Source: Lachnospiraceae bacterium
Lineage (GTDB): Bacteria; Bacillota; Clostridia; Lachnospirales; Lachnospiraceae
Length of the DNA: 60,944 bases
Direction of reading: 5' to 3'
Assembly: GCA_022792535.1 (NCBI GenBank)
Contig: JAAWBG010000077.1
Span: 1-60,944 of the forward strand
Shown here: piece after piece, positions 1-60,944 of the stretch
How the letters are laid out: each line of letters opens with the position of its first letter
Numbering within the stretch: position 1 is the first letter of the stretch
Made by a program: the position numbers and the translations under genes
The notes under the pieces: generated by a model
The model's database searches: none
What the model was told of the DNA's origin: nothing
What the model saw: the letters and a program-made list of their open reading frames with translations, nothing else

Positions 1-225
1 CTGTCTTTCGACAGTTCTGCTGTTCTCTTGAATGGCCGCTTTCGCGGCTCCCTTCCTGCTTCCCTCTTACAAGGTCCGCTCTCTGGGTTCTCTTTTTTCG
101 AATCTTTCAAGGTCATTTCACTGTTCAGTTATCAAGGTTCTTTTTCTTTCTGTCCTTCTTTGCTGTCTGTTGTCTCTCTTGCGCGACAACTTCTACATCT
201 TATCATCTGCTGCCGCTTTTGTCAA
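1..225 (-). promoter_or_regulatory. rRNA-type promoter and leader running out of the window
   Basis: On the minus strand a consensus -35 TTGACA (220-225) and -10 TAAGAT (197-202) are separated by exactly 17 bp. The transcript leader toward position 1 contains ACCTTGATAACTGAACAG, a motif typical of clostridial rRNA leaders and spacers. An rRNA operon therefore probably begins just left of the window (inference). The small reading frames here are low-complexity and have no ribosome binding site. The stretch 226-565 is AT-rich, with no gene seen apart from the hairpin listed separately. Confidence 0.65.
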
Positions 226-497
226 GAACTTTTTTCAACTTTTTTTATTTTCTTTTCCACCTGATGTAAAGTGATAAATGCTACTGCATATTTTGCTATG
301 TTCCAACATATAACATATAGATATTATATACTGGGCTTTCTTGCATTCCTCACCACACGGTGGATCTTTATGATATCATATCATTTTGGGCTTGTCAATA
401 CTTTATTTGAGAAAAAATCTCTTTTTATGTGAAGTTTAGCCAGAAGCCCTTTGTGGAGGAATTATTCCTAGATAAACCAGCACATAGGCAACCGCAA

Positions 498-543
498 AAC
501 AATGCGCCAAGACAGCAGGAGTATCTTCCCTCAGCGCATTGTT
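498..543 (-). terminator. Inverted repeat after the SDR gene, probable terminator
   Basis: AACAATGCGC (498-507) pairs perfectly with GCGCATTGTT (534-543) across a 26-nt loop, 23 bp downstream of the SDR stop codon on the minus strand. The T-run after it is short, so terminator activity is plausible rather than certain. Confidence 0.5.
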
Positions 544-565
544 TAAAGTCAATCTTTAAGCTTTC

Positions 566-1333
566 TCAACTCATTCTGGAGCCCGTCACCATCAATACAT
601 CGCCGCTTACATAGCTGCCCATATCGGAGGCAAGGAATAAAACAGCTTTCCCCACTTCTTCTGGATCTCCCATACGTTTCATAGGAATAGTAGCTAATTT
701 TTTCTCCAACTGTTCCGGAGTCAGTTTGCTGTAATTTCTTTTAATCATGTCTGTTGCTATGGTTCCCGGAGCCACCGCATTGACACGAATATTATCTGGC
801 CCTAATAATTTTGCGGAATATTTAGTCAGTGCAATAATTCCTGCTTTGGATGCTCCATATTCTGGTCCCGTACTTCCTCCGGTTACCCCTGAAATAGAAG
901 ACATATTCACAATACTTCCATATCCCTGCTTTTTCATCACTTCTGTACAATATTTCATAGTCAAAAATACAGACCGAAGATTTACGTTCAATACTCTGTC
1001 CCACATTTCCGGGGTAGTATTTTCCAGATCGCACATATTTGCAATCCCTGCGTTGTTTACAAGAATATCAATTTTTCCCCAGGTATCCATGGTAACTTGA
1101 ATGGCTTCTTTTACAGTATCTTCAGAGGAAACGTCGCCGATCACGAACTTTACTTCTGTTCCCATCTTCTCTATTTCTTTTATTGTATCTTCGCTGTTCT
1201 CATCTTTTTTGATGTCAATGATTGTCATGCCCTTCAGTTCAGCCTGAGCCAGCGTTAAAGCGATCGCTCTTCCGATTCCCTGACTTGCTCCAGTAATGAT
1301 ACAGGTTTTATCTCTCAATGATACTTCAAACAT
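566..1333 (-). CDS. Short-chain dehydrogenase/reductase (SDR)
   Basis: This is a 255-residue classical SDR, the usual length for the family. The NAD(P)-binding TGASQGIG sits at residues 14-21, NNAG near residue 93, and the catalytic Ser plus YGASK (Tyr-Lys) near residues 148-163. The C-terminus has the usual GDVLxVTG segment. It should be a soluble oxidoreductase acting on an alcohol, polyol or ketone. It is the last gene on the minus strand of the polyol cluster, 220 bp after an FGGY kinase, so a sugar or polyol substrate is likely by context. The exact substrate cannot be read from the sequence. It could be annotated as a 3-oxoacyl-ACP reductase homologue, but nothing nearby points to fatty-acid synthesis. 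Confidence 0.88.
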   Translation of the reverse strand: MFEVSLRDKTCIITGASQGIGRAIALTLAQAELKGMTIIDIKKDENSEDTIKEIEKMGTEVKFVIGDVSSEDTVKEAIQVTMDTWGKIDILVNNAGIANMCDLENTTPEMWDRVLNVNLRSVFLTMKYCTEVMKKQGYGSIVNMSSISGVTGGSTGPEYGASKAGIIALTKYSAKLLGPDNIRVNAVAPGTIATDMIKRNYSKLTPEQLEKKLATIPMKRMGDPEEVGKAVLFLASDMGSYVSGDVLMVTGSRMS

Positions 1334-1422
1334 AGAATCACATCCCTCTCTCTAAATGTTATGGAAACTATCCTTATATTTTATGGTATATCTAAAGTAA
1401 AAAAATCATCTGTCTTCAAAAT

Positions 1423-1484
1423 AATACCCCCGCATCAAACTGGCCAAAGTTCAAACTTACAGCGCAGTATGACTGCGGGGTATT
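1423..1484 (-). other. Structured spacer between FGGY kinase and SDR
   Basis: AATACCCCCGC (1423-1433) can pair with GCGGGGTATT (1475-1484). Part of the right arm can instead fold into a local hairpin, CGCAGT (1463-1468) with ACTGCG (1472-1477), and there is a further small AAGTT/AACTT hairpin at about 1448-1458. The two folds exclude each other. It may simply be an intra-operon terminator; a regulated attenuator is speculative. Confidence 0.35.
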
Positions 1485-1552
1485 TGACTTTCATAGGGAT
1501 CCATAGGATTCCTTATTCCCGTCCCATAACTTTCATTTTATTTTCATTCTCT

Positions 1553-3103
1553 CTATTTTAATTCTCTGATGTTTTCTAATGTATTGAATGCAGCCTTCAT
1601 GTCTTCTCTTACAAGCTTATTCTGTACATCGTAAACTTTCCGGTAATATTCTGTATTCTTAGCGTTTGGCTCATAGGTTTTCTTGATTTCAAGCCATTTT
1701 TCCATGGAGTCTTTCAGATTATCAATATCGCCTACTGCATATGCAGCAACAGCTACGTTAGTCATAACAGCTCCGCCTGCTTTTTTCAACGTAGTTACTT
1801 TACTGTTCAGCATGTCGGATTTAATCTGATTCCAAAGATCACTTCTGCTTCCGCCTTCTGTAATGGTAATTTTATCTAAGTTTACGCCCGCGCCGCGGTA
1901 TACGTCTGTTACGCCTATGTAGTCATATCCGATTGCTTCCAAAACAGCTCTCCACAGAACGCTCTGGTCTGTGTCCATGGTCATATTCAGGAAAGAGCCG
2001 CTTGCATTTGCAAATTCTGCTGTTCCGCCGGTCAGATATGGAAGGAAGAGAACGCCGTTGCTTCCTGGAGGAACGTCTTTTGATTTCTCAGATAAAATAT
2101 CATAGTAATCTCCATCATCAATCTTATCGCATACATTATCTCTGAACCAACGAAGAGAAAGTCCGCCTGTACGGATGAAGCCCCAGTAGAAATAGCTGTT
2201 TTCCATAGTACCGCTGTTGAAGATCAGTCCTGATTCCGGTGTGCTCAGCTCTGGTTTGATTCCGTCTGTGGATACGCAGAACATTGCACAAGTTCCTGCT
2301 ACGTCCGCCGCCATATTCGGGCCTGTCAGTCCGCATCCCAACATAGACTGCATGGTATCTCCAGCGCCTCCGCAGATTGCGGTTCCTTCTTTCAATCCTG
2401 TGAATTCTGCCATCTCTTTGGTTAATCCGCCGATAATATCCCAAGGTTTCACGATCTTAGGCATATAAGAACGGTCAACTCCAAGAATATCTAACTGCTC
2501 CTGAGACCACTCTTTTTTGTAAACGTTATATCCAAGCCCCCATCCGGACATAGCGCCCCAGTCGATAAAAGCGTCTTCTGCTTTTAATCCTGCCAATTTG
2601 GAAAGAACGTAAGGTGCGTTGTGCATAAATTTCTTTCCTTTTGCCTTGAATTCTTCGCTATTTGCAAGGAACCATCTTGCAAACATTGCCGGGAACATAC
2701 AGTTTGGAATTGCATTTCCAGTTTCTTCCGCCCAGATAGAATAATTTTTCTTTGTCAGTTCTTCTACGTCTTTCTGTGTTCTGGAATCCAGATAGTTGAT
2801 ATATGGTGTGATCGCATTGCCGTCCTCGTCCACACCAACGATACCGCAGATGATTCCGTCTCCAAAGATCGCCTTGATTTCTGAAGGATCTATCCCTTTT
2901 TCTTTCGCTATATTTACACAGTCACGGATTCCTTTTTTTACAGCGTCCAAATATTCGTCTACTTTCATCTCTACCCAGCCTGGATTGGGGTAATAAAGAT
3001 AGGTGGGGTAATTTGCTTCTGCAATACATTCCATTTCCAGATTGTAGATAACCACCTTTACACTTTGTGTTCCAGCATCAAACCCTACATAATATTTTCC
3101 CAT
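1553..3103 (-). CDS. FGGY-family carbohydrate kinase (xylulokinase-like)
   Basis: This protein is 516 residues, typical for FGGY kinases, with two actin-like ATPase halves. The N-terminal phosphate-binding motif is GFDAGTQSVKVVIY and the C-terminal half carries the family segment ITEGGSRSDLWNQIKSD. The family transfers phosphate from ATP to a hydroxyl of a ketose or polyol. It starts with an AAAGGAG site nine bases before ATG. The SDR lies downstream and two HAD phosphatases and the RuBisCO-like gene lie upstream on the same strand. It is clearly different from the two other FGGY kinases at 15.7 and 25.1 kb, so it probably has a different substrate. A precise sugar cannot be named. Confidence 0.85.
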   Translation of the reverse strand: MGKYYVGFDAGTQSVKVVIYNLEMECIAEANYPTYLYYPNPGWVEMKVDEYLDAVKKGIRDCVNIAKEKGIDPSEIKAIFGDGIICGIVGVDEDGNAITPYINYLDSRTQKDVEELTKKNYSIWAEETGNAIPNCMFPAMFARWFLANSEEFKAKGKKFMHNAPYVLSKLAGLKAEDAFIDWGAMSGWGLGYNVYKKEWSQEQLDILGVDRSYMPKIVKPWDIIGGLTKEMAEFTGLKEGTAICGGAGDTMQSMLGCGLTGPNMAADVAGTCAMFCVSTDGIKPELSTPESGLIFNSGTMENSYFYWGFIRTGGLSLRWFRDNVCDKIDDGDYYDILSEKSKDVPPGSNGVLFLPYLTGGTAEFANASGSFLNMTMDTDQSVLWRAVLEAIGYDYIGVTDVYRGAGVNLDKITITEGGSRSDLWNQIKSDMLNSKVTTLKKAGGAVMTNVAVAAYAVGDIDNLKDSMEKWLEIKKTYEPNAKNTEYYRKVYDVQNKLVREDMKAAFNTLENIRELK

Positions 3104-3240
3104 AATACTAGTCTCCTTTCTAAAGCAAAGTATACATTATATAATTTCTGGTACTTATAATATTGCACATTTTACCTATAAAAATCAAGATGGGAAATAT
3201 TTTCATAGTGCAAAACCATGGTTTCTAAAGGGTTGTTTTT

Positions 3241-4083
3241 CTATTTTTTATATTTTTTTAACAATTCCCGGATGTCCGCGCCCTGATCAATGCCCTCGAT
3301 CAGAGTATTCATCACTTTGAGCACACCGTCATGCTGGTTGTCCTCTCCCACATAGGAGGCTGTATTTTTCACTTCCTCACGGGCATTCCCAATGGCAAAA
3401 CTAAATTCCGCTGCCTCTAACATCTCAATATCATTGATATTATCTCCAAATACCAAGGTCTCAGAAGGATCTATCCCCAGCATTTCCTGAACAGTCCGAA
3501 TGGCTGAGCCTTTGTTGACGCCTCTGTTGACCAGATCCATAAAGCATGTACCGCCGCAGGCCACCTCCACCCGCTTTTTCCACTTTGGATTAAACTCCTG
3601 ATCGGTTACCTTTTCCACATCTACCGCACGATAAACAGAAAACTTCAGACAAGTTTCCTCCAGCTCTAAAAGGTCCTCTACCATCTGGCAGTGATAGTGA
3701 AATTTGTCTTTCATCAAATTGTAAACTTCTTCTCCGCCTTTTTCGTAATAGGAGACATATCTGGTATCGTACATGCACATACAGCCAGGCATTGCCCTGG
3801 TGTCTTTTACGATCTCCTCTGACATTTCTTTTGTCAGGGGTCTGTGAAACAGTTCTTTTCCCTGGTAAACACCAAAAGCGCCATTCTCTCCAATATGCAG
3901 CATATCATCCTTTACCGGCTCAAAAATCCTCTGAATGCTGAAAATCTGCCTTCCGCTGGCAACGCCGAAGATAATTCCCCTTTCCTGGAGTTTTTCAACC
4001 GCAGTGTAGTAAGCCGGATTCAGCACCGGCGTTCCATCTGCCATCAAAGTTCCATCAATATCTGTAACAAATAATTTAATCAT
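3241..4083 (-). CDS. Cof-type HAD-IIB phosphatase
   Basis: This is a 280-residue HAD-superfamily hydrolase. Motif I is DIDGTL at the N-terminus, a C2-type cap follows, and motif IV is VFGDNINDIEMLEAA near residue 215. The family removes phosphate from sugar phosphates, often promiscuously. I place the start at the second ATG (4083), because a GAGGG site sits six bases before it and directly abuts the first ATG. It follows another HAD gene by 22 bp. Such phosphatases in a polyol-phosphate locus may relieve phosphate-ester build-up; that is inference. Confidence 0.85.
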   Translation of the reverse strand: MIKLFVTDIDGTLMADGTPVLNPAYYTAVEKLQERGIIFGVASGRQIFSIQRIFEPVKDDMLHIGENGAFGVYQGKELFHRPLTKEMSEEIVKDTRAMPGCMCMYDTRYVSYYEKGGEEVYNLMKDKFHYHCQMVEDLLELEETCLKFSVYRAVDVEKVTDQEFNPKWKKRVEVACGGTCFMDLVNRGVNKGSAIRTVQEMLGIDPSETLVFGDNINDIEMLEAAEFSFAIGNAREEVKNTASYVGEDNQHDGVLKVMNTLIEGIDQGADIRELLKKYKK

Positions 4084-4105
4084 GTTCATCCCTCAAACTT
4101 TCTGA

Positions 4106-4960
4106 CTATATAATGTCAAAATGCTTCAACGCAAGGTAAATACCATCTTTATCAATCTCTGCAGTCACATAATCAGAGACTTCTTTTACCGAATCGTAGC
4201 CATTTCCCATGGCAATACTGATTCCGGCATGAGTCATCATGGGCATATCATTGGGGCTGTCTCCAAAAATGTAACAGTCTTTTTCTGAAATATGAAAATA
4301 CTCCATCAGAAAATCAATACAGGAAGCCTTGGTATAAGGAAGGGGAAGTATCTCCGTAAAACCTCCTCCATTTTCAATTAACTGATAGCGCCCGCCCATA
4401 GCCTTCAGAAAAGAATCGTAGTCACAGGATTCCTGGCGGAAGGTTACCAGCTTATTGACCTTCATCCCTTCTTCCTGAATACTCCTCTTTTCTGTAATAT
4501 AGTCTCTCTCATAGATTTTCAAAAAATGCTTGAAATTATCATAACATTCTTTTACCGGGAAATCAAAAGTTTTCGTCTTTACTTCCTGGTCTCTCTCCAG
4601 ATATACTATAGTTTCCACTCCGAAATAGCAGTAGTCTGGTCCCTGAAAGATTCCCTGCATATCGTGTGCAAATACCTGCTCCCTTATATAAGAAATATCT
4701 TCCTGGCTTACCAGTTTTTCCAAAAGAACGGAATCTTTATATTCAATATGGCTTCCGCAGGCATAGGCAAATCCGTCAATGGGAATATCTTCCATACATT
4801 TCGGCATAATGGACTTGGTCCTTCCGGTGTTAATAAAAATAAGATGCCCTTTTTCATGAGCCCGAGTAATGGCTTTCACTGCGCTGTCCGGTATCTTTTG
4901 AGTTCTTCCATCCATCAAGGTCTCGTCTACATCAAAAAATAACATTTTTCTACTCATCAT
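4106..4960 (-). CDS. Cof-type HAD-IIB phosphatase
   Basis: This is a 284-residue HAD hydrolase with motif I DVDETL (Glu in place of the usual Gly) and motif IV IFGDSPNDMPMMTHAG near residue 230. It should be a soluble sugar-phosphate phosphatase. The gene starts at tandem ATG codons after GGGAGG, and either 4960 or 4957 is possible. It is separated from the RuBisCO-like gene by 175 bp containing a hairpin terminator, so it probably begins a new transcript with the next HAD gene. Confidence 0.83.
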   Translation of the reverse strand: MMSRKMLFFDVDETLMDGRTQKIPDSAVKAITRAHEKGHLIFINTGRTKSIMPKCMEDIPIDGFAYACGSHIEYKDSVLLEKLVSQEDISYIREQVFAHDMQGIFQGPDYCYFGVETIVYLERDQEVKTKTFDFPVKECYDNFKHFLKIYERDYITEKRSIQEEGMKVNKLVTFRQESCDYDSFLKAMGGRYQLIENGGGFTEILPLPYTKASCIDFLMEYFHISEKDCYIFGDSPNDMPMMTHAGISIAMGNGYDSVKEVSDYVTAEIDKDGIYLALKHFDII

Positions 4961-4988
4961 TATCCTCCCTGATAAATGCGGTAATCAT

Positions 4989-5034
4989 TTGTACTCTTAT
5001 GAGAAATCTGAAAGGATTTCCCATAAGAGTACAA
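4989..5034. repeat. Single copy of the TTATRGGAAATC palindromic repeat
   Basis: Two arms, one reading TACTCTTATGAGAAATC and its imperfect complement, form a palindrome of about 46 bp that resembles the 40-bp palindromes at 9879, 10043, 15564, 60605 and 60770. It lacks the larger core found at 9.9 and 60.7 kb. It lies between the RuBisCO-like gene and the HAD gene, just beyond the terminator on the minus strand. Confidence 0.6.
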
Positions 5035-5060
5035 AAGCTGTTGCGAAAACAACAGCTTTT
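5033..5060 (-). terminator. Terminator after the RuBisCO-like gene
   Basis: AAAAGCTGTTG (5033-5043) and CAACAGCTTTT (5050-5060) form an 11-bp stem with a 6-nt loop. On the minus strand it ends in TTTT about 75 bp after the RLP stop codon. This suggests that the glycerol dehydrogenase trio and RLP form one transcript that ends here. Confidence 0.6.
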
Positions 5061-5135
5061 GCTTTTGGAAATGAATGGCAGCATTTCCGCTTTTATTTAT
5101 GAATTTTACTATGGCTACCAGATAAAACTCTGTGA

Positions 5136-6476
5136 TTAGATTGCATACAGATCTTTGCTGTGATCTTCTCCGTAAATGCCCCATTTGTTGATGGACCATG
5201 TTAACTCTTTGCTGTTCTTAGCTGCTTCGCGGAGAGGTACGTCATTCATGCATGCGTCAATTGCAACACGGAATGCCTTTGCACCAGCCTGCGGTCCCAT
5301 GCCATGTGCGTGGATACCAGCGCCAACGCCAAGAAGTACGTCGTTTCCGCAGTCTTTCATGAATCTCGGAACTAATCCAGGAACAACGCCGCCGCCTACG
5401 AATGGCAGTGATGGCTTCAAGTCGTAGAATTTTGCCTTTGTGGTGATGATATTTGTAATGTAGTTATCAAAGGTATTGTCAAATTTTCCATAAGGAGGCT
5501 GTGTCAGGTAAATATCACATCCACAGAGTCTCACTAATTTCAAAACAACTTTGGAGCTCATGCCCTGATATGGAGAACATGTGAAGGCACCGTTGAAGCA
5601 GGAGTGTCCAAGAATCGGAACAGTGATATCTGGATCTTCTGCCAGCATTCTCAATGCAGTATAGCCGATACCATGAACGTCAACCATAATACAGTTTCCA
5701 CCGTTTTCGATTACTGTCATAGCGTTTTCTTTCAGTCTGTAAACTTCGTCAGTAATGTTGCAAGCATACATGGTGTTCTCACCATTCTTTGCTGCTTTTG
5801 CTCTCTCTACTGCGTCCATGTTAGCAACTACACGGTCTTTTAACTTATTGAAGGAACGGTCTCCGCCGATCAACTCGTCGTCTTTGATGATATCTACGCC
5901 GCCTGCTGCCGCTTCGTAGAACAATTTTGCTCCAACATCAGGAGTATATCCAGTACAAGGTTTGATCATGTTGTTCAGTAATGGTCTGTCATGTACATTT
6001 AAGATCTCTCTAACTCCGTCGATACCGAATTTTGGTCCTTTGAATTTGTCAGCAAATTTTTTCGGGAAGTCGATATCCAGTAATTTCAGGTAAGGCATAG
6101 ACATAATGTTACCAGTAATGGAAGCGATCAACAGAGGAATGTTGTCTTCAATGTTTGCTACTGGGAAACCGATGCGGATCACATAGAAACGCAGTCCGTC
6201 TACAGAAATATTTACGTTGGTCTGATTCTCATATGCAGGAACTTCATAGATGCCGAGAATCTTAGAACAATATTTTGCTCTTACTTCGTCTGTCTCTTCT
6301 GGAACGTCCACCCAGGAACCAGTGGTCTGCTCAATACCGATGCTGGCTGCTTTTACAATAGCGCTTTCCTCTTTGTCTGCGCCGATCAGATATGTACCAA
6401 CTACTAAGTCGTTCATATCGCATCCTTCGTACAGTGGGTTCAATAATGGGCTATACATTCTGTCTTGTGTAATCAT
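5136..6476 (-). CDS. RuBisCO-like protein (form IV RLP)
   Basis: This is a 446-residue RuBisCO large-subunit homologue. By eye it keeps the residues needed to bind metal and enolise a sugar phosphate: the equivalent of Lys175 (MIKPCTG, K172), the carbamylated-Lys/metal motif IIKDDE (K198, D200, E201), His294 (GHS, H291) and loop-6 Lys334 (YGKFD, K331). Residues needed for CO2 fixation are changed: Lys177 is Cys, Arg295 is Ser, His327 is Leu and Ser379 is not Ser. It is therefore an RLP and not a carboxylase. Known RLPs are 2,3-diketo-5-methylthiopentyl-1-phosphate enolase, 5-methylthioribulose-1-phosphate isomerase and 3-oxo-isoapionate-4-phosphate hydrolase. It starts 28 bp after the DUF1667 gene and is probably cotranscribed with it. 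I prefer the ATG at 6476, nine bases after GGAGG, to the one at 6482. The substrate is unknown. Confidence 0.9.
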   Translation of the reverse strand: MITQDRMYSPLLNPLYEGCDMNDLVVGTYLIGADKEESAIVKAASIGIEQTTGSWVDVPEETDEVRAKYCSKILGIYEVPAYENQTNVNISVDGLRFYVIRIGFPVANIEDNIPLLIASITGNIMSMPYLKLLDIDFPKKFADKFKGPKFGIDGVREILNVHDRPLLNNMIKPCTGYTPDVGAKLFYEAAAGGVDIIKDDELIGGDRSFNKLKDRVVANMDAVERAKAAKNGENTMYACNITDEVYRLKENAMTVIENGGNCIMVDVHGIGYTALRMLAEDPDITVPILGHSCFNGAFTCSPYQGMSSKVVLKLVRLCGCDIYLTQPPYGKFDNTFDNYITNIITTKAKFYDLKPSLPFVGGGVVPGLVPRFMKDCGNDVLLGVGAGIHAHGMGPQAGAKAFRVAIDACMNDVPLREAAKNSKELTWSINKWGIYGEDHSKDLYAI

Positions 6477-6504
6477 AATCATCTACCTCCATTTTTATAT
6501 GATA

Positions 6505-6873
6505 TTAAATTGCATTTATATTTCTTGCAGCTACCAGGTCAATACCTGTGCCGCAGAAGTTACTCTTGATCACATCGCCGATTTTTACCGGCGCTTTTAC
6601 CTCTACCCGGCAGGATTCTCTTGCGCATTCCATCAGCATCGCCTTTGGAACAGCATCTTTTGTCTTCACAGGCACCAGAGGCAGATCTCCTCCTGTTACT
6701 TTAACTGTGGAAGTAAAAATTCTCACCGGAGCGGTAAATTCATTTTTTGCATATTCTTCTCCATTTTTGCATCCGTAACCGGAAATAGAAAGAATATTAT
6801 TGTTGTCATCGTGTTCTAAATGAATGCTGCATCCCTTGGGACACCCGATGCAGATTATTTTAACCTCTGCCAT
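6505..6873 (-). CDS. DUF1667 protein, third subunit of a GlpABC-like system
   Basis: This 122-residue protein has an N-terminal CIGCPKGC cysteine motif likely to bind an Fe-S cluster or metal, and a Cys-rich C-terminal half (CARESCRVEV, FCGTG). DUF1667 genes regularly follow an FAD glycerol-3-phosphate-dehydrogenase-like gene and an NAD(P)/FAD oxidoreductase in Clostridia, as they do here, and probably carry electrons between the subunits. It lies 12 bp behind the oxidoreductase and 28 bp before the RLP. The start has a clear AGGAGG site. Confidence 0.88.
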   Translation of the reverse strand: MAEVKIICIGCPKGCSIHLEHDDNNNILSISGYGCKNGEEYAKNEFTAPVRIFTSTVKVTGGDLPLVPVKTKDAVPKAMLMECARESCRVEVKAPVKIGDVIKSNFCGTGIDLVAARNINAI

Positions 6874-6885
6874 GATCCATTCCTC

Positions 6886-8151
6886 CTATTCTTCGCAAGA
6901 TACGGTAATACTGGAAATATCATCTGACAATTTCATGGTAGGCAATGCCAGATTTACCATAGAGCCAGGTTCTACAATATCCTTCTTAAATTCTGCCAGG
7001 ACATCTCCCTTATCGCTCTTAATCACCATTTTTATGTTTTCTTTCGGATTCTTCACTCTCATGTACAGTTTAATCACTTTCTGAGAGGGATCATCATAAT
7101 GAATGGCCTGAGGAACCACGTAGCCGATATTATCGCCAGGAGTCATCTGAATCGGATTCTTTCTGGGCTGGTAGGTTCCCTTGATATAACCTGCCGCTGC
7201 ATTTCCTGCTAACTCTGCTTCCTGGGTTACATTGTCTACCAGATCATGTACATGAAGAACGTTGCCGCATGCAAATACCCAGTCTACGCTTGTTCTTCTC
7301 TTTTCGTCTGTGACAGCTCCCTTTGTAACTGGATCCAATTCTACTCCGACTTTCTTAGAAAGTTCGTTTTCAGGTACAAGGCCCACAGACAGAAGCAAGG
7401 TATCGCAGGGAACGGTGATCTCTGTTTCTGGAATGGGGTTCTTGTTCTCATCCACTTCGGCGATGGAAACAGCTTCCACTCTCTCTTTTCCGTGAATCCT
7501 TGTAATGGTGTGACTTAAATACAGGGGAATACCAAAGTCATCCAGACATTGTACTTTATTTCTCACAAGACCAGTAGAATAGGGCATCAATTCCAGCACG
7601 CCTTTTACGTTAGCGCCCTCAAAAGTCATACGTCTTGCCATAATCAAGCCGATATCGCCGGAACCTAAGATCACAATTTCTTTTCCCGGAAGGTATCCAT
7701 TGATGTTCACATATCTCTGTGCTGTTCCAGCAGTCATAACCCCTGAAGGCCGATCCCCTGGGATTGTGATAGATTCTCTTGTTCTCTCTCTGCATCCCAT
7801 AGCAAGAATTACCGCTTTGGTCTCTACTTCAAACAAACCGTCTGTCCGGCTTACAGCAATTACTTTCTTATCCTCCTGGATATCCAGAACCATGGTGTTT
7901 ACTTTTACATCTATATCAGAGGCTTCTACCTGATCTGAAAATCTTGTGGCATATTCTGGACCTGTCAATTCTTCCTTAAAATACTGAAGTCCAAATCCAT
8001 TATGTATACATTGTTCCAAAATACCGCCTAACTTAGATCCTCTCTCGCAAATCAGTATCTTCTCTATTCCAGCTTTTCTTGCTTCCAGAGCAGCCGCCAT
8101 ACCAGCAGGACCGCCGCCGATCACAACGATATCATAATTTAATTTTTTCAT
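6886..8151 (-). CDS. NAD(P)/FAD-dependent oxidoreductase of the glycerol-3-phosphate dehydrogenase system
   Basis: This is a 421-residue pyridine-nucleotide-disulfide-type flavoprotein. The FAD dinucleotide fold VIGGGPAGMAAALEA is at the N-terminus, a second NAD-binding fold (EIVILGSGDIGL) is near residue 160, and the later segment VDWVFACGNVLHVHD is typical of FAD-binding ends. It probably passes electrons from the GlpA-like partner to NAD+ or the reverse. I chose the ATG at 8151 because GGAAGGAGG lies directly upstream; the gene then overlaps the end of the GlpA-like gene by 20 bp, which implies coupled translation. Confidence 0.88.
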   Translation of the reverse strand: MKKLNYDIVVIGGGPAGMAAALEARKAGIEKILICERGSKLGGILEQCIHNGFGLQYFKEELTGPEYATRFSDQVEASDIDVKVNTMVLDIQEDKKVIAVSRTDGLFEVETKAVILAMGCRERTRESITIPGDRPSGVMTAGTAQRYVNINGYLPGKEIVILGSGDIGLIMARRMTFEGANVKGVLELMPYSTGLVRNKVQCLDDFGIPLYLSHTITRIHGKERVEAVSIAEVDENKNPIPETEITVPCDTLLLSVGLVPENELSKKVGVELDPVTKGAVTDEKRRTSVDWVFACGNVLHVHDLVDNVTQEAELAGNAAAGYIKGTYQPRKNPIQMTPGDNIGYVVPQAIHYDDPSQKVIKLYMRVKNPKENIKMVIKSDKGDVLAEFKKDIVEPGSMVNLALPTMKLSDDISSITVSCEE

Positions 8152-9628
8152 GGCTGCCTCCTTCCTGCAAAGCAAGTTCTTTTGCTCTCATTGCCAGAAT
8201 TCTGGATTCTTTTCCTCTCTTTGTCACTTCCAATGGAGAGATTCCCAGTTCCTGTTCAATGATGCCTACTACTCTGGGTCCGCAGAATCCTCCCTGGCAT
8301 CTTCCCATGCCTGCTCGTGTTCTGCGCTTAATGGAGTCTAATGAGGTTGCCGGAATCGGTCTGCGGATGGCGTCTAAGATCTCGCCCTTGCTGATGGACT
8401 CACAGCGGCAGATGATCTGACCATAATCAGGATTCTCTGCGATCAGCTGGCTTCTCTCTTCATAGGACAATTTATTCAAAACAATAGGTGCAGGACGTCC
8501 GATCACATAATCTTTCTTCTCGCTCCAGTCAAGATCCTGGCCTACTTCTCTCACAAGTCCCTCTACCATCTCTGCAATAGCCGGTGCGGAAGACAATCCC
8601 GGCGACTGAATACCTGCCAGATTGATCATGCCCCGAACTGTCTTTGCATGGGAAATGATAAAGTCTTCTGTATCTGATACTGCGCGAAGTCCTGCAAATG
8701 CAGTAGTAACGTCTCCCATTCTAGGCAGCTTCGGATATAACTTGTGAATCATTGTTCCGTAAATATTGTTTAATGCATCTGCTGTGGTGGCAAAATCTGT
8801 CTTATCATCCATCAGTTCCGCATTAGAACCTGCCAGAATATTGCCTTCTGTGGTAGGCAGGATGATCATACCTTTGGAAAAAGCAGTAGGCGCAGAGTAA
8901 ATTGCATGTTTTACATGATCGCCATATTGTTTGTCAAACAGGAAATACTGGCCTTTTCTTGGTTTTACTGTAAAATCTATCTCCTCTACCATAGCTGCGA
9001 TCTTATCAGAATAAAGACCTGCTGAATTGATCACAACCTTTGGATAAAAGGTTCCGTTTGTGGTGACAACAGAATCAATTTTCTGATCTTTTACCACGAT
9101 ATCTGTCACCTCTGTGTTTAAATATACTTTCGCTCCATTTAACACAGCATTTTCTGCCAAGCCCATGGTCAATTCAAAAGGATTCAGCACACCTGTATTG
9201 GGATCTAACAGCCCGAATTTTACTTCCGGATTCATATTCGGCTCTGCTGCAAGCATTTCTTCCCGTGTAAGAATCTTCATTCCCTGAATTCCGTTTTCTT
9301 TGGCCATCTCCATCTGATGATTGATCGTTTCCATATCTTTATCTTCAAATCCGGCAACAATAGATCCGATAATATTCAGATCCACATGGAGCTCTTTGCA
9401 GAGATCTGCATAAATCTCCTTGGTGGCTTTCAAACACAACTGACCCTTCAGTTTATGTTTGTCTACATTGTAACCGTCATGAAGCATAGATGAATTTGCC
9501 TTGCTGGTGCCAGTACAGACATCGCTTTCTTTTTCTACAAGTGTAACGTCTACATTATACTTGCAAAGCTGATGTGCAATTGCAGAACCAATTACACCAC
9601 CACCAATAATCAAAACATCTGTTTTCAT
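8132..9628 (-). CDS. FAD-dependent glycerol-3-phosphate dehydrogenase-like protein with BFD-like [2Fe-2S] domain
   Basis: This is a 498-residue protein. The N-terminal FAD fold VLIIGGGVIGSAIAHQL leads a DAO/GlpA-type oxidoreductase domain. The C-terminal approximately 90 residues carry four cysteines in the pattern IICRCE...GRCQGGFCGP, a BFD-like [2Fe-2S] domain. This is the clostridial anaerobic GlpA arrangement, oxidising sn-glycerol-3-phosphate to dihydroxyacetone phosphate. It heads an operon of four genes (this gene, oxidoreductase, DUF1667, RLP) with a strong promoter 53 bp upstream. Glycerol kinase is the next gene upstream on the same strand, supporting glycerol use. A related polyol phosphate is possible because the operon includes the RLP. 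Confidence 0.87.
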   Translation of the reverse strand: MKTDVLIIGGGVIGSAIAHQLCKYNVDVTLVEKESDVCTGTSKANSSMLHDGYNVDKHKLKGQLCLKATKEIYADLCKELHVDLNIIGSIVAGFEDKDMETINHQMEMAKENGIQGMKILTREEMLAAEPNMNPEVKFGLLDPNTGVLNPFELTMGLAENAVLNGAKVYLNTEVTDIVVKDQKIDSVVTTNGTFYPKVVINSAGLYSDKIAAMVEEIDFTVKPRKGQYFLFDKQYGDHVKHAIYSAPTAFSKGMIILPTTEGNILAGSNAELMDDKTDFATTADALNNIYGTMIHKLYPKLPRMGDVTTAFAGLRAVSDTEDFIISHAKTVRGMINLAGIQSPGLSSAPAIAEMVEGLVREVGQDLDWSEKKDYVIGRPAPIVLNKLSYEERSQLIAENPDYGQIICRCESISKGEILDAIRRPIPATSLDSIKRRTRAGMGRCQGGFCGPRVVGIIEQELGISPLEVTKRGKESRILAMRAKELALQEGGSHEKIKL

Positions 9629-9680
9629 TTTCCTGCTCCTTCCTGACTAAGTTTCTTCTCTTTTCTCTTATTGTGACTCT

Positions 9681-9709
9681 AGTATAACAACCCAAAATAC
9701 CCTTTTCAA
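9681..9709 (-). promoter_or_regulatory. Promoter of the GlpA-like/RLP operon
   Basis: Minus-strand -35 TTGAAA (9704-9709) and -10 TATACT (9681-9686) have a 17-bp spacer. Just upstream lie the palindrome TTTCATGCATGAAA (9726-9739 area) and the motif TTGAACATGAA (9755-9765), which recurs in front of glycerol kinase. Confidence 0.7.
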
Positions 9710-9754
9710 CATTGAAAAATTTTTCTTTCATGCATGAAAAAATTTTCTCACTTT

Positions 9755-9765
9755 TTGAACATGAA
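9755..9765 (+). promoter_or_regulatory. Candidate operator TTGAACATGAA upstream of the GlpA-like operon
   Basis: This 11-bp word occurs here and, inverted, at 11934-11944 upstream of glycerol kinase. Both lie in regulatory regions next to the tandem SorC regulator genes. A shared regulator site is an inference from the exact match. Confidence 0.4.
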
Positions 9766-9791
9766 ACGGGATTATAACACCTTAACAAGAA

Positions 9792-9870
9792 AGAATCCTG
9801 CTTCGCAGGATTCTCCGCCTGCGGCGGGCCGCTCCTGCGGTTCATTTCCTTTCCGCCGCAGTGCGATAAG
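9792..9870. other. GC-rich hairpins between the GlpA-like gene and glycerol kinase
   Basis: AGAATCCTG (9792-9800) and CAGGATTCT (9806-9814) form a perfect 9-bp stem. More GC-rich partial palindromes built from CCGCCTGCGG-like words follow to about 9870. The base composition differs sharply from the AT-rich flanks. It leads straight into the composite repeat at 9879. No coding sequence is credible here. Confidence 0.5.
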
Positions 9871-9878
9871 TCTTTTTT

Positions 9879-10077
9879 CTCTTAAATAGGAAATCCGAAG
9901 TAATTTCCTATTAAGAGCAAAAAGTGGGCAGGACCGCATCATCTCCCCTAACCCATCACTCATGAGGGGACTGGACACTTTGCGCGCCGAGCACAATTGC
10001 GAAGCAATATTTTACCTCTTGTGCGAGTGCGCATATTATTTTTATCTTATAGGAAATCTGGAGGAATTTCCTATAAG
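9879..10077 (+). repeat. Composite intergenic repeat, unit of about 200 bp bounded by two palindromes
   Basis: A 40-bp palindrome (arms CTCTTAAATAGGAAAT / ATTTCCTATTAAGAG, 9879-9917) and a second one beginning at about 10043 enclose a core of about 125 bp. The core matches the unit at 60605-60809, including the words ACACTTTG, CGCGCC and GAGTGCGCATATTATT. The core contains the hairpin ATTGC-GAA-GCAAT (9996-10008). The right palindrome is interrupted by the MITE at 10078 and resumes at 10206. It has no coding potential. Confidence 0.75.
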
Positions 10078-10198
10078 GATTCGGGTGTCAAAAGCACCTT
10101 TGGTGCTACGCTCATCCCATATATTGTTATTGCAAACAAGTTTGCACATCAATATATGGGATAGAGCGGATGCGCCGCACCCTTTTGACACTCGAATC
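10078..10198 (-). mobile_element. 121-bp MITE-like element, nested copy
   Basis: The element is a near-perfect palindrome with terminal inverted repeats GATTCGGGTGTCAAAAG. It sits between two copies of CTATAAG (10071-10077 and 10199-10205). Removing the element and one CTATAAG restores an intact palindromic repeat, so this is a real insertion with a 7-bp target duplication. It differs from the inverted copy at 59763-59883 at only about two positions. No transposase is encoded, so it must be moved in trans, if at all. Confidence 0.85.
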
Positions 10199-10210
10199 CT
10201 ATAAGATAAG

Positions 10211-10247
10211 AAAAAACGGGCTGTTCCAGTTTTCACTGCAGCAGCCC
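10211..10247 (-). terminator. Terminator of glycerol kinase
   Basis: On the minus strand GGGCTG (10242-10247) pairs with CAGCCC (10218-10223), and six T residues follow (10211-10216). It lies about 80 bp after the glycerol kinase stop codon. Confidence 0.65.
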
Positions 10248-10324
10248 ATTTTAATTAGAAAACCAGCCGCCTCGCTCTAACAGCATGGTATCCCTATGTA
10301 TCAAAAGTCTGAATTAAGGTAGGA

Positions 10325-11845
10325 TCATTTTGTAAATTCCTTTTCACCTTCACTCCAAACCATAAGAGCTTTGATGCAGTTGCGCCAGCCATCATAGAGA
10401 CGTTTTCTCTGATCTGCAGGCATTTCAGGTGAAAATACTTTATCTACTTTTCTGTTTGCTAAAATATCAGCTTCATCTTTCCAGTATCCCACAGAAAGTC
10501 CGGCCAAATAAGCTGCCCCTGCCGCTGTAGTCTCTACATTACTTGGACGTTCTACATTAATGCCTAAAATATCAGATGCAAACTGTGTGATGATATTGTT
10601 ATTTGCTGCTCCACCGTCTACCCGGAGAAGTTCGATTTTCTCGTTCATATCCTGAGCCACTGCATCTAAAATATCTCTGGTCTGATATCCGATGGAATCC
10701 AATGTAGCGCGGATAATATCATTCTTGGCAGCGCCCCGGGACATACCGAAAATAGTTCCTCTTGCATAGGAATCCCAGTAAGGAGCTCCTAATCCTGAGA
10801 AGGAGGGCACTACATAAACAGTTCCCAAGGGCAGTGTGGATTTTGCTGCGAAAAATTCAGAGTCGCTGGATGCTTCTAAGAATCTCATTTCGTCTCTCAG
10901 CCATTGTACGGAAGATCCGGCATTGTATACGGTACCCTCTAACAAATACTGAACTTTACCGTTTACGCCCCATCCAATTGTGGTAAGCAGTCCATTTTCA
11001 GAAACGATAGCTTCATCTCCAGTATTCATGGTAAGAGTTCCAGCTGTTCCCCATGTAATCTTAGCCTGGCCTCTCTCAAAGCAGCACTGTCCAAAGGTAG
11101 CAGACATCTGGTCGCCGATAATTCCTTCTACGGGAATTTTTTCGCCTTCAAAAAGTTCTGGTACATTGGTATATGCAAAATGTCCGCTGGACTCTTTTGC
11201 TTCTGGACACATACTCTTTGGAATATTCATCAATTCTAAAAGTTCATCATCCCAGTCTAAGGTATGAATATTAAACAACAAGGTACGGGAAGCATTACTG
11301 TAATCGGTCATGTGAGCTTCTCTTCCTGTCAGGTTCCAGAGAATCCATCCGTCAATGTTGGAGAAATACAGATCGCCGGCTTCTGCCGCTGCTCTTGCGC
11401 CTTCCACATTATCCAGAATCCATTTGATCTTTGTGCCGGAGAAATAAGCGTCTGCGATCAATCCTGTTTTCTCTTTGATCATAGGCTCTTTGCCTTCTGC
11501 CTTTAACTGGTCACAATAACCTGCGGTTCTTCTGTCGCCCCATACAATATCCCTGTATACAGGAATGCCAGTGTGCTTATTCCATACTACAACAGTCTCA
11601 CGCTGGTTGGTAATTCCGATAGCTTTGATCTGTTTTGGACTTAAGCCGCTTTGAGCCATACATTTTCCAATTACTTCCATGGTGGTGGTCCAGATCTCAA
11701 TGGGATCCTGCTCCAACCAGCCTGGTTTCGGATAAAACTGTGTGAATTCTTTTTGTGCAATGCTGACCATGTCTCCAGAATGATCAAAAATAATTGCCCG
11801 TGCACTTGTAGTTCCTTCGTCGATTGTCATAATGTACTCATTCAT
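10325..11845 (-). CDS. glpK: Glycerol kinase
   Basis: The protein is 506 residues, matching the family. Recognisable GlpK segments are the N-terminal TIDEGTTSARAIIFDH, GITNQRETVVVWNKHTG, GDQMSATFGQ, TWGTAGTLTMNTG and the C-terminal VDGGAANNNIITQFASD. It phosphorylates glycerol to sn-glycerol-3-phosphate with ATP in the cytoplasm, feeding the GlpA-like dehydrogenase encoded downstream. The start at 11845 follows GGAGGAGGTAATAGCA; an upstream in-frame extension has no such site. A terminator follows the stop. The promoter region holds TTGAACATGAA, also found before the dehydrogenase operon. No glycerol facilitator gene is in the window. Confidence 0.95.
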   Translation of the reverse strand: MNEYIMTIDEGTTSARAIIFDHSGDMVSIAQKEFTQFYPKPGWLEQDPIEIWTTTMEVIGKCMAQSGLSPKQIKAIGITNQRETVVVWNKHTGIPVYRDIVWGDRRTAGYCDQLKAEGKEPMIKEKTGLIADAYFSGTKIKWILDNVEGARAAAEAGDLYFSNIDGWILWNLTGREAHMTDYSNASRTLLFNIHTLDWDDELLELMNIPKSMCPEAKESSGHFAYTNVPELFEGEKIPVEGIIGDQMSATFGQCCFERGQAKITWGTAGTLTMNTGDEAIVSENGLLTTIGWGVNGKVQYLLEGTVYNAGSSVQWLRDEMRFLEASSDSEFFAAKSTLPLGTVYVVPSFSGLGAPYWDSYARGTIFGMSRGAAKNDIIRATLDSIGYQTRDILDAVAQDMNEKIELLRVDGGAANNNIITQFASDILGINVERPSNVETTAAGAAYLAGLSVGYWKDEADILANRKVDKVFSPEMPADQRKRLYDGWRNCIKALMVWSEGEKEFTK

Positions 11846-11933
11846 TGCTATTACCTCCTCCGTATGTTTTGATTCACCATAAATATCCCCCAAGAATGAT
11901 TCACGGTGAAATTATGATACTTTCATTGAATAA

Positions 11934-11944
11934 TTCATGTTCAA
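11934..11944 (-). promoter_or_regulatory. Candidate operator TTGAACATGAA upstream of glpK
   Basis: This is an exact inverted copy of the word at 9755-9765. It forms half of the partial dyad TTGAATAATTCATGTTCAA (11926-11944). It lies about 90 bp upstream of the glpK start, between glpK and the SorC genes. The promoter itself is not clear. Confidence 0.4.
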
Positions 11945-12048
11945 TCAGTATACTTTTTTCAGGTGCCTTTATCCTATCATATTCACTTTCACAATAAAAT
12001 ATTGAAATTATTTTCTCTACCCATATGATATTTTCATAAAATTTATTC

Positions 12049-13044
12049 CTATTTCTCATTATTTTTATTAATTTCCAACAATTCCCTGCCCAGCTCTTCA
12101 TCAATAATCAAAACATCAATCAAGCCTCCCTTTAAAGCCCTGAAAATGGTATGTCTCTTTTCAAGTCCTGCCGCCACTGTTATTTTTTTCTCAATCTTTT
12201 TAAACTGACAAAGATCAATAGAAAGAAGACGGTCTGCAAGCTCCGTGTTGCATTCTTCCCCTTTACTGTTAAAAAATCGGAGGCCGATATCCCCTACCAC
12301 ATCTTCTTTTAACAGTTTTCTCTGTTCCTCCACTGTCAAAAATCCATTTTCTGTTAAAATAGACATGGGCACCGGATACCAGGTTCCGATTCCTGTAATG
12401 GAAATATTCACATGCTGAAACATCTCAAAAACTTTTTTTGCATTTTCTTTTTCTTTGATCTCGTCCGCCATTTCTTTTTTGGGAAGAAGGGCCCTGGAAG
12501 CCAGATAATAATATCTGCCTGAAAAAACCTTTGCCATCCCTTTTACTAATTCTTCCAAATCTTTTTCAATACAGTTTCCCAGATTCCCATGAAGAGTCAC
12601 AAATTTCGTGTTGCTCTTGTGAGATGGGTTCAAATAAAGCAGCATATCGCATACAATCCGTCCCCAGGAAATCCCCAACACGTCGTTGTCCTGTATGGTG
12701 CGCTGCAAATAGCGGGCTCCTTCCAGGGCAACTACTTTCCGTTTGTCGGAAGGAGAACGATAATATTTTTCATTTAAAGTTCTTGGCGCGATTACCACTT
12801 CTTTCAGGTTGAATGTTTTTTGAATCTCTTCTGAGAGAAGCATACATTCTCCACATGCTTCGTCAATCACATATCGAACCAGTTTTTCTTCCTTTGCTTT
12901 TTTCAACAATCTTGAAACGGTGGTCACAGATACTCCCAGCTGGTCCGCGATGGACTGCTGAGACATTCCGCAGGTATAGTACAGGTGAGAAGCCTGCATC
13001 ATCAAATAAACCGATTGGGTATATACATCTGAGGTCATTTTCAT
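12049..13044 (-). CDS. SorC/DeoR-type sugar-binding transcriptional regulator
   Basis: This is a 331-residue SorC-family protein. An N-terminal helix-turn-helix (SQQSIADQLGVSVTTVSRLL, residues about 24-43) precedes the sugar-phosphate-binding domain, with VLGISWGRIVCDMLLYL near residue 112. The family binds phosphorylated sugars and controls neighbouring catabolic genes. Its ATG overlaps the TGA of the preceding regulator gene (ATGA), so the two are translationally coupled. Glycerol kinase is the next gene downstream, so this protein is a reasonable candidate regulator of the glycerol/polyol genes. Confidence 0.88.
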   Translation of the reverse strand: MKMTSDVYTQSVYLMMQASHLYYTCGMSQQSIADQLGVSVTTVSRLLKKAKEEKLVRYVIDEACGECMLLSEEIQKTFNLKEVVIAPRTLNEKYYRSPSDKRKVVALEGARYLQRTIQDNDVLGISWGRIVCDMLLYLNPSHKSNTKFVTLHGNLGNCIEKDLEELVKGMAKVFSGRYYYLASRALLPKKEMADEIKEKENAKKVFEMFQHVNISITGIGTWYPVPMSILTENGFLTVEEQRKLLKEDVVGDIGLRFFNSKGEECNTELADRLLSIDLCQFKKIEKKITVAAGLEKRHTIFRALKGGLIDVLIIDEELGRELLEINKNNEK

Positions 13045-14048
13045 TCCCCTTCCAGTTTCTTTAAACCCATGATCTCCATGCCCAGCTCATAATCCACAAT
13101 CAGAACGTCAATGAGTTTCCCTTTCAGCTCGCTGAGTATCGTCTGAGCTTTCTGAGAACCAGAGGCAATGGTGATCTTTGTATCTATCTTTTTATATTTA
13201 TCCAAATCAATAGAAATCATTCTGTCTCTGAGATCTGTCTCACATTCGTTTCCATCACGGTCAATAAAACGAAGGGCAATATCTCCTACCACATTTTTTT
13301 CCTGAAGCTTCTTCAATTCTTCTTCCGTCATAAACTCCGGCTTGGCCAAAACGGAACACAATTCTGGATAAAAAGAACCGGTCCCTGTAATGGCAATATT
13401 GATTTCATCAAACTTCTGATAGACTTTCTGTATATTTTTCTCTTGTTTGATAATATCTGCAGTCTGTTTGCTGCTCATAAGAGCTTCCGTAAGCAGTGGG
13501 TAATTCGTCCCGGAAAATGCTTTGGAAATCCTGGTTACCAGTGTCCGCACATCCAGCTCGCTGTCGCAAAAAGCAATGCTCCCATGAAGGGTCACAAAAG
13601 TTGCCCCCACTTTCTGAGCCGGATTCAGGTAATTGATCAGATGATAGATGGTGCTTCCCCAGGTAATTCCAAGCACATCATTATCTTTGATAATCCGCTG
13701 CAGGTATCGGGCCCCTTCCAGGGCAACCAGCTTTTTCACACTCTCTTCATCTTTTTCATCCACAATGGCGTCTTCCCGGCCATTTTGAACTCCTGGGGCA
13801 ATCACAACGTCTTTTAAGCCGAAAGTCTCCTTCAGGCCCTGTTCTAAATGAATGCATTCTACGTAAGGATCTCTGATCACAAACTCAACAATTTTTTCCT
13901 CTTTTGCCTTTTTCAGCAGTCTGGAAACCGTAGTAATGGATATCTTTAACCGCTGCGCAATCTCATTCTGAGAAAGATTCTCAATATAATATAAATAAGC
14001 AGCTTTCAAAACAAGGAATATTGATTGATTGTACATATCTACAGGCAT
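13041..14048 (-). CDS. SorC/DeoR-type sugar-binding transcriptional regulator
   Basis: This is a 335-residue paralogue of the next regulator. The HTH is SQNEIAQRLKISITTVSRLL and the effector domain contains DVLGITWGSTIYHLINYLNP. The two proteins share a similar layout and ending (GxLIDVLIxDxELGxE). A weak AGGAG site lies ten bases before ATG. Tandem, overlapping SorC genes could form a heteromer or respond to two related phosphates; that is inference. Confidence 0.88.
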   Translation of the reverse strand: MPVDMYNQSIFLVLKAAYLYYIENLSQNEIAQRLKISITTVSRLLKKAKEEKIVEFVIRDPYVECIHLEQGLKETFGLKDVVIAPGVQNGREDAIVDEKDEESVKKLVALEGARYLQRIIKDNDVLGITWGSTIYHLINYLNPAQKVGATFVTLHGSIAFCDSELDVRTLVTRISKAFSGTNYPLLTEALMSSKQTADIIKQEKNIQKVYQKFDEINIAITGTGSFYPELCSVLAKPEFMTEEELKKLQEKNVVGDIALRFIDRDGNECETDLRDRMISIDLDKYKKIDTKITIASGSQKAQTILSELKGKLIDVLIVDYELGMEIMGLKKLEGE

Positions 14049-14113
14049 ATTATTTTCACTCCTATTGCTCTTCTATTCTGCTATTACTTTGTACGATATA
14101 ACATACTTTTTAC

Positions 14114-14455
14114 TTATTCTTCTATCATCTTTTTATCATTTTCCATAAAGGGCGCAGCCGTCACGATCATTTTCACATTAACCTCCCCAAAATTGGAAAC
14201 TTTATGTGCCTCTCCTGGTTCCAGATGAATATAATCTCCAGGATTCAAAACACATTCTTTTTCATCAATCTTCATGGTGACAGTTCCTTCCAAAATATAA
14301 AAACTTTCCTGCATAATCTGGTGAACATGAGGGGGCACCGTCTCCCCAGGCAACACCTGAACCAGTCCAAAATTCATTCGAGGGCCTTTCTCTAAATATT
14401 TCGGTCCATGATCTCCATGTCTGTAATCTCTGTCCTTTTCATTTAAAATAAACAT
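14114..14455 (-). CDS. Small cupin-domain protein
   Basis: This is a 113-residue single-cupin protein. Metal-ligand motif 1 is PPHVHQIMQESFYILEG (two His and a Glu) and motif 2 is PGDYIHLEPGEAH. Such proteins bind a divalent metal and act as isomerases, lyases or sensors for small sugars. AGGAGG precedes the ATG. It lies directly upstream of the two SorC genes on the same strand. In Rhodospirillum rubrum a cupin works after a RuBisCO-like isomerase, but here the two genes are 8 kb apart, so a link is only a possibility. Confidence 0.82.
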   Translation of the reverse strand: MFILNEKDRDYRHGDHGPKYLEKGPRMNFGLVQVLPGETVPPHVHQIMQESFYILEGTVTMKIDEKECVLNPGDYIHLEPGEAHKVSNFGEVNVKMIVTAAPFMENDKKMIEE

Positions 14456-14640
14456 GGCGTCTCCTCCTTTTTCTGAAAATTTTCCCTTTGCGTCATCTAT
14501 ATTTTATTATTATGCTAGATATAGCGGATTTTCTCAAGGAAGAAAAAATTTTCTATCAAAAATATGAACATTTTTGACAGCTTTTCCACAATCTTATGAT
14601 AATACCAAGGTAAATATGTAAAAACTCAGGAAAAATGTCT

Positions 14641-14669
14641 TTGTAATTTTTTCCGTATTATGCTAAGAT
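14641..14669 (+). promoter_or_regulatory. Promoter of the HAD gene at 14700
   Basis: TTGTAA (14641-14646) and TAAGAT (14664-14669) are separated by 17 bp, about 30 bp upstream of the start codon. The upstream stretch contains the dyad TCAAAAAT...ATTTTTGA at about 14553-14576. Confidence 0.6.
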
Positions 14670-14699
14670 AAAGATAACTTACAAAAGGAGGAATGTATA

Positions 14700-15509
14700 T
14701 TGAATTATCAGATAATCGCATTGGATATAGACGGAACTGTAAGAAACAGTAAAAAAGAGATTACCCCTGAGACCAAGAAAGTTCTGCTGGAACTTCAGGA
14801 AAAAGGGGTAATGGTGGTGGTGGCTTCCGGCCGCTGCACTTATGGCGTACTTCCTACCGCCCAGGAGCTGAAGTTAGACCAGTATGGCGGATATATTATT
14901 ACTTACAACGGCTGTCAGGCCATAGAATGCAAGACTGGAAAAATCATTGACAATCACTATCTGCCCCCTTATCTTGTAGGAAAAGTATCTGAATTTTCCA
15001 AATCTATCGGCGGAGATTTTCTGATGTATTATGACACTTATGTGGTTTCTGACAATATCCAGAATCCTCATGTGCAAAACGAAGCCAGAATCAACGCTCT
15101 AAAATTAAAAGAAACAAATGATTTTTCTCCATACAACGAAGAAAAATTAAATGAATGTTTTATCGCTGCAGATCCAGAACTCTTAAAAAAAATAATTCCG
15201 GAAGCAGAACGTCTTTTTGGTGATTCTGCAAATATTTTCCGTTCGGAACCTCACTTTCTCTCTTTTGTTCCAGCCGGGACAGAAAAAGGCAACGGTCTAA
15301 AAGCTATTTTAGAATATCACAATATACCGCGGGAAGCTTCTATTGCTTTTGGAGATGCCTACAATGATATTTCCATGATCCAGTATGCCGGCCTTGGAGT
15401 TGCCATGGGAAATGCAGAAGATCCCATCAAGGAGGCCGCTGACTTCGTCACAAAGTCTTGTGATGAAGATGGGATTGCCTATGCTTTACATAAATTTTTA
15501 GATCTATAA
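14700..15509 (+). CDS. Cof-type HAD-IIB phosphatase with TTG start
   Basis: This 269-residue HAD hydrolase has motif I LDIDGTV at residues 8-14, motif III/IV GDAYNDISMIQYAG near residue 216 and a C2-type cap. It should dephosphorylate sugar phosphates. The start codon is TTG: AAGGAGG ends eight bases upstream and the nearest ATG is out of frame. It is a stand-alone transcript with its own promoter, followed by a palindromic repeat that probably acts as terminator. It is one of six HAD phosphatases in 27 kb. Confidence 0.87.
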   Translation: MNYQIIALDIDGTVRNSKKEITPETKKVLLELQEKGVMVVVASGRCTYGVLPTAQELKLDQYGGYIITYNGCQAIECKTGKIIDNHYLPPYLVGKVSEFSKSIGGDFLMYYDTYVVSDNIQNPHVQNEARINALKLKETNDFSPYNEEKLNECFIAADPELLKKIIPEAERLFGDSANIFRSEPHFLSFVPAGTEKGNGLKAILEYHNIPREASIAFGDAYNDISMIQYAGLGVAMGNAEDPIKEAADFVTKSCDEDGIAYALHKFLDL

Positions 15510-15516
15510 AAGAACC

Positions 15517-15609
15517 TGCGCGTCGTTTTGCGGCATATTCCTTTTGCACGAGTGCGCATATTATTGTTCTCTTATAGGAAATCCGAAGGAATTTCCTATA
15601 AGAGAACAA
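15517..15609 (+). repeat. Partial composite repeat with TTATAGGAAATC palindrome
   Basis: The palindrome at 15564-15609 has 18-bp arms (TTGTTCTCTTATAGGAAA and its complement). It is preceded by the right part of the core seen at 9.9 and 60.7 kb, including CATATTCCTTTTGCACGAG and TGCGCATATTATT. The core hairpin here is GTCG-TTTTG-CGGC (15522-15534). It separates two convergent genes and probably terminates both. Confidence 0.75.
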
Positions 15610-15680
15610 AAGGAACAGGCAATTCAGCCTGCTCCTTTTTTTGAGACTATTTATTTAATGGGAAATTTTTTATTACTTTA

Positions 15681-17231
15681 TTATTTATTTACGTGATCTA
15701 CTGCTCTATGAACCAGGTCTTTCATCAATGGCCAGGTATCAACATAGCAGTCCATATAGAACTGATATTCTTCATGTGCCTTTGGATTCGGCTGGTATTC
15801 TTTATCAATCTGTACCATGTGTTCTGCTGCTTCCTGCAGGTTTTTATAGACGCCGCATCCAACTGCACCAATCATACAGTTGCCCAGACATCCTGCGCTC
15901 TGGCTTTCTTTTGTGGTATACATCGGTACTCCGATAATATCAGAATGCATCTGCATCCAGAAATCAGATTCTGCAATACCGCCGCAGGCATAGATTTCTT
16001 TCACATCGTATCCAGCTTCTCTCATGGTTACGATACAATGGTTTGCTCCATATGCAACGCCTTCATAAACTGCTCTTGCAATATGAGCTGTGGTAGTTCC
16101 AAGAGAAAGTCCCCAGAACATGCCTCTTGCTGCAGAGTCCGAATAAGGAGCACGGTTTCCCTGGAAGTAGTCGATCATAACCAGGCCTTCGCATCCTTTC
16201 GGAATCTTTTCTGCCTTCTCTGTGATCAGATCAAAAATATTCATGTTGCGTTCTTTTGCTTCTTCCACCCATTCTTTTTGAATCAGGTTATTCTTAAACC
16301 AAGTAAGGATTCCGCCGCTGGCTGCCTGGCCGCCTTCCACCAAACTGGTTCCATCATACAGCAGATTGGGGTAAGTTCCATTTACGCCAAGTTTGTGGAA
16401 GTCTGTCTCAGACAGTCCAAAGAGGCAACTGGACGTACCAGCGATCAGCGCCATTCCGCCAGGATTTACACTTCCAACGCCTACCATACAGGCAACTGCA
16501 TCCAAGGTTCCTTCTACTACCATGGTCTTTGTGCTCATTCCCAATTCTTTTGCGGCTTCTTCACTGACATGGCCGATAGGCGTTCCTGTCTTCAAAACGT
16601 CTTTGGGGAATTTATCAACAATATCTTCTAAGCCAATTGCTTCGTAGAGGTCTTGTGGAAAACCGCCATTTTTATCGTCATACAGCCACCGGAAAGCTGC
16701 CACAGACATATTCGTGGTCTTTCTTCCAGATAATTTCCAGTGGGCCCAGCCGGTAAGCTCGAAGATTGTCTCTGTTTTTGCCCAATTTTCCGGCTCATGT
16801 TTTTTCACCCACATACATTTGGGGATCAAACTCTCTGCCGGAACGCCGGAGCGGTATAATTTAATAGCGTCGCAGTCTTTGCCCAGTTCTGAAATACTTG
16901 CCGCCTCTGTAACAGCCCTAACGTCCATCCAAAGAATCGGTGTTCTCACAGTATTTCCATCTTTATCTAACAAAATCGTGGTGCTGGATGTTCCGTCGCA
17001 AGCCACTGAAATAATCTCTTCCGGGTCAACCCCTGATTTATGTATTGCGTTGGGAATAGCTTTCTTTAAAGCTTCCCACCAGCCTTTATCATCCTGCTCT
17101 GCCCATCCGTTTCTGGGGAAGATAGACTCATAATCCTGAACATCATAAGCCATATTATTTCCCTTTTCATCAAAGATCGCTGCTCTGACACTTCCTGTCC
17201 CCATATCAATACCCATAAAATATTTTGCCAT
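15681..17231 (-). CDS. FGGY-family kinase, minus-strand module copy
   Basis: This is a 516-residue FGGY kinase with N-terminal GIDMGTGSVRAAIFD, the family segments NGWAEQDDKGWW and VVEGTLDAVACMVGVG, and a C-terminal nucleotide-binding part containing ACGGIAESDFWMQMHSDI. It is closely similar along its whole length to the kinase at 25125-26672, and both differ from the xylulokinase-like protein at 1553. It should phosphorylate a polyol or ketose. It follows the NagD-like phosphatase by 45 bp in an operon of AraM-like enzyme, phosphatase and kinase. The substrate is unknown; ribulokinase- or ribitol-kinase-like activity fits the context. Confidence 0.85.
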   Translation of the reverse strand: MAKYFMGIDMGTGSVRAAIFDEKGNNMAYDVQDYESIFPRNGWAEQDDKGWWEALKKAIPNAIHKSGVDPEEIISVACDGTSSTTILLDKDGNTVRTPILWMDVRAVTEAASISELGKDCDAIKLYRSGVPAESLIPKCMWVKKHEPENWAKTETIFELTGWAHWKLSGRKTTNMSVAAFRWLYDDKNGGFPQDLYEAIGLEDIVDKFPKDVLKTGTPIGHVSEEAAKELGMSTKTMVVEGTLDAVACMVGVGSVNPGGMALIAGTSSCLFGLSETDFHKLGVNGTYPNLLYDGTSLVEGGQAASGGILTWFKNNLIQKEWVEEAKERNMNIFDLITEKAEKIPKGCEGLVMIDYFQGNRAPYSDSAARGMFWGLSLGTTTAHIARAVYEGVAYGANHCIVTMREAGYDVKEIYACGGIAESDFWMQMHSDIIGVPMYTTKESQSAGCLGNCMIGAVGCGVYKNLQEAAEHMVQIDKEYQPNPKAHEEYQFYMDCYVDTWPLMKDLVHRAVDHVNK

Positions 17232-17276
17232 TTTCTAACCTCCTAATATTCTCTTCTCCATATTTATTCTCAAATC

Positions 17277-18071
17277 CTAAAGATATTGAGACATTTCATA
17301 GAGGGAATCATACACACAAGTGGGTTCCACCTCTGATTCCGCCACTGTCTGCATGTCAGCTTCCCCAGTCAGCACCAAAAATCCTTTCGCGCCATTTTTT
17401 ACCCCTGTAGCCACATCCGTGTAGATCCGGTCTCCCACAAAAGCGATCTGATCTACTGTTTTTCCTGTAATTTTCAGAATCATATCCATGGTCTCTCTAC
17501 ATGGCTTTCCCAGGAATTTGGGTTTTACGCCGGTGGAGGAAGTGATCAGATCACACATTGCTCCGCAGTCAGGAATAAAACCATAATCCACAGGACAGTT
17601 GGTGTCCATATGAGTTGCCAAAAAAGGAACTCCGTTTCTGACAAAGGTACAGATTCTCTCTAACTTCTCATAGGTTAACGTCATGTCAAAACTCTGCACC
17701 ACAACATCCGGGTCCTCCTGCACCAGGCAGATTCCTTTTTCCTGAAAACTTTCTTCCAGAAGAGGCGTTCCGTTTAGATACACCCTCTTTCCAGGATAAA
17801 AAGATTTCAGATATTCAATGGTAACATCTCCCGCTGTCACAATATCCGAAACTTCCACCTCAAGTCCCATCTTGGCAAGTTTTTTCTGGTAGAAGGAAGA
17901 AACACGGGACGCATTATTTGTAAAAAACAGAAATTCCTTACCCATGTCTTCTAATTTCCGGATAAAATCCAGGGAACCTTCAATGATGCTGTCACTCAGG
18001 TAAAATGTTCCGTCCATATCCAGAACAAAAAGTTCAACCCCTTTTAAAGCCTCCTCTTTTGATAAGCTCAT
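17277..18071 (-). CDS. NagD-like HAD-IIA phosphatase
   Basis: This 264-residue protein has motif I LDMDGTFYL, the HAD-IIA signature FFTNNASRV, cap residues THMDTNCPVDYG and a C-terminal motif FVGDRIYTDVATG. The family includes NagD, AraL and p-nitrophenyl/glycolate-phosphate phosphatases; AraL lies beside AraM in the Bacillus subtilis arabinose operon, as here. The start at 18071 follows AAGGAGGAGGGAT. It has exactly the same length as its paralogue at 21277-22071. Confidence 0.87.
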   Translation of the reverse strand: MSLSKEEALKGVELFVLDMDGTFYLSDSIIEGSLDFIRKLEDMGKEFLFFTNNASRVSSFYQKKLAKMGLEVEVSDIVTAGDVTIEYLKSFYPGKRVYLNGTPLLEESFQEKGICLVQEDPDVVVQSFDMTLTYEKLERICTFVRNGVPFLATHMDTNCPVDYGFIPDCGAMCDLITSSTGVKPKFLGKPCRETMDMILKITGKTVDQIAFVGDRIYTDVATGVKNGAKGFLVLTGEADMQTVAESEVEPTCVYDSLYEMSQYL

Positions 18072-18087
18072 ATCCCTCCTCCTTTCA

Positions 18088-19473
18088 TCAGTCATAATAC
18101 TTATCAATGATATAATCTGTCAGTTCTTCTAACACCCCAAGATCATAGAAGAACTGAAGTCCTGCGTAGCGGTCTCTCTGCTCCTTTGTATAGAGCAGAA
18201 TATCCCTGAATTCTTCTTTTGAAAATACTTTATATTCTTTCGGCGACGTCATGCCGTTCATAGCTCCTATGTATTCCGGCGCTTTCGCCGCTTTGCGCAC
18301 CGTCTCAGTCAGCACTTCCCGGATCTCTTTCTCATGTTTCTCAATTATATCTATTCTGGCTTTTACCACATCAGGATCACTTTGATGTGCTTTCTCATAT
18401 ACTTTGAAGATCGCATCGGAACTGGCGCCAAACACTCTCTCAATCTCTTTCGCCCATTGATTATAGTCAAAGGCTTCTGCATGTCTTCTTGCCTTATCAT
18501 AGTCTATGTCAAGAGTTAAGAATTTTTGATACATTTCTGTCATCACACAGGTAGCCATGCCGACAGATGTACCATGAAGCTCTCCGTACAGGCCTTTCAA
18601 TGCACATTTCATCTCCAGCACATGGCCCATAGAATGTTCTGCTCCAGAACCTGGTCTGGAATTATTCACGTACCCCATTGCAATTCCAATCAGGACAAGA
18701 CACTCCATCAGATACTGATAAGCCTCTGGATCGCCGGATACCAGCCCGTTGACGCTGGCTGCAACTTTATCCGTAGACTTCAGCATAAGTTCTGATACTT
18801 CCTCGCAGAAATATTCTCCGTTGATGATCTTAGAAAGTTTCCAGTCATTGATGGCAATGTATTTTGCAATAATATCTCCAATTCCCGCCGCCACCATATA
18901 ATCCGGCGCTGTAGAGAGAAAATCTGTGTCTCCGATAATTCCGCTGGCACAGTGAGCCGGGAGACTGCATTTCAAGCCTTTTATCGTGGCAGGCGCAACA
19001 TCTGTGGCAAAACCGTCCATAGAAGGCGCGGTGCCTATAATGTAATAAGGAATCTCTCTCTGGAAAGAAACCATTCTGGTTAAATCGTTGATGGTGCCGG
19101 ACCCCACTGCCAGAGGCAGCTTCACATCTTTGGGCATAGCATCCTCTAATTCCCCGATAAAAATTTCGTTGGTATGCATTTCTTCATGAGGAAAAATATA
19201 ATATTCTACCGGATATCCTTCCTCTTTCACCATCTGATATACCTTTTCCCCGGCAACCTTCCAGGTATGCACATCTGCAACTACATAAATCTTATCTTCT
19301 TTTGTAAGAGGGGTTCCATCCTTCATCTTCTGATCTTCCAGAAACTCAGGTAATTTCTGAACCGCTCCCTTTCCCACTGCCAAATGATCAATTGCCATAT
19401 GATGATGGCGTCCGCATCCACAGTTGTAATCCACTGTAATCAATTCCTTCATGGTTAAATCAGCAAGCCCCAC
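18088..19473 (-). CDS. AraM / glycerol-1-phosphate dehydrogenase-like enzyme
   Basis: This is a 461-residue iron-containing-ADH-type dehydrogenase. The N-terminus has a CGCGRHH motif, the NAD-binding loop is GSGTINDL, the substrate loop is TAPSMDGFATD, and metal-ligand histidines lie in SGAEHSMGHVLE and LHGTSVGMA. The closest named relatives are sn-glycerol-1-phosphate dehydrogenase and B. subtilis AraM. No PcrB-type prenyl transferase is present, so a role in polyol- or ketose-phosphate interconversion is more likely than ether-lipid synthesis. The GTG start at 19473 is supported by AAGGAG eight bases upstream. It is about 70 residues longer than its divergent paralogue. Confidence 0.83.
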   Translation of the reverse strand: MGLADLTMKELITVDYNCGCGRHHHMAIDHLAVGKGAVQKLPEFLEDQKMKDGTPLTKEDKIYVVADVHTWKVAGEKVYQMVKEEGYPVEYYIFPHEEMHTNEIFIGELEDAMPKDVKLPLAVGSGTINDLTRMVSFQREIPYYIIGTAPSMDGFATDVAPATIKGLKCSLPAHCASGIIGDTDFLSTAPDYMVAAGIGDIIAKYIAINDWKLSKIINGEYFCEEVSELMLKSTDKVAASVNGLVSGDPEAYQYLMECLVLIGIAMGYVNNSRPGSGAEHSMGHVLEMKCALKGLYGELHGTSVGMATCVMTEMYQKFLTLDIDYDKARRHAEAFDYNQWAKEIERVFGASSDAIFKVYEKAHQSDPDVVKARIDIIEKHEKEIREVLTETVRKAAKAPEYIGAMNGMTSPKEYKVFSKEEFRDILLYTKEQRDRYAGLQFFYDLGVLEELTDYIIDKYYD

Positions 19474-20084
19474 GAAACCATCTCCTTTTCCTTTATTTTA
19501 CAATATAGTTATCAGATAATTTAGATAATTATTTTGTTTTTTTAATTAAATCTCTTTTTTGTTTTTAATTTTGTAAACATTTTACCTGCAATGGGAGATT
19601 TTTACAATAGAGAAAAATTTTTTCTACTTTTCCTCTTATTTTTTCAAACAATGCTTCAGGCAGTCCCCTCCTGCAAGTACTGGAACCTTCCAAAAGAACA
19701 TCCTTTTTAAAAGAATCAGCTCCCGCTCTATGTTTACAATAGTAAATATAAAGATTCTTCCACTCTTTTTGAGGCTCTAATTTCCACACCTTATTTTTTC
19801 TTCTTTTTCCCCTTCCATCTCAAAAATCCTTAAAGATTCTCTTTTATTTTTACAAATGTAAATATATTTCATAAAAATCCGTGAAATATTGAAAAAACAA
19901 AGAAATAAATTGAAATATTGCAAATATATATATTGACAAAAGGAAAAAGAGGAACTATAATCTAACCATAACAATAAGAAAAAGATAGAATCACAGAACC
20001 TTAAATCAATCACTTTTACATCTTTTCCCAGCAACAATGATTGAACAAATGTAAAAATAATCTAAATAGCAGGAGGTAACGAAA
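19474..20084. promoter_or_regulatory. Divergent regulatory region between the two AraM modules
   Basis: This AT-rich 611-bp region holds the consensus promoter listed separately and several TTTACA/TGTAAA words: GTAAACATTTTAC (19573-19585), TTTACA (19601-19606), TTTACAATAGTAAA (19733-19746), TTTACAAATGTAAA (19849-19862), TTTACA (20015-20020) and TGTAAA (20050-20055). They look like repeated operator sites for a common regulator, perhaps the SorC protein at 27957. A minus-strand promoter was not clearly found. Small reading frames here lack ribosome binding sites. Confidence 0.55.
19933..19961 (+). promoter_or_regulatory. Consensus promoter of the pentose-phosphate operon
   Basis: TTGACA (19933-19938) and TATAAT (19956-19961) have a 17-bp spacer, a perfect sigma-A promoter. 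It lies about 125 bp before the first gene. The palindrome TTTACAAATGTAAA is 70 bp upstream and another TGTAAA half-site lies in the leader. Confidence 0.8.
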
Positions 20085-21263
20085 ATGAACGAGATCCTAA
20101 ACATGAGTATCAATGAAATGCCCAGAACAGAATTCGACTGTTCTTGCGGACGCCGCCATAATTTTAGTGTCCATGACATGGTGATTCGTAAAGGAGCCAT
20201 TGAAGAGCTTCCAAAAGTAGCTGCGCCTTTCAAAGACGGAAAAGTTCTCGTTGTTTTCGACCAGAATACATATAAGGTGGCTGGCCAGAAAGCAGTAGAA
20301 CTTCTCAAAAACGATGGATTCAACCTCAAAGAGCTTCTCTTTGATTCCGGCGATGACATTCTGATTCCAAACGAATCCGTAGTTGGAAGAATTTTGCAGG
20401 AACAGGACCCAGACGTAAATCTTATGATCGCTGTAGGATCCGGCGTTATTAACGATTCTGTAAAATATGTAACTTCCAGAACAAAACTTCCTTATATCAT
20501 CGTAGCTACCGCGCCTTCCATGGACGGTTACGTAGCAGACGGAGCGCCTTTAATCTCCGCTGGATATAAATATTCCTATGACGCTCACCTCACTTACGGG
20601 CTGATCGGAGACACCGACATCCTTCAGACTGCTCCCGACGATCTGATCCAGGCAGGATTCGGAGACGTGGTAGGAAAAATCACCGCTATCGTAGACTGGG
20701 ATCTGGCAGTAAAAGCCAACAACGACTATCGCTGCGACACCTGCGTAGAGCTGGTAAACAGAGCATTAGATAAATGTTTCTCAAAGGCAGAAGGTTTAAA
20801 GACAAGAGACGCAGAATCTCTGGGAGCTTTACTGGAAGCGCTGACCCTGACAGGAGTAGCTATGGCCTTAGTAAATATGTCCAGACCGGCATCCGGCGCA
20901 GAGCATATGCTGTCTCACTTCTGGGAGATGGACTTTATCGCAAGAGGCTTAAACCCAAATCACCATGGCATTCAGGTAGGCGTTGCCACACCGATTATCG
21001 CTCGTTTCTTTGAAGAGTTAAAAGACATTCTTCCAGAAGGGGTAATGGATCTTTGTCCTTCCCACGAAGAGATTGAAGAACTTTTGAAAAAAGGCGGCGC
21101 GCCAAGCAATCCAAAAGAAATCGGCATTGAGAGAGATCTGTTCCACTCCAGCTTAATCGAAGGTTACAAAGTACGTCCCCGTTACTCCATCTTACAGTTT
21201 GCAAAGGACAACGGACGTCTGGAAGAGATCGCAGACAAGATTACAAAAGAAATCTACGGATAA
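20085..21263 (+). CDS. AraM / glycerol-1-phosphate dehydrogenase-like enzyme, plus-strand copy
   Basis: This 392-residue paralogue of the divergently encoded enzyme has the N-terminal CSCGRRHNF, cofactor loop GSGVINDS, substrate loop TAPSMDGYVAD, and metal-ligand segments SGAEHMLSHFWE and HHGIQVGVA. It probably reduces or oxidises a sugar or polyol phosphate with NAD(P)H. It heads a plus-strand operon of phosphatase, isomerase, transaldolase, transketolase, kinase, isomerase and epimerase. An AGGAGG site precedes the ATG. Confidence 0.83.
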   Translation: MNEILNMSINEMPRTEFDCSCGRRHNFSVHDMVIRKGAIEELPKVAAPFKDGKVLVVFDQNTYKVAGQKAVELLKNDGFNLKELLFDSGDDILIPNESVVGRILQEQDPDVNLMIAVGSGVINDSVKYVTSRTKLPYIIVATAPSMDGYVADGAPLISAGYKYSYDAHLTYGLIGDTDILQTAPDDLIQAGFGDVVGKITAIVDWDLAVKANNDYRCDTCVELVNRALDKCFSKAEGLKTRDAESLGALLEALTLTGVAMALVNMSRPASGAEHMLSHFWEMDFIARGLNPNHHGIQVGVATPIIARFFEELKDILPEGVMDLCPSHEEIEELLKKGGAPSNPKEIGIERDLFHSSLIEGYKVRPRYSILQFAKDNGRLEEIADKITKEIYG

Positions 21264-21276
21264 GGGGTATTGTATT

Positions 21277-22071
21277 ATGATGAAAAAAGAAGAGGCTTTA
21301 AAAGGCGTAAAACTGTTTGTCCTGGATATGGACGGCACTATATATCTGGGCGATACCATGATTGAAGGCGCCATGGACTTTATCCACGAGGTGGAACATT
21401 CAGAAGACAGAGAGTATATTTTTTTCACCAACAACGCTTCCAAAGTCCCTTCTGTTTATGTAGAAAAGCTGCATAAACTGGGACTGGATGTTACAGAAGA
21501 TAAGATCGTCACAGCAGGGGATGTATGCGCAGAATTTTTAAAAGTAAATTATCCTGGAGCAAAGGTTTACTTAAACGGTACGCCTCTTCTGGAAGATAAC
21601 TGGAAAAAACGCGGCATCAACCTGGTACAGGAAGACCCGGACGTGGCTGTACAGAGTTTTGACACCACGCTGACCTATGAAAAACTAGATAAAATATGCC
21701 ACTATATCCGCAACGGCGTTCCTTTTATCGCTACCCATATGGACACCAACTGCCCCACAGATTATGGATTTATGCCGGACTGCGGCGCAATGTGCCGATT
21801 GATCACAGAATCCACCGGCGTAGAACCCCGGTTCCTGGGCAAACCCTGGAAAGAAACTTTGGATATGATCACAGAGATCACCGGCTATCGGGCAGAAGAA
21901 ATTGCCTTTGTAGGGGACCGTCTCTATACAGACGTGGCAACAGGCGTCAACAACGGAGCAAAAGGATTCCTGGTACTGACCGGCGAGGCAGATATGCAGA
22001 CTGTAGCCGAATCCGACACAGAACCTACCTGCATCTATGATTCTTTAGGTGAAATGAGAAATTATTTATAA
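21277..22071 (+). CDS. NagD-like HAD-IIA phosphatase, plus-strand copy
   Basis: This 264-residue protein has motif I LDMDGTIYLG, FFTNNASKV, THMDTNCPTDYG and FVGDRLYTDVATG, closely similar to the minus-strand paralogue. The start at 21277 is 13 bp after the AraM-like stop, with AAGGGG upstream; a longer in-frame extension into the previous gene is not credible. It probably hydrolyses a polyol or ketose phosphate linked to its AraM neighbour. Confidence 0.87.
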   Translation: MMKKEEALKGVKLFVLDMDGTIYLGDTMIEGAMDFIHEVEHSEDREYIFFTNNASKVPSVYVEKLHKLGLDVTEDKIVTAGDVCAEFLKVNYPGAKVYLNGTPLLEDNWKKRGINLVQEDPDVAVQSFDTTLTYEKLDKICHYIRNGVPFIATHMDTNCPTDYGFMPDCGAMCRLITESTGVEPRFLGKPWKETLDMITEITGYRAEEIAFVGDRLYTDVATGVNNGAKGFLVLTGEADMQTVAESDTEPTCIYDSLGEMRNYL

Positions 22072-22140
22072 TGATTTATGATAGAAAATTTATAATGTAA
22101 TATGATAAAATGATAGAAAAAGCTAACAGGAGGAAAAGAT

Positions 22141-22578
22141 ATGAAAATTGTATTCGGATGTGACCCAAACGCAGCAGAATTTAAAAAAGAGTTAATGGAA
22201 TATGTAAAAGAGTTAGGGCATGAAGTGACAGATTTCGGCAGCGACGATCCCATCTATGCAAATGTAGCGATCGCCTGCGCAAAAGCAGTGGCAGCAAAAG
22301 AATTTGACCGGGGAATCGTAGTATGCGGAACTGGAATCGGCGTATCCATCGCGGCAAACAAGGTAAAAGGCGCTTATGCAGCATGTATCCATGATGTATA
22401 TCAGGCACAGAGAGCAGAACTTTCCAACCATGCCAACATCATCACCATGGGCTCTCAGGTTATCGGTATTCAGCTTGCCAAAACCATGGTAAAAGAATAT
22501 CTGTCCTGCACTTACGATGAGAACAGCAGATCCAAAGACAAAGTACAGAGAATCGTTGATTTTGAAAATGAAGCATAA
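22141..22578 (+). CDS. RpiB/LacAB-type sugar-phosphate isomerase, divergent
   Basis: This 145-residue protein of the RpiB family has the conserved phosphate loop and catalytic Cys in [15 protein letters not shown]. The normal N-terminal Asp-His (DHA) is DPN (FGCDPNAAE) and the His in the later EHNNAN-type segment is replaced (ELSNHAN). Those His residues normally help open and bind ribose-5-phosphate, so another aldose/ketose phosphate, such as a tetrose or a different pentose, is likely (inference). AGGAGG precedes the start. A standard RpiB is encoded 4.5 kb downstream. Confidence 0.82.
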
Positions 22579-22619
22579 GAGTAACCCTCAGGGATAAGAA
22601 TAACAGGAAGGAGATCATT

Positions 22620-23273
22620 ATGAGATTTTTTATCGACACTGCAAATGTAGAAGATATCAAGAAGGCAAATGACATGGGAGTAATCTGCGGAGTTACCACC
22701 AACCCGTCTCTGATCGCAAAAGAAGGCAGAGATTTTAACGAGGTAATCGCAGAGATTGCTAGTATCGTGGATGGACCTATCAGCGGAGAAGTAAAAGCTA
22801 CCACCACAGATGCAGAGGGAATGATTGCAGAAGGAAAAGAGATCGCTGCCATCCATCCCAATATGGTAGTTAAGATTCCTATGACAGTGGAAGGTTTAAA
22901 GGCTTGCAAAGCTCTGACCGCTGAAGGAATCAAGACAAACGTAACTCTTATATTCAATGCAAACCAGGCCCTTCTGGCAGCAAGAGCAGGGGCAACTTAT
23001 GTATCTCCCTTCCTGGGACGTCTGGATGACATCAATGTCCGGGGCGTAGATCTGATCCGTGAGATCTCAGATATCTTTTCCATTGCAGGGCTGGACACAC
23101 AGATTATTGCAGCAAGCGTGCGCAATCCGATCCATGTAACAGACTGTGCTCTGGCAGGCGCTCACATTGCAACCGTACCTTACAACGTAATTGAGACCAT
23201 GACAAAACATCCCTTGACAGACGCAGGCATCGCTAAATTCCAGGAAGACTACAAAGCTGTCTTTGGTGAATAA
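22620..23273 (+). CDS. Transaldolase / fructose-6-phosphate aldolase-like (TalC)
   Basis: The protein is 217 residues, the compact TalC/FSA type. The N-terminus [13 protein letters not shown], the segment GVTTNPSLI and the Schiff-base lysine in VVKIPMT (near residue 85) are diagnostic. It moves a dihydroxyacetone unit between sugar phosphates in the non-oxidative pentose phosphate pathway, or cleaves it off. It has a GGAAGGAG site and lies 13 bp before the transketolase genes. Confidence 0.9.
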
Positions 23274-23286
23274 TTAGGAGGATCAT

Positions 23287-24126
23287 ATGAATAAGTTAGA
23301 ACTTCAAAAAACTGCAAATGAAATACGCAAAGGCATCATTTCCGGCGTTCATGCGGCAAAAGCAGGTCACCCAGGCGGTTCCTTATCTGCCACAGAGATC
23401 TTTACCTATTTATATTTTGAAGAGATGAACGTAGACCCGAAGAATCCAAACGATCCAGACCGGGACCGTTTCGTGTTATCCAAAGGACACACCGCTCCAG
23501 GACTTTACGCCACACTGGCACACAAAGGATACTTTCCAGTGGAAGATCTTCTGACACTGCGCCAGATCGGTTCTCATTTACAGGGACATCCCTGCAAACA
23601 GCATACGCCTGGCATTGATATGTCCAGCGGATCTTTAGGACAGGGAATCTCCGCAGCCTGCGGTATGGCCCTTGCCGGCAAACTTCAGAACAAATCTTAC
23701 CGGGTCTATGCTTTACTGGGCGACGGAGAGATTGAAGAAGGTCAGGTATGGGAGGCAGCTATGTTTGCTGCAGCGAAAAAATTAGATAACCTGGTGGTAA
23801 TCGTGGACAACAATGGACTGCAGATCGACGGTTCCATTGAGGAAGTCAACTCTCCCTACCCCATTGATAAGAAATTTGAAGCCTTTAACTTCCATGTAAT
23901 CAATGTGGAAGACGGAAATGATTTCGACCAGTTAGAAGCTGCTTTCAAGGAAGCAAGAGAAGTCACAGGGGTTCCCACTGCCATCATCGCCAAAACGGTA
24001 AAAGGTAAAGGCGTTTCCTTTATGGAGAACCAAGTATCCTGGCATGGAACGGCTCCAAATGATGAACAGTATGCAGTAGCCATGGAAGACTTAAAGAAAG
24101 TGGAGGAAGCATTATGTCAGAAGTAA
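23287..24126 (+). CDS. Transketolase, N-terminal subunit
   Basis: This 279-residue protein is the thiamine-diphosphate-binding half of a split transketolase. The motif AKAGHPGGSLSATE is near residue 25, SKGHTAPGLY follows, and the ThDP motif is GDGEIEEGQVWEAA...VDNN. It overlaps the C-terminal subunit gene by 13 bp. Together the subunits move two-carbon ketol units between pentose, tetrose and heptose phosphates. Confidence 0.93.
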   Translation: MNKLELQKTANEIRKGIISGVHAAKAGHPGGSLSATEIFTYLYFEEMNVDPKNPNDPDRDRFVLSKGHTAPGLYATLAHKGYFPVEDLLTLRQIGSHLQGHPCKQHTPGIDMSSGSLGQGISAACGMALAGKLQNKSYRVYALLGDGEIEEGQVWEAAMFAAAKKLDNLVVIVDNNGLQIDGSIEEVNSPYPIDKKFEAFNFHVINVEDGNDFDQLEAAFKEAREVTGVPTAIIAKTVKGKGVSFMENQVSWHGTAPNDEQYAVAMEDLKKVEEALCQK

Positions 24127-25055
24127 AAAAGATCGCAACAAGAGCCAGCTATGGGGAAGCCCTTGTAGAACTGGGAAAAGAACATGATGACCTGGTGGTT
24201 TTAGATGCAGACCTGGCGGCAGCCACCAAGACAGGTACCTTTAAAAAAGCCTTTCCAGACAGATTCTTTGACTGCGGTATTGCAGAATCCAATTTAATGG
24301 GCGTTGCTGCTGGTATTGCCACCACAGGCATGGTGCCTTTCGCAAGCACTTTCGCAATGTTTGCCGCAGGACGGGCTTTTGAACAGGTGCGCAACTCTAT
24401 CGGTTATCCTCACCTGAACGTAAAGATCGGCGCTACCCATGCGGGAATCTCCGTAGGAGAAGACGGAGCTACTCACCAGTGTAATGAAGATATTGCACTG
24501 ATGCGCACCATTCCCGGCATGACTATCATCAACCCGGCAGACGATGTGGAAGCAAAAGCTGCAGTAAGAGCTGCCTATGAGATGGACGGTCCTGTATACT
24601 TAAGATTCGGACGTCTGGCAGTTCCGGTGATCAACGATGAAAATTATAAATTCGAGATCGGCAAAGGCGTACAGCTTCGGGATGGAAAGGACCTTACTAT
24701 CGTTGCCACTGGTCTCTGCGTAAGCTCTGCATTAGATGCTGCAGACTTGTTGGAAAAAGACGGTATTTCCGTAAGGATAATCAATATTCACACCATCAAA
24801 CCTTTAGATGAAGATATTCTGGTCAAAGCTGCAAAAGAAACCGGCAAGATCGTAACCGTAGAAGAACATTCCGTTATCGGCGGATTAGGCGCCGCTGTAT
24901 GCGAAGCATTAAGCGAAAAAATGCCTGTTCCAGTAAAACGCATTGGCGTCAACGACGTCTATGGCGAATCCGGCCCTGCTGCAAAATTGATTGAAAAATA
25001 CGGACTGGACGGAAAAGGAATCTACGAATCTGTAAAAGAATTTTTAGGAAAATAA
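24114..25055 (+). CDS. Transketolase, C-terminal subunit
   Basis: This 313-residue partner carries the pyrimidine-binding domain (ATRASYGEAL, CGIAESNLMGVAAG, THAGISVGEDGATHQ) and the C-terminal domain (VEEHSVIGGLG). The ATG lies inside the end of the N-terminal subunit gene with GGAGG eight bases upstream, so translation is coupled. The split architecture is common in Firmicutes. Confidence 0.93.
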   Translation: MSEVKKIATRASYGEALVELGKEHDDLVVLDADLAAATKTGTFKKAFPDRFFDCGIAESNLMGVAAGIATTGMVPFASTFAMFAAGRAFEQVRNSIGYPHLNVKIGATHAGISVGEDGATHQCNEDIALMRTIPGMTIINPADDVEAKAAVRAAYEMDGPVYLRFGRLAVPVINDENYKFEIGKGVQLRDGKDLTIVATGLCVSSALDAADLLEKDGISVRIINIHTIKPLDEDILVKAAKETGKIVTVEEHSVIGGLGAAVCEALSEKMPVPVKRIGVNDVYGESGPAAKLIEKYGLDGKGIYESVKEFLGK

Positions 25056-25124
25056 ATTTTCTTCACGGAACATAAAAGACAAACGTCTTTTAAAATAAAG
25101 CACAACAAGAAAGGAGTAAACAAA

Positions 25125-26672
25125 ATGGCGAAGTATTTAATGGGGATTGACGCAGGAACTGGTAGCGTGCGTGTAGCACTGTATGATCTTAGAGGGCAGA
25201 ATCGTGCCTATGACATTCAGGAGTATTCCACCACCTACCCAAAAAATGGATGGGCAGAGCAGGATGACAAAGAATGGTACGCAGCTTTGAAAAAAGCAAT
25301 TCCAGAATGTATCAAAAAATCCGGTGTGGATGTGGATGATATTGTTGCTCTGACCTGTGATGCAACAACAAACACTGTTGTCTACCTGGACGAAAATGAT
25401 GAGATTGTGCGCACTCCGATTTTATGGATGGACGTACGTGCAACAGAAGAAGCGGCAGAGATCGACAAACTGGGAGACAAATATGCTGCAACCAGATTCT
25501 ACAAACCAAACAGCCGTGCCGATATCGGAGTTCCCAAGAGCATGTGGATGAAAAAACATGAGCCGGAAAACTGGGCGAAAACCAAGACCATGTTTGAGTT
25601 TGAAGACTGGATGAACTGGAAATTAACCGGAAAGAAAACATTCTGTATGTCTATCGCTGCTTTCCGCTGGCATTACGACGATGCAAATGGCGGATATCCC
25701 GTAGATTTCTACAATGCATGCGGGCTGGAAGACATGATTGAAAAATTCCCGAAAGAGATTTTAAGAGTCGGCGATGTAATTGGAAATGTCAGCCCGGAAG
25801 CTGCAAAAGAATTCGGATTGAGCGAGAAGACCATCGTTGTAGAGGGAACTGCAGACTGTAACGCATGTATGTTCGGCGTAGGCGGTGTAAAACCAAACGG
25901 TATGACCTTAATCGGCGGAACTTCCACCTGTCTGCTTGGACTGTCTCCTCATGATTTCCATGAAATCGGCGTAAACGGAACATATCCAAACTGTATGTAC
26001 GAAGGAACCAGCCTCTTAGAAGGCGGCCAGACAGCTGCAGGCTCCATTCTTACATGGTTTAGAAACAACTTGCTGCCAGGCTCCTGGATGGAAGAAGCTA
26101 TGAACAGAGAGATGAACATTTATGATCTGATCAGTGAGAAAGCTGCTGAAATTCCAATCGGAAGCGACGGTCTTGTAATGATGGATTATTTCCAGGGTAA
26201 TCGTGCGCCTTACTCTGATTCCAAAGCACGTGGTATGTTCTGGGGACTGTCTATCGGTACTACAACCGCTCACATGGCAAGAGCCGTATTCGAAGGCGTT
26301 GCTTATGGTGCAAACCACTGTATCGTCAGCATGAAAAAGGCTGGATACGATGTAAATGAGATCTATGCCTGCGGCGGACTGGCAACCTCTCCATTCTGGA
26401 TGCAGATGCATGCTGATATCATCGGCGTTCCAATGTACACCACCGTTGAAAACCAGAGTGCAGGATGTCTGGGAGACTGTATTATTGCCGGCGTTGGCGC
26501 TGGTATCTTCAAAGATTTTGTAGAAGCAGCAGAAGCAATGGTACGTATTGACAAAAAATATGTCCCCAATGAAAAAGCACATGAAGAATACAAATTCTAC
26601 ATGGACCGCTACATGGAGACATGGCCCCAGATGAGAGAGATCGTACATAAAACCGTAGAACACAACAGCTAA
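25125..26672 (+). CDS. FGGY-family kinase, plus-strand module copy
   Basis: This 515-residue FGGY kinase is the paralogue of the one at 15681. It has N-terminal GIDAGTGSVRVALYD, NGWAEQDDKEWY, VVEGTADCNACMFGVG, GGTSTCLLGLS and ACGGLATSPFWMQMHADI. AAAGGAG precedes the start. It lies between transketolase and RpiB/Rpe, so its phosphorylated product likely enters the pentose phosphate pool as a ketopentose or ketotetrose phosphate, or as a polyol phosphate oxidised by the AraM-like enzyme. The long open frame on the opposite strand is a codon-bias shadow. Confidence 0.86.
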   Translation: MAKYLMGIDAGTGSVRVALYDLRGQNRAYDIQEYSTTYPKNGWAEQDDKEWYAALKKAIPECIKKSGVDVDDIVALTCDATTNTVVYLDENDEIVRTPILWMDVRATEEAAEIDKLGDKYAATRFYKPNSRADIGVPKSMWMKKHEPENWAKTKTMFEFEDWMNWKLTGKKTFCMSIAAFRWHYDDANGGYPVDFYNACGLEDMIEKFPKEILRVGDVIGNVSPEAAKEFGLSEKTIVVEGTADCNACMFGVGGVKPNGMTLIGGTSTCLLGLSPHDFHEIGVNGTYPNCMYEGTSLLEGGQTAAGSILTWFRNNLLPGSWMEEAMNREMNIYDLISEKAAEIPIGSDGLVMMDYFQGNRAPYSDSKARGMFWGLSIGTTTAHMARAVFEGVAYGANHCIVSMKKAGYDVNEIYACGGLATSPFWMQMHADIIGVPMYTTVENQSAGCLGDCIIAGVGAGIFKDFVEAAEAMVRIDKKYVPNEKAHEEYKFYMDRYMETWPQMREIVHKTVEHNS

Positions 26673-26687
26673 GAAACGAGGATAAAC

Positions 26688-27140
26688 ATGTCTAAAGTAA
26701 AGAAAATTGGCATCGGCAACGATCATGCTGCAGTAGCAATGAAAGAGCAGATCAAAGAATTTTTGGAAGAAAAAGGCTATCAAGTAATCAATTATGGAAC
26801 AGATACCAATGAAAGCTGCGACTACCCTCTCTATGGAGAAAAGGTGGGAAAGGCAGTGGCTGAGGGTGAAGTAGACGCCGGAGTGCTGATCTGCGGAACT
26901 GGAATAGGGATCTCCATCGCCGCCAACAAGGTAAAAGGCGTACGGGCTGCAGTCTGCAGCGAACCTGTCACCGCAAGGCTGACCAAAGAACACAACAATG
27001 CCAATATCATTGCTTTCGGCGCAAGAATCGTGGGAATTGAGATGGCCAAAGCCATTGTAACTGCCTGGCTGGAAGCTGAATACATCGGCAGCGGACGCCA
27101 TGAAGCACGAGTTGCCATGATTCATGAAATTGAGAAATAA
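26688..27140 (+). CDS. rpiB: Ribose-5-phosphate isomerase B family
   Basis: This 150-residue RpiB has the canonical GNDHAAVAMK start, catalytic Cys in LICGTGIGISIAANK and EHNNANIIAFGARIVG, so all expected residues are present. It interconverts ribose-5-phosphate and ribulose-5-phosphate, or a similar pair. It is 15 bp after the kinase and 49 bp before the epimerase. It contrasts with the divergent isomerase earlier in the operon. Confidence 0.88.
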   Translation: MSKVKKIGIGNDHAAVAMKEQIKEFLEEKGYQVINYGTDTNESCDYPLYGEKVGKAVAEGEVDAGVLICGTGIGISIAANKVKGVRAAVCSEPVTARLTKEHNNANIIAFGARIVGIEMAKAIVTAWLEAEYIGSGRHEARVAMIHEIEK

Positions 27141-27189
27141 CCTGAAGTTATGATAGGCCCTGAACATTTAATAGTTAGGAGAAATAGCC

Positions 27190-27840
27190 ATGAAAAAAGT
27201 ATTAGCAGCGTCTATTTTATCTGCAGACTTCGCTCATTTAGGAAGAGACGTTTTAGAGGCGGTACAGGCTGGCACAGAATATGTGCACGTAGATGTAATG
27301 GACGGCGCCTTTGTACCAGAGATTTCATTTGGGCTTCCTGTTATGAAATCCCTGCGCCCCTTGACAGATGCAGTCTTTGATGTACACTTGATGGTGGAAG
27401 AACCGGGACGATACATTGAGAAATTTGCCGATGCAGGAGCTGATTTTATCAGCGTCCACGCAGAAGCCTGCACCCATTTAGACCGGGTGGTCCAGCAGAT
27501 CAAAGAATGCGGAAAGAAGGCTGCCGTGGCCTTGAATCCCGCCACCCCCCTGCAGGCAGTTCAATACTTGCTTCCTCAGCTGGATATGGTACTGATTATG
27601 ACGGTAAATCCCGGTTATGGAGGACAGCAGTACATTCCTTACTGCAACGACAAAATACGAGAACTGCGAAGATGGGTGGATGAAGCAGGTCTGCCTGTGA
27701 GAATCGAAGTAGACGGAGGCGTAAAATCTTCTAACCTTTCTGAGATTGCCGCAGCGGGGGCAGATACTTTTGTGGCTGGCTCTTCTGTCTTTGGAGAAAA
27801 TATCTCCAAAAATGTGGCAGAACTGTTAAAACAGATGTAA
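27190..27840 (+). CDS. rpe: Ribulose-phosphate 3-epimerase
   Basis: This 216-residue TIM-barrel protein has family motifs ASILSADFAHLG, VHVDVMDGAFVPEISFG, DVHLMVEEP, MTVNPGYGGQQYIP and VDGGVKSSN. The metal and catalytic His/Asp residues are present. It interconverts ribulose-5-phosphate and xylulose-5-phosphate, completing the pentose phosphate set of this operon. AGGAG lies before the ATG. Confidence 0.93.
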   Translation: MKKVLAASILSADFAHLGRDVLEAVQAGTEYVHVDVMDGAFVPEISFGLPVMKSLRPLTDAVFDVHLMVEEPGRYIEKFADAGADFISVHAEACTHLDRVVQQIKECGKKAAVALNPATPLQAVQYLLPQLDMVLIMTVNPGYGGQQYIPYCNDKIRELRRWVDEAGLPVRIEVDGGVKSSNLSEIAAAGADTFVAGSSVFGENISKNVAELLKQM

Positions 27841-27869
27841 GCTGATAGAAAACATAAACTGATCAGGAT

Positions 27870-27921
27870 AAGGGGGCTATCGCAAAGCGGCCGTTGCAGG
27901 CTGCAGGGCGATAACCCTCTT
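27870..27921 (+). terminator. Hairpin between rpe and the SorC gene
   Basis: AAGGGGGCTATCGC (27870-27883) pairs with GCGATAACCCTCTT (27908-27921) around a GC-rich loop. The T-run after it is poor, so it may reduce rather than stop transcription into the regulator gene. Confidence 0.45.
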
Positions 27922-27956
27922 AATGAAATATCCGCATTCTACAGGAGGGGAAATTT

Positions 27957-28907
27957 GTGAAGAAAATAATAGATGATGTACGCCTGATGGTCAAGGTATG
28001 CGACTTATACTATAATAAAAATATCAGCCAGCAGCAGATCGCAAAAATGTTGAACTTATCCAGACCTACCGTCTCCCGGCTGTTATCATCGGCAAAAGAA
28101 CAAGGCATTGTACGGATCACAATCTCTGGATTAGAAGAGATCAAATACTGGGAATTAGAACGTCAATTAGAAGAAACTTATAATCTGAACCGAGTGATCA
28201 TCGTAGAAAGCCAGCCCACAGAGGAAAAATTAAAAAACGCCCTGGGAATTGCGGCCTGTCATTACTTAGAAACCCTGATTAAAGATGAGAATACCGTTGG
28301 CGTATCCATGGGCTCCACCATCTATCAGGTAGCCTCACAATTTTACCAATCCACCGCAAAAAATGTCACCTTTGTTCCCCTTATCGGCGGAATGGGACAA
28401 CTGCGGATGGAACTTCACGCCAACAGTCTTTCTGAAAGATTATCGCGGGCATATCAGGGAAAATTTATTCCCTTTCATGCACCGGCACGAGTCTCAAGCT
28501 CTAAGATTCGTGATGAACTGATGCAGGAAGAAAGTTTAAAAGAAGCCATCCGCCTGGCAGAGCATATGGATATAGCTGTATTGGGAATTGGATACCCCAA
28601 CGAAAACTCTTCTATCAAAGCTACTGGCTACTTTGAAGAAAACGAGATTGAATCCCTGATAAAACGCAGGGTGGCAGGGGAGATCTGTATGCAGTTTTTT
28701 GATATCTCCGGGGACACTTCTCCCTATCAGGATGATAACAATGTGGTTGGCATCGACATCCACAGACTGCAAAAGATCCCTTATTCTATTGGAATTGCTG
28801 GGGGAATCGAAAAATCTATGGCAGTAAAAGGAGCTGTTGCCGGACAGTATATCAATGTACTGATTACCGACACCTCTTGTGCAAATGCAATGGCAGCAGA
28901 AGCATAA
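27957..28907 (+). CDS. SorC/DeoR-type transcriptional regulator
   Basis: This 316-residue SorC-family protein has the HTH ISQQQIAKMLNLSRPTVSRLL at about residues 22-42 and an effector domain with VGVSMGSTIYQVASQFY. It starts with GTG eight bases after AGGAGGGG. Placed at the end of the pentose-phosphate operon, it is the best candidate for controlling the divergent 19.5-20.1 kb region, perhaps through the TTTACA/TGTAAA sites. It is distinct from the two SorC proteins at 12-14 kb. Confidence 0.88.
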   Translation: MKKIIDDVRLMVKVCDLYYNKNISQQQIAKMLNLSRPTVSRLLSSAKEQGIVRITISGLEEIKYWELERQLEETYNLNRVIIVESQPTEEKLKNALGIAACHYLETLIKDENTVGVSMGSTIYQVASQFYQSTAKNVTFVPLIGGMGQLRMELHANSLSERLSRAYQGKFIPFHAPARVSSSKIRDELMQEESLKEAIRLAEHMDIAVLGIGYPNENSSIKATGYFEENEIESLIKRRVAGEICMQFFDISGDTSPYQDDNNVVGIDIHRLQKIPYSIGIAGGIEKSMAVKGAVAGQYINVLITDTSCANAMAAEA

Positions 28908-28959
28908 CCGCTTAACAAAAGAAGCATTTAAACTCAAAACGGATACGGAGGACATTCTT

Positions 28960-29733
28960 ATGGAAAAAAAATACTTTTTCTTCGACATTGACGGCACACT
29001 GACCGATTTTGCTACCAATCAGATCGTTCCCTCTGCTGAACAAGCAATTCAAAAACTTCTGGAAGCTGGACATTTTGTCTCTCTGGCAACAGGACGGGCC
29101 TATTACAAAGCAGAACTCTTCCGCAGTAAGCACAATTTTGCCAACATGGTATGCAACGGCGGACATGGAATTTTCTATGACAACAAACTTCAGGAAAACA
29201 GGCCCATAGACTATGAGAAAGCTCTGGCTATTTATCGTCAGGCTATTTCTCTGGGCTACGGTGTTCTTGTGGCTCTGGATGATTCCCAAAAAGTCTATGC
29301 CGACAGTTTTCTCTTCTACGACCAGGTAGGCCAGCGGCAGGAACCTACCACCTATATTATTGACGAGACTTTTGATCCGGCAGATTACGACGCCATTTTT
29401 AAAATGTACATATCCATTCCTTCTTCTGAGGAACACAAATTAACCTTAAAAGATACTCTGGGAAACCTCCGGTTCAAACCGGAATACATTATCTTCCAGC
29501 CAGACGAAAAAAAAGAGGGGATTCTGCGCATGTTAGAATACGCTGGGGGAACCCCGGAAAACGTAGTAGTATTCGGCGACGATTACAATGATCTGTGTAT
29601 GTTTGATGAAAATTTCTTCTGTGTAGCTATGGGAAACGCCTGCGACGCCTTAAAGGAAAAAGCAGACTATATCACAGATAAAAATGTAGAGGACGGCATT
29701 TATAATGCCTGCGTAAAACACGGATGGTTTTGA
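28960..29733 (+). CDS. Cof-type HAD-IIB phosphatase
   Basis: This is a 257-residue HAD hydrolase with motif I FDIDGTLTDF, cap region, and motif IV VVFGDDYNDLCMFDE. The start at 28960 follows GGAGG by nine bases; the longer frame into the regulator gene is not supported. It is the last gene of the plus-strand operon and is followed by a strong terminator. Confidence 0.87.
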   Translation: MEKKYFFFDIDGTLTDFATNQIVPSAEQAIQKLLEAGHFVSLATGRAYYKAELFRSKHNFANMVCNGGHGIFYDNKLQENRPIDYEKALAIYRQAISLGYGVLVALDDSQKVYADSFLFYDQVGQRQEPTTYIIDETFDPADYDAIFKMYISIPSSEEHKLTLKDTLGNLRFKPEYIIFQPDEKKEGILRMLEYAGGTPENVVVFGDDYNDLCMFDENFFCVAMGNACDALKEKADYITDKNVEDGIYNACVKHGWF

Positions 29734-29796
29734 TTCCTACAAGAAAATATATTCATTCATATATCAAAAAACATTAGATAATGATTCCAATCAATC

Positions 29797-29842
29797 TTTA
29801 AAAGGGGAAAGTTTGTTAACATAAAAACTTTCCCCTTTTAAA
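29797..29842. terminator. Bidirectional terminator
   Basis: A perfect 18-bp stem, TTTAAAAGGGGAAAGTTT (29797-29814) with its complement (29825-29842), has an approximately 10-nt loop. It is flanked by A- and T-rich ends, so it can serve both the plus-strand polyol operon and the minus-strand thioredoxin operon. Confidence 0.85.
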
Positions 29843-29922
29843 AATTACTAATCCTTACATATTTGCCAAATTCCTCTATCGCCTATCCTTATTAAGGTTC
29901 TATTGACAGCCGAATCTTACAG

Positions 29923-30300
29923 CTAAAAACCTAACTTATGAAGTAAAGTAATTACATCATTAGACTTTAACACCTTACCCATAGCAGCGACTTTTTCGTT
30001 GACGACAAGAGCAGGCATGCTCATAACGCCATATTCCATTACTTTCTGCATATCAGTAATATATTCAACCTCTATAGAAAGCCCCATATCCTTTACTGCC
30101 TGCTTCACGTTCTCATACTGTTCATGACAAGACTTACAGCCTGCGCCTAATACCTTGATACAGCAAGTTCCCTCCTTTGCGCCAGGACAGCAGTCATTTA
30201 TAATTTCTTCTGTCTCATTTGTTGGACAACTACAACTGCAGGAACAGGCAGATACTTTCTTTTCTTCACCTTTTTTCTTACCAAAATTGAATATTGCCAT
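29923..30300 (-). CDS. Thioredoxin-like protein with Cys-rich N-terminus
   Basis: This 125-residue protein has a thioredoxin-like domain with active-site CKSC at residues 55-58 and the cis-Pro region SMPALVVNEKV. Its N-terminus is unusual: alternating CSCSCSC (residues 19-25) and two CC pairs (37-38, 46-47) that could bind a metal or metalloid. It is 19 bp behind a permease gene under an ArsR-type regulator, so a redox or metal-handling role for the permease substrate is likely. The substrate is unknown. Confidence 0.82.
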   Translation of the reverse strand: MAIFNFGKKKGEEKKVSACSCSCSCPTNETEEIINDCCPGAKEGTCCIKVLGAGCKSCHEQYENVKQAVKDMGLSIEVEYITDMQKVMEYGVMSMPALVVNEKVAAMGKVLKSNDVITLLHKLGF

Positions 30301-30319
30301 AATAATAACCTCCTAAAAA

Positions 30320-31333
30320 TTAAATAATTAAGTATTGTACTGCATTGAAGAAATAGCCTACAATAATAATACCGATTGTGCATATCCCAATAAAAATGCC
30401 CAATAATTTGGGTTTCACAGCCTTACGAAGCATAATCATTGAGGGAAGAGAAAGTGTAGTCACTCCCATCATAAAAGAGAGAACAACACCGAGCAATGCG
30501 CCTTTTGCAAGCAGAGCTTCCGCAATCGGAATTGTACCGAAAATATCTGCATACATCGGCACTCCTGCAAGAGCAGCAAGTACAACGCCAAAAGGATTAT
30601 TATCTCCAAGGACTGTTACAATGAAATCCCCAGGTATCCAATTGTGAATGACTGCGCCGATCCCTACGCCAATCAAAACATAGGGAGCAACTTTTTTCGC
30701 TGTTGAAACAACCTGTTCCCAAGCATATCTCATACGGTCTTTGAAATACAATTCTTCCTGTGGAACATCAATGGCATGACCTTTGCGTATATATTCCTCC
30801 ACTTGATTTTCAAGGTGTAATTTTTCAATGAAAGTGCCGCCTGCAACAGCAACGAACAAACCGAGAATCACGTACAAAACAGCAACTTTCCAGCCAAAAA
30901 TACTCATCAGTAAAACAAGGCTGCCAAGATCAACCATTGGTGAAGAGATAAGGAAGGAAAAAGTTACCCCAAGTGGTAATCCTGCACTCGTAAATCCGAT
31001 AAACAGAGGAATAGAGGAACAGGAACAAAATGGAGTTACCGTTCCAAGCAGAGCGGCAATGATATTTGCCCATATTCCATGAAAACGCCCAAGTATCTTT
31101 TTTGTTCTCTCCGGCGGAAAAAAACTTTGAATATATGATATCATTAAGATTAAAATACCTAACAGCGCCATTATTTTGACTGTATCATAAATAAAAAATC
31201 GAACGCTTCCAACAATTCTGCTCTCAAGGTCAAAACCACACCATTCAATCAAATCACTGATACAGCGGTCAAGCCATTTCATACCAAGGACTTCATCTTG
31301 AAAAAAACCCCAAGCTGATTTTAAAATTTCCAT
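30320..31333 (-). CDS. ArsP-like permease (DUF318/UPF0718 family)
   Basis: This is a 337-residue integral membrane protein with about eight to ten hydrophobic segments and the family Cys motif TPFCSCSSIPLF near residue 100, followed by GLPLGVTFSFLISSPM. Characterised members export methylarsenite or are linked to thioredoxin-like proteins. I place the start at 31333 because AAGGAG (31343-31348) lies nine bases upstream and overlaps the first codons of the longer frame. It is the middle gene of arsR-permease-thioredoxin. Confidence 0.86.
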   Translation of the reverse strand: MEILKSAWGFFQDEVLGMKWLDRCISDLIEWCGFDLESRIVGSVRFFIYDTVKIMALLGILILMISYIQSFFPPERTKKILGRFHGIWANIIAALLGTVTPFCSCSSIPLFIGFTSAGLPLGVTFSFLISSPMVDLGSLVLLMSIFGWKVAVLYVILGLFVAVAGGTFIEKLHLENQVEEYIRKGHAIDVPQEELYFKDRMRYAWEQVVSTAKKVAPYVLIGVGIGAVIHNWIPGDFIVTVLGDNNPFGVVLAALAGVPMYADIFGTIPIAEALLAKGALLGVVLSFMMGVTTLSLPSMIMLRKAVKPKLLGIFIGICTIGIIIVGYFFNAVQYLII

Positions 31334-31397
31334 AATCATAATCTCCTTCATATAGTTAAATTGAAATATATCTATATATTGTGGTTTTTATAAACCC

Positions 31398-31432
31398 TGA
31401 TGAAAAAAAGATTATTTTTCACAACAGGGCTT
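31398..31432 (-). other. Hairpin between the ArsR gene and permease
   Basis: On the minus strand CCCTG and CAGGG flank A- and T-rich arms that pair imperfectly. It sits immediately after the regulator stop codon. It may uncouple regulator from permease expression; the evidence is structural only. Confidence 0.35.
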
Positions 31433-31724
31433 ACTTTCTATTTGAGCTCGAAATACACGTCAGCTCTTGCAGACAGTGAACAGCTATCTTTGCGCCTTCG
31501 GGAGAAATAGAATAATGCATCCATTTGCCCTCTTTCCGCCCCGCTACAACGCCAGAATCGCAGAGTATTTTCATATGATGGGATAAAGTAGGCTGCGTCA
31601 CATTGATTTCTTCCAACAGCTTACAACCACATTTTTCACCTGTAGCAAGCATTTTTAATATCCGAATGCGGTTTTCATCACAAAATGCTTTGAAAATGAC
31701 AGCTATTTTCTTTTCGTCAAGCAT
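31431..31724 (-). CDS. ArsR-family transcriptional repressor
   Basis: This 97-residue winged-helix repressor has the HTH NVTQPTLSHHMKIL and wing GRKEGKWMHYSIS. The CGC motif in GEKCGCKLLEE, just before the recognition region, resembles the CxC metalloid/metal sensor site of ArsR/CadC-type proteins, and a further Cys lies at the C-terminus. It likely represses its own operon until arsenite or a thiophilic metal binds. GGAGGTAAG precedes the start. Confidence 0.88.
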   Translation of the reverse strand: MLDEKKIAVIFKAFCDENRIRILKMLATGEKCGCKLLEEINVTQPTLSHHMKILCDSGVVAGRKEGKWMHYSISPEGAKIAVHCLQELTCISSSNRK

Positions 31725-31814
31725 TCCATTACTTACCTCCCATAGATAATTTTCTATATTATATGCAACACATAGAAAAATGTCAATAGGAACAAAATAA
31801 TTATTTTTTATCTC

Positions 31815-31868
31815 GATTCGGGTGTCAAAAGGGTGCGTAGCACCAAAGGTGCTTTTGACACCCGAATC
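31815..31868. mobile_element. 54-bp deleted MITE copy upstream of the arsR gene
   Basis: The same terminal repeats, GATTCGGGTGTCAAAAG, are joined after loss of the centre. The left 23 bp and right 31 bp match the 121-bp copy at 59763, with the joint at a GCG shared by both deletion ends. Flanks TTATCTC (31808-31814) and TTACCTC (31869-31875) are a 7-bp target duplication with one change. It lies 90 bp upstream of the arsR start. Confidence 0.8.
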
Positions 31869-31904
31869 TTACCTCCAATAAAGTCCAAAATTCCTATCAG
31901 ATAC

Positions 31905-31936
31905 AATAGCGGCAAGGATTTCCTGCCGCCATTGCA
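31905..31936 (-). terminator. Hairpin after the zinc-ribbon gene
   Basis: GCGGCAAGGA and TCCTGCCGC form a GC-rich stem about 45 bp after the zinc-ribbon stop codon. The T-run is weak. Confidence 0.4.
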
Positions 31937-31980
31937 CTGTTTATACACATATTAAGTCTATATTTATCTTAACTGTTTTA

Positions 31981-32397
31981 TTACTCTTCGTCAGTTGTCT
32001 CCTCTGCACTTTCCTGCTCCGGAGCCTCAACCTCTTCCTCGAAAATAGATTCGCATTTCGCCCCGCATTTATTGCAGAAAGAAGCGTCCTGTTCTACTGT
32101 AGCCCCGCAGACCGGACAGGTTTTCTTGCCTTTCAGATCTGCAATCTCTCCTTTCAGGTCTTCGATCTCCCGCAGAGAATCTTTGATCAGTTCCATCTCC
32201 TCAAAGAGAGGTTCTGCATCCTCTTTATGCAGTTCATAGTACTGTTTTCCAATCTCTGTATATTGTTTCTGTATAAATTCTTCTTTGACTTTCACATCCA
32301 GTCTTAATTTTGCAATGCCGGTGAGATCTTTCGCTTTCTGTGATACATCTTTTCCTGTTGCTGAAATCGTTTCTCCTACTCTTGATAAAAATGTCAT
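31981..32397 (-). CDS. Coiled-coil zinc-ribbon protein
   Basis: This is a 138-residue cytoplasmic protein. The first approximately 90 residues are helical and probably coiled-coil (ELHKEDAEPLFEEMELIKDS). A zinc ribbon follows (CPVCGATVEQ...FCNKCGAKC), then an acidic tail. The start at 32397 has AGGAGGAAAATCT upstream; the longer frame has none. Similar small proteins are common in Firmicutes and have no firm function. Confidence 0.8.
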   Translation of the reverse strand: MTFLSRVGETISATGKDVSQKAKDLTGIAKLRLDVKVKEEFIQKQYTEIGKQYYELHKEDAEPLFEEMELIKDSLREIEDLKGEIADLKGKKTCPVCGATVEQDASFCNKCGAKCESIFEEEVEAPEQESAEETTDEE

Positions 32398-32462
32398 AGA
32401 TTTTCCTCCTTGGACTGCCGCCAAATAATGTTATAGCAGCTCAAACTTGTTTAAACTGTTAC

Positions 32463-33395
32463 CTACCTTATACAAATATATACCATATATCCACCATACA
32501 TTGCAAGCATTATGATTCCATGCCAGCGGCTGATTTGTTTTCTGCGCCATGCAAATACCCATACCACAGCGCTCATTCCAATTAAAATCACATCATCAAT
32601 CAAGTTTTCCATCAAGACTTCCATAGGGCTTATAGCGCCTGCTGCGCCTAATACCAGCAAAATATTAAAAATATTAGAGCCGATCACATTTCCCAGAGCC
32701 ATATCTGTCTCCCCTTTTTTCGCCGCTACCAGGGAAGTGACAAGCTCCGGCAAAGATGTTCCGAAAGCCACGATGGTAAGTCCGATCAACGTGGGACTTA
32801 AACCAAAACTTTCTGCAATGGCAGAAGCCGAATCTACCACAAAGTCTCCTCCTGCTACAATGGCCGCAATTCCCACCAGAATATAAAGCAGACACTGCCA
32901 GCCTGTCATAACAGCGATCTCTTCCTCCCTGTCTGTATCACTGCGGGCCTTTTTGGCCTCCAATACCATCCACACTAAAAATACTGCAAACACTGCCAGC
33001 AGTATCACTCCATCTATTCTGCCAATAGACAGATTCATTTTTCCCATTGTCAAAAGTAGCAGCGCCGCCAAAATAGACAGGGGAAATTCCTGCCGCAGTG
33101 TGGATCTCTTTACCACTAAAGGCGTAAACAGCGCGCAGGCTCCGCAGACTACCATCAAGTTAAAAATATTAGAGCCTACCACGTTGCTGATCGCCATGGT
33201 GTTATTTCCTTTCAGGGCAGCCGCAATGCTCACCGCGCACTCCGGAGCGCTGGTGCCCATAGCCACGATCGTCATTCCAATAATCATGGAAGGAATCCGG
33301 AATTTTTTCGCAACGCTGGCGCTGCCCTCCACAAAAAAATCTGCTCCTTTGATCAACAATACAAAACCAACAATAAGAAATACATAATCCAGCAT
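32463..33395 (-). CDS. Calcium/sodium antiporter (CaCA family, YrbG-like)
   Basis: This 310-residue membrane protein has two inverted halves, each with the family repeat: GTSAPECAVSIAAALKG...SNVVGSNIFNL and GTSLPELVTSLVAAKKG...GNVIGSNIFNI. About ten transmembrane helices are visible. It exchanges Ca2+ or another cation for Na+ or H+. It lies between the zinc-ribbon gene and the sensor kinase on the same strand. Confidence 0.93.
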   Translation of the reverse strand: MLDYVFLIVGFVLLIKGADFFVEGSASVAKKFRIPSMIIGMTIVAMGTSAPECAVSIAAALKGNNTMAISNVVGSNIFNLMVVCGACALFTPLVVKRSTLRQEFPLSILAALLLLTMGKMNLSIGRIDGVILLAVFAVFLVWMVLEAKKARSDTDREEEIAVMTGWQCLLYILVGIAAIVAGGDFVVDSASAIAESFGLSPTLIGLTIVAFGTSLPELVTSLVAAKKGETDMALGNVIGSNIFNILLVLGAAGAISPMEVLMENLIDDVILIGMSAVVWVFAWRRKQISRWHGIIMLAMYGGYMVYICIR

Positions 33396-33451
33396 TTTCT
33401 TCCTCCTGCAAAATTTTCAGTAATCATTCATTTCCACTGGACCGCTCCATT

Positions 33452-34768
33452 TTAAAAGAGAATTCTGATTTCTGTTCCCTTTCCCGGCTCACTTTCTAAC
33501 TCCATCTCTGCATGATACTGGGCCACAATATGTTTTACAATGGCAAGCCCTAACCCTGTTCCGCCGCTCTCTTTGGAACGTCCCTTATCTACCCGGTAAA
33601 ACCGCTCAAAAATCCGCTCTTGGTGTTCCTTTGGAATTCCAATTCCCGTATCTTTCACAATCAGCAGGGGCCTTCCCTGACGCTGGGCCACCGTGACTGC
33701 CACCATTCCGCCTCTGTTATTGTACCGCACTCCATTGCTGCAAAGATTATACAGCAATTCATCTATTAGATTCCGATTTGCAGATATCACGCAGGATTCT
33801 CCCCTCAAACACAGTTCTACCCCCTGCTTTGAAGCCTGCACTTCCATCATATCCAGACAATTCTGAGCAGCTTCGTACAAGTCCACCAGCTCTGTATCAA
33901 ACTCCTGTTCTCCGTCGTCCAGCTCTGACAGTTTCAAAATATCGTTGATCAACGTCAATAAACGGTCGGAACTGACGTGTATTTCCCTGGCAAAACGCTT
34001 TGCATCCTTTTCTCCTGCCATGCCATTTTCAATCAGCTCCGCGTAACCAGAAATGGCAGTCAAAGGCGTTTTCAATTCGTGAGATACGTTGGCCGTAAAC
34101 TCCTGACGCATTCTGGCATGATCCAGGATATTGATATGCTGTTCCCGGATGGTCTGAACAAAGGGCGCAATCTCTTCATAGATCTGATCCTGTCTGGCTT
34201 CGTCTGGATGAGCCGCCAGCTTTTCAATAGGCAGAAGCAATCGTCTGGTAAAATAATGAGACAGGATTCCGCAAAACAGCAGAATCACCAGAACCAGCAC
34301 CACCACCAATGCCACTGTATTTTCCATAATCTGAAAAATATTTTCAGAGTCTTTTCCCACACGCAGAATCTCTCCATTTTCCATGCGCTCTGCATAATAA
34401 AACGTATGGATAGAATTGGTGTTTGATCTTCGCACTGCGGCGCCTTTCCCATTTTTCAAGGCTTTCTGAATCTCCGGCCGGTCTCTGTGATTCTCCATCC
34501 CCTGCTGATCTGCGCTGCTGTCATATTCCACACTTCCATTGGCCTTGATCAACGTAATTCGAAGGCCGTCTTCCTCTAAATATGCCTTATTTTCCTCGGA
34601 TTCCCAGAACTTGGGATCTAATGCCTGTATTATATGAGTATAGGCTTTGATGTCATCATATACCTGATTTTTAAAAATATTATAAAATAATAACATGGAA
34701 GCTGTCACTGTAATGATCATGGCCAGAGCCAGCACCGTGATCAGCTGAATATTGATCTTTTTCTTCAT
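33452..34768 (-). CDS. PhoR-like sensor histidine kinase
   Basis: This 438-residue kinase has an N-terminal transmembrane helix, an extracellular domain of about 130 residues, a second helix (ALVVVLVLVILLFCGIL), HisKA with FTANVSHELKTPLTAISGYAE and a HATPase domain with NLCSNGVRYN, DTGIGIP and GTGLGLAIVKH. The start at 34768 has AGGTAAG upstream and lies 13 bp after the response-regulator stop. Its partner is the PhoB-like regulator. The preceding Na/Pi transporter suggests phosphate sensing. Confidence 0.9.
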   Translation of the reverse strand: MKKKINIQLITVLALAMIITVTASMLLFYNIFKNQVYDDIKAYTHIIQALDPKFWESEENKAYLEEDGLRITLIKANGSVEYDSSADQQGMENHRDRPEIQKALKNGKGAAVRRSNTNSIHTFYYAERMENGEILRVGKDSENIFQIMENTVALVVVLVLVILLFCGILSHYFTRRLLLPIEKLAAHPDEARQDQIYEEIAPFVQTIREQHINILDHARMRQEFTANVSHELKTPLTAISGYAELIENGMAGEKDAKRFAREIHVSSDRLLTLINDILKLSELDDGEQEFDTELVDLYEAAQNCLDMMEVQASKQGVELCLRGESCVISANRNLIDELLYNLCSNGVRYNNRGGMVAVTVAQRQGRPLLIVKDTGIGIPKEHQERIFERFYRVDKGRSKESGGTGLGLAIVKHIVAQYHAEMELESEPGKGTEIRILF

Positions 34769-34781
34769 AATCTTACCTGCA

Positions 34782-35462
34782 TCACCGCTCCAATACATAC
34801 CCTACATTTCTCACGGTTTTGATGGCGCTCCCGCCTTCCTTTAATTTCTGGCGCAGGGTCTTAATGTGCATATCCACCGTCCGGCTTTCTCCTTCATAAT
34901 CAAAGCCCCAGACCTGCTCCATAATCTTATCTCTGGACAGTACAATTCCCTGATTGATTAAAAGCATCCGCAGAAGTTCAAATTCCTTAAAGGTCAATTC
35001 GCAGGATTCTCCAGACACCGTCACACTGCGTTTGTCCGTATCCACTGTGATACAGCCATTGGTCAGCACCGCCGGTTCCTCTAAGTTTGTTGTCCGCCGC
35101 AGCAATGCTTTCACCCTGGAGATCAGTTCCATAATACCAAAAGGCTTGGTCATGTAATCATCCGCCCCTAGATCCAGCCCTTTCACCTTATCTAATTCCC
35201 TGGTCTTGGCTGTAACCATAATAATAGGAATTCTGGCTGTGGCTTTGCTGCGTCTTAATCTTGTTAAAATCTCCAGACCATCCTCTCCCGGCAGCATAAT
35301 ATCTAAAAGGATCAGGCCCGGCAATTTCTGCTCCAGGGCCTGATATAATTCTTTCCCATTTGTAAATTCCTGTACTTCAAATCCGCTGTTCTGCAATGCA
35401 TACCTCTGAATCTCCCGGATATTCACATCATCTTCCACAATATAGATCAATGGCACTGTCAT
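34782..35462 (-). CDS. PhoB/OmpR-type response regulator
   Basis: This 226-residue protein has a receiver domain with the phosphoacceptor Asp in LILLDIMLPGEDG and Lys in GADDYMTKPFG, and a C-terminal winged helix (GFDYEGESRTVDMHIKTLRQKL). Its start overlaps the Na/Pi transporter stop by 4 bp (ATGA). It probably binds the 11-bp-phased TTTACA repeats in front of the operon. Confidence 0.93.
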   Translation of the reverse strand: MTVPLIYIVEDDVNIREIQRYALQNSGFEVQEFTNGKELYQALEQKLPGLILLDIMLPGEDGLEILTRLRRSKATARIPIIMVTAKTRELDKVKGLDLGADDYMTKPFGIMELISRVKALLRRTTNLEEPAVLTNGCITVDTDKRSVTVSGESCELTFKEFELLRMLLINQGIVLSRDKIMEQVWGFDYEGESRTVDMHIKTLRQKLKEGGSAIKTVRNVGYVLER

Positions 35463-37252
35463 TCCTCCTCCGAACCTTTCTTGGAACTGAGCTGATATTG
35501 TTCCTGATATGCTTTCTGCATCTCTTCAAAACGCACCCGCGTCTCGCTGGAAAGCTGATTCACATAATCATGAGCTTCTACTGTATTATCTTCCATCTGG
35601 ATCATATAAACTGCCAGATTAGAACAATGATCTGCCACCCGCTCATAATTCACTGCAATATCCGATAACACCATTCCCAGGTCAATGGTACACTTTCCTT
35701 TTCGAAGTCGTTTGATATGGCGTTTTCTCACCTCTTTATTCAAGTCGTCAATCACCTCTTCCAAAGGCTCCACCGACAACGCAAGCTCCGTATCATGGGC
35801 GACAAAAGCCCGAATCGAACGATTTAAAATATCTTTTACTGCCGCTCCAAATACTTCCATCTCATATTTTGCCTTTTTGGAAAATTCCATCTCCCTTTTC
35901 TGCATGTCTCCGGCAATTTCCATTAGATTCAAGGCATGGTCTCCAATCCGCTCAAAATCATTGATACTATGCATCAGAACAGAAACGCTCTGTCCTTCCC
36001 TGGCAGTCAGATTTTGACTGTTCAGCTGAGTTAAATAGGCGCTGATCTTGTCCTCATATTTATCCAAAATATCTTCCTGCTTTTTTATCAGCTCCGCCTG
36101 TTTCTTGGAATACTGTTCAAACAAGCCCATTGCCTCTGTCATAATGCTCTCAGAGATCCCCGCCATTTTTTTCACCAGAGAAAGACACTGCTCGATGGCA
36201 AATCCAGGGGTAGCCAAAAAACGCAGATCCAAAATCTTAAATTCATCATTTTCACCAGAGGACTCCATCTCTTCCTGATCCATTGGTATGGTGAGATATG
36301 CCAGCTTCTCCAGTCCCTTGGTAAAGGGAAGCAGCACCAAGGTGGCAAAAATATTAAAAATACTGTGAATCGCTGCAATTCCCGCAGCTCCCACTGAGTC
36401 ATCTATAAAATCAAATTGAAAAATACCTTGAAGCAGACTGTAAGCGGCAAAAAATACCACAGATCCAATCACATTAAAGTAGAGATGTACAAAGGCTGTC
36501 CTTCTGGCGCCCTTGTTGGCCCCCACTGCAGACAACATTGCAGTGACGCAGGTTCCAATATTTTGACCCATAATAATAGGAATCACAGATCCATAAGTAA
36601 AGGCTCCAGTTACGGACAAAGCCTGCAGAATTCCCACAGAGGCAGAGGAACTTTGGATCACTGCAGTCAAAAGCGCCCCTACCAAAATCCCCAGCAGAGG
36701 ATTGCTGAATCTGGTCAAAATCCCCGTAAACTCCGGTACATCTGCCAATGGCTTTACCGCGTCGCTCATGGTTTCCATACCAAACATCAGTACTGCAAAT
36801 CCCAGCAAAATCTCAGAAGCGTCTTTTTTCCTGTCGCTTTTCGCTCCCAGCAGAAATATAATGCCAACCAAGGCAAGAATAGGGGAAAAGGAAGAAGGTT
36901 TTAACATGCGGATAAAGAAATTTCCGCTTTCGATTCCAGTCAAACTCAGCAGCCAGGAAGTAATAGTCGTTCCGATATTGGCTCCCATAATAATACCGAT
37001 GGCCTGAGATAATTTCATAATTCCAGAATTGACAAATCCCACCAGCATAACGGTAGTTGCGGAAGACGACTGTATCACCGCTGTCACACCGGCTCCTAAC
37101 AAAACTGCTTTCAAGGGGCTTGAAGTTAATTTCTCCAAAATACGTTCCAGCTTACCGCCGGATAACTTCTCCAGCCCGCCGCCCATCACATGCATTCCAT
37201 ACAAAAACAGAGCAAGTCCGCCAATCAATGACAGAAATCCAAAAATATCCAT
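35459..37252 (-). CDS. Na/Pi cotransporter family protein with PhoU domain
   Basis: This 597-residue protein has two Na/Pi-cotransporter repeats, each with a QSSSA motif (GVTAVIQSSSATTVMLVG; LTAVIQSSSASVGILQ), in the first approximately 310 residues with eight or more membrane segments. A cytoplasmic PhoU-like helical domain follows. It imports phosphate with sodium or controls phosphate export. The start at 37252 follows CCAGGAGG. It heads the transporter-regulator-kinase operon. Confidence 0.92.
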   Translation of the reverse strand: MDIFGFLSLIGGLALFLYGMHVMGGGLEKLSGGKLERILEKLTSSPLKAVLLGAGVTAVIQSSSATTVMLVGFVNSGIMKLSQAIGIIMGANIGTTITSWLLSLTGIESGNFFIRMLKPSSFSPILALVGIIFLLGAKSDRKKDASEILLGFAVLMFGMETMSDAVKPLADVPEFTGILTRFSNPLLGILVGALLTAVIQSSSASVGILQALSVTGAFTYGSVIPIIMGQNIGTCVTAMLSAVGANKGARRTAFVHLYFNVIGSVVFFAAYSLLQGIFQFDFIDDSVGAAGIAAIHSIFNIFATLVLLPFTKGLEKLAYLTIPMDQEEMESSGENDEFKILDLRFLATPGFAIEQCLSLVKKMAGISESIMTEAMGLFEQYSKKQAELIKKQEDILDKYEDKISAYLTQLNSQNLTAREGQSVSVLMHSINDFERIGDHALNLMEIAGDMQKREMEFSKKAKYEMEVFGAAVKDILNRSIRAFVAHDTELALSVEPLEEVIDDLNKEVRKRHIKRLRKGKCTIDLGMVLSDIAVNYERVADHCSNLAVYMIQMEDNTVEAHDYVNQLSSETRVRFEEMQKAYQEQYQLSSKKGSEEE

Positions 37253-37301
37253 TTCTAATCCTCCTGGGTCATTCATTTTCATCTTAGTGTAGGATTATTT
37301 T

Positions 37302-37350
37302 ATACGGTTTTTGTAAATGGAATACATAATCTGTGTAAAATCTGTGTAAA
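37302..37350 (-). promoter_or_regulatory. PHO-box-like repeats and -10 of the Na/Pi operon
   Basis: Minus strand: TTTACACAGAT is repeated directly (37340-37350, 37329-37339), a degenerate 11-mer follows, then TTTACAAAAAC (TTTACA at 37312-37317). The TTTACA words are thus in 11-bp phase. A -10 TATAAA (37298-37303) lies 8 bp further on and no -35 is seen. This is the layout of PhoP/PhoB-activated promoters. Confidence 0.6.
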
Positions 37351-37359
37351 ATAAAGTTT

Positions 37360-38481
37360 TTATTCTTTTCGTTTTCCGCTTTCCCTCTGATTCACCCACT
37401 CCCGGAACAGGGTATAGAGCACAGACATCAGCGGAATAAAAATCAGCATTCCGGCGATTCCCATCAACTTTCCGCCCACTGTCACTGCAAACAAAACCCA
37501 GATCGAAGGCAGTCCCACGGAATTCCCCACCACATGAGGATAGATCAGATTTCCTTCAATCTGCTGCAATACCAAAAACAAAATCACAAAAAACACTGCC
37601 TGCATGGGGTTGACCATCAGAATCAAAAAAGCCCCGATAAAACATCCAATAAAAGCTCCCACCAAAGGAATCAGCGCGGTAAATGAAATCAACACTCCCA
37701 CCAGCAATGCATAGGGCATACGGAAAATCGTCATGCTGATTACAAACATCATCCCCAAAATTAATGCCTCCAGACACTGTCCCGTAATAAATTTTGAGAA
37801 AGTTCGATGAGATAAAGCGCAGACATAACAGATTTTTTCCACTGCTTTCTCCGGCAGAAAGGCATGAATCACTTTGGCACACTGTCTGCCTAAGGTTTCC
37901 TTCTGAATCAAAATATACAGGGAAAAAACAAAAGCAATAAAAAATGTCACCACGCCATTAATCACGATCATCGTAGCAGACATGGTATAGGAAACCACGC
38001 TGCCCGCGCCGCTTAAAGCAAAATCCTTTACTCCATCCAGCCAGCCTTTCCAGTCAAATTCCAGAGATTCAATATAGGCTTCAATCACATCCCAGTCCTT
38101 GAATAGCTCCTCCAGCCACTTCTGAGCCTCCGGCAGAAAAGTTGCCATTCCAGCGCTGATACTGTCAAAGGTTTTGCCAAGCTGGGGAATCACTACCACA
38201 ATCACAATGGCAATCAGGGCAAAGACGCATAAAATAGACAGCACCAGACTGACCGGCCTCGCCAGTTTTCCATTTCTCGGAAACAACTTCTTCTCAATGG
38301 CGGTCATAGGAAGATTTAAAATAAAGGCAATAGCGCCGCCCAATACAAAAGGAAATAAAATTCCCCACAAAAAAGCCAGATAAGATTTTACCGTACCCAT
38401 ATTTAACAGCAGCGCCAGTAATACCAGCGTAAATGTAATAATTCCCAGTATTTTCTTTATATTATTTTTGTTTAGATCCAT
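37360..38481 (-). CDS. AI-2E family transporter (PerM-like permease)
   Basis: This 373-residue protein has about eight transmembrane helices, a long soluble loop after helix 3 and the family C-terminal part EGNLIYPHVVGNSVGLPSIWVLFAV. The family includes AI-2 exporters and Na+/H+ antiporters, so the substrate is uncertain. It is a single gene. Confidence 0.87.
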   Translation of the reverse strand: MDLNKNNIKKILGIITFTLVLLALLLNMGTVKSYLAFLWGILFPFVLGGAIAFILNLPMTAIEKKLFPRNGKLARPVSLVLSILCVFALIAIVIVVVIPQLGKTFDSISAGMATFLPEAQKWLEELFKDWDVIEAYIESLEFDWKGWLDGVKDFALSGAGSVVSYTMSATMIVINGVVTFFIAFVFSLYILIQKETLGRQCAKVIHAFLPEKAVEKICYVCALSHRTFSKFITGQCLEALILGMMFVISMTIFRMPYALLVGVLISFTALIPLVGAFIGCFIGAFLILMVNPMQAVFFVILFLVLQQIEGNLIYPHVVGNSVGLPSIWVLFAVTVGGKLMGIAGMLIFIPLMSVLYTLFREWVNQRESGKRKE

Positions 38482-38606
38482 AATTTCCCTCTTTTCTGTG
38501 TAATCTCTATATTGATACTTTATTCGTTCTCCCCTGTCTGCCCTCTGTACTTAGGCACAGTCTAACATTTTCAAAACTCTTTTTCAACAGAATTTCTCTT
38601 TTCTTC

Positions 38607-38635
38607 TTGACAAATCCCCTTTCCCCGCCTATAAT
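38607..38635 (+). promoter_or_regulatory. Promoter of the T-box/tyrS transcript
   Basis: Perfect consensus TTGACA (38607-38612) and TATAAT (38630-38635) have a 17-bp spacer, immediately upstream of the T-box leader. Confidence 0.85.
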
Positions 38636-38644
38636 TGACACAAA

Positions 38645-38973
38645 TTAAAATTCATTTATTTTCAAAGGCTGTGACGGGAACAAGTAACAGGAAGGGAATC
38701 CTACAGAGAGCTGCCGGAAGCTGAGAGGCGCAGAGAGAACTTTATGTGAATACATCCCCAAGCTGCACACCGAACAGGAGAGATCCGATTTCTGGAATCT
38801 AAGACAATATTCAGAGATTCGATCCTATCGTCAGTAGGCTGTGACGGAATGGCATCCGTTATTCTGCCAAAGTGCTGATTGGCACTTGCTGAGGCAGACT
38901 GTGCGAACAGCCTGCGAATAAAGGTGGTAACACGGGTTGATAACCTCGTCCTTTTTATAAGGGCGGGGTTTTT
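38645..38973 (+). promoter_or_regulatory. T-box riboswitch (tyrosine)
   Basis: The leader carries the conserved T-box AAAGGTGGTAACACGG (38920-38935) that binds the tRNA acceptor end. The specifier region GAATACATCC contains TAC (38751-38753), a Tyr codon that matches the downstream gene. A terminator follows: CCTCGTCCTT (38944-38953) pairs with AAGGGCGGGG (38959-38968), then TTTTT. Uncharged tRNA-Tyr should favour read-through into tyrS. Confidence 0.9.
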
Positions 38974-39067
38974 CTATGAAATTTTATTTAGATAATTGCG
39001 AAATTCAATCATTGTACATGAAATTTTGATCATCTGATAGTTTCGCAATTACCTATGAAATTCTATT
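38974..39067. repeat. Palindromic insert between the T-box terminator and tyrS
   Basis: TAATTGCGAAA (38993-39003) and TTTCGCAATTA (39041-39051) form a perfect 11-bp dyad. It is flanked by direct copies of CTATGAAATTYTATT (38974-38988 and 39053-39067, one difference). The layout looks like an inserted palindromic element with duplicated flanks, but the flank length is unusual. Confidence 0.45.
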
Positions 39068-39086
39068 ATATGCAAGGAGGAAAATT

Positions 39087-40307
39087 ATGACAGTATATGA
39101 TGAACTGGTTGCCAGAGGCTTGATTGCCCAGGTGACAGATGAAGATGAAATCAAGGAACTTGTAAACACAGGAAAGGCTGTTTTCTACATTGGCTTCGAC
39201 CCCACTGCCGACAGCCTTCACGTAGGACATTTCATGGCATTATGTCTGATGAAGCGTCTCCAGATGGCTGGCAACAAACCTATTGCCCTGATCGGCGGCG
39301 GCACCGCCATGATCGGAGACCCTTCTGGGCGCAGCGATATGCGCCAGATGATGACGCCGGAAACCATTCAGCATAATTGCGATTGTTTCAAGAAACAGAT
39401 GAGCAAATTTATTGACTTTTCCGAGGGAAAGGCTATGATGGTCAATAACGCCGACTGGCTGATGGACTTAAACTACATTGATGTACTCCGTGAAGTGGGA
39501 GCGCATTTCTCCGTGAACCGTATGCTGACTGCAGAGTGCTATAAACAGCGTATGGAAAAAGGCTTAAGTTTCTTAGAATTTAATTACATGATCATGCAGA
39601 GCTATGATTTCTATGCTTTGTTCCAGAAATATGGCTGCAATATGCAGTTTGGCGGAGACGATCAGTGGAGCAACATGTTAGGAGGAACCGAACTGATCCG
39701 CCGAAAATTGGGAAAAGACGCTTATGCTATGACTATCACCCTGCTCTTGAATTCAGAAGGAAAGAAAATGGGAAAGACTCAGTCCGGCGCCGTATGGCTT
39801 GATCCTGCCAAAACTTCTCCCTTTGACTTCTATCAATACTGGAGAAACGTGGCGGACGCAGACGTATTAAAATGCATCCGCATGCTGACCTTCCTTCCTC
39901 TGGAAGAAATTGACAAAATGGATCAATGGGAAGGCGCTCAGTTAAATGCAGCAAAAGAAATCCTGGCCTTTGAACTGACAAAGATGGTCCATGGAGAAGA
40001 AGAGGCACAGAAAGCCCAGACTGCTGCAAAGGCTTTGTTTTCCAGCGGAAATGCCGCCGATATGCCTTCCGTCACTTTACAGGCAGAAGACTTTACAGAT
40101 GGAAAAATTGATATCTTAGGACTTCTGGTCAAATCCTCTCTGGCTTCTTCCCGTTCTGAAGCCCGCCGGGCAGTGGAACAGGGAGGCGTCTCTGTAGACG
40201 GAGAAAAGGTAGCCGATATCAAAACCTTCTATGAACCAGATGATTTTTCCCAAGGCGTAGTATTGAAAAAGGGCAAGAAAAATTTCCGAAAAATTTTAAA
40301 AGGTTAA
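39087..40307 (+). CDS. tyrS: Tyrosyl-tRNA synthetase
   Basis: This 406-residue class I synthetase has the HIGH-type motif HVGH in [14 protein letters not shown], the Tyr-pocket segment [15 protein letters not shown], the KMSKS variant KMGKT and a C-terminal S4 RNA-binding domain ([18 protein letters not shown]). It charges tRNA-Tyr. The upstream T-box with a Tyr specifier agrees with this. AAGGAGG precedes the start. Confidence 0.97.
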
Positions 40308-40362
40308 AAATCCTATCTTGTAAAATTCATAGATACCATAAAAACTCTATGTTTTCCTATCA

Positions 40363-40466
40363 TTAAGGGTTGCCGCAAAATTGCAGATTCCCACAAAATA
40401 ATGCACAGACATAGGTGCTGTTTCAGCATATTTTGCAGAATTACTGTATTTTGCAGCAACCCCTTA
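40363..40466. repeat. Imperfect palindrome of about 100 bp, family III
   Basis: The left arm begins TTAAGGGTTGCCGCAAAAT and the right arm is its imperfect complement. It lies between the convergent tyrS and DegV genes and probably terminates both. The arms resemble those at 50829 and 56530 (shared pattern TTGYWGCARAAT...ATTCT). Confidence 0.6.
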
Positions 40467-40493
40467 AATTTCGTCTTTTAATCTTCTGCATCT

Positions 40494-41354
40494 CTACTTT
40501 TGCAGAAACAACACTCCAAAGGCGCCAGAACCACAATTGCAGGAAATGGTTGCCGACGCTTTATTTACAATCACAGTTTTCCATGGCACCCGCCGCTCAA
40601 TCTCTTTTTTCAAAAACTGTTGAAATTCGTAGGAGCATCCCGCCGTAATCAAAAATACCACATCTGGAACAATCTCTTTTTTCCGTTTCAGCACCCAATG
40701 AAGATATCCCTTTGCAAATTGTCTTCGGCTTCCAATGCAGACGCCGGCAGGCTTCATATGACTTCCTGACAATTTTAAAATTGGATGAAGGGAAAAAAGA
40801 TTGCAGATTGCAGCTATATTTTTGCCGATTTTTCCATTACGGTACAGACATTCTGTGGAATTCACAATAAAGCTGGTGGATACTTTCTCTCGAATATAGG
40901 CCAGCTCTTCTAAAATCACCTCGCAGGGCGCTCCTCGCTTCGCCATATCTGCCGCTGTCAGCACCATAATCCCCATTCCTCCAGATAAATGGCCGGAATC
41001 TACCACATACACCTGCTCCAACTCCCATGAAGCCTCTGTGGCAGTCTGAAAAGCATCGCTTACATACTTTGCCATACAGATATGAAGAATCGGACCTGCA
41101 TGTTCTTTTCTTATTCTCCTAAAAAATTCTTGATACTCTTCTACCGAGGCACAACTGCTGTATGCCTTTTTTCCATCCTTTTCAATATATTCGATTAAAT
41201 CGTCTGATGTCATCTCTTTGGTATCCTGAAATCTGGCTTCCTCTGTCTGAACATAATAATGCATAATCGGTATCTTATATCGTTCTCTTAATTCCTTGGT
41301 CAGATCACACACGCAATCTGTAGAAACCAGCACCATGTCTCCCGCCATTTTCAT
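40494..41354 (-). CDS. DegV family fatty-acid-binding protein
   Basis: This 286-residue DegV/FakB-type protein has an N-terminal STDCVCDL, the segment SCASVEEYQEFF, the family signature VVDSGHLSGGMG near residue 120, and a C-terminal SCNCGSGAFGVLF. Such proteins hold a fatty acid for phosphorylation by FakA or act as lipid carriers. It is monocistronic and convergent with tyrS. Confidence 0.87.
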   Translation of the reverse strand: MKMAGDMVLVSTDCVCDLTKELRERYKIPIMHYYVQTEEARFQDTKEMTSDDLIEYIEKDGKKAYSSCASVEEYQEFFRRIRKEHAGPILHICMAKYVSDAFQTATEASWELEQVYVVDSGHLSGGMGIMVLTAADMAKRGAPCEVILEELAYIREKVSTSFIVNSTECLYRNGKIGKNIAAICNLFSLHPILKLSGSHMKPAGVCIGSRRQFAKGYLHWVLKRKKEIVPDVVFLITAGCSYEFQQFLKKEIERRVPWKTVIVNKASATISCNCGSGAFGVLFLQK

Positions 41355-41394
41355 TCCATCTTCCTTTCATCAAATACTTCCTCATTCCATGCTG

Positions 41395-43509
41395 TCACTT
41401 ATCCATATGCTCAATCAGTTCTTTCGGCAGCCAGCGCCGCAGCGTCCGTTCCATAGCGTTCATTTCAATGGGCTTTGTCACAAAATCCTGGAATCCCTCT
41501 GATAAAAACATTTCTCTTGCACCGCTGACTGCATTTGCAGTGAGGGCCACAATGGGAACTTCTTTAAAGTATTCTCCCTCTAACTCCCGAATCGCATGAA
41601 GAGTCTCCACACCGTCCATGCCAGGCATCATGTGATCCATAAAAATCAGATGATATTTTTTGCTTCTAACTAATTCAACCGCCTGATGGCCGTTTTCCGC
41701 TGTCATAATAGTCATATGATAAGGCTTCAAAAGTCCTAACGCCACTTTCAGATTCATAGCGTTGTCATCCACCACAAGGATCTCCGCTTTAGATGCAGTG
41801 AAACGTTTCCGCTCCATTGATTTTTTCCCAGGATCAAAAGAAATCTTTTCCCCATTGATCACATTTCCAACAGACAACACGTAAAAAGGCTTGTACACAT
41901 TTCTCATATGTTCCGGTACCGCAACATGATTCTGACGATCCTGTATCAAAGTCACCGGCATTTGTTCAGAAAGTTGGTCAAAATACATTCTGTCTTCTAG
42001 ATATTCTTCCCTGGCAATAAAAAGGTGAGAATAAGATTTTCCAGAAGATAATTCTTTTTTCATGTCCTCAAAGGACTGGCAGATACAGTAAGGAATTCCA
42101 AAATTTTCTCCAATATGCCTCATAAGATTATAATAGCTTTCTGGCACAAAGGGATGGGCATGTTTAGGAAAATGCACATAACACAAAAGACGGAGATCTT
42201 TTTTCTTTTCCACACAGATAATGGGATGTTCCGATTCCACCTTCTGAGGAATCACCACAGTAAATTCCGTTCCCTTCCCATATTCGCTTTCCACATGAAG
42301 GACGCCGCCCATCTTTTTTGCAAGTTTTTTGGAAATGGCAAGTCCAAGTCCGGTTCCTTCGATAGCCCGGTTTTTCTTGGTATCCACCTGACTGAAACTG
42401 TTGAAAATCTTATCCAGATTCTTTTTCTTAATCCCAATTCCGCTGTCTCGAATCGTTAAAATCAGATTTACGCCATAGCTCTCCGGCCTGGCTGAAATAG
42501 AAAACAGCACGCCGCCCTTCTGAGTGAATTTGATGGCATTTGTCAAAAGATTCACAATAATTTGGCGGATACGAATCTCGTCTCCATATAATTTCTCCGG
42601 GACATTAGGATCACAGTCCACCATAATCTCAATATTTTTATCTCCCTTTCGGGCCATAGCCATATTGATAATATCATTCAGCATAGAGGCAACTTGATAA
42701 GGCTCGCAGACCAAATCCATTTTTCCCGATTCTATCTTAGAAAAATCCAAAAGATCATTGATAATTCCCAGCAGATTCCGGCCGGAGAGATGAATATTAT
42801 TACAATTATCTCTTACATCCTCTGATAAATCATTTTCATTCAGCACCAATTCACACATACCCATAATCGCGTTCATAGGCGTACGAATCTCATGGCTCAT
42901 ATTGGCCAAAAAATCACTTTTGGCCTGATTTGCCTCCTCTGCCTTTTCCAGCAGTTCTTTCTGCTGATGTTTGTAACACCAGATTCGGTACTGGATAATA
43001 ATACACATGACTGTCTCTGCAAAATACACAATGGGAAATCTTGCCAGATACGTAGAACTATAAGAAAATCCCAGACGGTGAAGAGGAGTCCACATATACA
43101 AGGCGGTAGCCGTTCCCAGACATAAACTAAAAATTCCTCCATAATACAAGCTCATAAAATACATTCCGGCCGGAGGCACCAGGAACATCCACACAATACT
43201 AAAGCCATTTTCTCCGCCGCTTACCAAGAAATAAAGCATCAAAAAACCCAGAACCGCCGCAATACTCCAAATAACAAATCTCACCCTTTCCTGCACACGG
43301 AAAATAAATTTATTTCCCAGCATCAGGACGCCGATCCCTCCTGTAATCCCTGCCATCACCCAAGACTGAGCCGCAAGATTCAGAAAACACATAATAAACC
43401 CTACCACAGCAAAACAAGTACAAAAGTTCAGAAGGGCAATTTTATCTAGATTCTGGGCGTCTTTTCTCAGCATTTGGATCAGATTTTTCTGTTTCTTAAT
43501 ACTTTCCAT
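41395..43509 (-). CDS. Hybrid sensor histidine kinase / response regulator
   Basis: This 704-residue protein has six N-terminal membrane helices within residues 20-175, an intact HisKA box FLANMSHEIRTPMNAIMG near residue 202, and a HATPase with NLLTNAIKFT, DSGIGI and GTGLGLAISKK. A degenerate receiver-like region (about 430-555) is followed by a true receiver with Asp in LIFMDHMMPGMDG. It has no HPt domain; one occurs in the upstream partner at 44602. It is the third gene of a signalling operon, 12 bp after the HD-GYP gene. Confidence 0.9.
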   Translation of the reverse strand: MESIKKQKNLIQMLRKDAQNLDKIALLNFCTCFAVVGFIMCFLNLAAQSWVMAGITGGIGVLMLGNKFIFRVQERVRFVIWSIAAVLGFLMLYFLVSGGENGFSIVWMFLVPPAGMYFMSLYYGGIFSLCLGTATALYMWTPLHRLGFSYSSTYLARFPIVYFAETVMCIIIQYRIWCYKHQQKELLEKAEEANQAKSDFLANMSHEIRTPMNAIMGMCELVLNENDLSEDVRDNCNNIHLSGRNLLGIINDLLDFSKIESGKMDLVCEPYQVASMLNDIINMAMARKGDKNIEIMVDCDPNVPEKLYGDEIRIRQIIVNLLTNAIKFTQKGGVLFSISARPESYGVNLILTIRDSGIGIKKKNLDKIFNSFSQVDTKKNRAIEGTGLGLAISKKLAKKMGGVLHVESEYGKGTEFTVVIPQKVESEHPIICVEKKKDLRLLCYVHFPKHAHPFVPESYYNLMRHIGENFGIPYCICQSFEDMKKELSSGKSYSHLFIAREEYLEDRMYFDQLSEQMPVTLIQDRQNHVAVPEHMRNVYKPFYVLSVGNVINGEKISFDPGKKSMERKRFTASKAEILVVDDNAMNLKVALGLLKPYHMTIMTAENGHQAVELVRSKKYHLIFMDHMMPGMDGVETLHAIRELEGEYFKEVPIVALTANAVSGAREMFLSEGFQDFVTKPIEMNAMERTLRRWLPKELIEHMDK

Positions 43510-43521
43510 GCTTCCTCCCTG

Positions 43522-44565
43522 TTACAGTTCCTTCATCAGTTCACGCAGCTCATCTTCCGCGTCCAAAAACACATCCAGCAGTACAGGCTCAAAATTCTTT
43601 CCCCGTTCCTGCTCCATAATCTGAAATGCCTGTTCTAAAGACATTCCTTCCTTATACTGACGCTCTGACACCAGCGCGTCAAAAACGTCCGCAATGGCCA
43701 GAATCCGGGCAGAAAGAGGTATCTCCTCTCCCTGCAGATCATTGGGATATCCGCCGCCGCCCCATTTCTCATGATGGCAGGCCGCCATATCACGGGCAAT
43801 ATCCACAAATTCTTTATCCACAATGCGTTTCATATTCTCTTGTATCAACCTGCCTCCTGCTTCCGCATGAAGTTTGATCAAATCATATTCTTCCTTTGTG
43901 AGCATTCCCGGTTTCTGTAAAATTCTGTCAGGAACTGTGATTTTCCCAATATCGTGGAGGGGAGAAGCCTTTTGCATATAATTGATATACGCCGGCGTTA
44001 ACATTTCCCGGTAAATTCCCTTCTCCTGCATTTTTTGAATCAGAAGGTTCACATAAGCGCTGGTTCTCTTTACATGTTCCCCTGTGGTTCCATCCCGGCT
44101 TTCAATCAGATTCGCCATAGTAATGATAATGTCCTGTTGAAGCTGGGTGATCCGCTGAAGCTGCTGCTCCACCATACGTTCCAAATTTTTCTGGTAATCC
44201 TCCAGTTCCAAGGTCCTGCGCACTCGCTGCAGCATAATGGCAGGTACAAAAGGTTTTCCTATGTAATCTACAGCTCCCATCTGAAAACAGGTTTCCTCAG
44301 TCTTTTCTGTCCGGTCTGCGGTCAGAAAAATAACGGGAATCTTGCTCCACACATCATCTGCCTGAAGCTTTTGCATAACCTCAAACCCGTCCATTTCCGG
44401 CATCTGAATATCTAAAAGCACCAGATCCGGCTCATTTTTTGCCAAATATCGAAAGGCAAGTTCTCCAGAATTTACGGCGGCTACCCGATATTCTTCTGCC
44501 AGAAGTTTCTGAGCCACCACCAGATTCATCTTATCATCGTCCACTACCAAAATTATCTTTTTCAT
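43522..44565 (-). CDS. Response regulator with HD-GYP c-di-GMP phosphodiesterase domain
   Basis: This 347-residue protein has a receiver domain (VVDDDKMN; Asp in LVLLDIQMPEMDG; GAVDYIGKP), a short coiled coil, then HD-GYP with HDIGKI, HHEKWGGGGYP and IADVFDALVSERQYK. It probably hydrolyses cyclic di-GMP when phosphorylated. The start at 44565 uses GGAGAAGG, which lies inside a 36-bp repeat copied from the end of the upstream gene. Confidence 0.9.
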   Translation of the reverse strand: MKKIILVVDDDKMNLVVAQKLLAEEYRVAAVNSGELAFRYLAKNEPDLVLLDIQMPEMDGFEVMQKLQADDVWSKIPVIFLTADRTEKTEETCFQMGAVDYIGKPFVPAIMLQRVRRTLELEDYQKNLERMVEQQLQRITQLQQDIIITMANLIESRDGTTGEHVKRTSAYVNLLIQKMQEKGIYREMLTPAYINYMQKASPLHDIGKITVPDRILQKPGMLTKEEYDLIKLHAEAGGRLIQENMKRIVDKEFVDIARDMAACHHEKWGGGGYPNDLQGEEIPLSARILAIADVFDALVSERQYKEGMSLEQAFQIMEQERGKNFEPVLLDVFLDAEDELRELMKEL

Positions 44566-44572
44566 CTTACCT

Positions 44573-44654
44573 TCTCCTGTTCCTCTATCCATTTCAGAAG
44601 ATCATCCTTTGTCTTCACTCTCCTGTTCTTCTATCCATTTCAGAAGATCATCCT
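44573..44654. repeat. 36-bp direct repeat at a gene junction
   Basis: The stretch 44573-44608 is repeated at 44619-44654 with one mismatch, offset 46 bp. The right copy encodes the last residues of the kinase-HPt protein (DDLLKWIEEQE). The left copy lies after that stop codon and supplies the ribosome binding site of the HD-GYP gene. Confidence 0.85.
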
Positions 44655-47274
44655 CCGCTGTATCGTATGCGAAATCATCCACCGCCTGACGTATTTTTTC
44701 TAAAATTTCCTGGTGTCTGGCTGCTGCAAGAACCTCGATCTGTTCCAAAGCCTCCCTCATCTCATATCCTCTGATATGTTCTAATAAAATACGACACCCC
44801 TGCAGATATTCTTCCTGAGACATTTTTTCCTCTTTTCTTTCCTGTTGTTCCTCCTGGGAAGATAAGGCAGTATTCTCCCTATTCCCCCAATGGTCCAGGA
44901 AAGATTGAGCCTCCCTCAATACCCTTTGATAATTCTGAAAAAATGTTTCTGCTTCTTGCAAAAGATCTGCTTCCCGTCCCTCTTTTGCCGCCAATTCCTG
45001 CTGTTTTGCCTGTTCCGACAAAACCGGCGCCCCTATCGTCATGGAGGTACTTTTCACTGCATGAGCAATCGTTCCATAATCTTTCCAATTTTTTTCTTCT
45101 AATAATTTCGGTATCTCCTGACAATAGTTCTGCCCCTGCTGGTAATATGCCTGCAAAACCTCCTGATACATTTCCTCATCTTCCCCACAGTAGGACAGAC
45201 CAATCCTCTTTTCAATCCAGTTCTCTTCCGATCTCAACTCTGGATTTTCTTCCAAAGCTGGTTCTGGGTTCCCTTTAAATTCTTCCAAAGCCGATTCTAT
45301 GTTACCTTCAAACTTTTCCAAGGTCAGCTTCGCATCTTCTTCAGATTTCTCTCCCTCTCTCTGCTCCCGAATTGAATCCCCGCATACTACTTCCTGGGGA
45401 ATCTCTATGGTAAACAGCGATCCCCTTCCATAGACGCTCCACACCTTGATCTTTCCCTCCATTTGTTCTGTCAACTGTCTGATCATATGAAGGTCCAGTC
45501 CGGTTCTCCTCACCACAAATTCTTTTTCCTCTGTTTTCTCCGGTATCATGTCAAAGATATCTTCCAGATACTCTTTTTCTATTCCAATTCCAGTATCCGC
45601 CACAGACAGACTTAAATAAAATTCTCCTCTGTCTGTCCGTATTCCCTGAACACTAAAAGTAATGCTGCCTTCCTGGGTATATTTAACGCTGTTGGCAAAC
45701 AAGCTGGTAAGAATCTTTCGAATCCTCACCCCATCCCCCTTTAAAACAGAAGGAAGATCTTCATCTACATTGATCCTGATCTGCAGCTGCTTTTCTCTGG
45801 CTTTTCTTTTCAGCACATAATGAACTTCTTCCACCAGAGAAGCAAGGGAATATTCTTTTAAATCCAATTCTAAATTTCCCGCATCCATACTGGAAAAATC
45901 AATCATATCCGTTACCAGATCCAGCAGTGTATTCCCTGCCCTCTGAACTTTTTTTGCATATTCCCTGGTATCTTCTTCCTGTTCCTTCTGAAGGATCTTC
46001 TCATTCATCTGGATGACTTTATCAATGGAAATTTTCATTTCCTGAGACATATTAACTAAAAATCTGCCTTTAAACTTATTGGCAAAAATATCCTGCTGTT
46101 TTTCTCTCTCCATCTGGAATATATACTGTCCCGTCTCAACAATAGCCAGGGCCAAAAAAAACAACATGCCTCCGCAAAGTATAGTTCCATTCCAGGTATA
46201 TGTCTGTTGGTATGCGAAAACCATTTCCAGAATTCCAGCCAAAGACGCCCCGGCAAATCCAATGGCAGACAAATGGTAAGTCCCCACCAATCTTTTGCGG
46301 ATATCAACACAGATTGTAAACCAGGAAATCAAAATAGAAAAAATGATCACACCCATAGAATATACAGACGTCTCTGAGAAATCCTGCAGGTTTAACACCT
46401 GCAGCGTAGTACAGGCCGCTAAATTGATCACCACCAAAATTCCTGTCAGAAGATAACACTTCTGATAACGGTGGCGTTGGATGCTGTTGAGATAAATAAG
46501 AAAGGGCAGAGGCATCAGCATCACTGCAAAAAATGCCATCCCAGAAGCTACAGAAATGTTAGGGAATAAAAACTGGCGAAGCCTGGACGCCATAACCAGA
46601 CAGACAGAATTCAAAAACATGCCCCAGCCCAGATATTCCAGGCGCGCCATCTTATGATAATAGTAATGCAATGCGATTCCCAAGAGTACGGTAATAATGC
46701 CTAGAATACCCACCAGTAATGCAAACAGCAGTTCTCCTCCATGTATTCTCAGCAACTGCAGTAAAATCCCCATTCTCTCCCCAATATAAATAGTGTCAAT
46801 TCTTCCGCTGTAGACCGAATCACTGATGGTTTCCAGCTGAATCATCTTTCCGGCGTCTTCCTGCTGCAATTCCAGAAAAATATAGGCGCTTGCGCTGTTT
46901 TTTCCAAACATCCTTGTATGTTCTGTGGTATATTCCAAACGCAGTTTTCCTTCAATATAGATCTTCATATCCTGCCTGGAACTGTGAAAACACATCCATG
47001 TTTTTTCTTCCAGATTTTTCGGCAGTTGTGTCTCAATTCTCACAGACATTGACTGATCTGTGGCGCAGACTCCTGGAATCTTCACAGGCACACTGGTGCC
47101 ATCAGACATTTTTTGATTCCACTCTGCCTCAAATACTTGATGTCCCCCCAGATTAATCTCATTTTCCCGCGGAAGAAAAAATTCTCCCAGCACAAAATAC
47201 AACAACATTCCCACCAACAGCAGTCCAAACATCCACTGTATGCCAAGTACCCAGTTTTTCTTTTTGTTTTTCAC
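44602..47274 (-). CDS. 7TM sensor with degenerate histidine kinase domain and C-terminal HPt domain
   Basis: This is an 890-residue protein: N-terminal membrane anchor, an extracellular beta-rich domain (residues about 45-170), seven membrane helices (about 175-385, 7TMR-DISM-like), a HisKA/HATPase-type region, a Glu-rich linker and an HPt domain with AHAVKSTSM (H738). The kinase H-box reads NMSQE: the phosphoacceptor His is Gln at residue 411. The G2 box is degraded (TGLDL instead of GxGLGL), while NSVKYT and DTGIGI remain. It is probably not an autokinase but a phosphotransfer partner and sensor for the hybrid kinase and HD-GYP protein encoded behind it. Confidence 0.85.
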   Translation of the reverse strand: MKNKKKNWVLGIQWMFGLLLVGMLLYFVLGEFFLPRENEINLGGHQVFEAEWNQKMSDGTSVPVKIPGVCATDQSMSVRIETQLPKNLEEKTWMCFHSSRQDMKIYIEGKLRLEYTTEHTRMFGKNSASAYIFLELQQEDAGKMIQLETISDSVYSGRIDTIYIGERMGILLQLLRIHGGELLFALLVGILGIITVLLGIALHYYYHKMARLEYLGWGMFLNSVCLVMASRLRQFLFPNISVASGMAFFAVMLMPLPFLIYLNSIQRHRYQKCYLLTGILVVINLAACTTLQVLNLQDFSETSVYSMGVIIFSILISWFTICVDIRKRLVGTYHLSAIGFAGASLAGILEMVFAYQQTYTWNGTILCGGMLFFLALAIVETGQYIFQMEREKQQDIFANKFKGRFLVNMSQEMKISIDKVIQMNEKILQKEQEEDTREYAKKVQRAGNTLLDLVTDMIDFSSMDAGNLELDLKEYSLASLVEEVHYVLKRKAREKQLQIRINVDEDLPSVLKGDGVRIRKILTSLFANSVKYTQEGSITFSVQGIRTDRGEFYLSLSVADTGIGIEKEYLEDIFDMIPEKTEEKEFVVRRTGLDLHMIRQLTEQMEGKIKVWSVYGRGSLFTIEIPQEVVCGDSIREQREGEKSEEDAKLTLEKFEGNIESALEEFKGNPEPALEENPELRSEENWIEKRIGLSYCGEDEEMYQEVLQAYYQQGQNYCQEIPKLLEEKNWKDYGTIAHAVKSTSMTIGAPVLSEQAKQQELAAKEGREADLLQEAETFFQNYQRVLREAQSFLDHWGNRENTALSSQEEQQERKEEKMSQEEYLQGCRILLEHIRGYEMREALEQIEVLAAARHQEILEKIRQAVDDFAYDTAEDDLLKWIEEQESEDKG

Positions 47275-47403
47275 AACATATCCCCCAATATTTTTGTAAT
47301 AACTAAACTGTTACCTACATTTTAACAGATATATTGACAAAAAGAAACCTTCTTTCTCGGACTTATCTGATCACATATTACCTTCCGTTCACGCTCCCTG
47401 ATT

Positions 47404-50064
47404 TCATTTGTCTGCCACAGGAAGCATATTAATAAGCTCATCTGCCTCTTCTGCCCGGTCCATTTGATACAGACAGTTTATCAGCCTAAAATACATCTTC
47501 CCTGTAATTTCGCATATCTCTGATTTCTCAGACACCTCCTCCACAGCTTTCAGTATCTCGCAGCTTTTTCTCCACAATGCTTCTGCTTCTTCAAACTGTT
47601 CTTCACAAAATTTCAGGTAAGCCAGCATATCACAGCAGAAAACCATTTTTATCTTCCATTTATCCTGAGAGTCTTTCTCATCCATACCACCATAGATTTC
47701 CAAAGCTCTGTGACATAATCTTTCTATTTTTTCCCCTTTTTCAGACCAGTAGATTCGTATTTTCTCTTGCTTTTCCTGGCAGTATCTGCTTCCTTCCATC
47801 TCTATATGCATGTTCATATACATACTTCTTGCCAATTCATAACAAACTGCCGCTTCTGAATTTTCAAACCTTTCCGGTTCATCCTCAGCTAACCGGCTGT
47901 AAATTTCCAAAGATTCCTCATACAACCTTTCTGATTCCCTAAGATAACCTCTTAATTCTTCCCCCTGAGGCTTCAGATCCTTTATCTCAATATTATTTCT
48001 GTAATAGGCTGTCATGTAACATGCTTTGGCAACCTTTTTCTCATAAGCCCTAGGATCTTTCTCAGATAACTGACGATAAATCTCCAAAGCATTCCGGTAA
48101 AAATCATTGGCCTCTTCTGTCCGCCCCTTTGTGTTTAAAAATTCTGCCAAATGATAACAGCTTCGGGCTATATCCTTTTTATAAAACTCTGAATCCTTTT
48201 CAGCCAAACGGTATCTGACTGCAAGGGCTTTCCGGTACAAATTCTCCGTCTCTTTCTCTTGATCCGCTTCTGCCAATACCAATAGATCTGCCAGATTACT
48301 GCATATCAAGGCCAGATTTTTCTCATATGCCTCTGGATTTTTCTCAGCCATTTGACCAATAATCTCAAGTCCCCTTCGATACGCCTGCTCCGCTTCTTCA
48401 TATTGCTTCATTTTCCTCAGAGCTGCCGCCAGATTATTGCAGCGTGCGTATACATCAAATTGATAAATTGCATTTTTTCCAGCGGCTTTCTGGGCAATTT
48501 CCAAGGCTCTTTGTAATAATTCCTTTGCCTCCTGTTCTCGTCCTGTCTCCAATCGTATAACCGCAAGCCCATCCATAGCGCTGCCGCAATAGGCGTATAC
48601 TTCATCATCTTCCTGGTTTTTTTCAGATAAGCGGGTAAATGTCTCTAAAGCTTCTTTGAATAATCCCTCTGCTTTTTCCTGTTCCTCCATGGAACACAGG
48701 CTCTTTGCCATATGCAGACAAGATTCCGCCTTCTTTTTTTCTGATAGTTCCTCCGGCAGATCCTGACAAATTGCCAAACTTGCTTCAAAACTTTGTACCG
48801 CCTTCTGAAAATCACCCTTTCTATGATAGATAATCCCTATAATGCGAAGAAGATTTATCTTATCTTCTGCAGAAATCTCAGAATGGTTTTCATAATTTTT
48901 TTGCAGTTTCTTCGCTGTATCAAGAGAGGCTTCCATCCGATTCTGCCAATACAAAAAAACTGCATATTCACGGAGCACTTCCAATTCCATCTGATATTTC
49001 TCAGCTTTTTCTGTGATGTTCTCGTAAATCAACGTAACTTCTTTTACGCTTTCCTTGTCCAATCCAGTTGCTTTTATCTGAGCAATCAGCGTTCTTTTTC
49101 CAGAAATATATTTCCTGATCTCTTCCCGCTTTTCCTTTTCCACTTCCTGTATCAATTCCAGCTCTTCTTCGCTCTGTCTAATTTCCTCGTCCCACTGTAC
49201 ATCCCGCAGAATATTTTTGGCCCCCTCATAGTCTCCCTGGTCCACCAATTCCATAGCCTTTTTCTCCCGCCAGTCCAAGGAGATTCCCAAATGACGCTTC
49301 CATGCTGTTGATCTGCACATTTCCAACATATCCATCTCCATCTGGTGTATCTCTTCCTGCAGTATTTTCCGCTGGCTCCCAAGCTCTCCCACCTTGTCCA
49401 ACAATCCTTCCCCCAGAGGATTTTGGCCAAGCTCTGACGCCAATTGAACAAATTCCCCATCTAACTTTTTCTGTCTCTCTCTTTTCTGCTGTAATCTTTC
49501 ATTTCCCTCATAAAGAGGAATATTTTCCAAAGATAAAACCGGCTCCTGATCTAAAAACGCCTGTCCGTCTTTAAATTCCATCACGCTGGCAACCTGCACA
49601 TCCTGAGACAATTCCAGCATAAAGTTCAGCTTAACAGCGTCCAGGTGCGTAAACATATTGTAATAATGTCCCAGCTGTTTATCCAGCCGCTCCATAAAAT
49701 CCATTACTTCTTTTTCGGGGCATTCTCCTTCTGGCAGTTCCTTAAAATACGTATAAATTTTCGGAGCGCCATTTGCCTTAAACTGCTCTAACGCCGCCTC
49801 AAATTCTTCCTTAGCATATTTCCCGGCGCTTTTTCCAAAGAGTAAATAAAAATACTGTCCCTCCCCAATGCAGTCAAGATATTCCTCCTGCCTCTGTTCT
49901 ACTTCTAAAGCACGTCTCAAATCTTCACACTTTATCAGTTCAAAAAAAATGTTTCTTCTGATATATATATTATTTAAAGTTCCTACAAAAGCTTCTAGTT
50001 CGCTGCATTCATTTCCAAATTCATTCTGAGGTAACCCAAGAAAAATCTTAATATGCTTTTCCAT
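47404..50064 (-). CDS. DUF4062-like domain fused to a TPR array
   Basis: This is an 886-residue cytoplasmic protein. Residues 1-165 resemble DUF4062/TIR-like domains (KIFLGLPQNEF; YFYLLFGKSAGKY; APKIYTYFKELPEG). Residues 190-310 are charged and likely coiled-coil. From about residue 340 to the end there are many tetratricopeptide repeats (for example YEEAEQAYRRGLEIIGQM, EEANDFYRNALEIYRQL). DUF4062-type domains occur in STAND-like signalling and conflict proteins, but no NTPase is present here. A 177-residue homologue of the N-terminus is encoded 33 bp upstream. The function is unknown. Confidence 0.75.
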   Translation of the reverse strand: MEKHIKIFLGLPQNEFGNECSELEAFVGTLNNIYIRRNIFFELIKCEDLRRALEVEQRQEEYLDCIGEGQYFYLLFGKSAGKYAKEEFEAALEQFKANGAPKIYTYFKELPEGECPEKEVMDFMERLDKQLGHYYNMFTHLDAVKLNFMLELSQDVQVASVMEFKDGQAFLDQEPVLSLENIPLYEGNERLQQKRERQKKLDGEFVQLASELGQNPLGEGLLDKVGELGSQRKILQEEIHQMEMDMLEMCRSTAWKRHLGISLDWREKKAMELVDQGDYEGAKNILRDVQWDEEIRQSEEELELIQEVEKEKREEIRKYISGKRTLIAQIKATGLDKESVKEVTLIYENITEKAEKYQMELEVLREYAVFLYWQNRMEASLDTAKKLQKNYENHSEISAEDKINLLRIIGIIYHRKGDFQKAVQSFEASLAICQDLPEELSEKKKAESCLHMAKSLCSMEEQEKAEGLFKEALETFTRLSEKNQEDDEVYAYCGSAMDGLAVIRLETGREQEAKELLQRALEIAQKAAGKNAIYQFDVYARCNNLAAALRKMKQYEEAEQAYRRGLEIIGQMAEKNPEAYEKNLALICSNLADLLVLAEADQEKETENLYRKALAVRYRLAEKDSEFYKKDIARSCYHLAEFLNTKGRTEEANDFYRNALEIYRQLSEKDPRAYEKKVAKACYMTAYYRNNIEIKDLKPQGEELRGYLRESERLYEESLEIYSRLAEDEPERFENSEAAVCYELARSMYMNMHIEMEGSRYCQEKQEKIRIYWSEKGEKIERLCHRALEIYGGMDEKDSQDKWKIKMVFCCDMLAYLKFCEEQFEEAEALWRKSCEILKAVEEVSEKSEICEITGKMYFRLINCLYQMDRAEEADELINMLPVADK

Positions 50065-50097
50065 CTCCCATTTCCCCTTTCACACTCTCTATTTTTC

Positions 50098-50631
50098 CTA
50101 AGATAAGATCAGATAACCATCCCAAAACGCCTGACCATCTTGACCTGTGAGGACACCGTTGACTCTGGCATCCTGAGACAATACTTTCAGTAAATCCCGT
50201 TTCACATCTTCGATACAGACAAATCCGCCAGAAACTATTTCTGATTCTTTCTCTATCCTCTCCCTAAAATCACTTACACTTTTCTCTTCCTTTTCTCCCT
50301 GGGGCAATTGTTTAAAATAAATATAAATTTTCGGAGCACCCTTTGCCTTAAACTGATCCATGGCCACATCATACTCTTCTATCGTATATGTTCCGGCACT
50401 TCTGCCGAACAAAAGAAAAAAGTACTCACTGTTTCGAATATACTCGTTGTACTCATTCTGTTTGCGCTTCGCAGCTACCGCATTACTCAGTCCCTCACAA
50501 ATCTCCAGCTCAAAATAGACGCCCTTTTTTACGCAGATATTATTGAGCCTGTTCACAAATGCCATTAACTCCTGACGCTCTTTCTGAAATTCCACCACAG
50601 AAGAGGCAAGAAAAATCTTTATTATCTTCAT
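50098..50631 (-). CDS. Stand-alone DUF4062-like protein
   Basis: This 177-residue protein is similar to the first approximately 165 residues of its downstream neighbour (KIFLASSVVEFQKERQEL; YFFLLFGRSAGTY; APKIYIYFKQLPQGE) and stops after the domain with VNGVLTGQDGQAFWDG. It is either a partial tandem duplicate or a dedicated partner. A possible promoter (TTAAGA, 18 bp, TATACT) lies at about 50665-50695 on the minus strand. Confidence 0.72.
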   Translation of the reverse strand: MKIIKIFLASSVVEFQKERQELMAFVNRLNNICVKKGVYFELEICEGLSNAVAAKRKQNEYNEYIRNSEYFFLLFGRSAGTYTIEEYDVAMDQFKAKGAPKIYIYFKQLPQGEKEEKSVSDFRERIEKESEIVSGGFVCIEDVKRDLLKVLSQDARVNGVLTGQDGQAFWDGYLILS

Positions 50632-50828
50632 CTTTTCATTCTATCCTTTTCTTATTCTGTAAGTATAACCTATCTAAAACCTGTCTCTTAAAGGGGGGGA
50701 GATTCTATCAAAATACCGCGAAGGTGGAAAACCCTTCCCTCTGCTAGGGGATCTTTGATTTATGATACGCTTTTCTTAAAAAGACATAAAACATACACCA
50801 AAAATAAAAGCAAAAGAAAAACAACAGA

Positions 50829-50916
50829 GCTATTGTAAAATATGGGAATTCTAAAATATATCGTAATATCATTTATCTATACTATATATGATAGAAATCC
50901 CTTATTTTACAACAGC
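50829..50916. repeat. Imperfect palindrome of about 90 bp, family III
   Basis: The left arm begins GCTATTGTAAAATATGGGA and the right arm complements GCTGTTGTAAAATAAGGGA. It lies in the 311-bp gap before GH112, on its downstream side. The rest of that gap holds a G-rich stretch at 50693-50701 and a possible promoter; no gene is seen. Confidence 0.6.
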
Positions 50917-50942
50917 CCAGAATCTCATTTTCCTTATTTATT

Positions 50943-53099
50943 TTAAATCTGATACCAGATAATCTCATTTTCCTCTAACTTCAAAGAAAAATGTTCCCCA
51001 TTTCCTTTATAGACAACCGTCTCCTGAGGCTCATAAGTGTTGTTGACCACGCAGAACTTTCCATTTGCCGGATATGCATGAACCTCTACATTATAGTTGC
51101 TGCTGAACCATTTCTGAATCTGTTCCTCTTCCTTAGAACTCCACAGAATTGCCCGGTACAAGAGGCGGCTGTTCTCAAAGCTATAAGGCAGACCGCTGAT
51201 ATAAACTGCTCGTCCGCTGCCAAAATCATGAACGGCAAGCTGCACTTCCCGCTCCTTTTCCACTAAAATCTGAGTTCCTTCCAGGGCATAAATATTTTTC
51301 TGTCCTTCCCCGAAATCAATCTCTCCCTTACAATCCTCTGTAATAAAATGACGGTGGGATTCCCAGTTATATTTATCATATCCTAAGGTAAAGCCCCGCT
51401 CTTCTTCCACGCCAAATACACTGGCAAGCTGGAAAAACCGTCCGTTTGCCTGATGTGCGCTGGGCTCTCCGATCCCGATTATACCGCCGCCTGTATAGAC
51501 AAATTTCTTAATGGCAGTGACCACAGACTCCTCACACCACCATTCTCCTCCGGTATGAGCGGTATCAGCTCCTCCCACGTTAATCAAAACATCAATATCT
51601 TTTAGAATATCAGGATTTTCTTTTATATCCTGAAAACTGATGAAAGTTACGTCAAAAGGCGCCCCGGACAAAGCTTCGATAACACCTGCGTAAGAATAGT
51701 TCTGTTTCTGATACAAAGCATGGTGCACCATATGGCAGCCCCAGGCGCGCATCTTTCCCCAGCAGTTCAACACTGCCACTTTTTTCACACAATAAGGCAC
51801 GCAGCCCCGGACATTTTCATAAAGTTCCCGGAATTCCCGACATACGCTTTCCACATAAGTGACAAACTCTGGAAAATCTAAAGCCAGTTTTAAATATCCT
51901 CCATATCCAATACGATCAATGGGTTTTCGCAAAATAGCGCGCCTTGCCGTCACCCAGTTGATCTTTGCCTCTTTCACTGGATCTTTGCCCTCACAGAAGG
52001 TATCTGGGAAAAAGTAAGGAAGGAGACGTCCTTCTGTATATTTCACCCCTTCTATGTCGCTGATCAGACGTAAGGTAGAGCCATTTCCCACGCTTCCCAC
52101 CACAGCATCCAGCCCGATAGAAGCAAATTCTTCCAAAAAAGGCTCTGTGCCAATCCAGTGGTCTCCCAGAAACATCATGGCTTCTTTCCCGCACTCATGG
52201 GTGATATCTACCATCTCCCTGGCAATCTTTGCCACCTCTCTGCGCTGAAAGGCCTGGAAATCCTGATATTCCTTAGAGGGAATCCGGTACTGCCCATTGT
52301 AATACCCCTGATCAATAATAAATTCCGGTCGGAATTTATAACCTGCCTCCTGTTCAAATTGTTCTAAAATATAAGGACTGACAGAGGCAGAATATCCATA
52401 CCAATCCACATACTTTTCTCTTGCCAGCTCATCAAAAATTAAGGTGAACTGATGGAAAAAAGTCGTAAACCGCAATACATTCACATAAGGATGATCTGCG
52501 ATGAATTTCCGCAGCCGTTCCATGGTATATGCATGTGTCTTTGGCTGGCGGACATCAAAAGTAATCTGATGTTCCACATCTTCCCATCCATTGGTCACTG
52601 CATTGTACATATGTACTGGGTCCCAGATAATATAAGCAAGGAAACTTACGGTGTAATCATGAAAGGGAACTGTCTCTATCATTACTTTCTCTGTATCTTC
52701 CTCGTAAGTCCATTGATCCGCCGGTACTGCCTGCCCAGTAGTCCGATCTATGACCTCCCACCAGCGTCTGATATCATCTCTGCTGTTTGGTTTCAACATA
52801 TCTGGATACAGACCCTTCATCAGAGGTATCTGCAATGTTTTCCCTTCCGCTGTATAAAAAGGGGTCATCAAATACATCTGCTGCACTTCTTCTGGATGAG
52901 CTTTCGCCCAATCATTATCCTTCCTTGTGGTATAATAAGTGGAATAAATCTTAGCATCTACGTTCTGAAGCTCTTGAGGGAAATCTGTCCCATCACAGTC
53001 CCGGACTGCATCTGCTCCCCATTGCTCCATCAATTCCAATGTCTGTGGAATCACATCCAAATCTGTTGGAATCGTAACTCTTCCTTTTCCTTCACCCAT
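50943..53099 (-). CDS. GH112 1,3-beta-galactosyl-N-acetylhexosamine phosphorylase
   Basis: This is a 718-residue glycoside hydrolase family 112 enzyme recognised along its length: GRVTIPTDLDVIPQTLELMEQ, WGADAVRDCDGTDFP, YYTTRKDNDWA, FLGDHWIGTEPF, then the late Rossmann-like and beta domains (VGGADTAHTGGEWWCE). It phosphorolyses lacto-N-biose or galacto-N-biose from milk oligosaccharides or mucin to galactose-1-phosphate and the HexNAc. The start at 53099 is set by GAGGAGG; a longer frame lacks a site. No nahK, galT or transporter is adjacent. It is the last gene of an operon with trpB and a macrodomain gene. Confidence 0.93.
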   Translation of the reverse strand: MGEGKGRVTIPTDLDVIPQTLELMEQWGADAVRDCDGTDFPQELQNVDAKIYSTYYTTRKDNDWAKAHPEEVQQMYLMTPFYTAEGKTLQIPLMKGLYPDMLKPNSRDDIRRWWEVIDRTTGQAVPADQWTYEEDTEKVMIETVPFHDYTVSFLAYIIWDPVHMYNAVTNGWEDVEHQITFDVRQPKTHAYTMERLRKFIADHPYVNVLRFTTFFHQFTLIFDELAREKYVDWYGYSASVSPYILEQFEQEAGYKFRPEFIIDQGYYNGQYRIPSKEYQDFQAFQRREVAKIAREMVDITHECGKEAMMFLGDHWIGTEPFLEEFASIGLDAVVGSVGNGSTLRLISDIEGVKYTEGRLLPYFFPDTFCEGKDPVKEAKINWVTARRAILRKPIDRIGYGGYLKLALDFPEFVTYVESVCREFRELYENVRGCVPYCVKKVAVLNCWGKMRAWGCHMVHHALYQKQNYSYAGVIEALSGAPFDVTFISFQDIKENPDILKDIDVLINVGGADTAHTGGEWWCEESVVTAIKKFVYTGGGIIGIGEPSAHQANGRFFQLASVFGVEEERGFTLGYDKYNWESHRHFITEDCKGEIDFGEGQKNIYALEGTQILVEKEREVQLAVHDFGSGRAVYISGLPYSFENSRLLYRAILWSSKEEEQIQKWFSSNYNVEVHAYPANGKFCVVNNTYEPQETVVYKGNGEHFSLKLEENEIIWYQI

Positions 53100-53146
53100 A
53101 AAAACCTCCTCTATCTTCTTTCCTGTAAAATCTTTCAAAATCTCCC

Positions 53147-53929
53147 TTATGGCTCTAGGAGCTTTCGATAAATCTCATAATCTTCTTCTTGAAAAACATT
53201 AAAAATCACACGTTGAATCTGAGTATCTTGTTTCAAAAATTCTTCCACCGTCTTCACTGCAATCTCTGCCGCCTTCTCATGAGGAAAATGATATTCCCCG
53301 GTGGAAATACAGCAAAAGGCGATACTCTTTAACTCTTTTCCCAAAGCAGCCTTCAGACAGGAACGATAACATTCTGCCAGCTGTTCACAATGAGTTTCGG
53401 TCAGACGTCCCGACACTACCGGTCCCACTGTGTGAATCACATATTGGCAGGGAAGATTAAAGGCCGGTGTGATCTTAGCGCTTCCCGCAGCCTCCTCACA
53501 GCCCTGCTCTTTCATAATCTCATCACAGATAAGGCGAAGCTGTATTCCGCTGGCGCTGTGAATCGCATTGTCAATACAGCCGTGACATGGCACAAAGCAA
53601 CCCCTTAAAGAGCTGTTTGCCGCATTTACGATTCCATCTGCTTTCAGAGTAGTAATATCCCCCTTCCATAGCACAATACGATCATTCAAAGTGCAGGAAG
53701 GCAATTTCTCTGAATCTACAATTCCTTTTTCCTTCGTTTCTTCCCCCAGATATTCGTCCTGTATCTTTAAAAATTCAGCGCTGATAGGCTGAGGTTCCCG
53801 AATATTCATAAGGCTCCTCAACAGTCTCTTTTGTTTCCCAATATCATCTGGAATTTTCATTCCTCTAAATTGTGATGATTCCAGCAACAATTCCTGAATC
53901 AAAAATACTAACTTTTCACTCTGTGTCAT
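53147..53929 (-). CDS. Zinc-dependent macrodomain ADP-ribose hydrolase
   Basis: This is a 260-residue protein. The macrodomain (residues about 85-258) has DGIVNAANSSLRGC and the zinc-macro signature CFVPCHGCIDNAIHSASG, plus the phosphate loop CISTGEYHFP. Relatives in Staphylococcus and Streptococcus remove ADP-ribose added by SirTM sirtuins, but no sirtuin or lipoylation gene is nearby. It is 13 bp after one gene and about 47 bp before GH112. Confidence 0.9.
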   Translation of the reverse strand: MTQSEKLVFLIQELLLESSQFRGMKIPDDIGKQKRLLRSLMNIREPQPISAEFLKIQDEYLGEETKEKGIVDSEKLPSCTLNDRIVLWKGDITTLKADGIVNAANSSLRGCFVPCHGCIDNAIHSASGIQLRLICDEIMKEQGCEEAAGSAKITPAFNLPCQYVIHTVGPVVSGRLTETHCEQLAECYRSCLKAALGKELKSIAFCCISTGEYHFPHEKAAEIAVKTVEEFLKQDTQIQRVIFNVFQEEDYEIYRKLLEP

Positions 53930-53942
53930 TTTGACCTCCTAT

Positions 53943-55223
53943 TTATTTTTGATCATTTTTCCCCTCATATATTTGAAAATCTGATTTCTTCAATCTGCCT
54001 CTGGGCTCTTCCTTTCCAAAGCCAAAGATCTCACATAATTTTTCCGCTGTTTCCTCCGGCAATGCCTCCTGCTTTAGCAATATTCTTATTTCTTCCATCA
54101 ATTCTTCTGGAAGATCTTCCGTATTGATCTGACCCCTTTCTAATGCATAGTTCAAGAGATTGGTCACTTCTTCCATCTCTTCTTCGTCTCCCATATAAAA
54201 GTACCGCAAAAATTCACATTCCATTTTTCGCAATACCAAGAGTTCTTCTTTCATACTGAGCTTAATTTTCAGCTTTCGGCAAAAAGATTCCAAAAATGCA
54301 TAAGTACGTTCTTCACAAACCCTTATTTCTCTGGGACACAATTCCTCCTCCAAAAAAGCCTCTATCATCAGATTTAAAAGCTCTTCCGGCGCTTCTTTAT
54401 AATATTCTGCCGGAGATACCGGAAGCATATATTCGGTAGCAGTTTCCACAATCAGCAAAAAATACGGAAAATAGGGAACTTCTTCTGGATGATTCTGGAT
54501 TGGCTCTGGATATTGTAATATCTCACATTCCCAGATACCGTTCCTCTTCATTTTTTTTAAATTTCCCATACCGATCTCATTACAATTTTCCGGCATCGGG
54601 ATAGGTTCCTGCTTTCTTTCAGGCAGTTTTATTTTAGACAAACTATAAGTTCCTTCCTGAAATTCCAGCAGAAGAATTTCCTCTTTTTTCTCTTCTAAGC
54701 TGCAGATTCCCAACTCTTCTTTAGGACTTTTTTCCAAAAGTTTTGCCATTTCAATGGCCCCCGTCAATGCTTCACAAAGATCCTCCTTCTCATTATCTTC
54801 CTGGAGATACCAGGGATAATGATTGGGCTGATATTTCATAAATCTGGGATACGCATTCTTTCCCCGAAAGCGAATTCCGTGGGCGCGGGCATAATTTTTT
54901 GCTTTCTCCTGTTCTTTTTTTGACAACTCCTCCTTTTTTTCAAATGCACACTGCAGGCAATTTTGTTTTAAAACCTCTTCTTGAAATTCTAAAGGTGACA
55001 ACCTGTATTCATCTGCTTTTGTAACCGCACAAAAACTGTTCCATCCCTCTTCTCCGATATAGAGCGACACTGCACAGTCCTCTCCTTTTGCTCCTATAAT
55101 ACTGATGTATCCAATTCTTCCATCTGTTAATCTCAAAGCAAACAATTCCATATCATACAAGGTCTTCCACAACTTTGTTTTTTTATATTCAAATGCCAAT
55201 GTGTACAATTTATCGTCAATCAT
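53943..55223 (-). CDS. Uncharacterised protein, DUF7309/DUF6930-like
   Basis: This is a 426-residue soluble, acidic protein without signal or membrane segments. The middle part resembles DUF6930-type domains (PREIRVCEERTYAFLESFCRKL). The C-terminal approximately 60 residues are helical and Glu-rich. I do not recognise an enzymatic motif. It is packed between trpB (19 bp) and the macrodomain gene (13 bp), so it is very probably cotranscribed. Confidence 0.6.
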   Translation of the reverse strand: MIDDKLYTLAFEYKKTKLWKTLYDMELFALRLTDGRIGYISIIGAKGEDCAVSLYIGEEGWNSFCAVTKADEYRLSPLEFQEEVLKQNCLQCAFEKKEELSKKEQEKAKNYARAHGIRFRGKNAYPRFMKYQPNHYPWYLQEDNEKEDLCEALTGAIEMAKLLEKSPKEELGICSLEEKKEEILLLEFQEGTYSLSKIKLPERKQEPIPMPENCNEIGMGNLKKMKRNGIWECEILQYPEPIQNHPEEVPYFPYFLLIVETATEYMLPVSPAEYYKEAPEELLNLMIEAFLEEELCPREIRVCEERTYAFLESFCRKLKIKLSMKEELLVLRKMECEFLRYFYMGDEEEMEEVTNLLNYALERGQINTEDLPEELMEEIRILLKQEALPEETAEKLCEIFGFGKEEPRGRLKKSDFQIYEGKNDQK

Positions 55224-55242
55224 TTTTCACCACCTGTTTTAT

Positions 55243-56457
55243 TTAGAAAAACCGCTCTCCATATCCATAATGCTCTACCACATAATCAATGTCTTTATCT
55301 CCTCTGCCGCTTAGACATACCAGAATAGATCCCTGTCCCATTTCCCTTGCTTTCTTCATGGCATAGGCAACTGCATGGGAACTTTCAATGGCCGGAATAA
55401 TTCCTTCATAACGAGAAAGTTTGAAGAAAGCCTCTATTGCCTCTTCATCTCCTATCGTTTCATATTCTACCCTTCCTATTTCATGCAAAAATGCATGTTC
55501 CGGACCTACTGATGGATAATCCAAACCGCTGGCTATGGAATAAACCGGAGCCGGTTCTCCCTGTTCGTCCTTTAACATAATACTTTCAAATCCGTGCATT
55601 ACGCCTTTTTCCCCATATTTCATAGAAGCGGCATGATCTCCCAAAGCCTCTCCTCTTCCCAAAGGCTCCACTCCCACAATATCCACGGGATCATTTAAAA
55701 ATGGAATAAACATTCCAATAGAGTTGCTTCCGCCTCCCACGCAGGCGCACACCACATCTGGGTCAATCCCCGTCATTTCATGAAACTGATCCCTCGCCTC
55801 GTATCCTACCACAGATTGAAAATCCCGTACCATCAGCGGAAAAGGATGAGGTCCTAGAACAGATCCAATACAATAAATAGAATCTTTATAATTTTTTGCA
55901 TAGGAATCAAATGCAGAATCTACAGCTTCTTTTAAAGTTTTCAATCCATGACTTACCGGCACTACTTTAGCCCCAAGTATTTTCATTCGGGTAACATTCG
56001 GCGCCTGTTTTGCAATGTCCACCTCTCCCATATGAATCTCACATTCCAATCCAAAATATGCCGCCGCTGTGGCCAGTGCAACGCCATGCTGTCCCGCTCC
56101 AGTCTCTGCAATCAGCCTCTTTTTTCCCATGAATTTGGCTAACAATCCCTCTCCCATACAATGGTTTAACTTATGGGCTCCAGTATGATTTAAGTCTTCT
56201 CTTTTCAGATATATCTGACAATTTCCAATCTGACGGGAAAGTCTTTCACAGTGATACACCGGCGTAGGCCTTCCCTGAAATTCTTTTCGGATTCTCCGCA
56301 ATTCATTGATAAACTGTGAAGAATGGCAGATCGTTTGATATGCCTCCGTGATCTCTTCAAATGCCGGTATCAATTCTTCTGACAAGTAAGCTCCTCCGTA
56401 CTCTCCAAAACGTCCATTTTTATCTGGATAATTTCTCAAATATGTTCTGTAATCCAT
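55243..56457 (-). CDS. trpB: Tryptophan synthase beta chain, orphan copy
   Basis: This 404-residue TrpB has the pyridoxal-phosphate lysine in HKLNH (normally HKINN), the segment [20 protein letters not shown] and the phosphate-binding [10 protein letters not shown]. It joins indole and serine to tryptophan. No trpA or other trp gene is next to it; instead it heads an operon with an uncharacterised gene, a macrodomain and GH112. It may be a stand-alone indole-salvage enzyme (inference). Confidence 0.93.
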
Positions 56458-56529
56458 AGCAATTCTCCTTATTTCTTCATTCTGATTTCATTTTATCATA
56501 TCATATTTTTTTTAAATAGGATAGAAAAA

Positions 56530-56644
56530 GATGAGACTGTTGCAGAATGTAAAGATTCTACAACATATCCTTAACATATCGTTATAGTATTAACAATACT
56601 TGTCTTATATGCTGTAGAAATCTTTCACTTGCGACAGTCTCATC
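56530..56644. repeat. 115-bp imperfect palindrome, family III
   Basis: GATGAGACTGTTGCAGAAT at the left pairs with the complement of GATGAGACTGTCGCAAG at the right; both arms continue through TTCTACARCATAT. It lies between the PocR-type gene and trpB on the minus strand and probably terminates the former. Confidence 0.7.
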
Positions 56645-56659
56645 CAGATTAATTATTTA

Positions 56660-57472
56660 TTATTCTACCGTATCTTGTTTTTCTTCAATGCTCTTACTGA
56701 ATTCCTCATTGATCTTCTTCAAAGACTCATCAATCTCTCCTGCCTTTGCAATGATCGCTGAATACTTCTCTGTTGCCATAGAAGATAACTTACCCATCTC
56801 GCCAGCTACAATATTAAATCCTTTTCCAGCTTCCCCGGCTCTCGCCGCTTCTATGGAAGCATTCAGGGCAAGAATATTCTGTTTTCTGGATACCTTAGTC
56901 AGATCTTGTACCATGCTTTCAATCTGTTCTACATTCTGTGTGGTGATATCAATTTCCTGATCAATGGTATTGATCTTATTTTTCTCTCTATACCGGGTAT
57001 ACTCTGAATTCACCAGCATATTGATCATCTCTTCCATCAGATCTGCAGAAGCGCGGATTGCCTCTTCTGTCTTAACAGGCACTTCTTTCAAAGCCTCGAT
57101 GTATTCATCCGGGTCAACTCCGATCTCCTCCGCCACTTTACGGAATTTATCAAAATCCGGCGGAGCTGGCAATACCTGACCGCCGAGAATTGCTCCCAGT
57201 TTCTCTCCTTCTACTACAATATCCGCTGCAAAATCCATCAATCCGGCATGACAAAAATAAGTTCCCACACCCTCCATGTCACATTTCTGACAACGCTTCA
57301 GACCTATCTCGCTTCCACGTGTGTATTTCATACAAAAGTCCAAAAAGTTACTGACTTCTGTCACATGTTTTCCTTCCTTATCAATCATACTAACAGCTAC
57401 ACCTGTTGCCGTCGCGAACAAATCCTGAAGCCTCTGCAATTTCTCTTTGTCAATTAAATCAAGTATTTCCAT
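56660..57472 (-). CDS. Soluble PocR-domain sensor with MCP signalling tip
   Basis: This 270-residue protein has an N-terminal PocR ligand-binding domain (residues about 5-170; [28 protein letters not shown]) with several Cys, followed by a short MCP-like helical hairpin tip containing [20 protein letters not shown]. It has no membrane segment. PocR domains are thought to sense small diols and polyols. It may feed a chemotaxis-like or other kinase, but none is encoded nearby. The start at 57472 has GGAGAAG upstream. Confidence 0.85.
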
Positions 57473-57568
57473 AATTATCTTCTCCTTTTCCCCGGCAATC
57501 ATAAATCATATCTGTCGATATTATAGCATTATTTTCAGCATAAAACAACATAAAAATCATTTCTCTCA

Positions 57569-58939
57569 TTATCGTTCCTTCTGTAGAATCCTCGGAAACA
57601 AAATCAGGAACGTGATTGTAGTCACAACTCCCGCTGTAAAATCTGAAACTGCCTCCGCCAAAAAAACAGCCATCAGTTTATTTTCTAAGACCACAGGTAA
57701 AAGAAAGATCAATGGTATCATCAAGATCAATTTTCGAAAGCAAGCAAAAAACAAGGAAATTTTTGCCTGTCCCAACGCCAGAAAAGTCTGCTGACACGCC
57801 ATCTGAGCTCCCATGGCAAAAGTGCCTGCAATGTAAAACCGCATTCCCCAGCTGGCCATCTCATATAACTCTCTGGAATTGCTATTAAATATCTGTACGA
57901 AGGTTCCTGGAACAGCCATAATCACAGCCCATTCAAAGGTAGCAAATCCAAAACAGCTAAACAGCAGCAACCGAAAAGTTTTTTTCACCCGTTCGTCATT
58001 TTTTGCACCGTAATTATAACTGATAATGGGCTGGGCTCCCTGAGTTAAACCGCTGAGAGGCAGAAATATCATCTGCATCACGCTGCTCAGAATCGTAATG
58101 GAAGATACTGCGATATCTCCTCCGTATTTATATAGAGAAGTATTAAAAGAAATATTGATCAAACTCTCAGTACTCTGCATTACAAAAGGCGATACCCCAA
58201 GAGCCAGAACAGGAAGTACATACTCTTTTTTTAACTGGAGATATTTCCGTTCAATCCGTAACTTCGTTTTCTTTCCCCTCAGAAACCTCAACACCCAAAC
58301 TGCAGATACTGCCTGAGAAATAATTGTTGCCAGCGCCGCACCAGAAACACCCATATGAAATCCAAAAATAAAAATAGGATCTAAGATAATATTTAAGGCG
58401 GCCCCAATTAGGATCGTTCCCATCCCTTCTAAGGAAAAACCCTGGGTGGTAATAAAACTGTTTAATCCCAGAGAAATCATCACAAAGATAGTTCCGCATA
58501 CATAAATCCGCAGATAACCCCAGGCATAGGAAATAGTATTTTCACTGGCACCAAACAAAAACAGCATCTGCCTTCCTGTCAATAAAAAGAGCAGCGTCAA
58601 TAAAACTGCAAGCCCAGTCAACATCAATGTACAGGAACCCAAGGTCTTTTTTGCATTTTCCATCTCTTGTTTTCCCATATAAATGGCCGCCCTGGGCGCA
58701 CCGCCGATTCCCACCAGAGAACTAAAGGCCATAATAATCAATATCACTGGCAGACACAGACCGATTCCGGTCAATGCAATGGCCCCGGTTCCTTGAATAT
58801 GTCCGATATAGATCCGATCTACAATGTTATAGAGCATATTCACCAATTGAGCTAAAATAGCCGGTAATGCCAATTTCAACAACAGCCTCCCCAAAGGGTC
58901 TCTTTCCAGGTCTGCATTCTTTTTTTGTTTTAATACCAT
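57569..58939 (-). CDS. MATE family efflux transporter
   Basis: This 456-residue protein has twelve predicted membrane helices. The MATE features are the N-terminal LPAILAQLVNMLYNIVDRIYIG, GIGGAPRAAIYMGKQ and, in the second half, GLTQGAQPIISYNYGAKN. It exports drugs or metabolites with Na+ or H+. It lies 11 bp after the cytidylate-kinase-like gene, so the two are probably cotranscribed. Confidence 0.92.
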   Translation of the reverse strand: MVLKQKKNADLERDPLGRLLLKLALPAILAQLVNMLYNIVDRIYIGHIQGTGAIALTGIGLCLPVILIIMAFSSLVGIGGAPRAAIYMGKQEMENAKKTLGSCTLMLTGLAVLLTLLFLLTGRQMLFLFGASENTISYAWGYLRIYVCGTIFVMISLGLNSFITTQGFSLEGMGTILIGAALNIILDPIFIFGFHMGVSGAALATIISQAVSAVWVLRFLRGKKTKLRIERKYLQLKKEYVLPVLALGVSPFVMQSTESLINISFNTSLYKYGGDIAVSSITILSSVMQMIFLPLSGLTQGAQPIISYNYGAKNDERVKKTFRLLLFSCFGFATFEWAVIMAVPGTFVQIFNSNSRELYEMASWGMRFYIAGTFAMGAQMACQQTFLALGQAKISLFFACFRKLILMIPLIFLLPVVLENKLMAVFLAEAVSDFTAGVVTTITFLILFPRILQKER

Positions 58940-58950
58940 GTCATTTTCCT

Positions 58951-59529
58951 TTAATTTTTCATATTTTGTTTTTTATTGACAAAATCAATAATGAGATCCA
59001 CCGCATTCTCAATACTGATCACACTGCTGTCAATGGTAAGTTGATATCCGTCTGCCTCGTTCCACTTCTCATCTGCATAATAAGTGTGAAATCCAGCTCT
59101 TGCCTTGTCTTCTTTTTCCACTAACCGGCGAGCCTTCTCCCTGCTGATCTTTCGGCTTTCTGCAGTTTTGTCAATGCGGTATTCTTTCGGGGCGTGTACA
59201 AATACGCTGGTCATATCTGGATTATCTTTTAAAATATAGTTTCCGCACCGCCCTACAATCACACAATCTTCTTTCCCAGCCAGGTCTCGTATAAATTCAA
59301 AGGGAACTTTTCTCTGTCCCTGAGAAGGGCTGTCAGTTGCAATCACATATAACAAACTGTTGATAGGTTCTTCCTCATAGAATCCCCTCAGTTCCTCATA
59401 ATTAGCTGTTTTTTTTGCCTCTTCTGCCAAGGAAACCTTATCATAGTATTTTATACCCAGCTTTTCTGCCAACTGACGGCCAATCACATGTCCATAACTT
59501 CCAAACTCTCTGCCAATTGTAATAATCAT
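58951..59529 (-). CDS. Cytidylate kinase-like protein
   Basis: This 192-residue P-loop protein of the cytidylate-kinase-like family has N-terminal ITIGREFGSYGHVIGRQLAEKL, IVGRCGNYIL and the Arg-rich lid ESRKISREKARRLV. It is smaller than true CMP kinase and its substrate is unknown. The start at 59529 has GGAG upstream; the longer frame lacks support. Confidence 0.87.
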   Translation of the reverse strand: MIITIGREFGSYGHVIGRQLAEKLGIKYYDKVSLAEEAKKTANYEELRGFYEEEPINSLLYVIATDSPSQGQRKVPFEFIRDLAGKEDCVIVGRCGNYILKDNPDMTSVFVHAPKEYRIDKTAESRKISREKARRLVEKEDKARAGFHTYYADEKWNEADGYQLTIDSSVISIENAVDLIIDFVNKKQNMKN

Positions 59530-59762
59530 ACGATCACTCCTATTCAAAATTTGCCATTCATTGAAACATATCATACCCTAACAGTTCCATAAGTATGACA
59601 TACAAAAACATATCTAAAATTATTATAGCACTGTACCCATAGATTTCAATGATCTAATTGCATAAATTCTCAATGATCCGCCAGGGGAATTTTCATTTAT
59701 TCACTATTATTTACTACATAAGTTCTTATTTAAAATATTCTACAATCCGATATTATTAATAT

Positions 59763-59883
59763 GATTCGGGTGTCAAAAGGGTGCGGCGCACCCGCTCTAT
59801 CCCATATATTGATGTGCAAACTTGTTTGCAATAACAATATATGGGATGAGCGTAGCACCAAAGGTGCTTTTGACACCCGAATC
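59763..59883 (+). mobile_element. 121-bp MITE-like element, intact copy
   Basis: Terminal inverted repeats GATTCGGGTGTCAAAAG and a near-complete internal palindrome (CCCATATATTG arms) are flanked by perfect 7-bp duplications TTAATAT (59756-59762 and 59884-59890). It is in the opposite orientation to the 10078 copy, with about two differences. It fills most of the 369-bp gap between two divergent genes. Confidence 0.88.
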
Positions 59884-59943
59884 TTAATATAAAATATCAT
59901 TTATTTAAAAATTATAAAAAGAAAAATAAAGGAGACGCACAAG

Positions 59944-60585
59944 ATGAACATTGACTACCGCCAATTTTACCGTGGAACAACTAATCTTCCCTCTTATGGA
60001 AACAATTCTTACAAAAAAGACACTCTAGTAAAATATGAATTTAACACTAGAGATGAAAATGGCAATAAAATCATGGATAAAATGTCAAAAGAGGAAACCT
60101 TACAGGTAATGAAAGAAGTTCGCTCTTTGTATGGAGACGCTGTTATCGTAGAATTTTCAGGAGACGCTATGGCAGCCCTTGTAGAAAGTGAAAAAACACA
60201 AAAAGTCTCTCTGCTTCAGGAGCAGGAGGAAGCAGCGGAAGCAAAAAACGCCGCTTTCCAAAAAGAAATCAAACACCTCAAACCCACTGTATATAATTCT
60301 CCAGCCTACATAGAAGACTGCGGCAAAGAAAAAGATCAATTTATATATGGTACAATTCGAAAAAACCTTCGTTTTACCACTGATTCTATTCACATGATGC
60401 AGACAATGGACAAAAAAGCATACGATGAATATCAAAAAATAGACAAAAGTAAAAATGGAGGACTCGATTCTCTAAAATATCTTACAAACTGGTATCAAAG
60501 AGCAGTGAGAAAGAATCCTTCTATGGTGGACGAATATGAAAAATATTTAAAAACAGGTATAAAACCAAAAGTTAATCAGGAATAG
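59944..60585 (+). CDS. Hypothetical protein
   Basis: This 213-residue soluble protein is not recognised. It has a Tyr/Asn-rich N-terminus (MNIDYRQFYRGTTNLPSYG), a helical, Glu/Ala-rich middle (LLQEQEEAAEAKNAAFQKEI) and a basic C-terminus (NWYQRAVRKNPSMVDEYEKYLK). It has no signal peptide or membrane segment. A GGAG site lies ten bases before ATG and it is not in an operon. It sits between two repeat elements, which fits an accessory gene. Confidence 0.6.
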   Translation: MNIDYRQFYRGTTNLPSYGNNSYKKDTLVKYEFNTRDENGNKIMDKMSKEETLQVMKEVRSLYGDAVIVEFSGDAMAALVESEKTQKVSLLQEQEEAAEAKNAAFQKEIKHLKPTVYNSPAYIEDCGKEKDQFIYGTIRKNLRFTTDSIHMMQTMDKKAYDEYQKIDKSKNGGLDSLKYLTNWYQRAVRKNPSMVDEYEKYLKTGIKPKVNQE

Positions 60586-60604
60586 TTAAAAATACGATAA
60601 TTTT

Positions 60605-60809
60605 TTGTTCTCTTATAGGAAATCTAAAAAAGTTTCTCGTAAGAGAACAAAATGGGCAAGCCCACATCAACTTCCCTACCCCTCAATCTTGAGGGGATTA
60701 CACACTTTGACGCGCCAAGTGCAGTCGCTTCAGCGACATATTCCTTTTGCACGAGTGCGCATATTATTTTTCTCTTATAGGAAATCCGGAGGAATTTCCT
60801 ACAAGAGAA
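60605..60809 (+). repeat. Composite intergenic repeat, second full unit
   Basis: Palindromes at 60605-60650 and 60770-60809 bound a core of about 120 bp that matches the unit at 9879-10077. The core has a CCCCTCAA-TC-TTGAGGGG hairpin and GTCGC-TTCA-GCGAC (60724-60737), where the 9.9-kb copy has ATTGC-GAA-GCAAT. Two base pairs differ in both strands, a compensatory pattern. Confidence 0.75.
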
Positions 60810-60811
60810 AA

Positions 60812-60834
60812 AAACCTCGAAAATCGAGGTTTTT
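60812..60834. terminator. Terminator of tRNA-Cys (bidirectional)
   Basis: AACCTCGA and TCGAGGTT form a short GC stem flanked by an A-run on the left and TTTTT on the right. On the minus strand it follows the tRNA by 3 bp and ends in seven T. Confidence 0.8.
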
Positions 60835-60837
60835 CAG

Positions 60838-60908
60838 AGGCGACAACCAGATTCGAACTGGTGATCAGGGTGTTGCAGACCCACGCCTTACCGCTTGGCT
60901 ATGTCGCC
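60838..60908 (-). tRNA. tRNA-Cys (GCA)
   Basis: A 7-bp acceptor stem GGCGACA/TGTCGCC, D arm GCC...GGC, anticodon loop CTGCAAC (anticodon GCA) and T arm ACCAG-TTCGAAT-CTGGT give a complete cloverleaf, with a T-T mismatch in the first anticodon-stem pair. CCA is not encoded. A -10 TATAAT lies at 60921-60926; the -35 would be outside the window. Confidence 0.93.
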
Positions 60909-60944
60909 TTACTATATTCTATTATATCAAATACAAAAATATTC

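Follow-up and report, generated by a model that had tools for sequence, protein, structure and literature searches.

The RuBisCO-like protein (RLP) encoded in the 60,944-nucleotide stretch of Lachnospiraceae DNA analysed here (the window) may be an enediolate-forming isomerase or epimerase of a 1-phospho-2-ketose derived from a polyol larger than glycerol, most likely an erythrulose phosphate. Taken as a whole, we regard this proposal, which is built on sequence comparison, as having about an even chance of being right. Membership of the isomerase/epimerase class is fairly probable and a C4 substrate somewhat short of an even bet; chain length, substrate and reaction are all things that we infer.

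The RLP gene is the last of four genes arranged head to tail (GlpA-GlpB-DUF1667-RLP), behind a GlpK homologue and two SorC-type regulators. All four lie on the minus strand at the coordinates given by the first-pass annotation, which had the GlpA/GlpB/DUF1667 trio and the RLP right and omitted the kinase and both regulators. The features of the locus are as follows.

566..1333, minus strand: SDR dehydrogenase
1553..3103, minus strand: FGGY kinase
3241..4089, minus strand: second HAD phosphatase, Cof-type, named by eye
4106..4960, minus strand: HAD phosphatase, named by eye, past the hairpin behind the RLP gene
5031..5062, minus strand: hairpin behind the RLP stop, 14 pairs, terminator-like by eye
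5136..6482, minus strand: RLP, 448 aa (446 aa from a second ATG at 6476), motif NMIKPCTG
6505..6873, minus strand: DUF1667 protein, 122 aa
6886..8151, minus strand: GlpB-like FAD/NAD oxidoreductase, 421 aa
8132..9628, minus strand: GlpA-like FAD dehydrogenase with a BFD-type [2Fe-2S] domain, 498 aa
9709-9681, minus strand: promoter-like site TTGAAA-17-TATACT with TG, just before the GlpA start, best match on the strand
9791..9815, minus strand: hairpin bearing a U-rich tail, in the gap that separates the GlpK and GlpA genes
10325..11845, minus strand: GlpK-type polyol kinase, ATG at 11845, ORF from TTG at 11893
12049..13044, minus strand: SorC/DeoR-type sugar-responsive regulator
13041..14048, minus strand: second SorC/DeoR-type regulator
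14114..14455, minus strand: cupin-like protein, named by eye

The GlpA-like and GlpB-like genes overlap by 20 bp and 12 bp separate the latter from DUF1667. The RLP follows after 22 bp if read from its first ATG and after 28 bp, the figure annotated earlier, from its second, which by eye is better spaced from GGAGG. Profile matches supported these names (RuBisCO_large, 166 bits, for the RLP; DUF1667, 110.8 bits; Pyr_redox_2, and DAO plus Fer2_BFD, in the oxidoreductase genes). Several neighbours have relatives at other RLP loci: the cupin-like protein in L020, L033, L034 and L039, the HAD phosphatase at 4106..4960 behind the RLP in L023 and L039, and the Cof-type HAD in L020 and L021, where the relative separates DUF1667 from the RLP. 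The FGGY kinase and SDR pairing is found in L035, L039 and L040, and relatives of both genes occur in P. alactolyticus (L221).

The 91 bases from 5000 to 5090 fold into three hairpins (z = -7.17, with 0 of 200 shuffles as good), and the hairpin at 5031-5062 is absent from the terminator-like sites of a consensus scan. Promoter-like matches in the region number 17 against a chance mean of 16.2. A unit of GlpA, GlpB, DUF1667 and RLP with one promoter and one terminator, as previously annotated, is plausible from the hairpin and the promoter-like site, although the promoter matches stand at chance level. Given the hairpin between GlpK and GlpA (z -3.74 for 9760-9870), GlpK may have its own transcript.

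The RLP belongs to the RuBisCO superfamily by profile (PF00016, 166 bits; PF02788, 32.9 bits) and to the form IV RLPs by its residues, having the metal site without the carboxylase residues. Alignment bore out the annotated retention of the metal motif and loop-6 lysine and loss of the carboxylase residues: K174, K200, D202, E203, H293 and K333 align with RuBisCO K175, K201, D203, E204, H294 and K334, Asn123 and Glu60 are kept as N125 and E51, and four positions are replaced (K177 by C176, R295 by S294, H327 by L326, S379 by G363). A form I-III RuBisCO was rejected on the lack of K177, R295, H327 and S379 and a score below the RuBisCO cut-off. Among relatives, all 32 near rows and all 47 middle rows have K175, K201, D203, E204, H294, N123, E60 and K334, and none of them has R295 or H327; E60 and K334 are missing from five of the six far rows. 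We take R295 and H327 to be the P2 ligands in RuBisCO, and their absence suggests a substrate with a single phosphate, held at P1. Residue comparison places G, S and K in MtnW where the RLP keeps E60, K334 and N123, and this retention, unlike in the enoliser MtnW, may mean that the RLP does more than transfer a proton. Genes in relatives were called by a simple longest-ORF rule, with 11 further RLPs translated from match coordinates, and the residue set was compiled without L099, L100 and L107 (second copies of L035, L078 and L019) or the partial L081 and L108.

In a tree of 93 rows (23 in no group; reference L128 excluded besides the residue-set omissions), with relatives drawn from the best 80 of 382 confirmed, the window RLP falls within a supported 44-row clade. 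The phylogeny, as suggested in the first-pass annotation, grouped it with neither the OiaX-type nor the form I references; the position of MtnW in this tree is unreliable. Four modules, each of which produces or oxidises the phosphate of a polyol or sugar acid, recur in the clade, and 42 of the 44 loci contain parts of one of them: the GlpA/GlpB/DUF1667 trio, GlpABC, a PTS with a dehydrogenase (PTS-fed loci number 6 of 44), or an acid-sugar kinase with PdxA (PdxA plus DUF1537 kinase in 8 of 44). Loci L012, L016, L017 and L018 of the relatives survey were left unused. Homologues of the second SorC/DeoR-type regulator occur in 24 of the 44 loci, the window included. The linkage of trio and RLP is not chance, because relatives of the RLP have the trio as neighbour in other families too, and also in a genome of Treponema. 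In the proposed genome survey of RLP next to DUF1667 the trio was recurrent without being the defining partner, and a strict RLP-DUF1667 partnership was rejected since the other three modules replace the trio within the clade.

When 7 RLPs from the trio context were compared with 8 from the acid context, no alignment position cleanly split the two sets. P. alactolyticus has one paralogue in either context, and of 63 active-site positions this pair differs at 1. Given that trio- and acid-context RLPs are so nearly alike around the active site, a common product without a carboxylate fits. Trio- and GlpABC-context RLPs are separated at 29 positions, 5 of them among the 63; with the loss of E60 and K334 from five of six far rows, this makes one reaction for all these RLPs doubtful. 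The GlpABC context includes six GlpA-RLP loci with GlpK, GlpB and GlpC (L050-L055, from Sporomusa, Desulfosporosinus and Selenomonadales), five with a GlpF-like gene and two, both Desulfosporosinus, with added pyruvate kinase- and enolase-like genes.

The window GlpK scores above the glycerol kinase cut-off (646.3 versus 590.35 bits) but carries Thr where the E. coli enzyme has Phe270, a residue that contacts glycerol. Phe270 is absent from all 26 RLP-locus GlpKs examined, L059 among them, and present in 30 of 30 canonical GlpKs, where 29 relatives' kinases are high scorers, a bias favouring F270. A separate canonical GlpK with F270 exists in 12 of the 13 genomes having an RLP-linked kinase, these 13 kinases being the same as those of the RLP loci; the exception, Sporomusa sp. 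KB1, has only a V270 kinase. V270 is also found in two kinases (L211, L212) without an RLP within the 4.5 kb examined. In a GlpK tree built without the second copies L112, L113, L174, L099 and L107, a single clade for all RLP-linked GlpKs was not rejected (AU p 0.271), and convergent loss of F270 in two kinase clades was dropped, a single clade being compatible. Because the RLP-locus GlpKs lack Phe270 and separate canonical GlpKs are present, the operon's polyol is probably not glycerol, and ordinary glycerol breakdown was rejected as the main reading on the same grounds. The window GlpA-like protein falls below the cut-offs for anaerobic glycerol-3-phosphate dehydrogenase GlpA (150.2 versus 552.8) and type 2 glycerol-3-phosphate oxidase (277.4 versus 460). 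The GlpA of Sporomusa acidovorans exceeds the former (606.4 versus 552.8); this score and the pyruvate kinase- and enolase-like genes of Desulfosporosinus are as glycerol breakdown might have them.

These data allow us to propose a mechanism. The specialised GlpK would place a phosphate on an end carbon of the polyol, and GlpA/GlpB/DUF1667 would oxidise the neighbouring carbon to give a 1-phospho-2-ketose. The RLP would then hold the substrate phosphate in the RuBisCO P1 site, with Mg2+ on carbamylated Lys200, remove the C3 proton to form a 2,3-enediolate, and return a proton at C3 (giving the epimer) or at C2 (shifting the carbonyl). Misprotonation of the enediolate is a side reaction of RuBisCO, and neither carboxylation nor cleavage would be required. 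It had been suggested that a longer polyol phosphate is oxidised and that the RLP enolises or cleaves the product; greater length and enolisation fit the divergent GlpK, whereas cleavage is unsupported. The likeliest substrate would be a tetrulose, D- or L-erythrulose-1-phosphate, since a 2,3-shift converts exactly this compound to erythrulose-4-phosphate, from which RpiB/EryI-type isomerases would give erythrose-4-phosphate. Through what in RuBisCO is a side reaction, the RLP would thereby take over the work that EryC, EryH or both perform in erythritol breakdown as it is known.

The likeness to that pathway is one of function, not membership: the proposed order is likewise kinase, FAD dehydrogenase and epimerase/isomerase, and TIM and RpiB-type isomerases occur in some RLP loci. 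The pathway comprises erythritol kinase, erythritol-phosphate dehydrogenase, erythrulose-1-phosphate 3-epimerase and two isomerases. It leads by way of D/L-erythrulose-1- and 4-phosphate to erythrose-4-phosphate (PMC12780249, PMC12542623), and the genes eryA, eryB, eryC, eryH and eryI are named in PMC10190533. Its 315-residue epimerase, listed in PMC12542623, is not known to be an RLP. In favour of C4, a TIM paralogue with RpiB is found in RLP loci L028, L029, L101, L102, L103 and L106. Against it, in 17 of 26 RLP genomes examined, and in the window's own, there is a single TIM only, so there the RLP itself would have to make the 4-phosphate. DhaK/DhaL homologues, also in favour of C4, occur in L034 and L040, and P. 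alactolyticus has them at a distance of some 20 kb from one of its RLPs. In 2 of 3 Acetobacterium genomes, by contrast, the TIM/RpiB/DhaK set is separate from the operon of the RLP and neighbours a different GlpK. The window has a DerI-like RpiB at 22141-22578 (140.7 bits versus a cut-off of 240) in a separate gene block. Among relatives, the co-occurrence of the DerI-like RpiB with RLPs is 6 of 13 versus 15 of 182 (Fisher p 0.0008, uncorrected for kinship), and four RLP-less genomes of the genus have a relative of it. As a support for the C4 route it is weakened, because its block occurs without an RLP in genome G017.

Among other readings, a C5 route is unlikely, though the foremost: the trio would make a pentulose-1-phosphate from a pentitol, and the RLP would epimerise or isomerise this product, with an aldolase or a kinase/phosphatase acting next. 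Consistent with this, of the RLP loci 12 of the 13 from Chloroflexota and 2 of the 3 from archaea have FGGY kinases that cluster with the window's three and score highest with XylB or ribulokinase models, an AraD/FucA-like gene (named by eye) is found in L101 and L102, and the opened GlpK pocket fixes no chain length. A single 2,3-shift of a pentulose-1-phosphate would, however, on chemical reasoning yield a 3-ketose and no pentose-phosphate intermediate, and the TIM/RpiB pair of some RLP loci fits the erythrulose route. Distinctly less probable is that the RLP, in the manner of OiaX, decarboxylates or hydrolyses a 3-oxo sugar acid phosphate. The PdxA and DUF1537 kinase loci and the retained K334, E60 and N123 speak for it, and OiaX and four similar, unassigned RLPs also have sugar-catabolism neighbours, the annotated OiaX locus carrying a DUF1537 kinase, TIM and RpiB. 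Yet the RLP scores 196.3 bits against the OiaX NCBIfam cut-off of 700, OiaX and the four references branch apart and keep R295, which the family of the window RLP lacks, and polyol-derived ketose phosphates have no carboxylate, although the active sites of the two contexts are nearly identical. Slightly less probable again is that the RLP assists ordinary glycerol breakdown by working on DHAP or on some triose by-product. The glycerol kinase score and the L050-L055 loci argue for this; against it stand the loss of F270, the separate canonical GlpKs and the PTS-fed variants.

It is highly improbable that the RLP reversibly adds or removes CO2 at a ketose-phosphate enediolate, linking acid-sugar modules (3-oxo acid phosphate) with polyol modules (ketose phosphate), a reading compatible with E60, K334 and N123 being present throughout the 79 near and middle rows and with the nearly identical pocket of both contexts. 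Least probable of all is an MtnW-like enolase of methionine or 5'-deoxynucleoside salvage. Three of the five best solved-structure matches are DK-MTP-1-P enolases (2oej, 230.6; 2oek, 229.6; 2zvi, 215 bits), with 4nas and 3fk4 ranked ahead of them by sequence, and MtnW shares the form IV profile, the metal site, K175 and the absence of R295 and H327. The RLP nevertheless falls below both MtnW NCBIfam cut-offs (313.8 versus 409; 270.7 versus 513.6) and keeps N123, E60 and K334. A role in methionine salvage, named earlier as what would refute the annotated reading, is unlikely and was rejected, because neither MtnK nor MtnA was found in the source genome (assembly 92.7% complete). An RLP linked to mtnK/mtnA (L128) was compared by residues only. 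The Rhodospirillum rubrum RLP, which we take to be a 5-methylthioribulose-1-phosphate isomerase, has a sulfur substrate and a different gene context. At the level of the reaction it offers a precedent for isomerisation of a 1-phospho-2-ketose by an RLP; PMC10176493 also gives its reaction as an isomerisation.

For the RLP of a Hakuba actinobacterium, the surrounding genes had prompted the proposal that it is a sugar epimerase, and the passages compared mention no polyol-phosphate module (PMC7325909). The characterised RLPs are only a handful, according to PMC10176493. In the open-licence literature we found no paper on an RLP with DUF1667, with glycerol kinase, or on the genome neighbourhood of RLPs in connection with a catabolic pathway, and the available portion of one review held no RLP role on erythrulose.

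The clade offers concrete substrates for study: the swapped modules indicate one product, and the altered GlpKs indicate the polyol. If the isomerase/epimerase proposal is true, the enolisation half-reaction of RuBisCO would work alone as part of the everyday sugar catabolism of anaerobes, gut-living and acetogenic ones alike, and this would bear on the origin of RuBisCO and on the gut users of polyols such as sweeteners.

The RuBisCO-like protein (RLP) gene stands head to tail behind a GlpA-like, GlpB-like and DUF1667 trio, and a GlpK homologue and two SorC-type regulators lie upstream of the four genes:

8132-9628, minus strand: GlpA-like gene
6886-8151, minus strand: GlpB-like gene
6505-6873, minus strand: DUF1667 gene
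5136-6482, minus strand: RLP gene

The gap upstream of the RLP gene is 22 bp to its first ATG and 28 bp to its second, which is better spaced behind GGAGG. A 14-pair hairpin follows the gene at 5031-5062; the surrounding 91 bases gave a z of -7.17 and contain three hairpins, and the one behind the RLP gene was absent from the sites of a consensus scan for terminators. A promoter-like site precedes GlpA, such sites being no commoner in the region than chance.

The RLP matched six NCBIfam models and scored below the cut-off of each, among them two for MtnW (313.8 of 409 and 270.7 of 513.6), one for form III RuBisCO (261.1, cut-off 497.45) and one for OiaX (196.3, cut-off 700). It is the sole RuBisCO-family match in its genome, where MtnK and MtnA were not found (assembly 92.7% complete). 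A quick 93-row tree placed OiaX, four other reference RLPs and form I on one side (99 SH-aLRT) and the RLPs of the present analysis on the opposite side, with MtnW joining locus L105 via two long branches, a join flagged by the tree program itself. The window's RLP lies inside a 44-row clade with a support of 100.

A comparison of active-site residues (RuBisCO numbering) bore out the first-pass annotation, which had listed the metal motif and loop-6 lysine as kept and the equivalents of K177, R295, H327 and S379 as lost. K175, K201, D203, E204, H294, N123, E60 and K334 are retained in all near (32/32) and middle (47/47) rows, and five of the six far rows carry Gly at the E60 and K334 positions. 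K177 is replaced by Cys in near, middle and 6 far rows, and the S379 position holds Gly in 32/32 near rows and Ser in 20/47 middle rows. R295 and H327, which in RuBisCO bind the second phosphate, are missing from all 85 rows compared. Given the loss of these ligands, we infer from sequence that the RLP substrate has a single phosphate, at P1; a GlpA-type reaction would supply such a compound. A 1-phospho-2-ketose would then pass through a 2,3-enediolate to its C3 epimer or a 3-ketose. For a C4 substrate only, chemical reasoning suggests that this 3-ketose would equal a 4-phospho-2-ketose, convertible to erythrose-4-phosphate.

RLP homologues occur in 13 of 195 relatives and, among 29 genomes of the genus, only in the window's genome and one other. 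A scan across a genome collection of 84,980 species yielded 382 relatives, of which the best 80 were retained; these come from Lachnospiraceae, Eubacteriaceae, Clostridium, Sporomusa, Desulfosporosinus, Propionibacteriaceae, Treponema, Chloroflexota, Caldisericota, archaea and others. Eighteen of the 44 clade loci, the window included, hold the trio or, at the locus edge in L040, its GlpA, with GlpK in view in 16. Ten have GlpK without the trio: eight of these carry GlpA- and GlpB-type genes of the GlpABC kind, L057 has a GlpC-like match only and L058 no GlpABC-type match. PdxA and a DUF1537 acid-sugar kinase are found at eight loci, a PTS and a dehydrogenase at six (zinc-type in three, short-chain in three), and none of the four modules was seen at L024 and L062. 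SorC homologues are present at 24 of the 44. Names for PdxA, the DUF1537 kinase, KdgT, PHP, TIM, RpiB, the zinc dehydrogenase and GlpA of GlpABC come from Pfam/NCBIfam searches of single representatives; PTS parts, pyruvate kinase, enolase, DhaK/L/M, GlpB/C of GlpABC, GlpF and an AraD-like gene were named by reading the sequences. Beyond the clade, an FGGY kinase adjoins the RLP in 12/13 Chloroflexota and 2/3 archaeal loci. Likewise outside the clade, in another set of loci, PEP_hydrolase-like and UPF0261 genes are recurring partners after the RLP (L069, L071, L073, L082, L089, L090, L104, L106; L093 without UPF0261).

We defined separating positions as those where two groups share no residue and each has at most two. 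None separated seven trio-context from eight acid-sugar-context RLPs. Pseudoramibacter alactolyticus has sister RLP paralogues, one in each of these contexts, with 90% identity (403/448) and a difference at 1 of 63 active-site-surrounding positions. A ketose phosphate, as a product common to polyol oxidation and acid oxidation/decarboxylation, fits this, whereas a carboxylate substrate fits less well. One position separated trio from PTS contexts. Trio and GlpABC contexts were separated by 29, five of them among the 63 (53, 54, 291, 331, 361), and the GlpABC-context substrate may therefore differ.

The position of E. coli GlpK F270, which lines the glycerol pocket, is V, T or C in 26/26 RLP-locus GlpKs examined (V 21, T 4, C 1). 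It is F in 30/30 canonical GlpKs; the window's genome contributed one of these, and the other 29 are high-scoring GlpKs from relatives. Fifteen distinct other paralogues have F (7) or S (8), and V270 also occurs in two kinases, L211 and L212, with no RLP in the stretch examined. Of the 13 genomes that hold an RLP-linked kinase, 12 also carry a separate F270 kinase of at least 741 bits, the exception being Sporomusa sp. KB1; a check confirmed that the 13 RLP-linked kinases are identical to those at the RLP loci. In a kinase tree the RLP-linked members split according to their partner dehydrogenase into clades of 16 and 9 rows, both with a support of 100; a single origin was not rejected (p 0.271). 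GlpK-level kinases occur in 26/29 genomes of the genus. The window's genome has five, three above cut-off, the best-scoring lying elsewhere with its own trio. Beyond the trio beside the RLP gene, its contigs C73 (L174), C30 (L172) and C28 (L173) carry three further trios, all of them with a GlpK no more than 5 kb away, and so an expanded set of polyol systems. The GlpK of C73 is canonical; those of C30 and C28 keep F270 but have a change at position 84, and the C30 one at 135 as well. A GlpK-like clade of eight with Ser270 (L159, L160, L161, L163, L166, L170, L162, L165) lies directly behind a split transketolase in six, and seven of the eight genomes have no RLP match, G066 (L162) having one.

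Whether the ketose is C4 or C5 was weighed from neighbouring genes. An erythritol route runs via D/L-erythrulose-1- and 4-phosphates, as outlined in PMC12780249 and PMC12542623. Counted for C4 are a TIM paralogue with RpiB in RLP loci L028, L029, L101, L102, L103 and L106, and DhaK and DhaL homologues, which occur in L034 and L040 and, in P. alactolyticus, at a distance of about 20 kb from an RLP; TIM stands alone in L032 (a fragment), L034 and L062. The annotated OiaX locus also has a TIM and RpiB pair. TIMs of L101, L102, L103 and L106 are 43-46% identical to the OiaX-locus TIM versus 36-39% to the canonical TIM of the window's genome, and share a one-residue loop insertion with the former; the L029 and L034 TIMs are roughly equidistant from the two (30-32%). 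Against C4, a second TIM-family match appears in only 9/26 RLP genomes examined, some weak, and the window's genome has no second match; 2/3 Acetobacterium genomes have a TIM/RpiB/DhaK set at a place apart from the RLP operon; and the block holding the window's DerI-like RpiB (DerI-model score 140.7 bits against a cut-off of 240) occurs without an RLP in genome G017.

That block (20085-28907, plus strand; several names by eye) encodes an AraM-like dehydrogenase, NagD-like phosphatase, DerI-like RpiB, transaldolase, split transketolase, FGGY kinase, RpiB, Rpe and SorC regulator, is 69-93% identical in G017 and is probably a separate sugar pathway. Beside it, the minus strand carries at 15681-19473 another group of FGGY kinase, NagD-like and AraM-like genes, divergent from the first. 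In Acetobacterium, L218 and L219 have RpiB, a TIM paralogue and DhaK/DhaL near an Asn135-type GlpK, an arrangement that resembles a cluster for erythrulose or a tetritol, separate from the RLP operon. An amidohydrolase-like gene (by eye) adjoins the Asn135-type GlpK in L218 and in L220 of the window's genome.

According to the review PMC10176493, few RLPs have been characterised, their reactions spanning proton abstraction, isomerisation, decarboxylation and oxygenation; MtnW and apiose RLPs are treated in PMC6302742. A passage of PMC7325909, citing another paper, considers most RLPs likely isomerases or epimerases, and the article suggests a sugar epimerase role for one. The present RLP is most likely an isomerase or epimerase of a short ketose-1-phosphate, and the tie of its functionally unassigned clade to polyol-phosphate and acid-sugar-phosphate oxidation is a real, recurring association.
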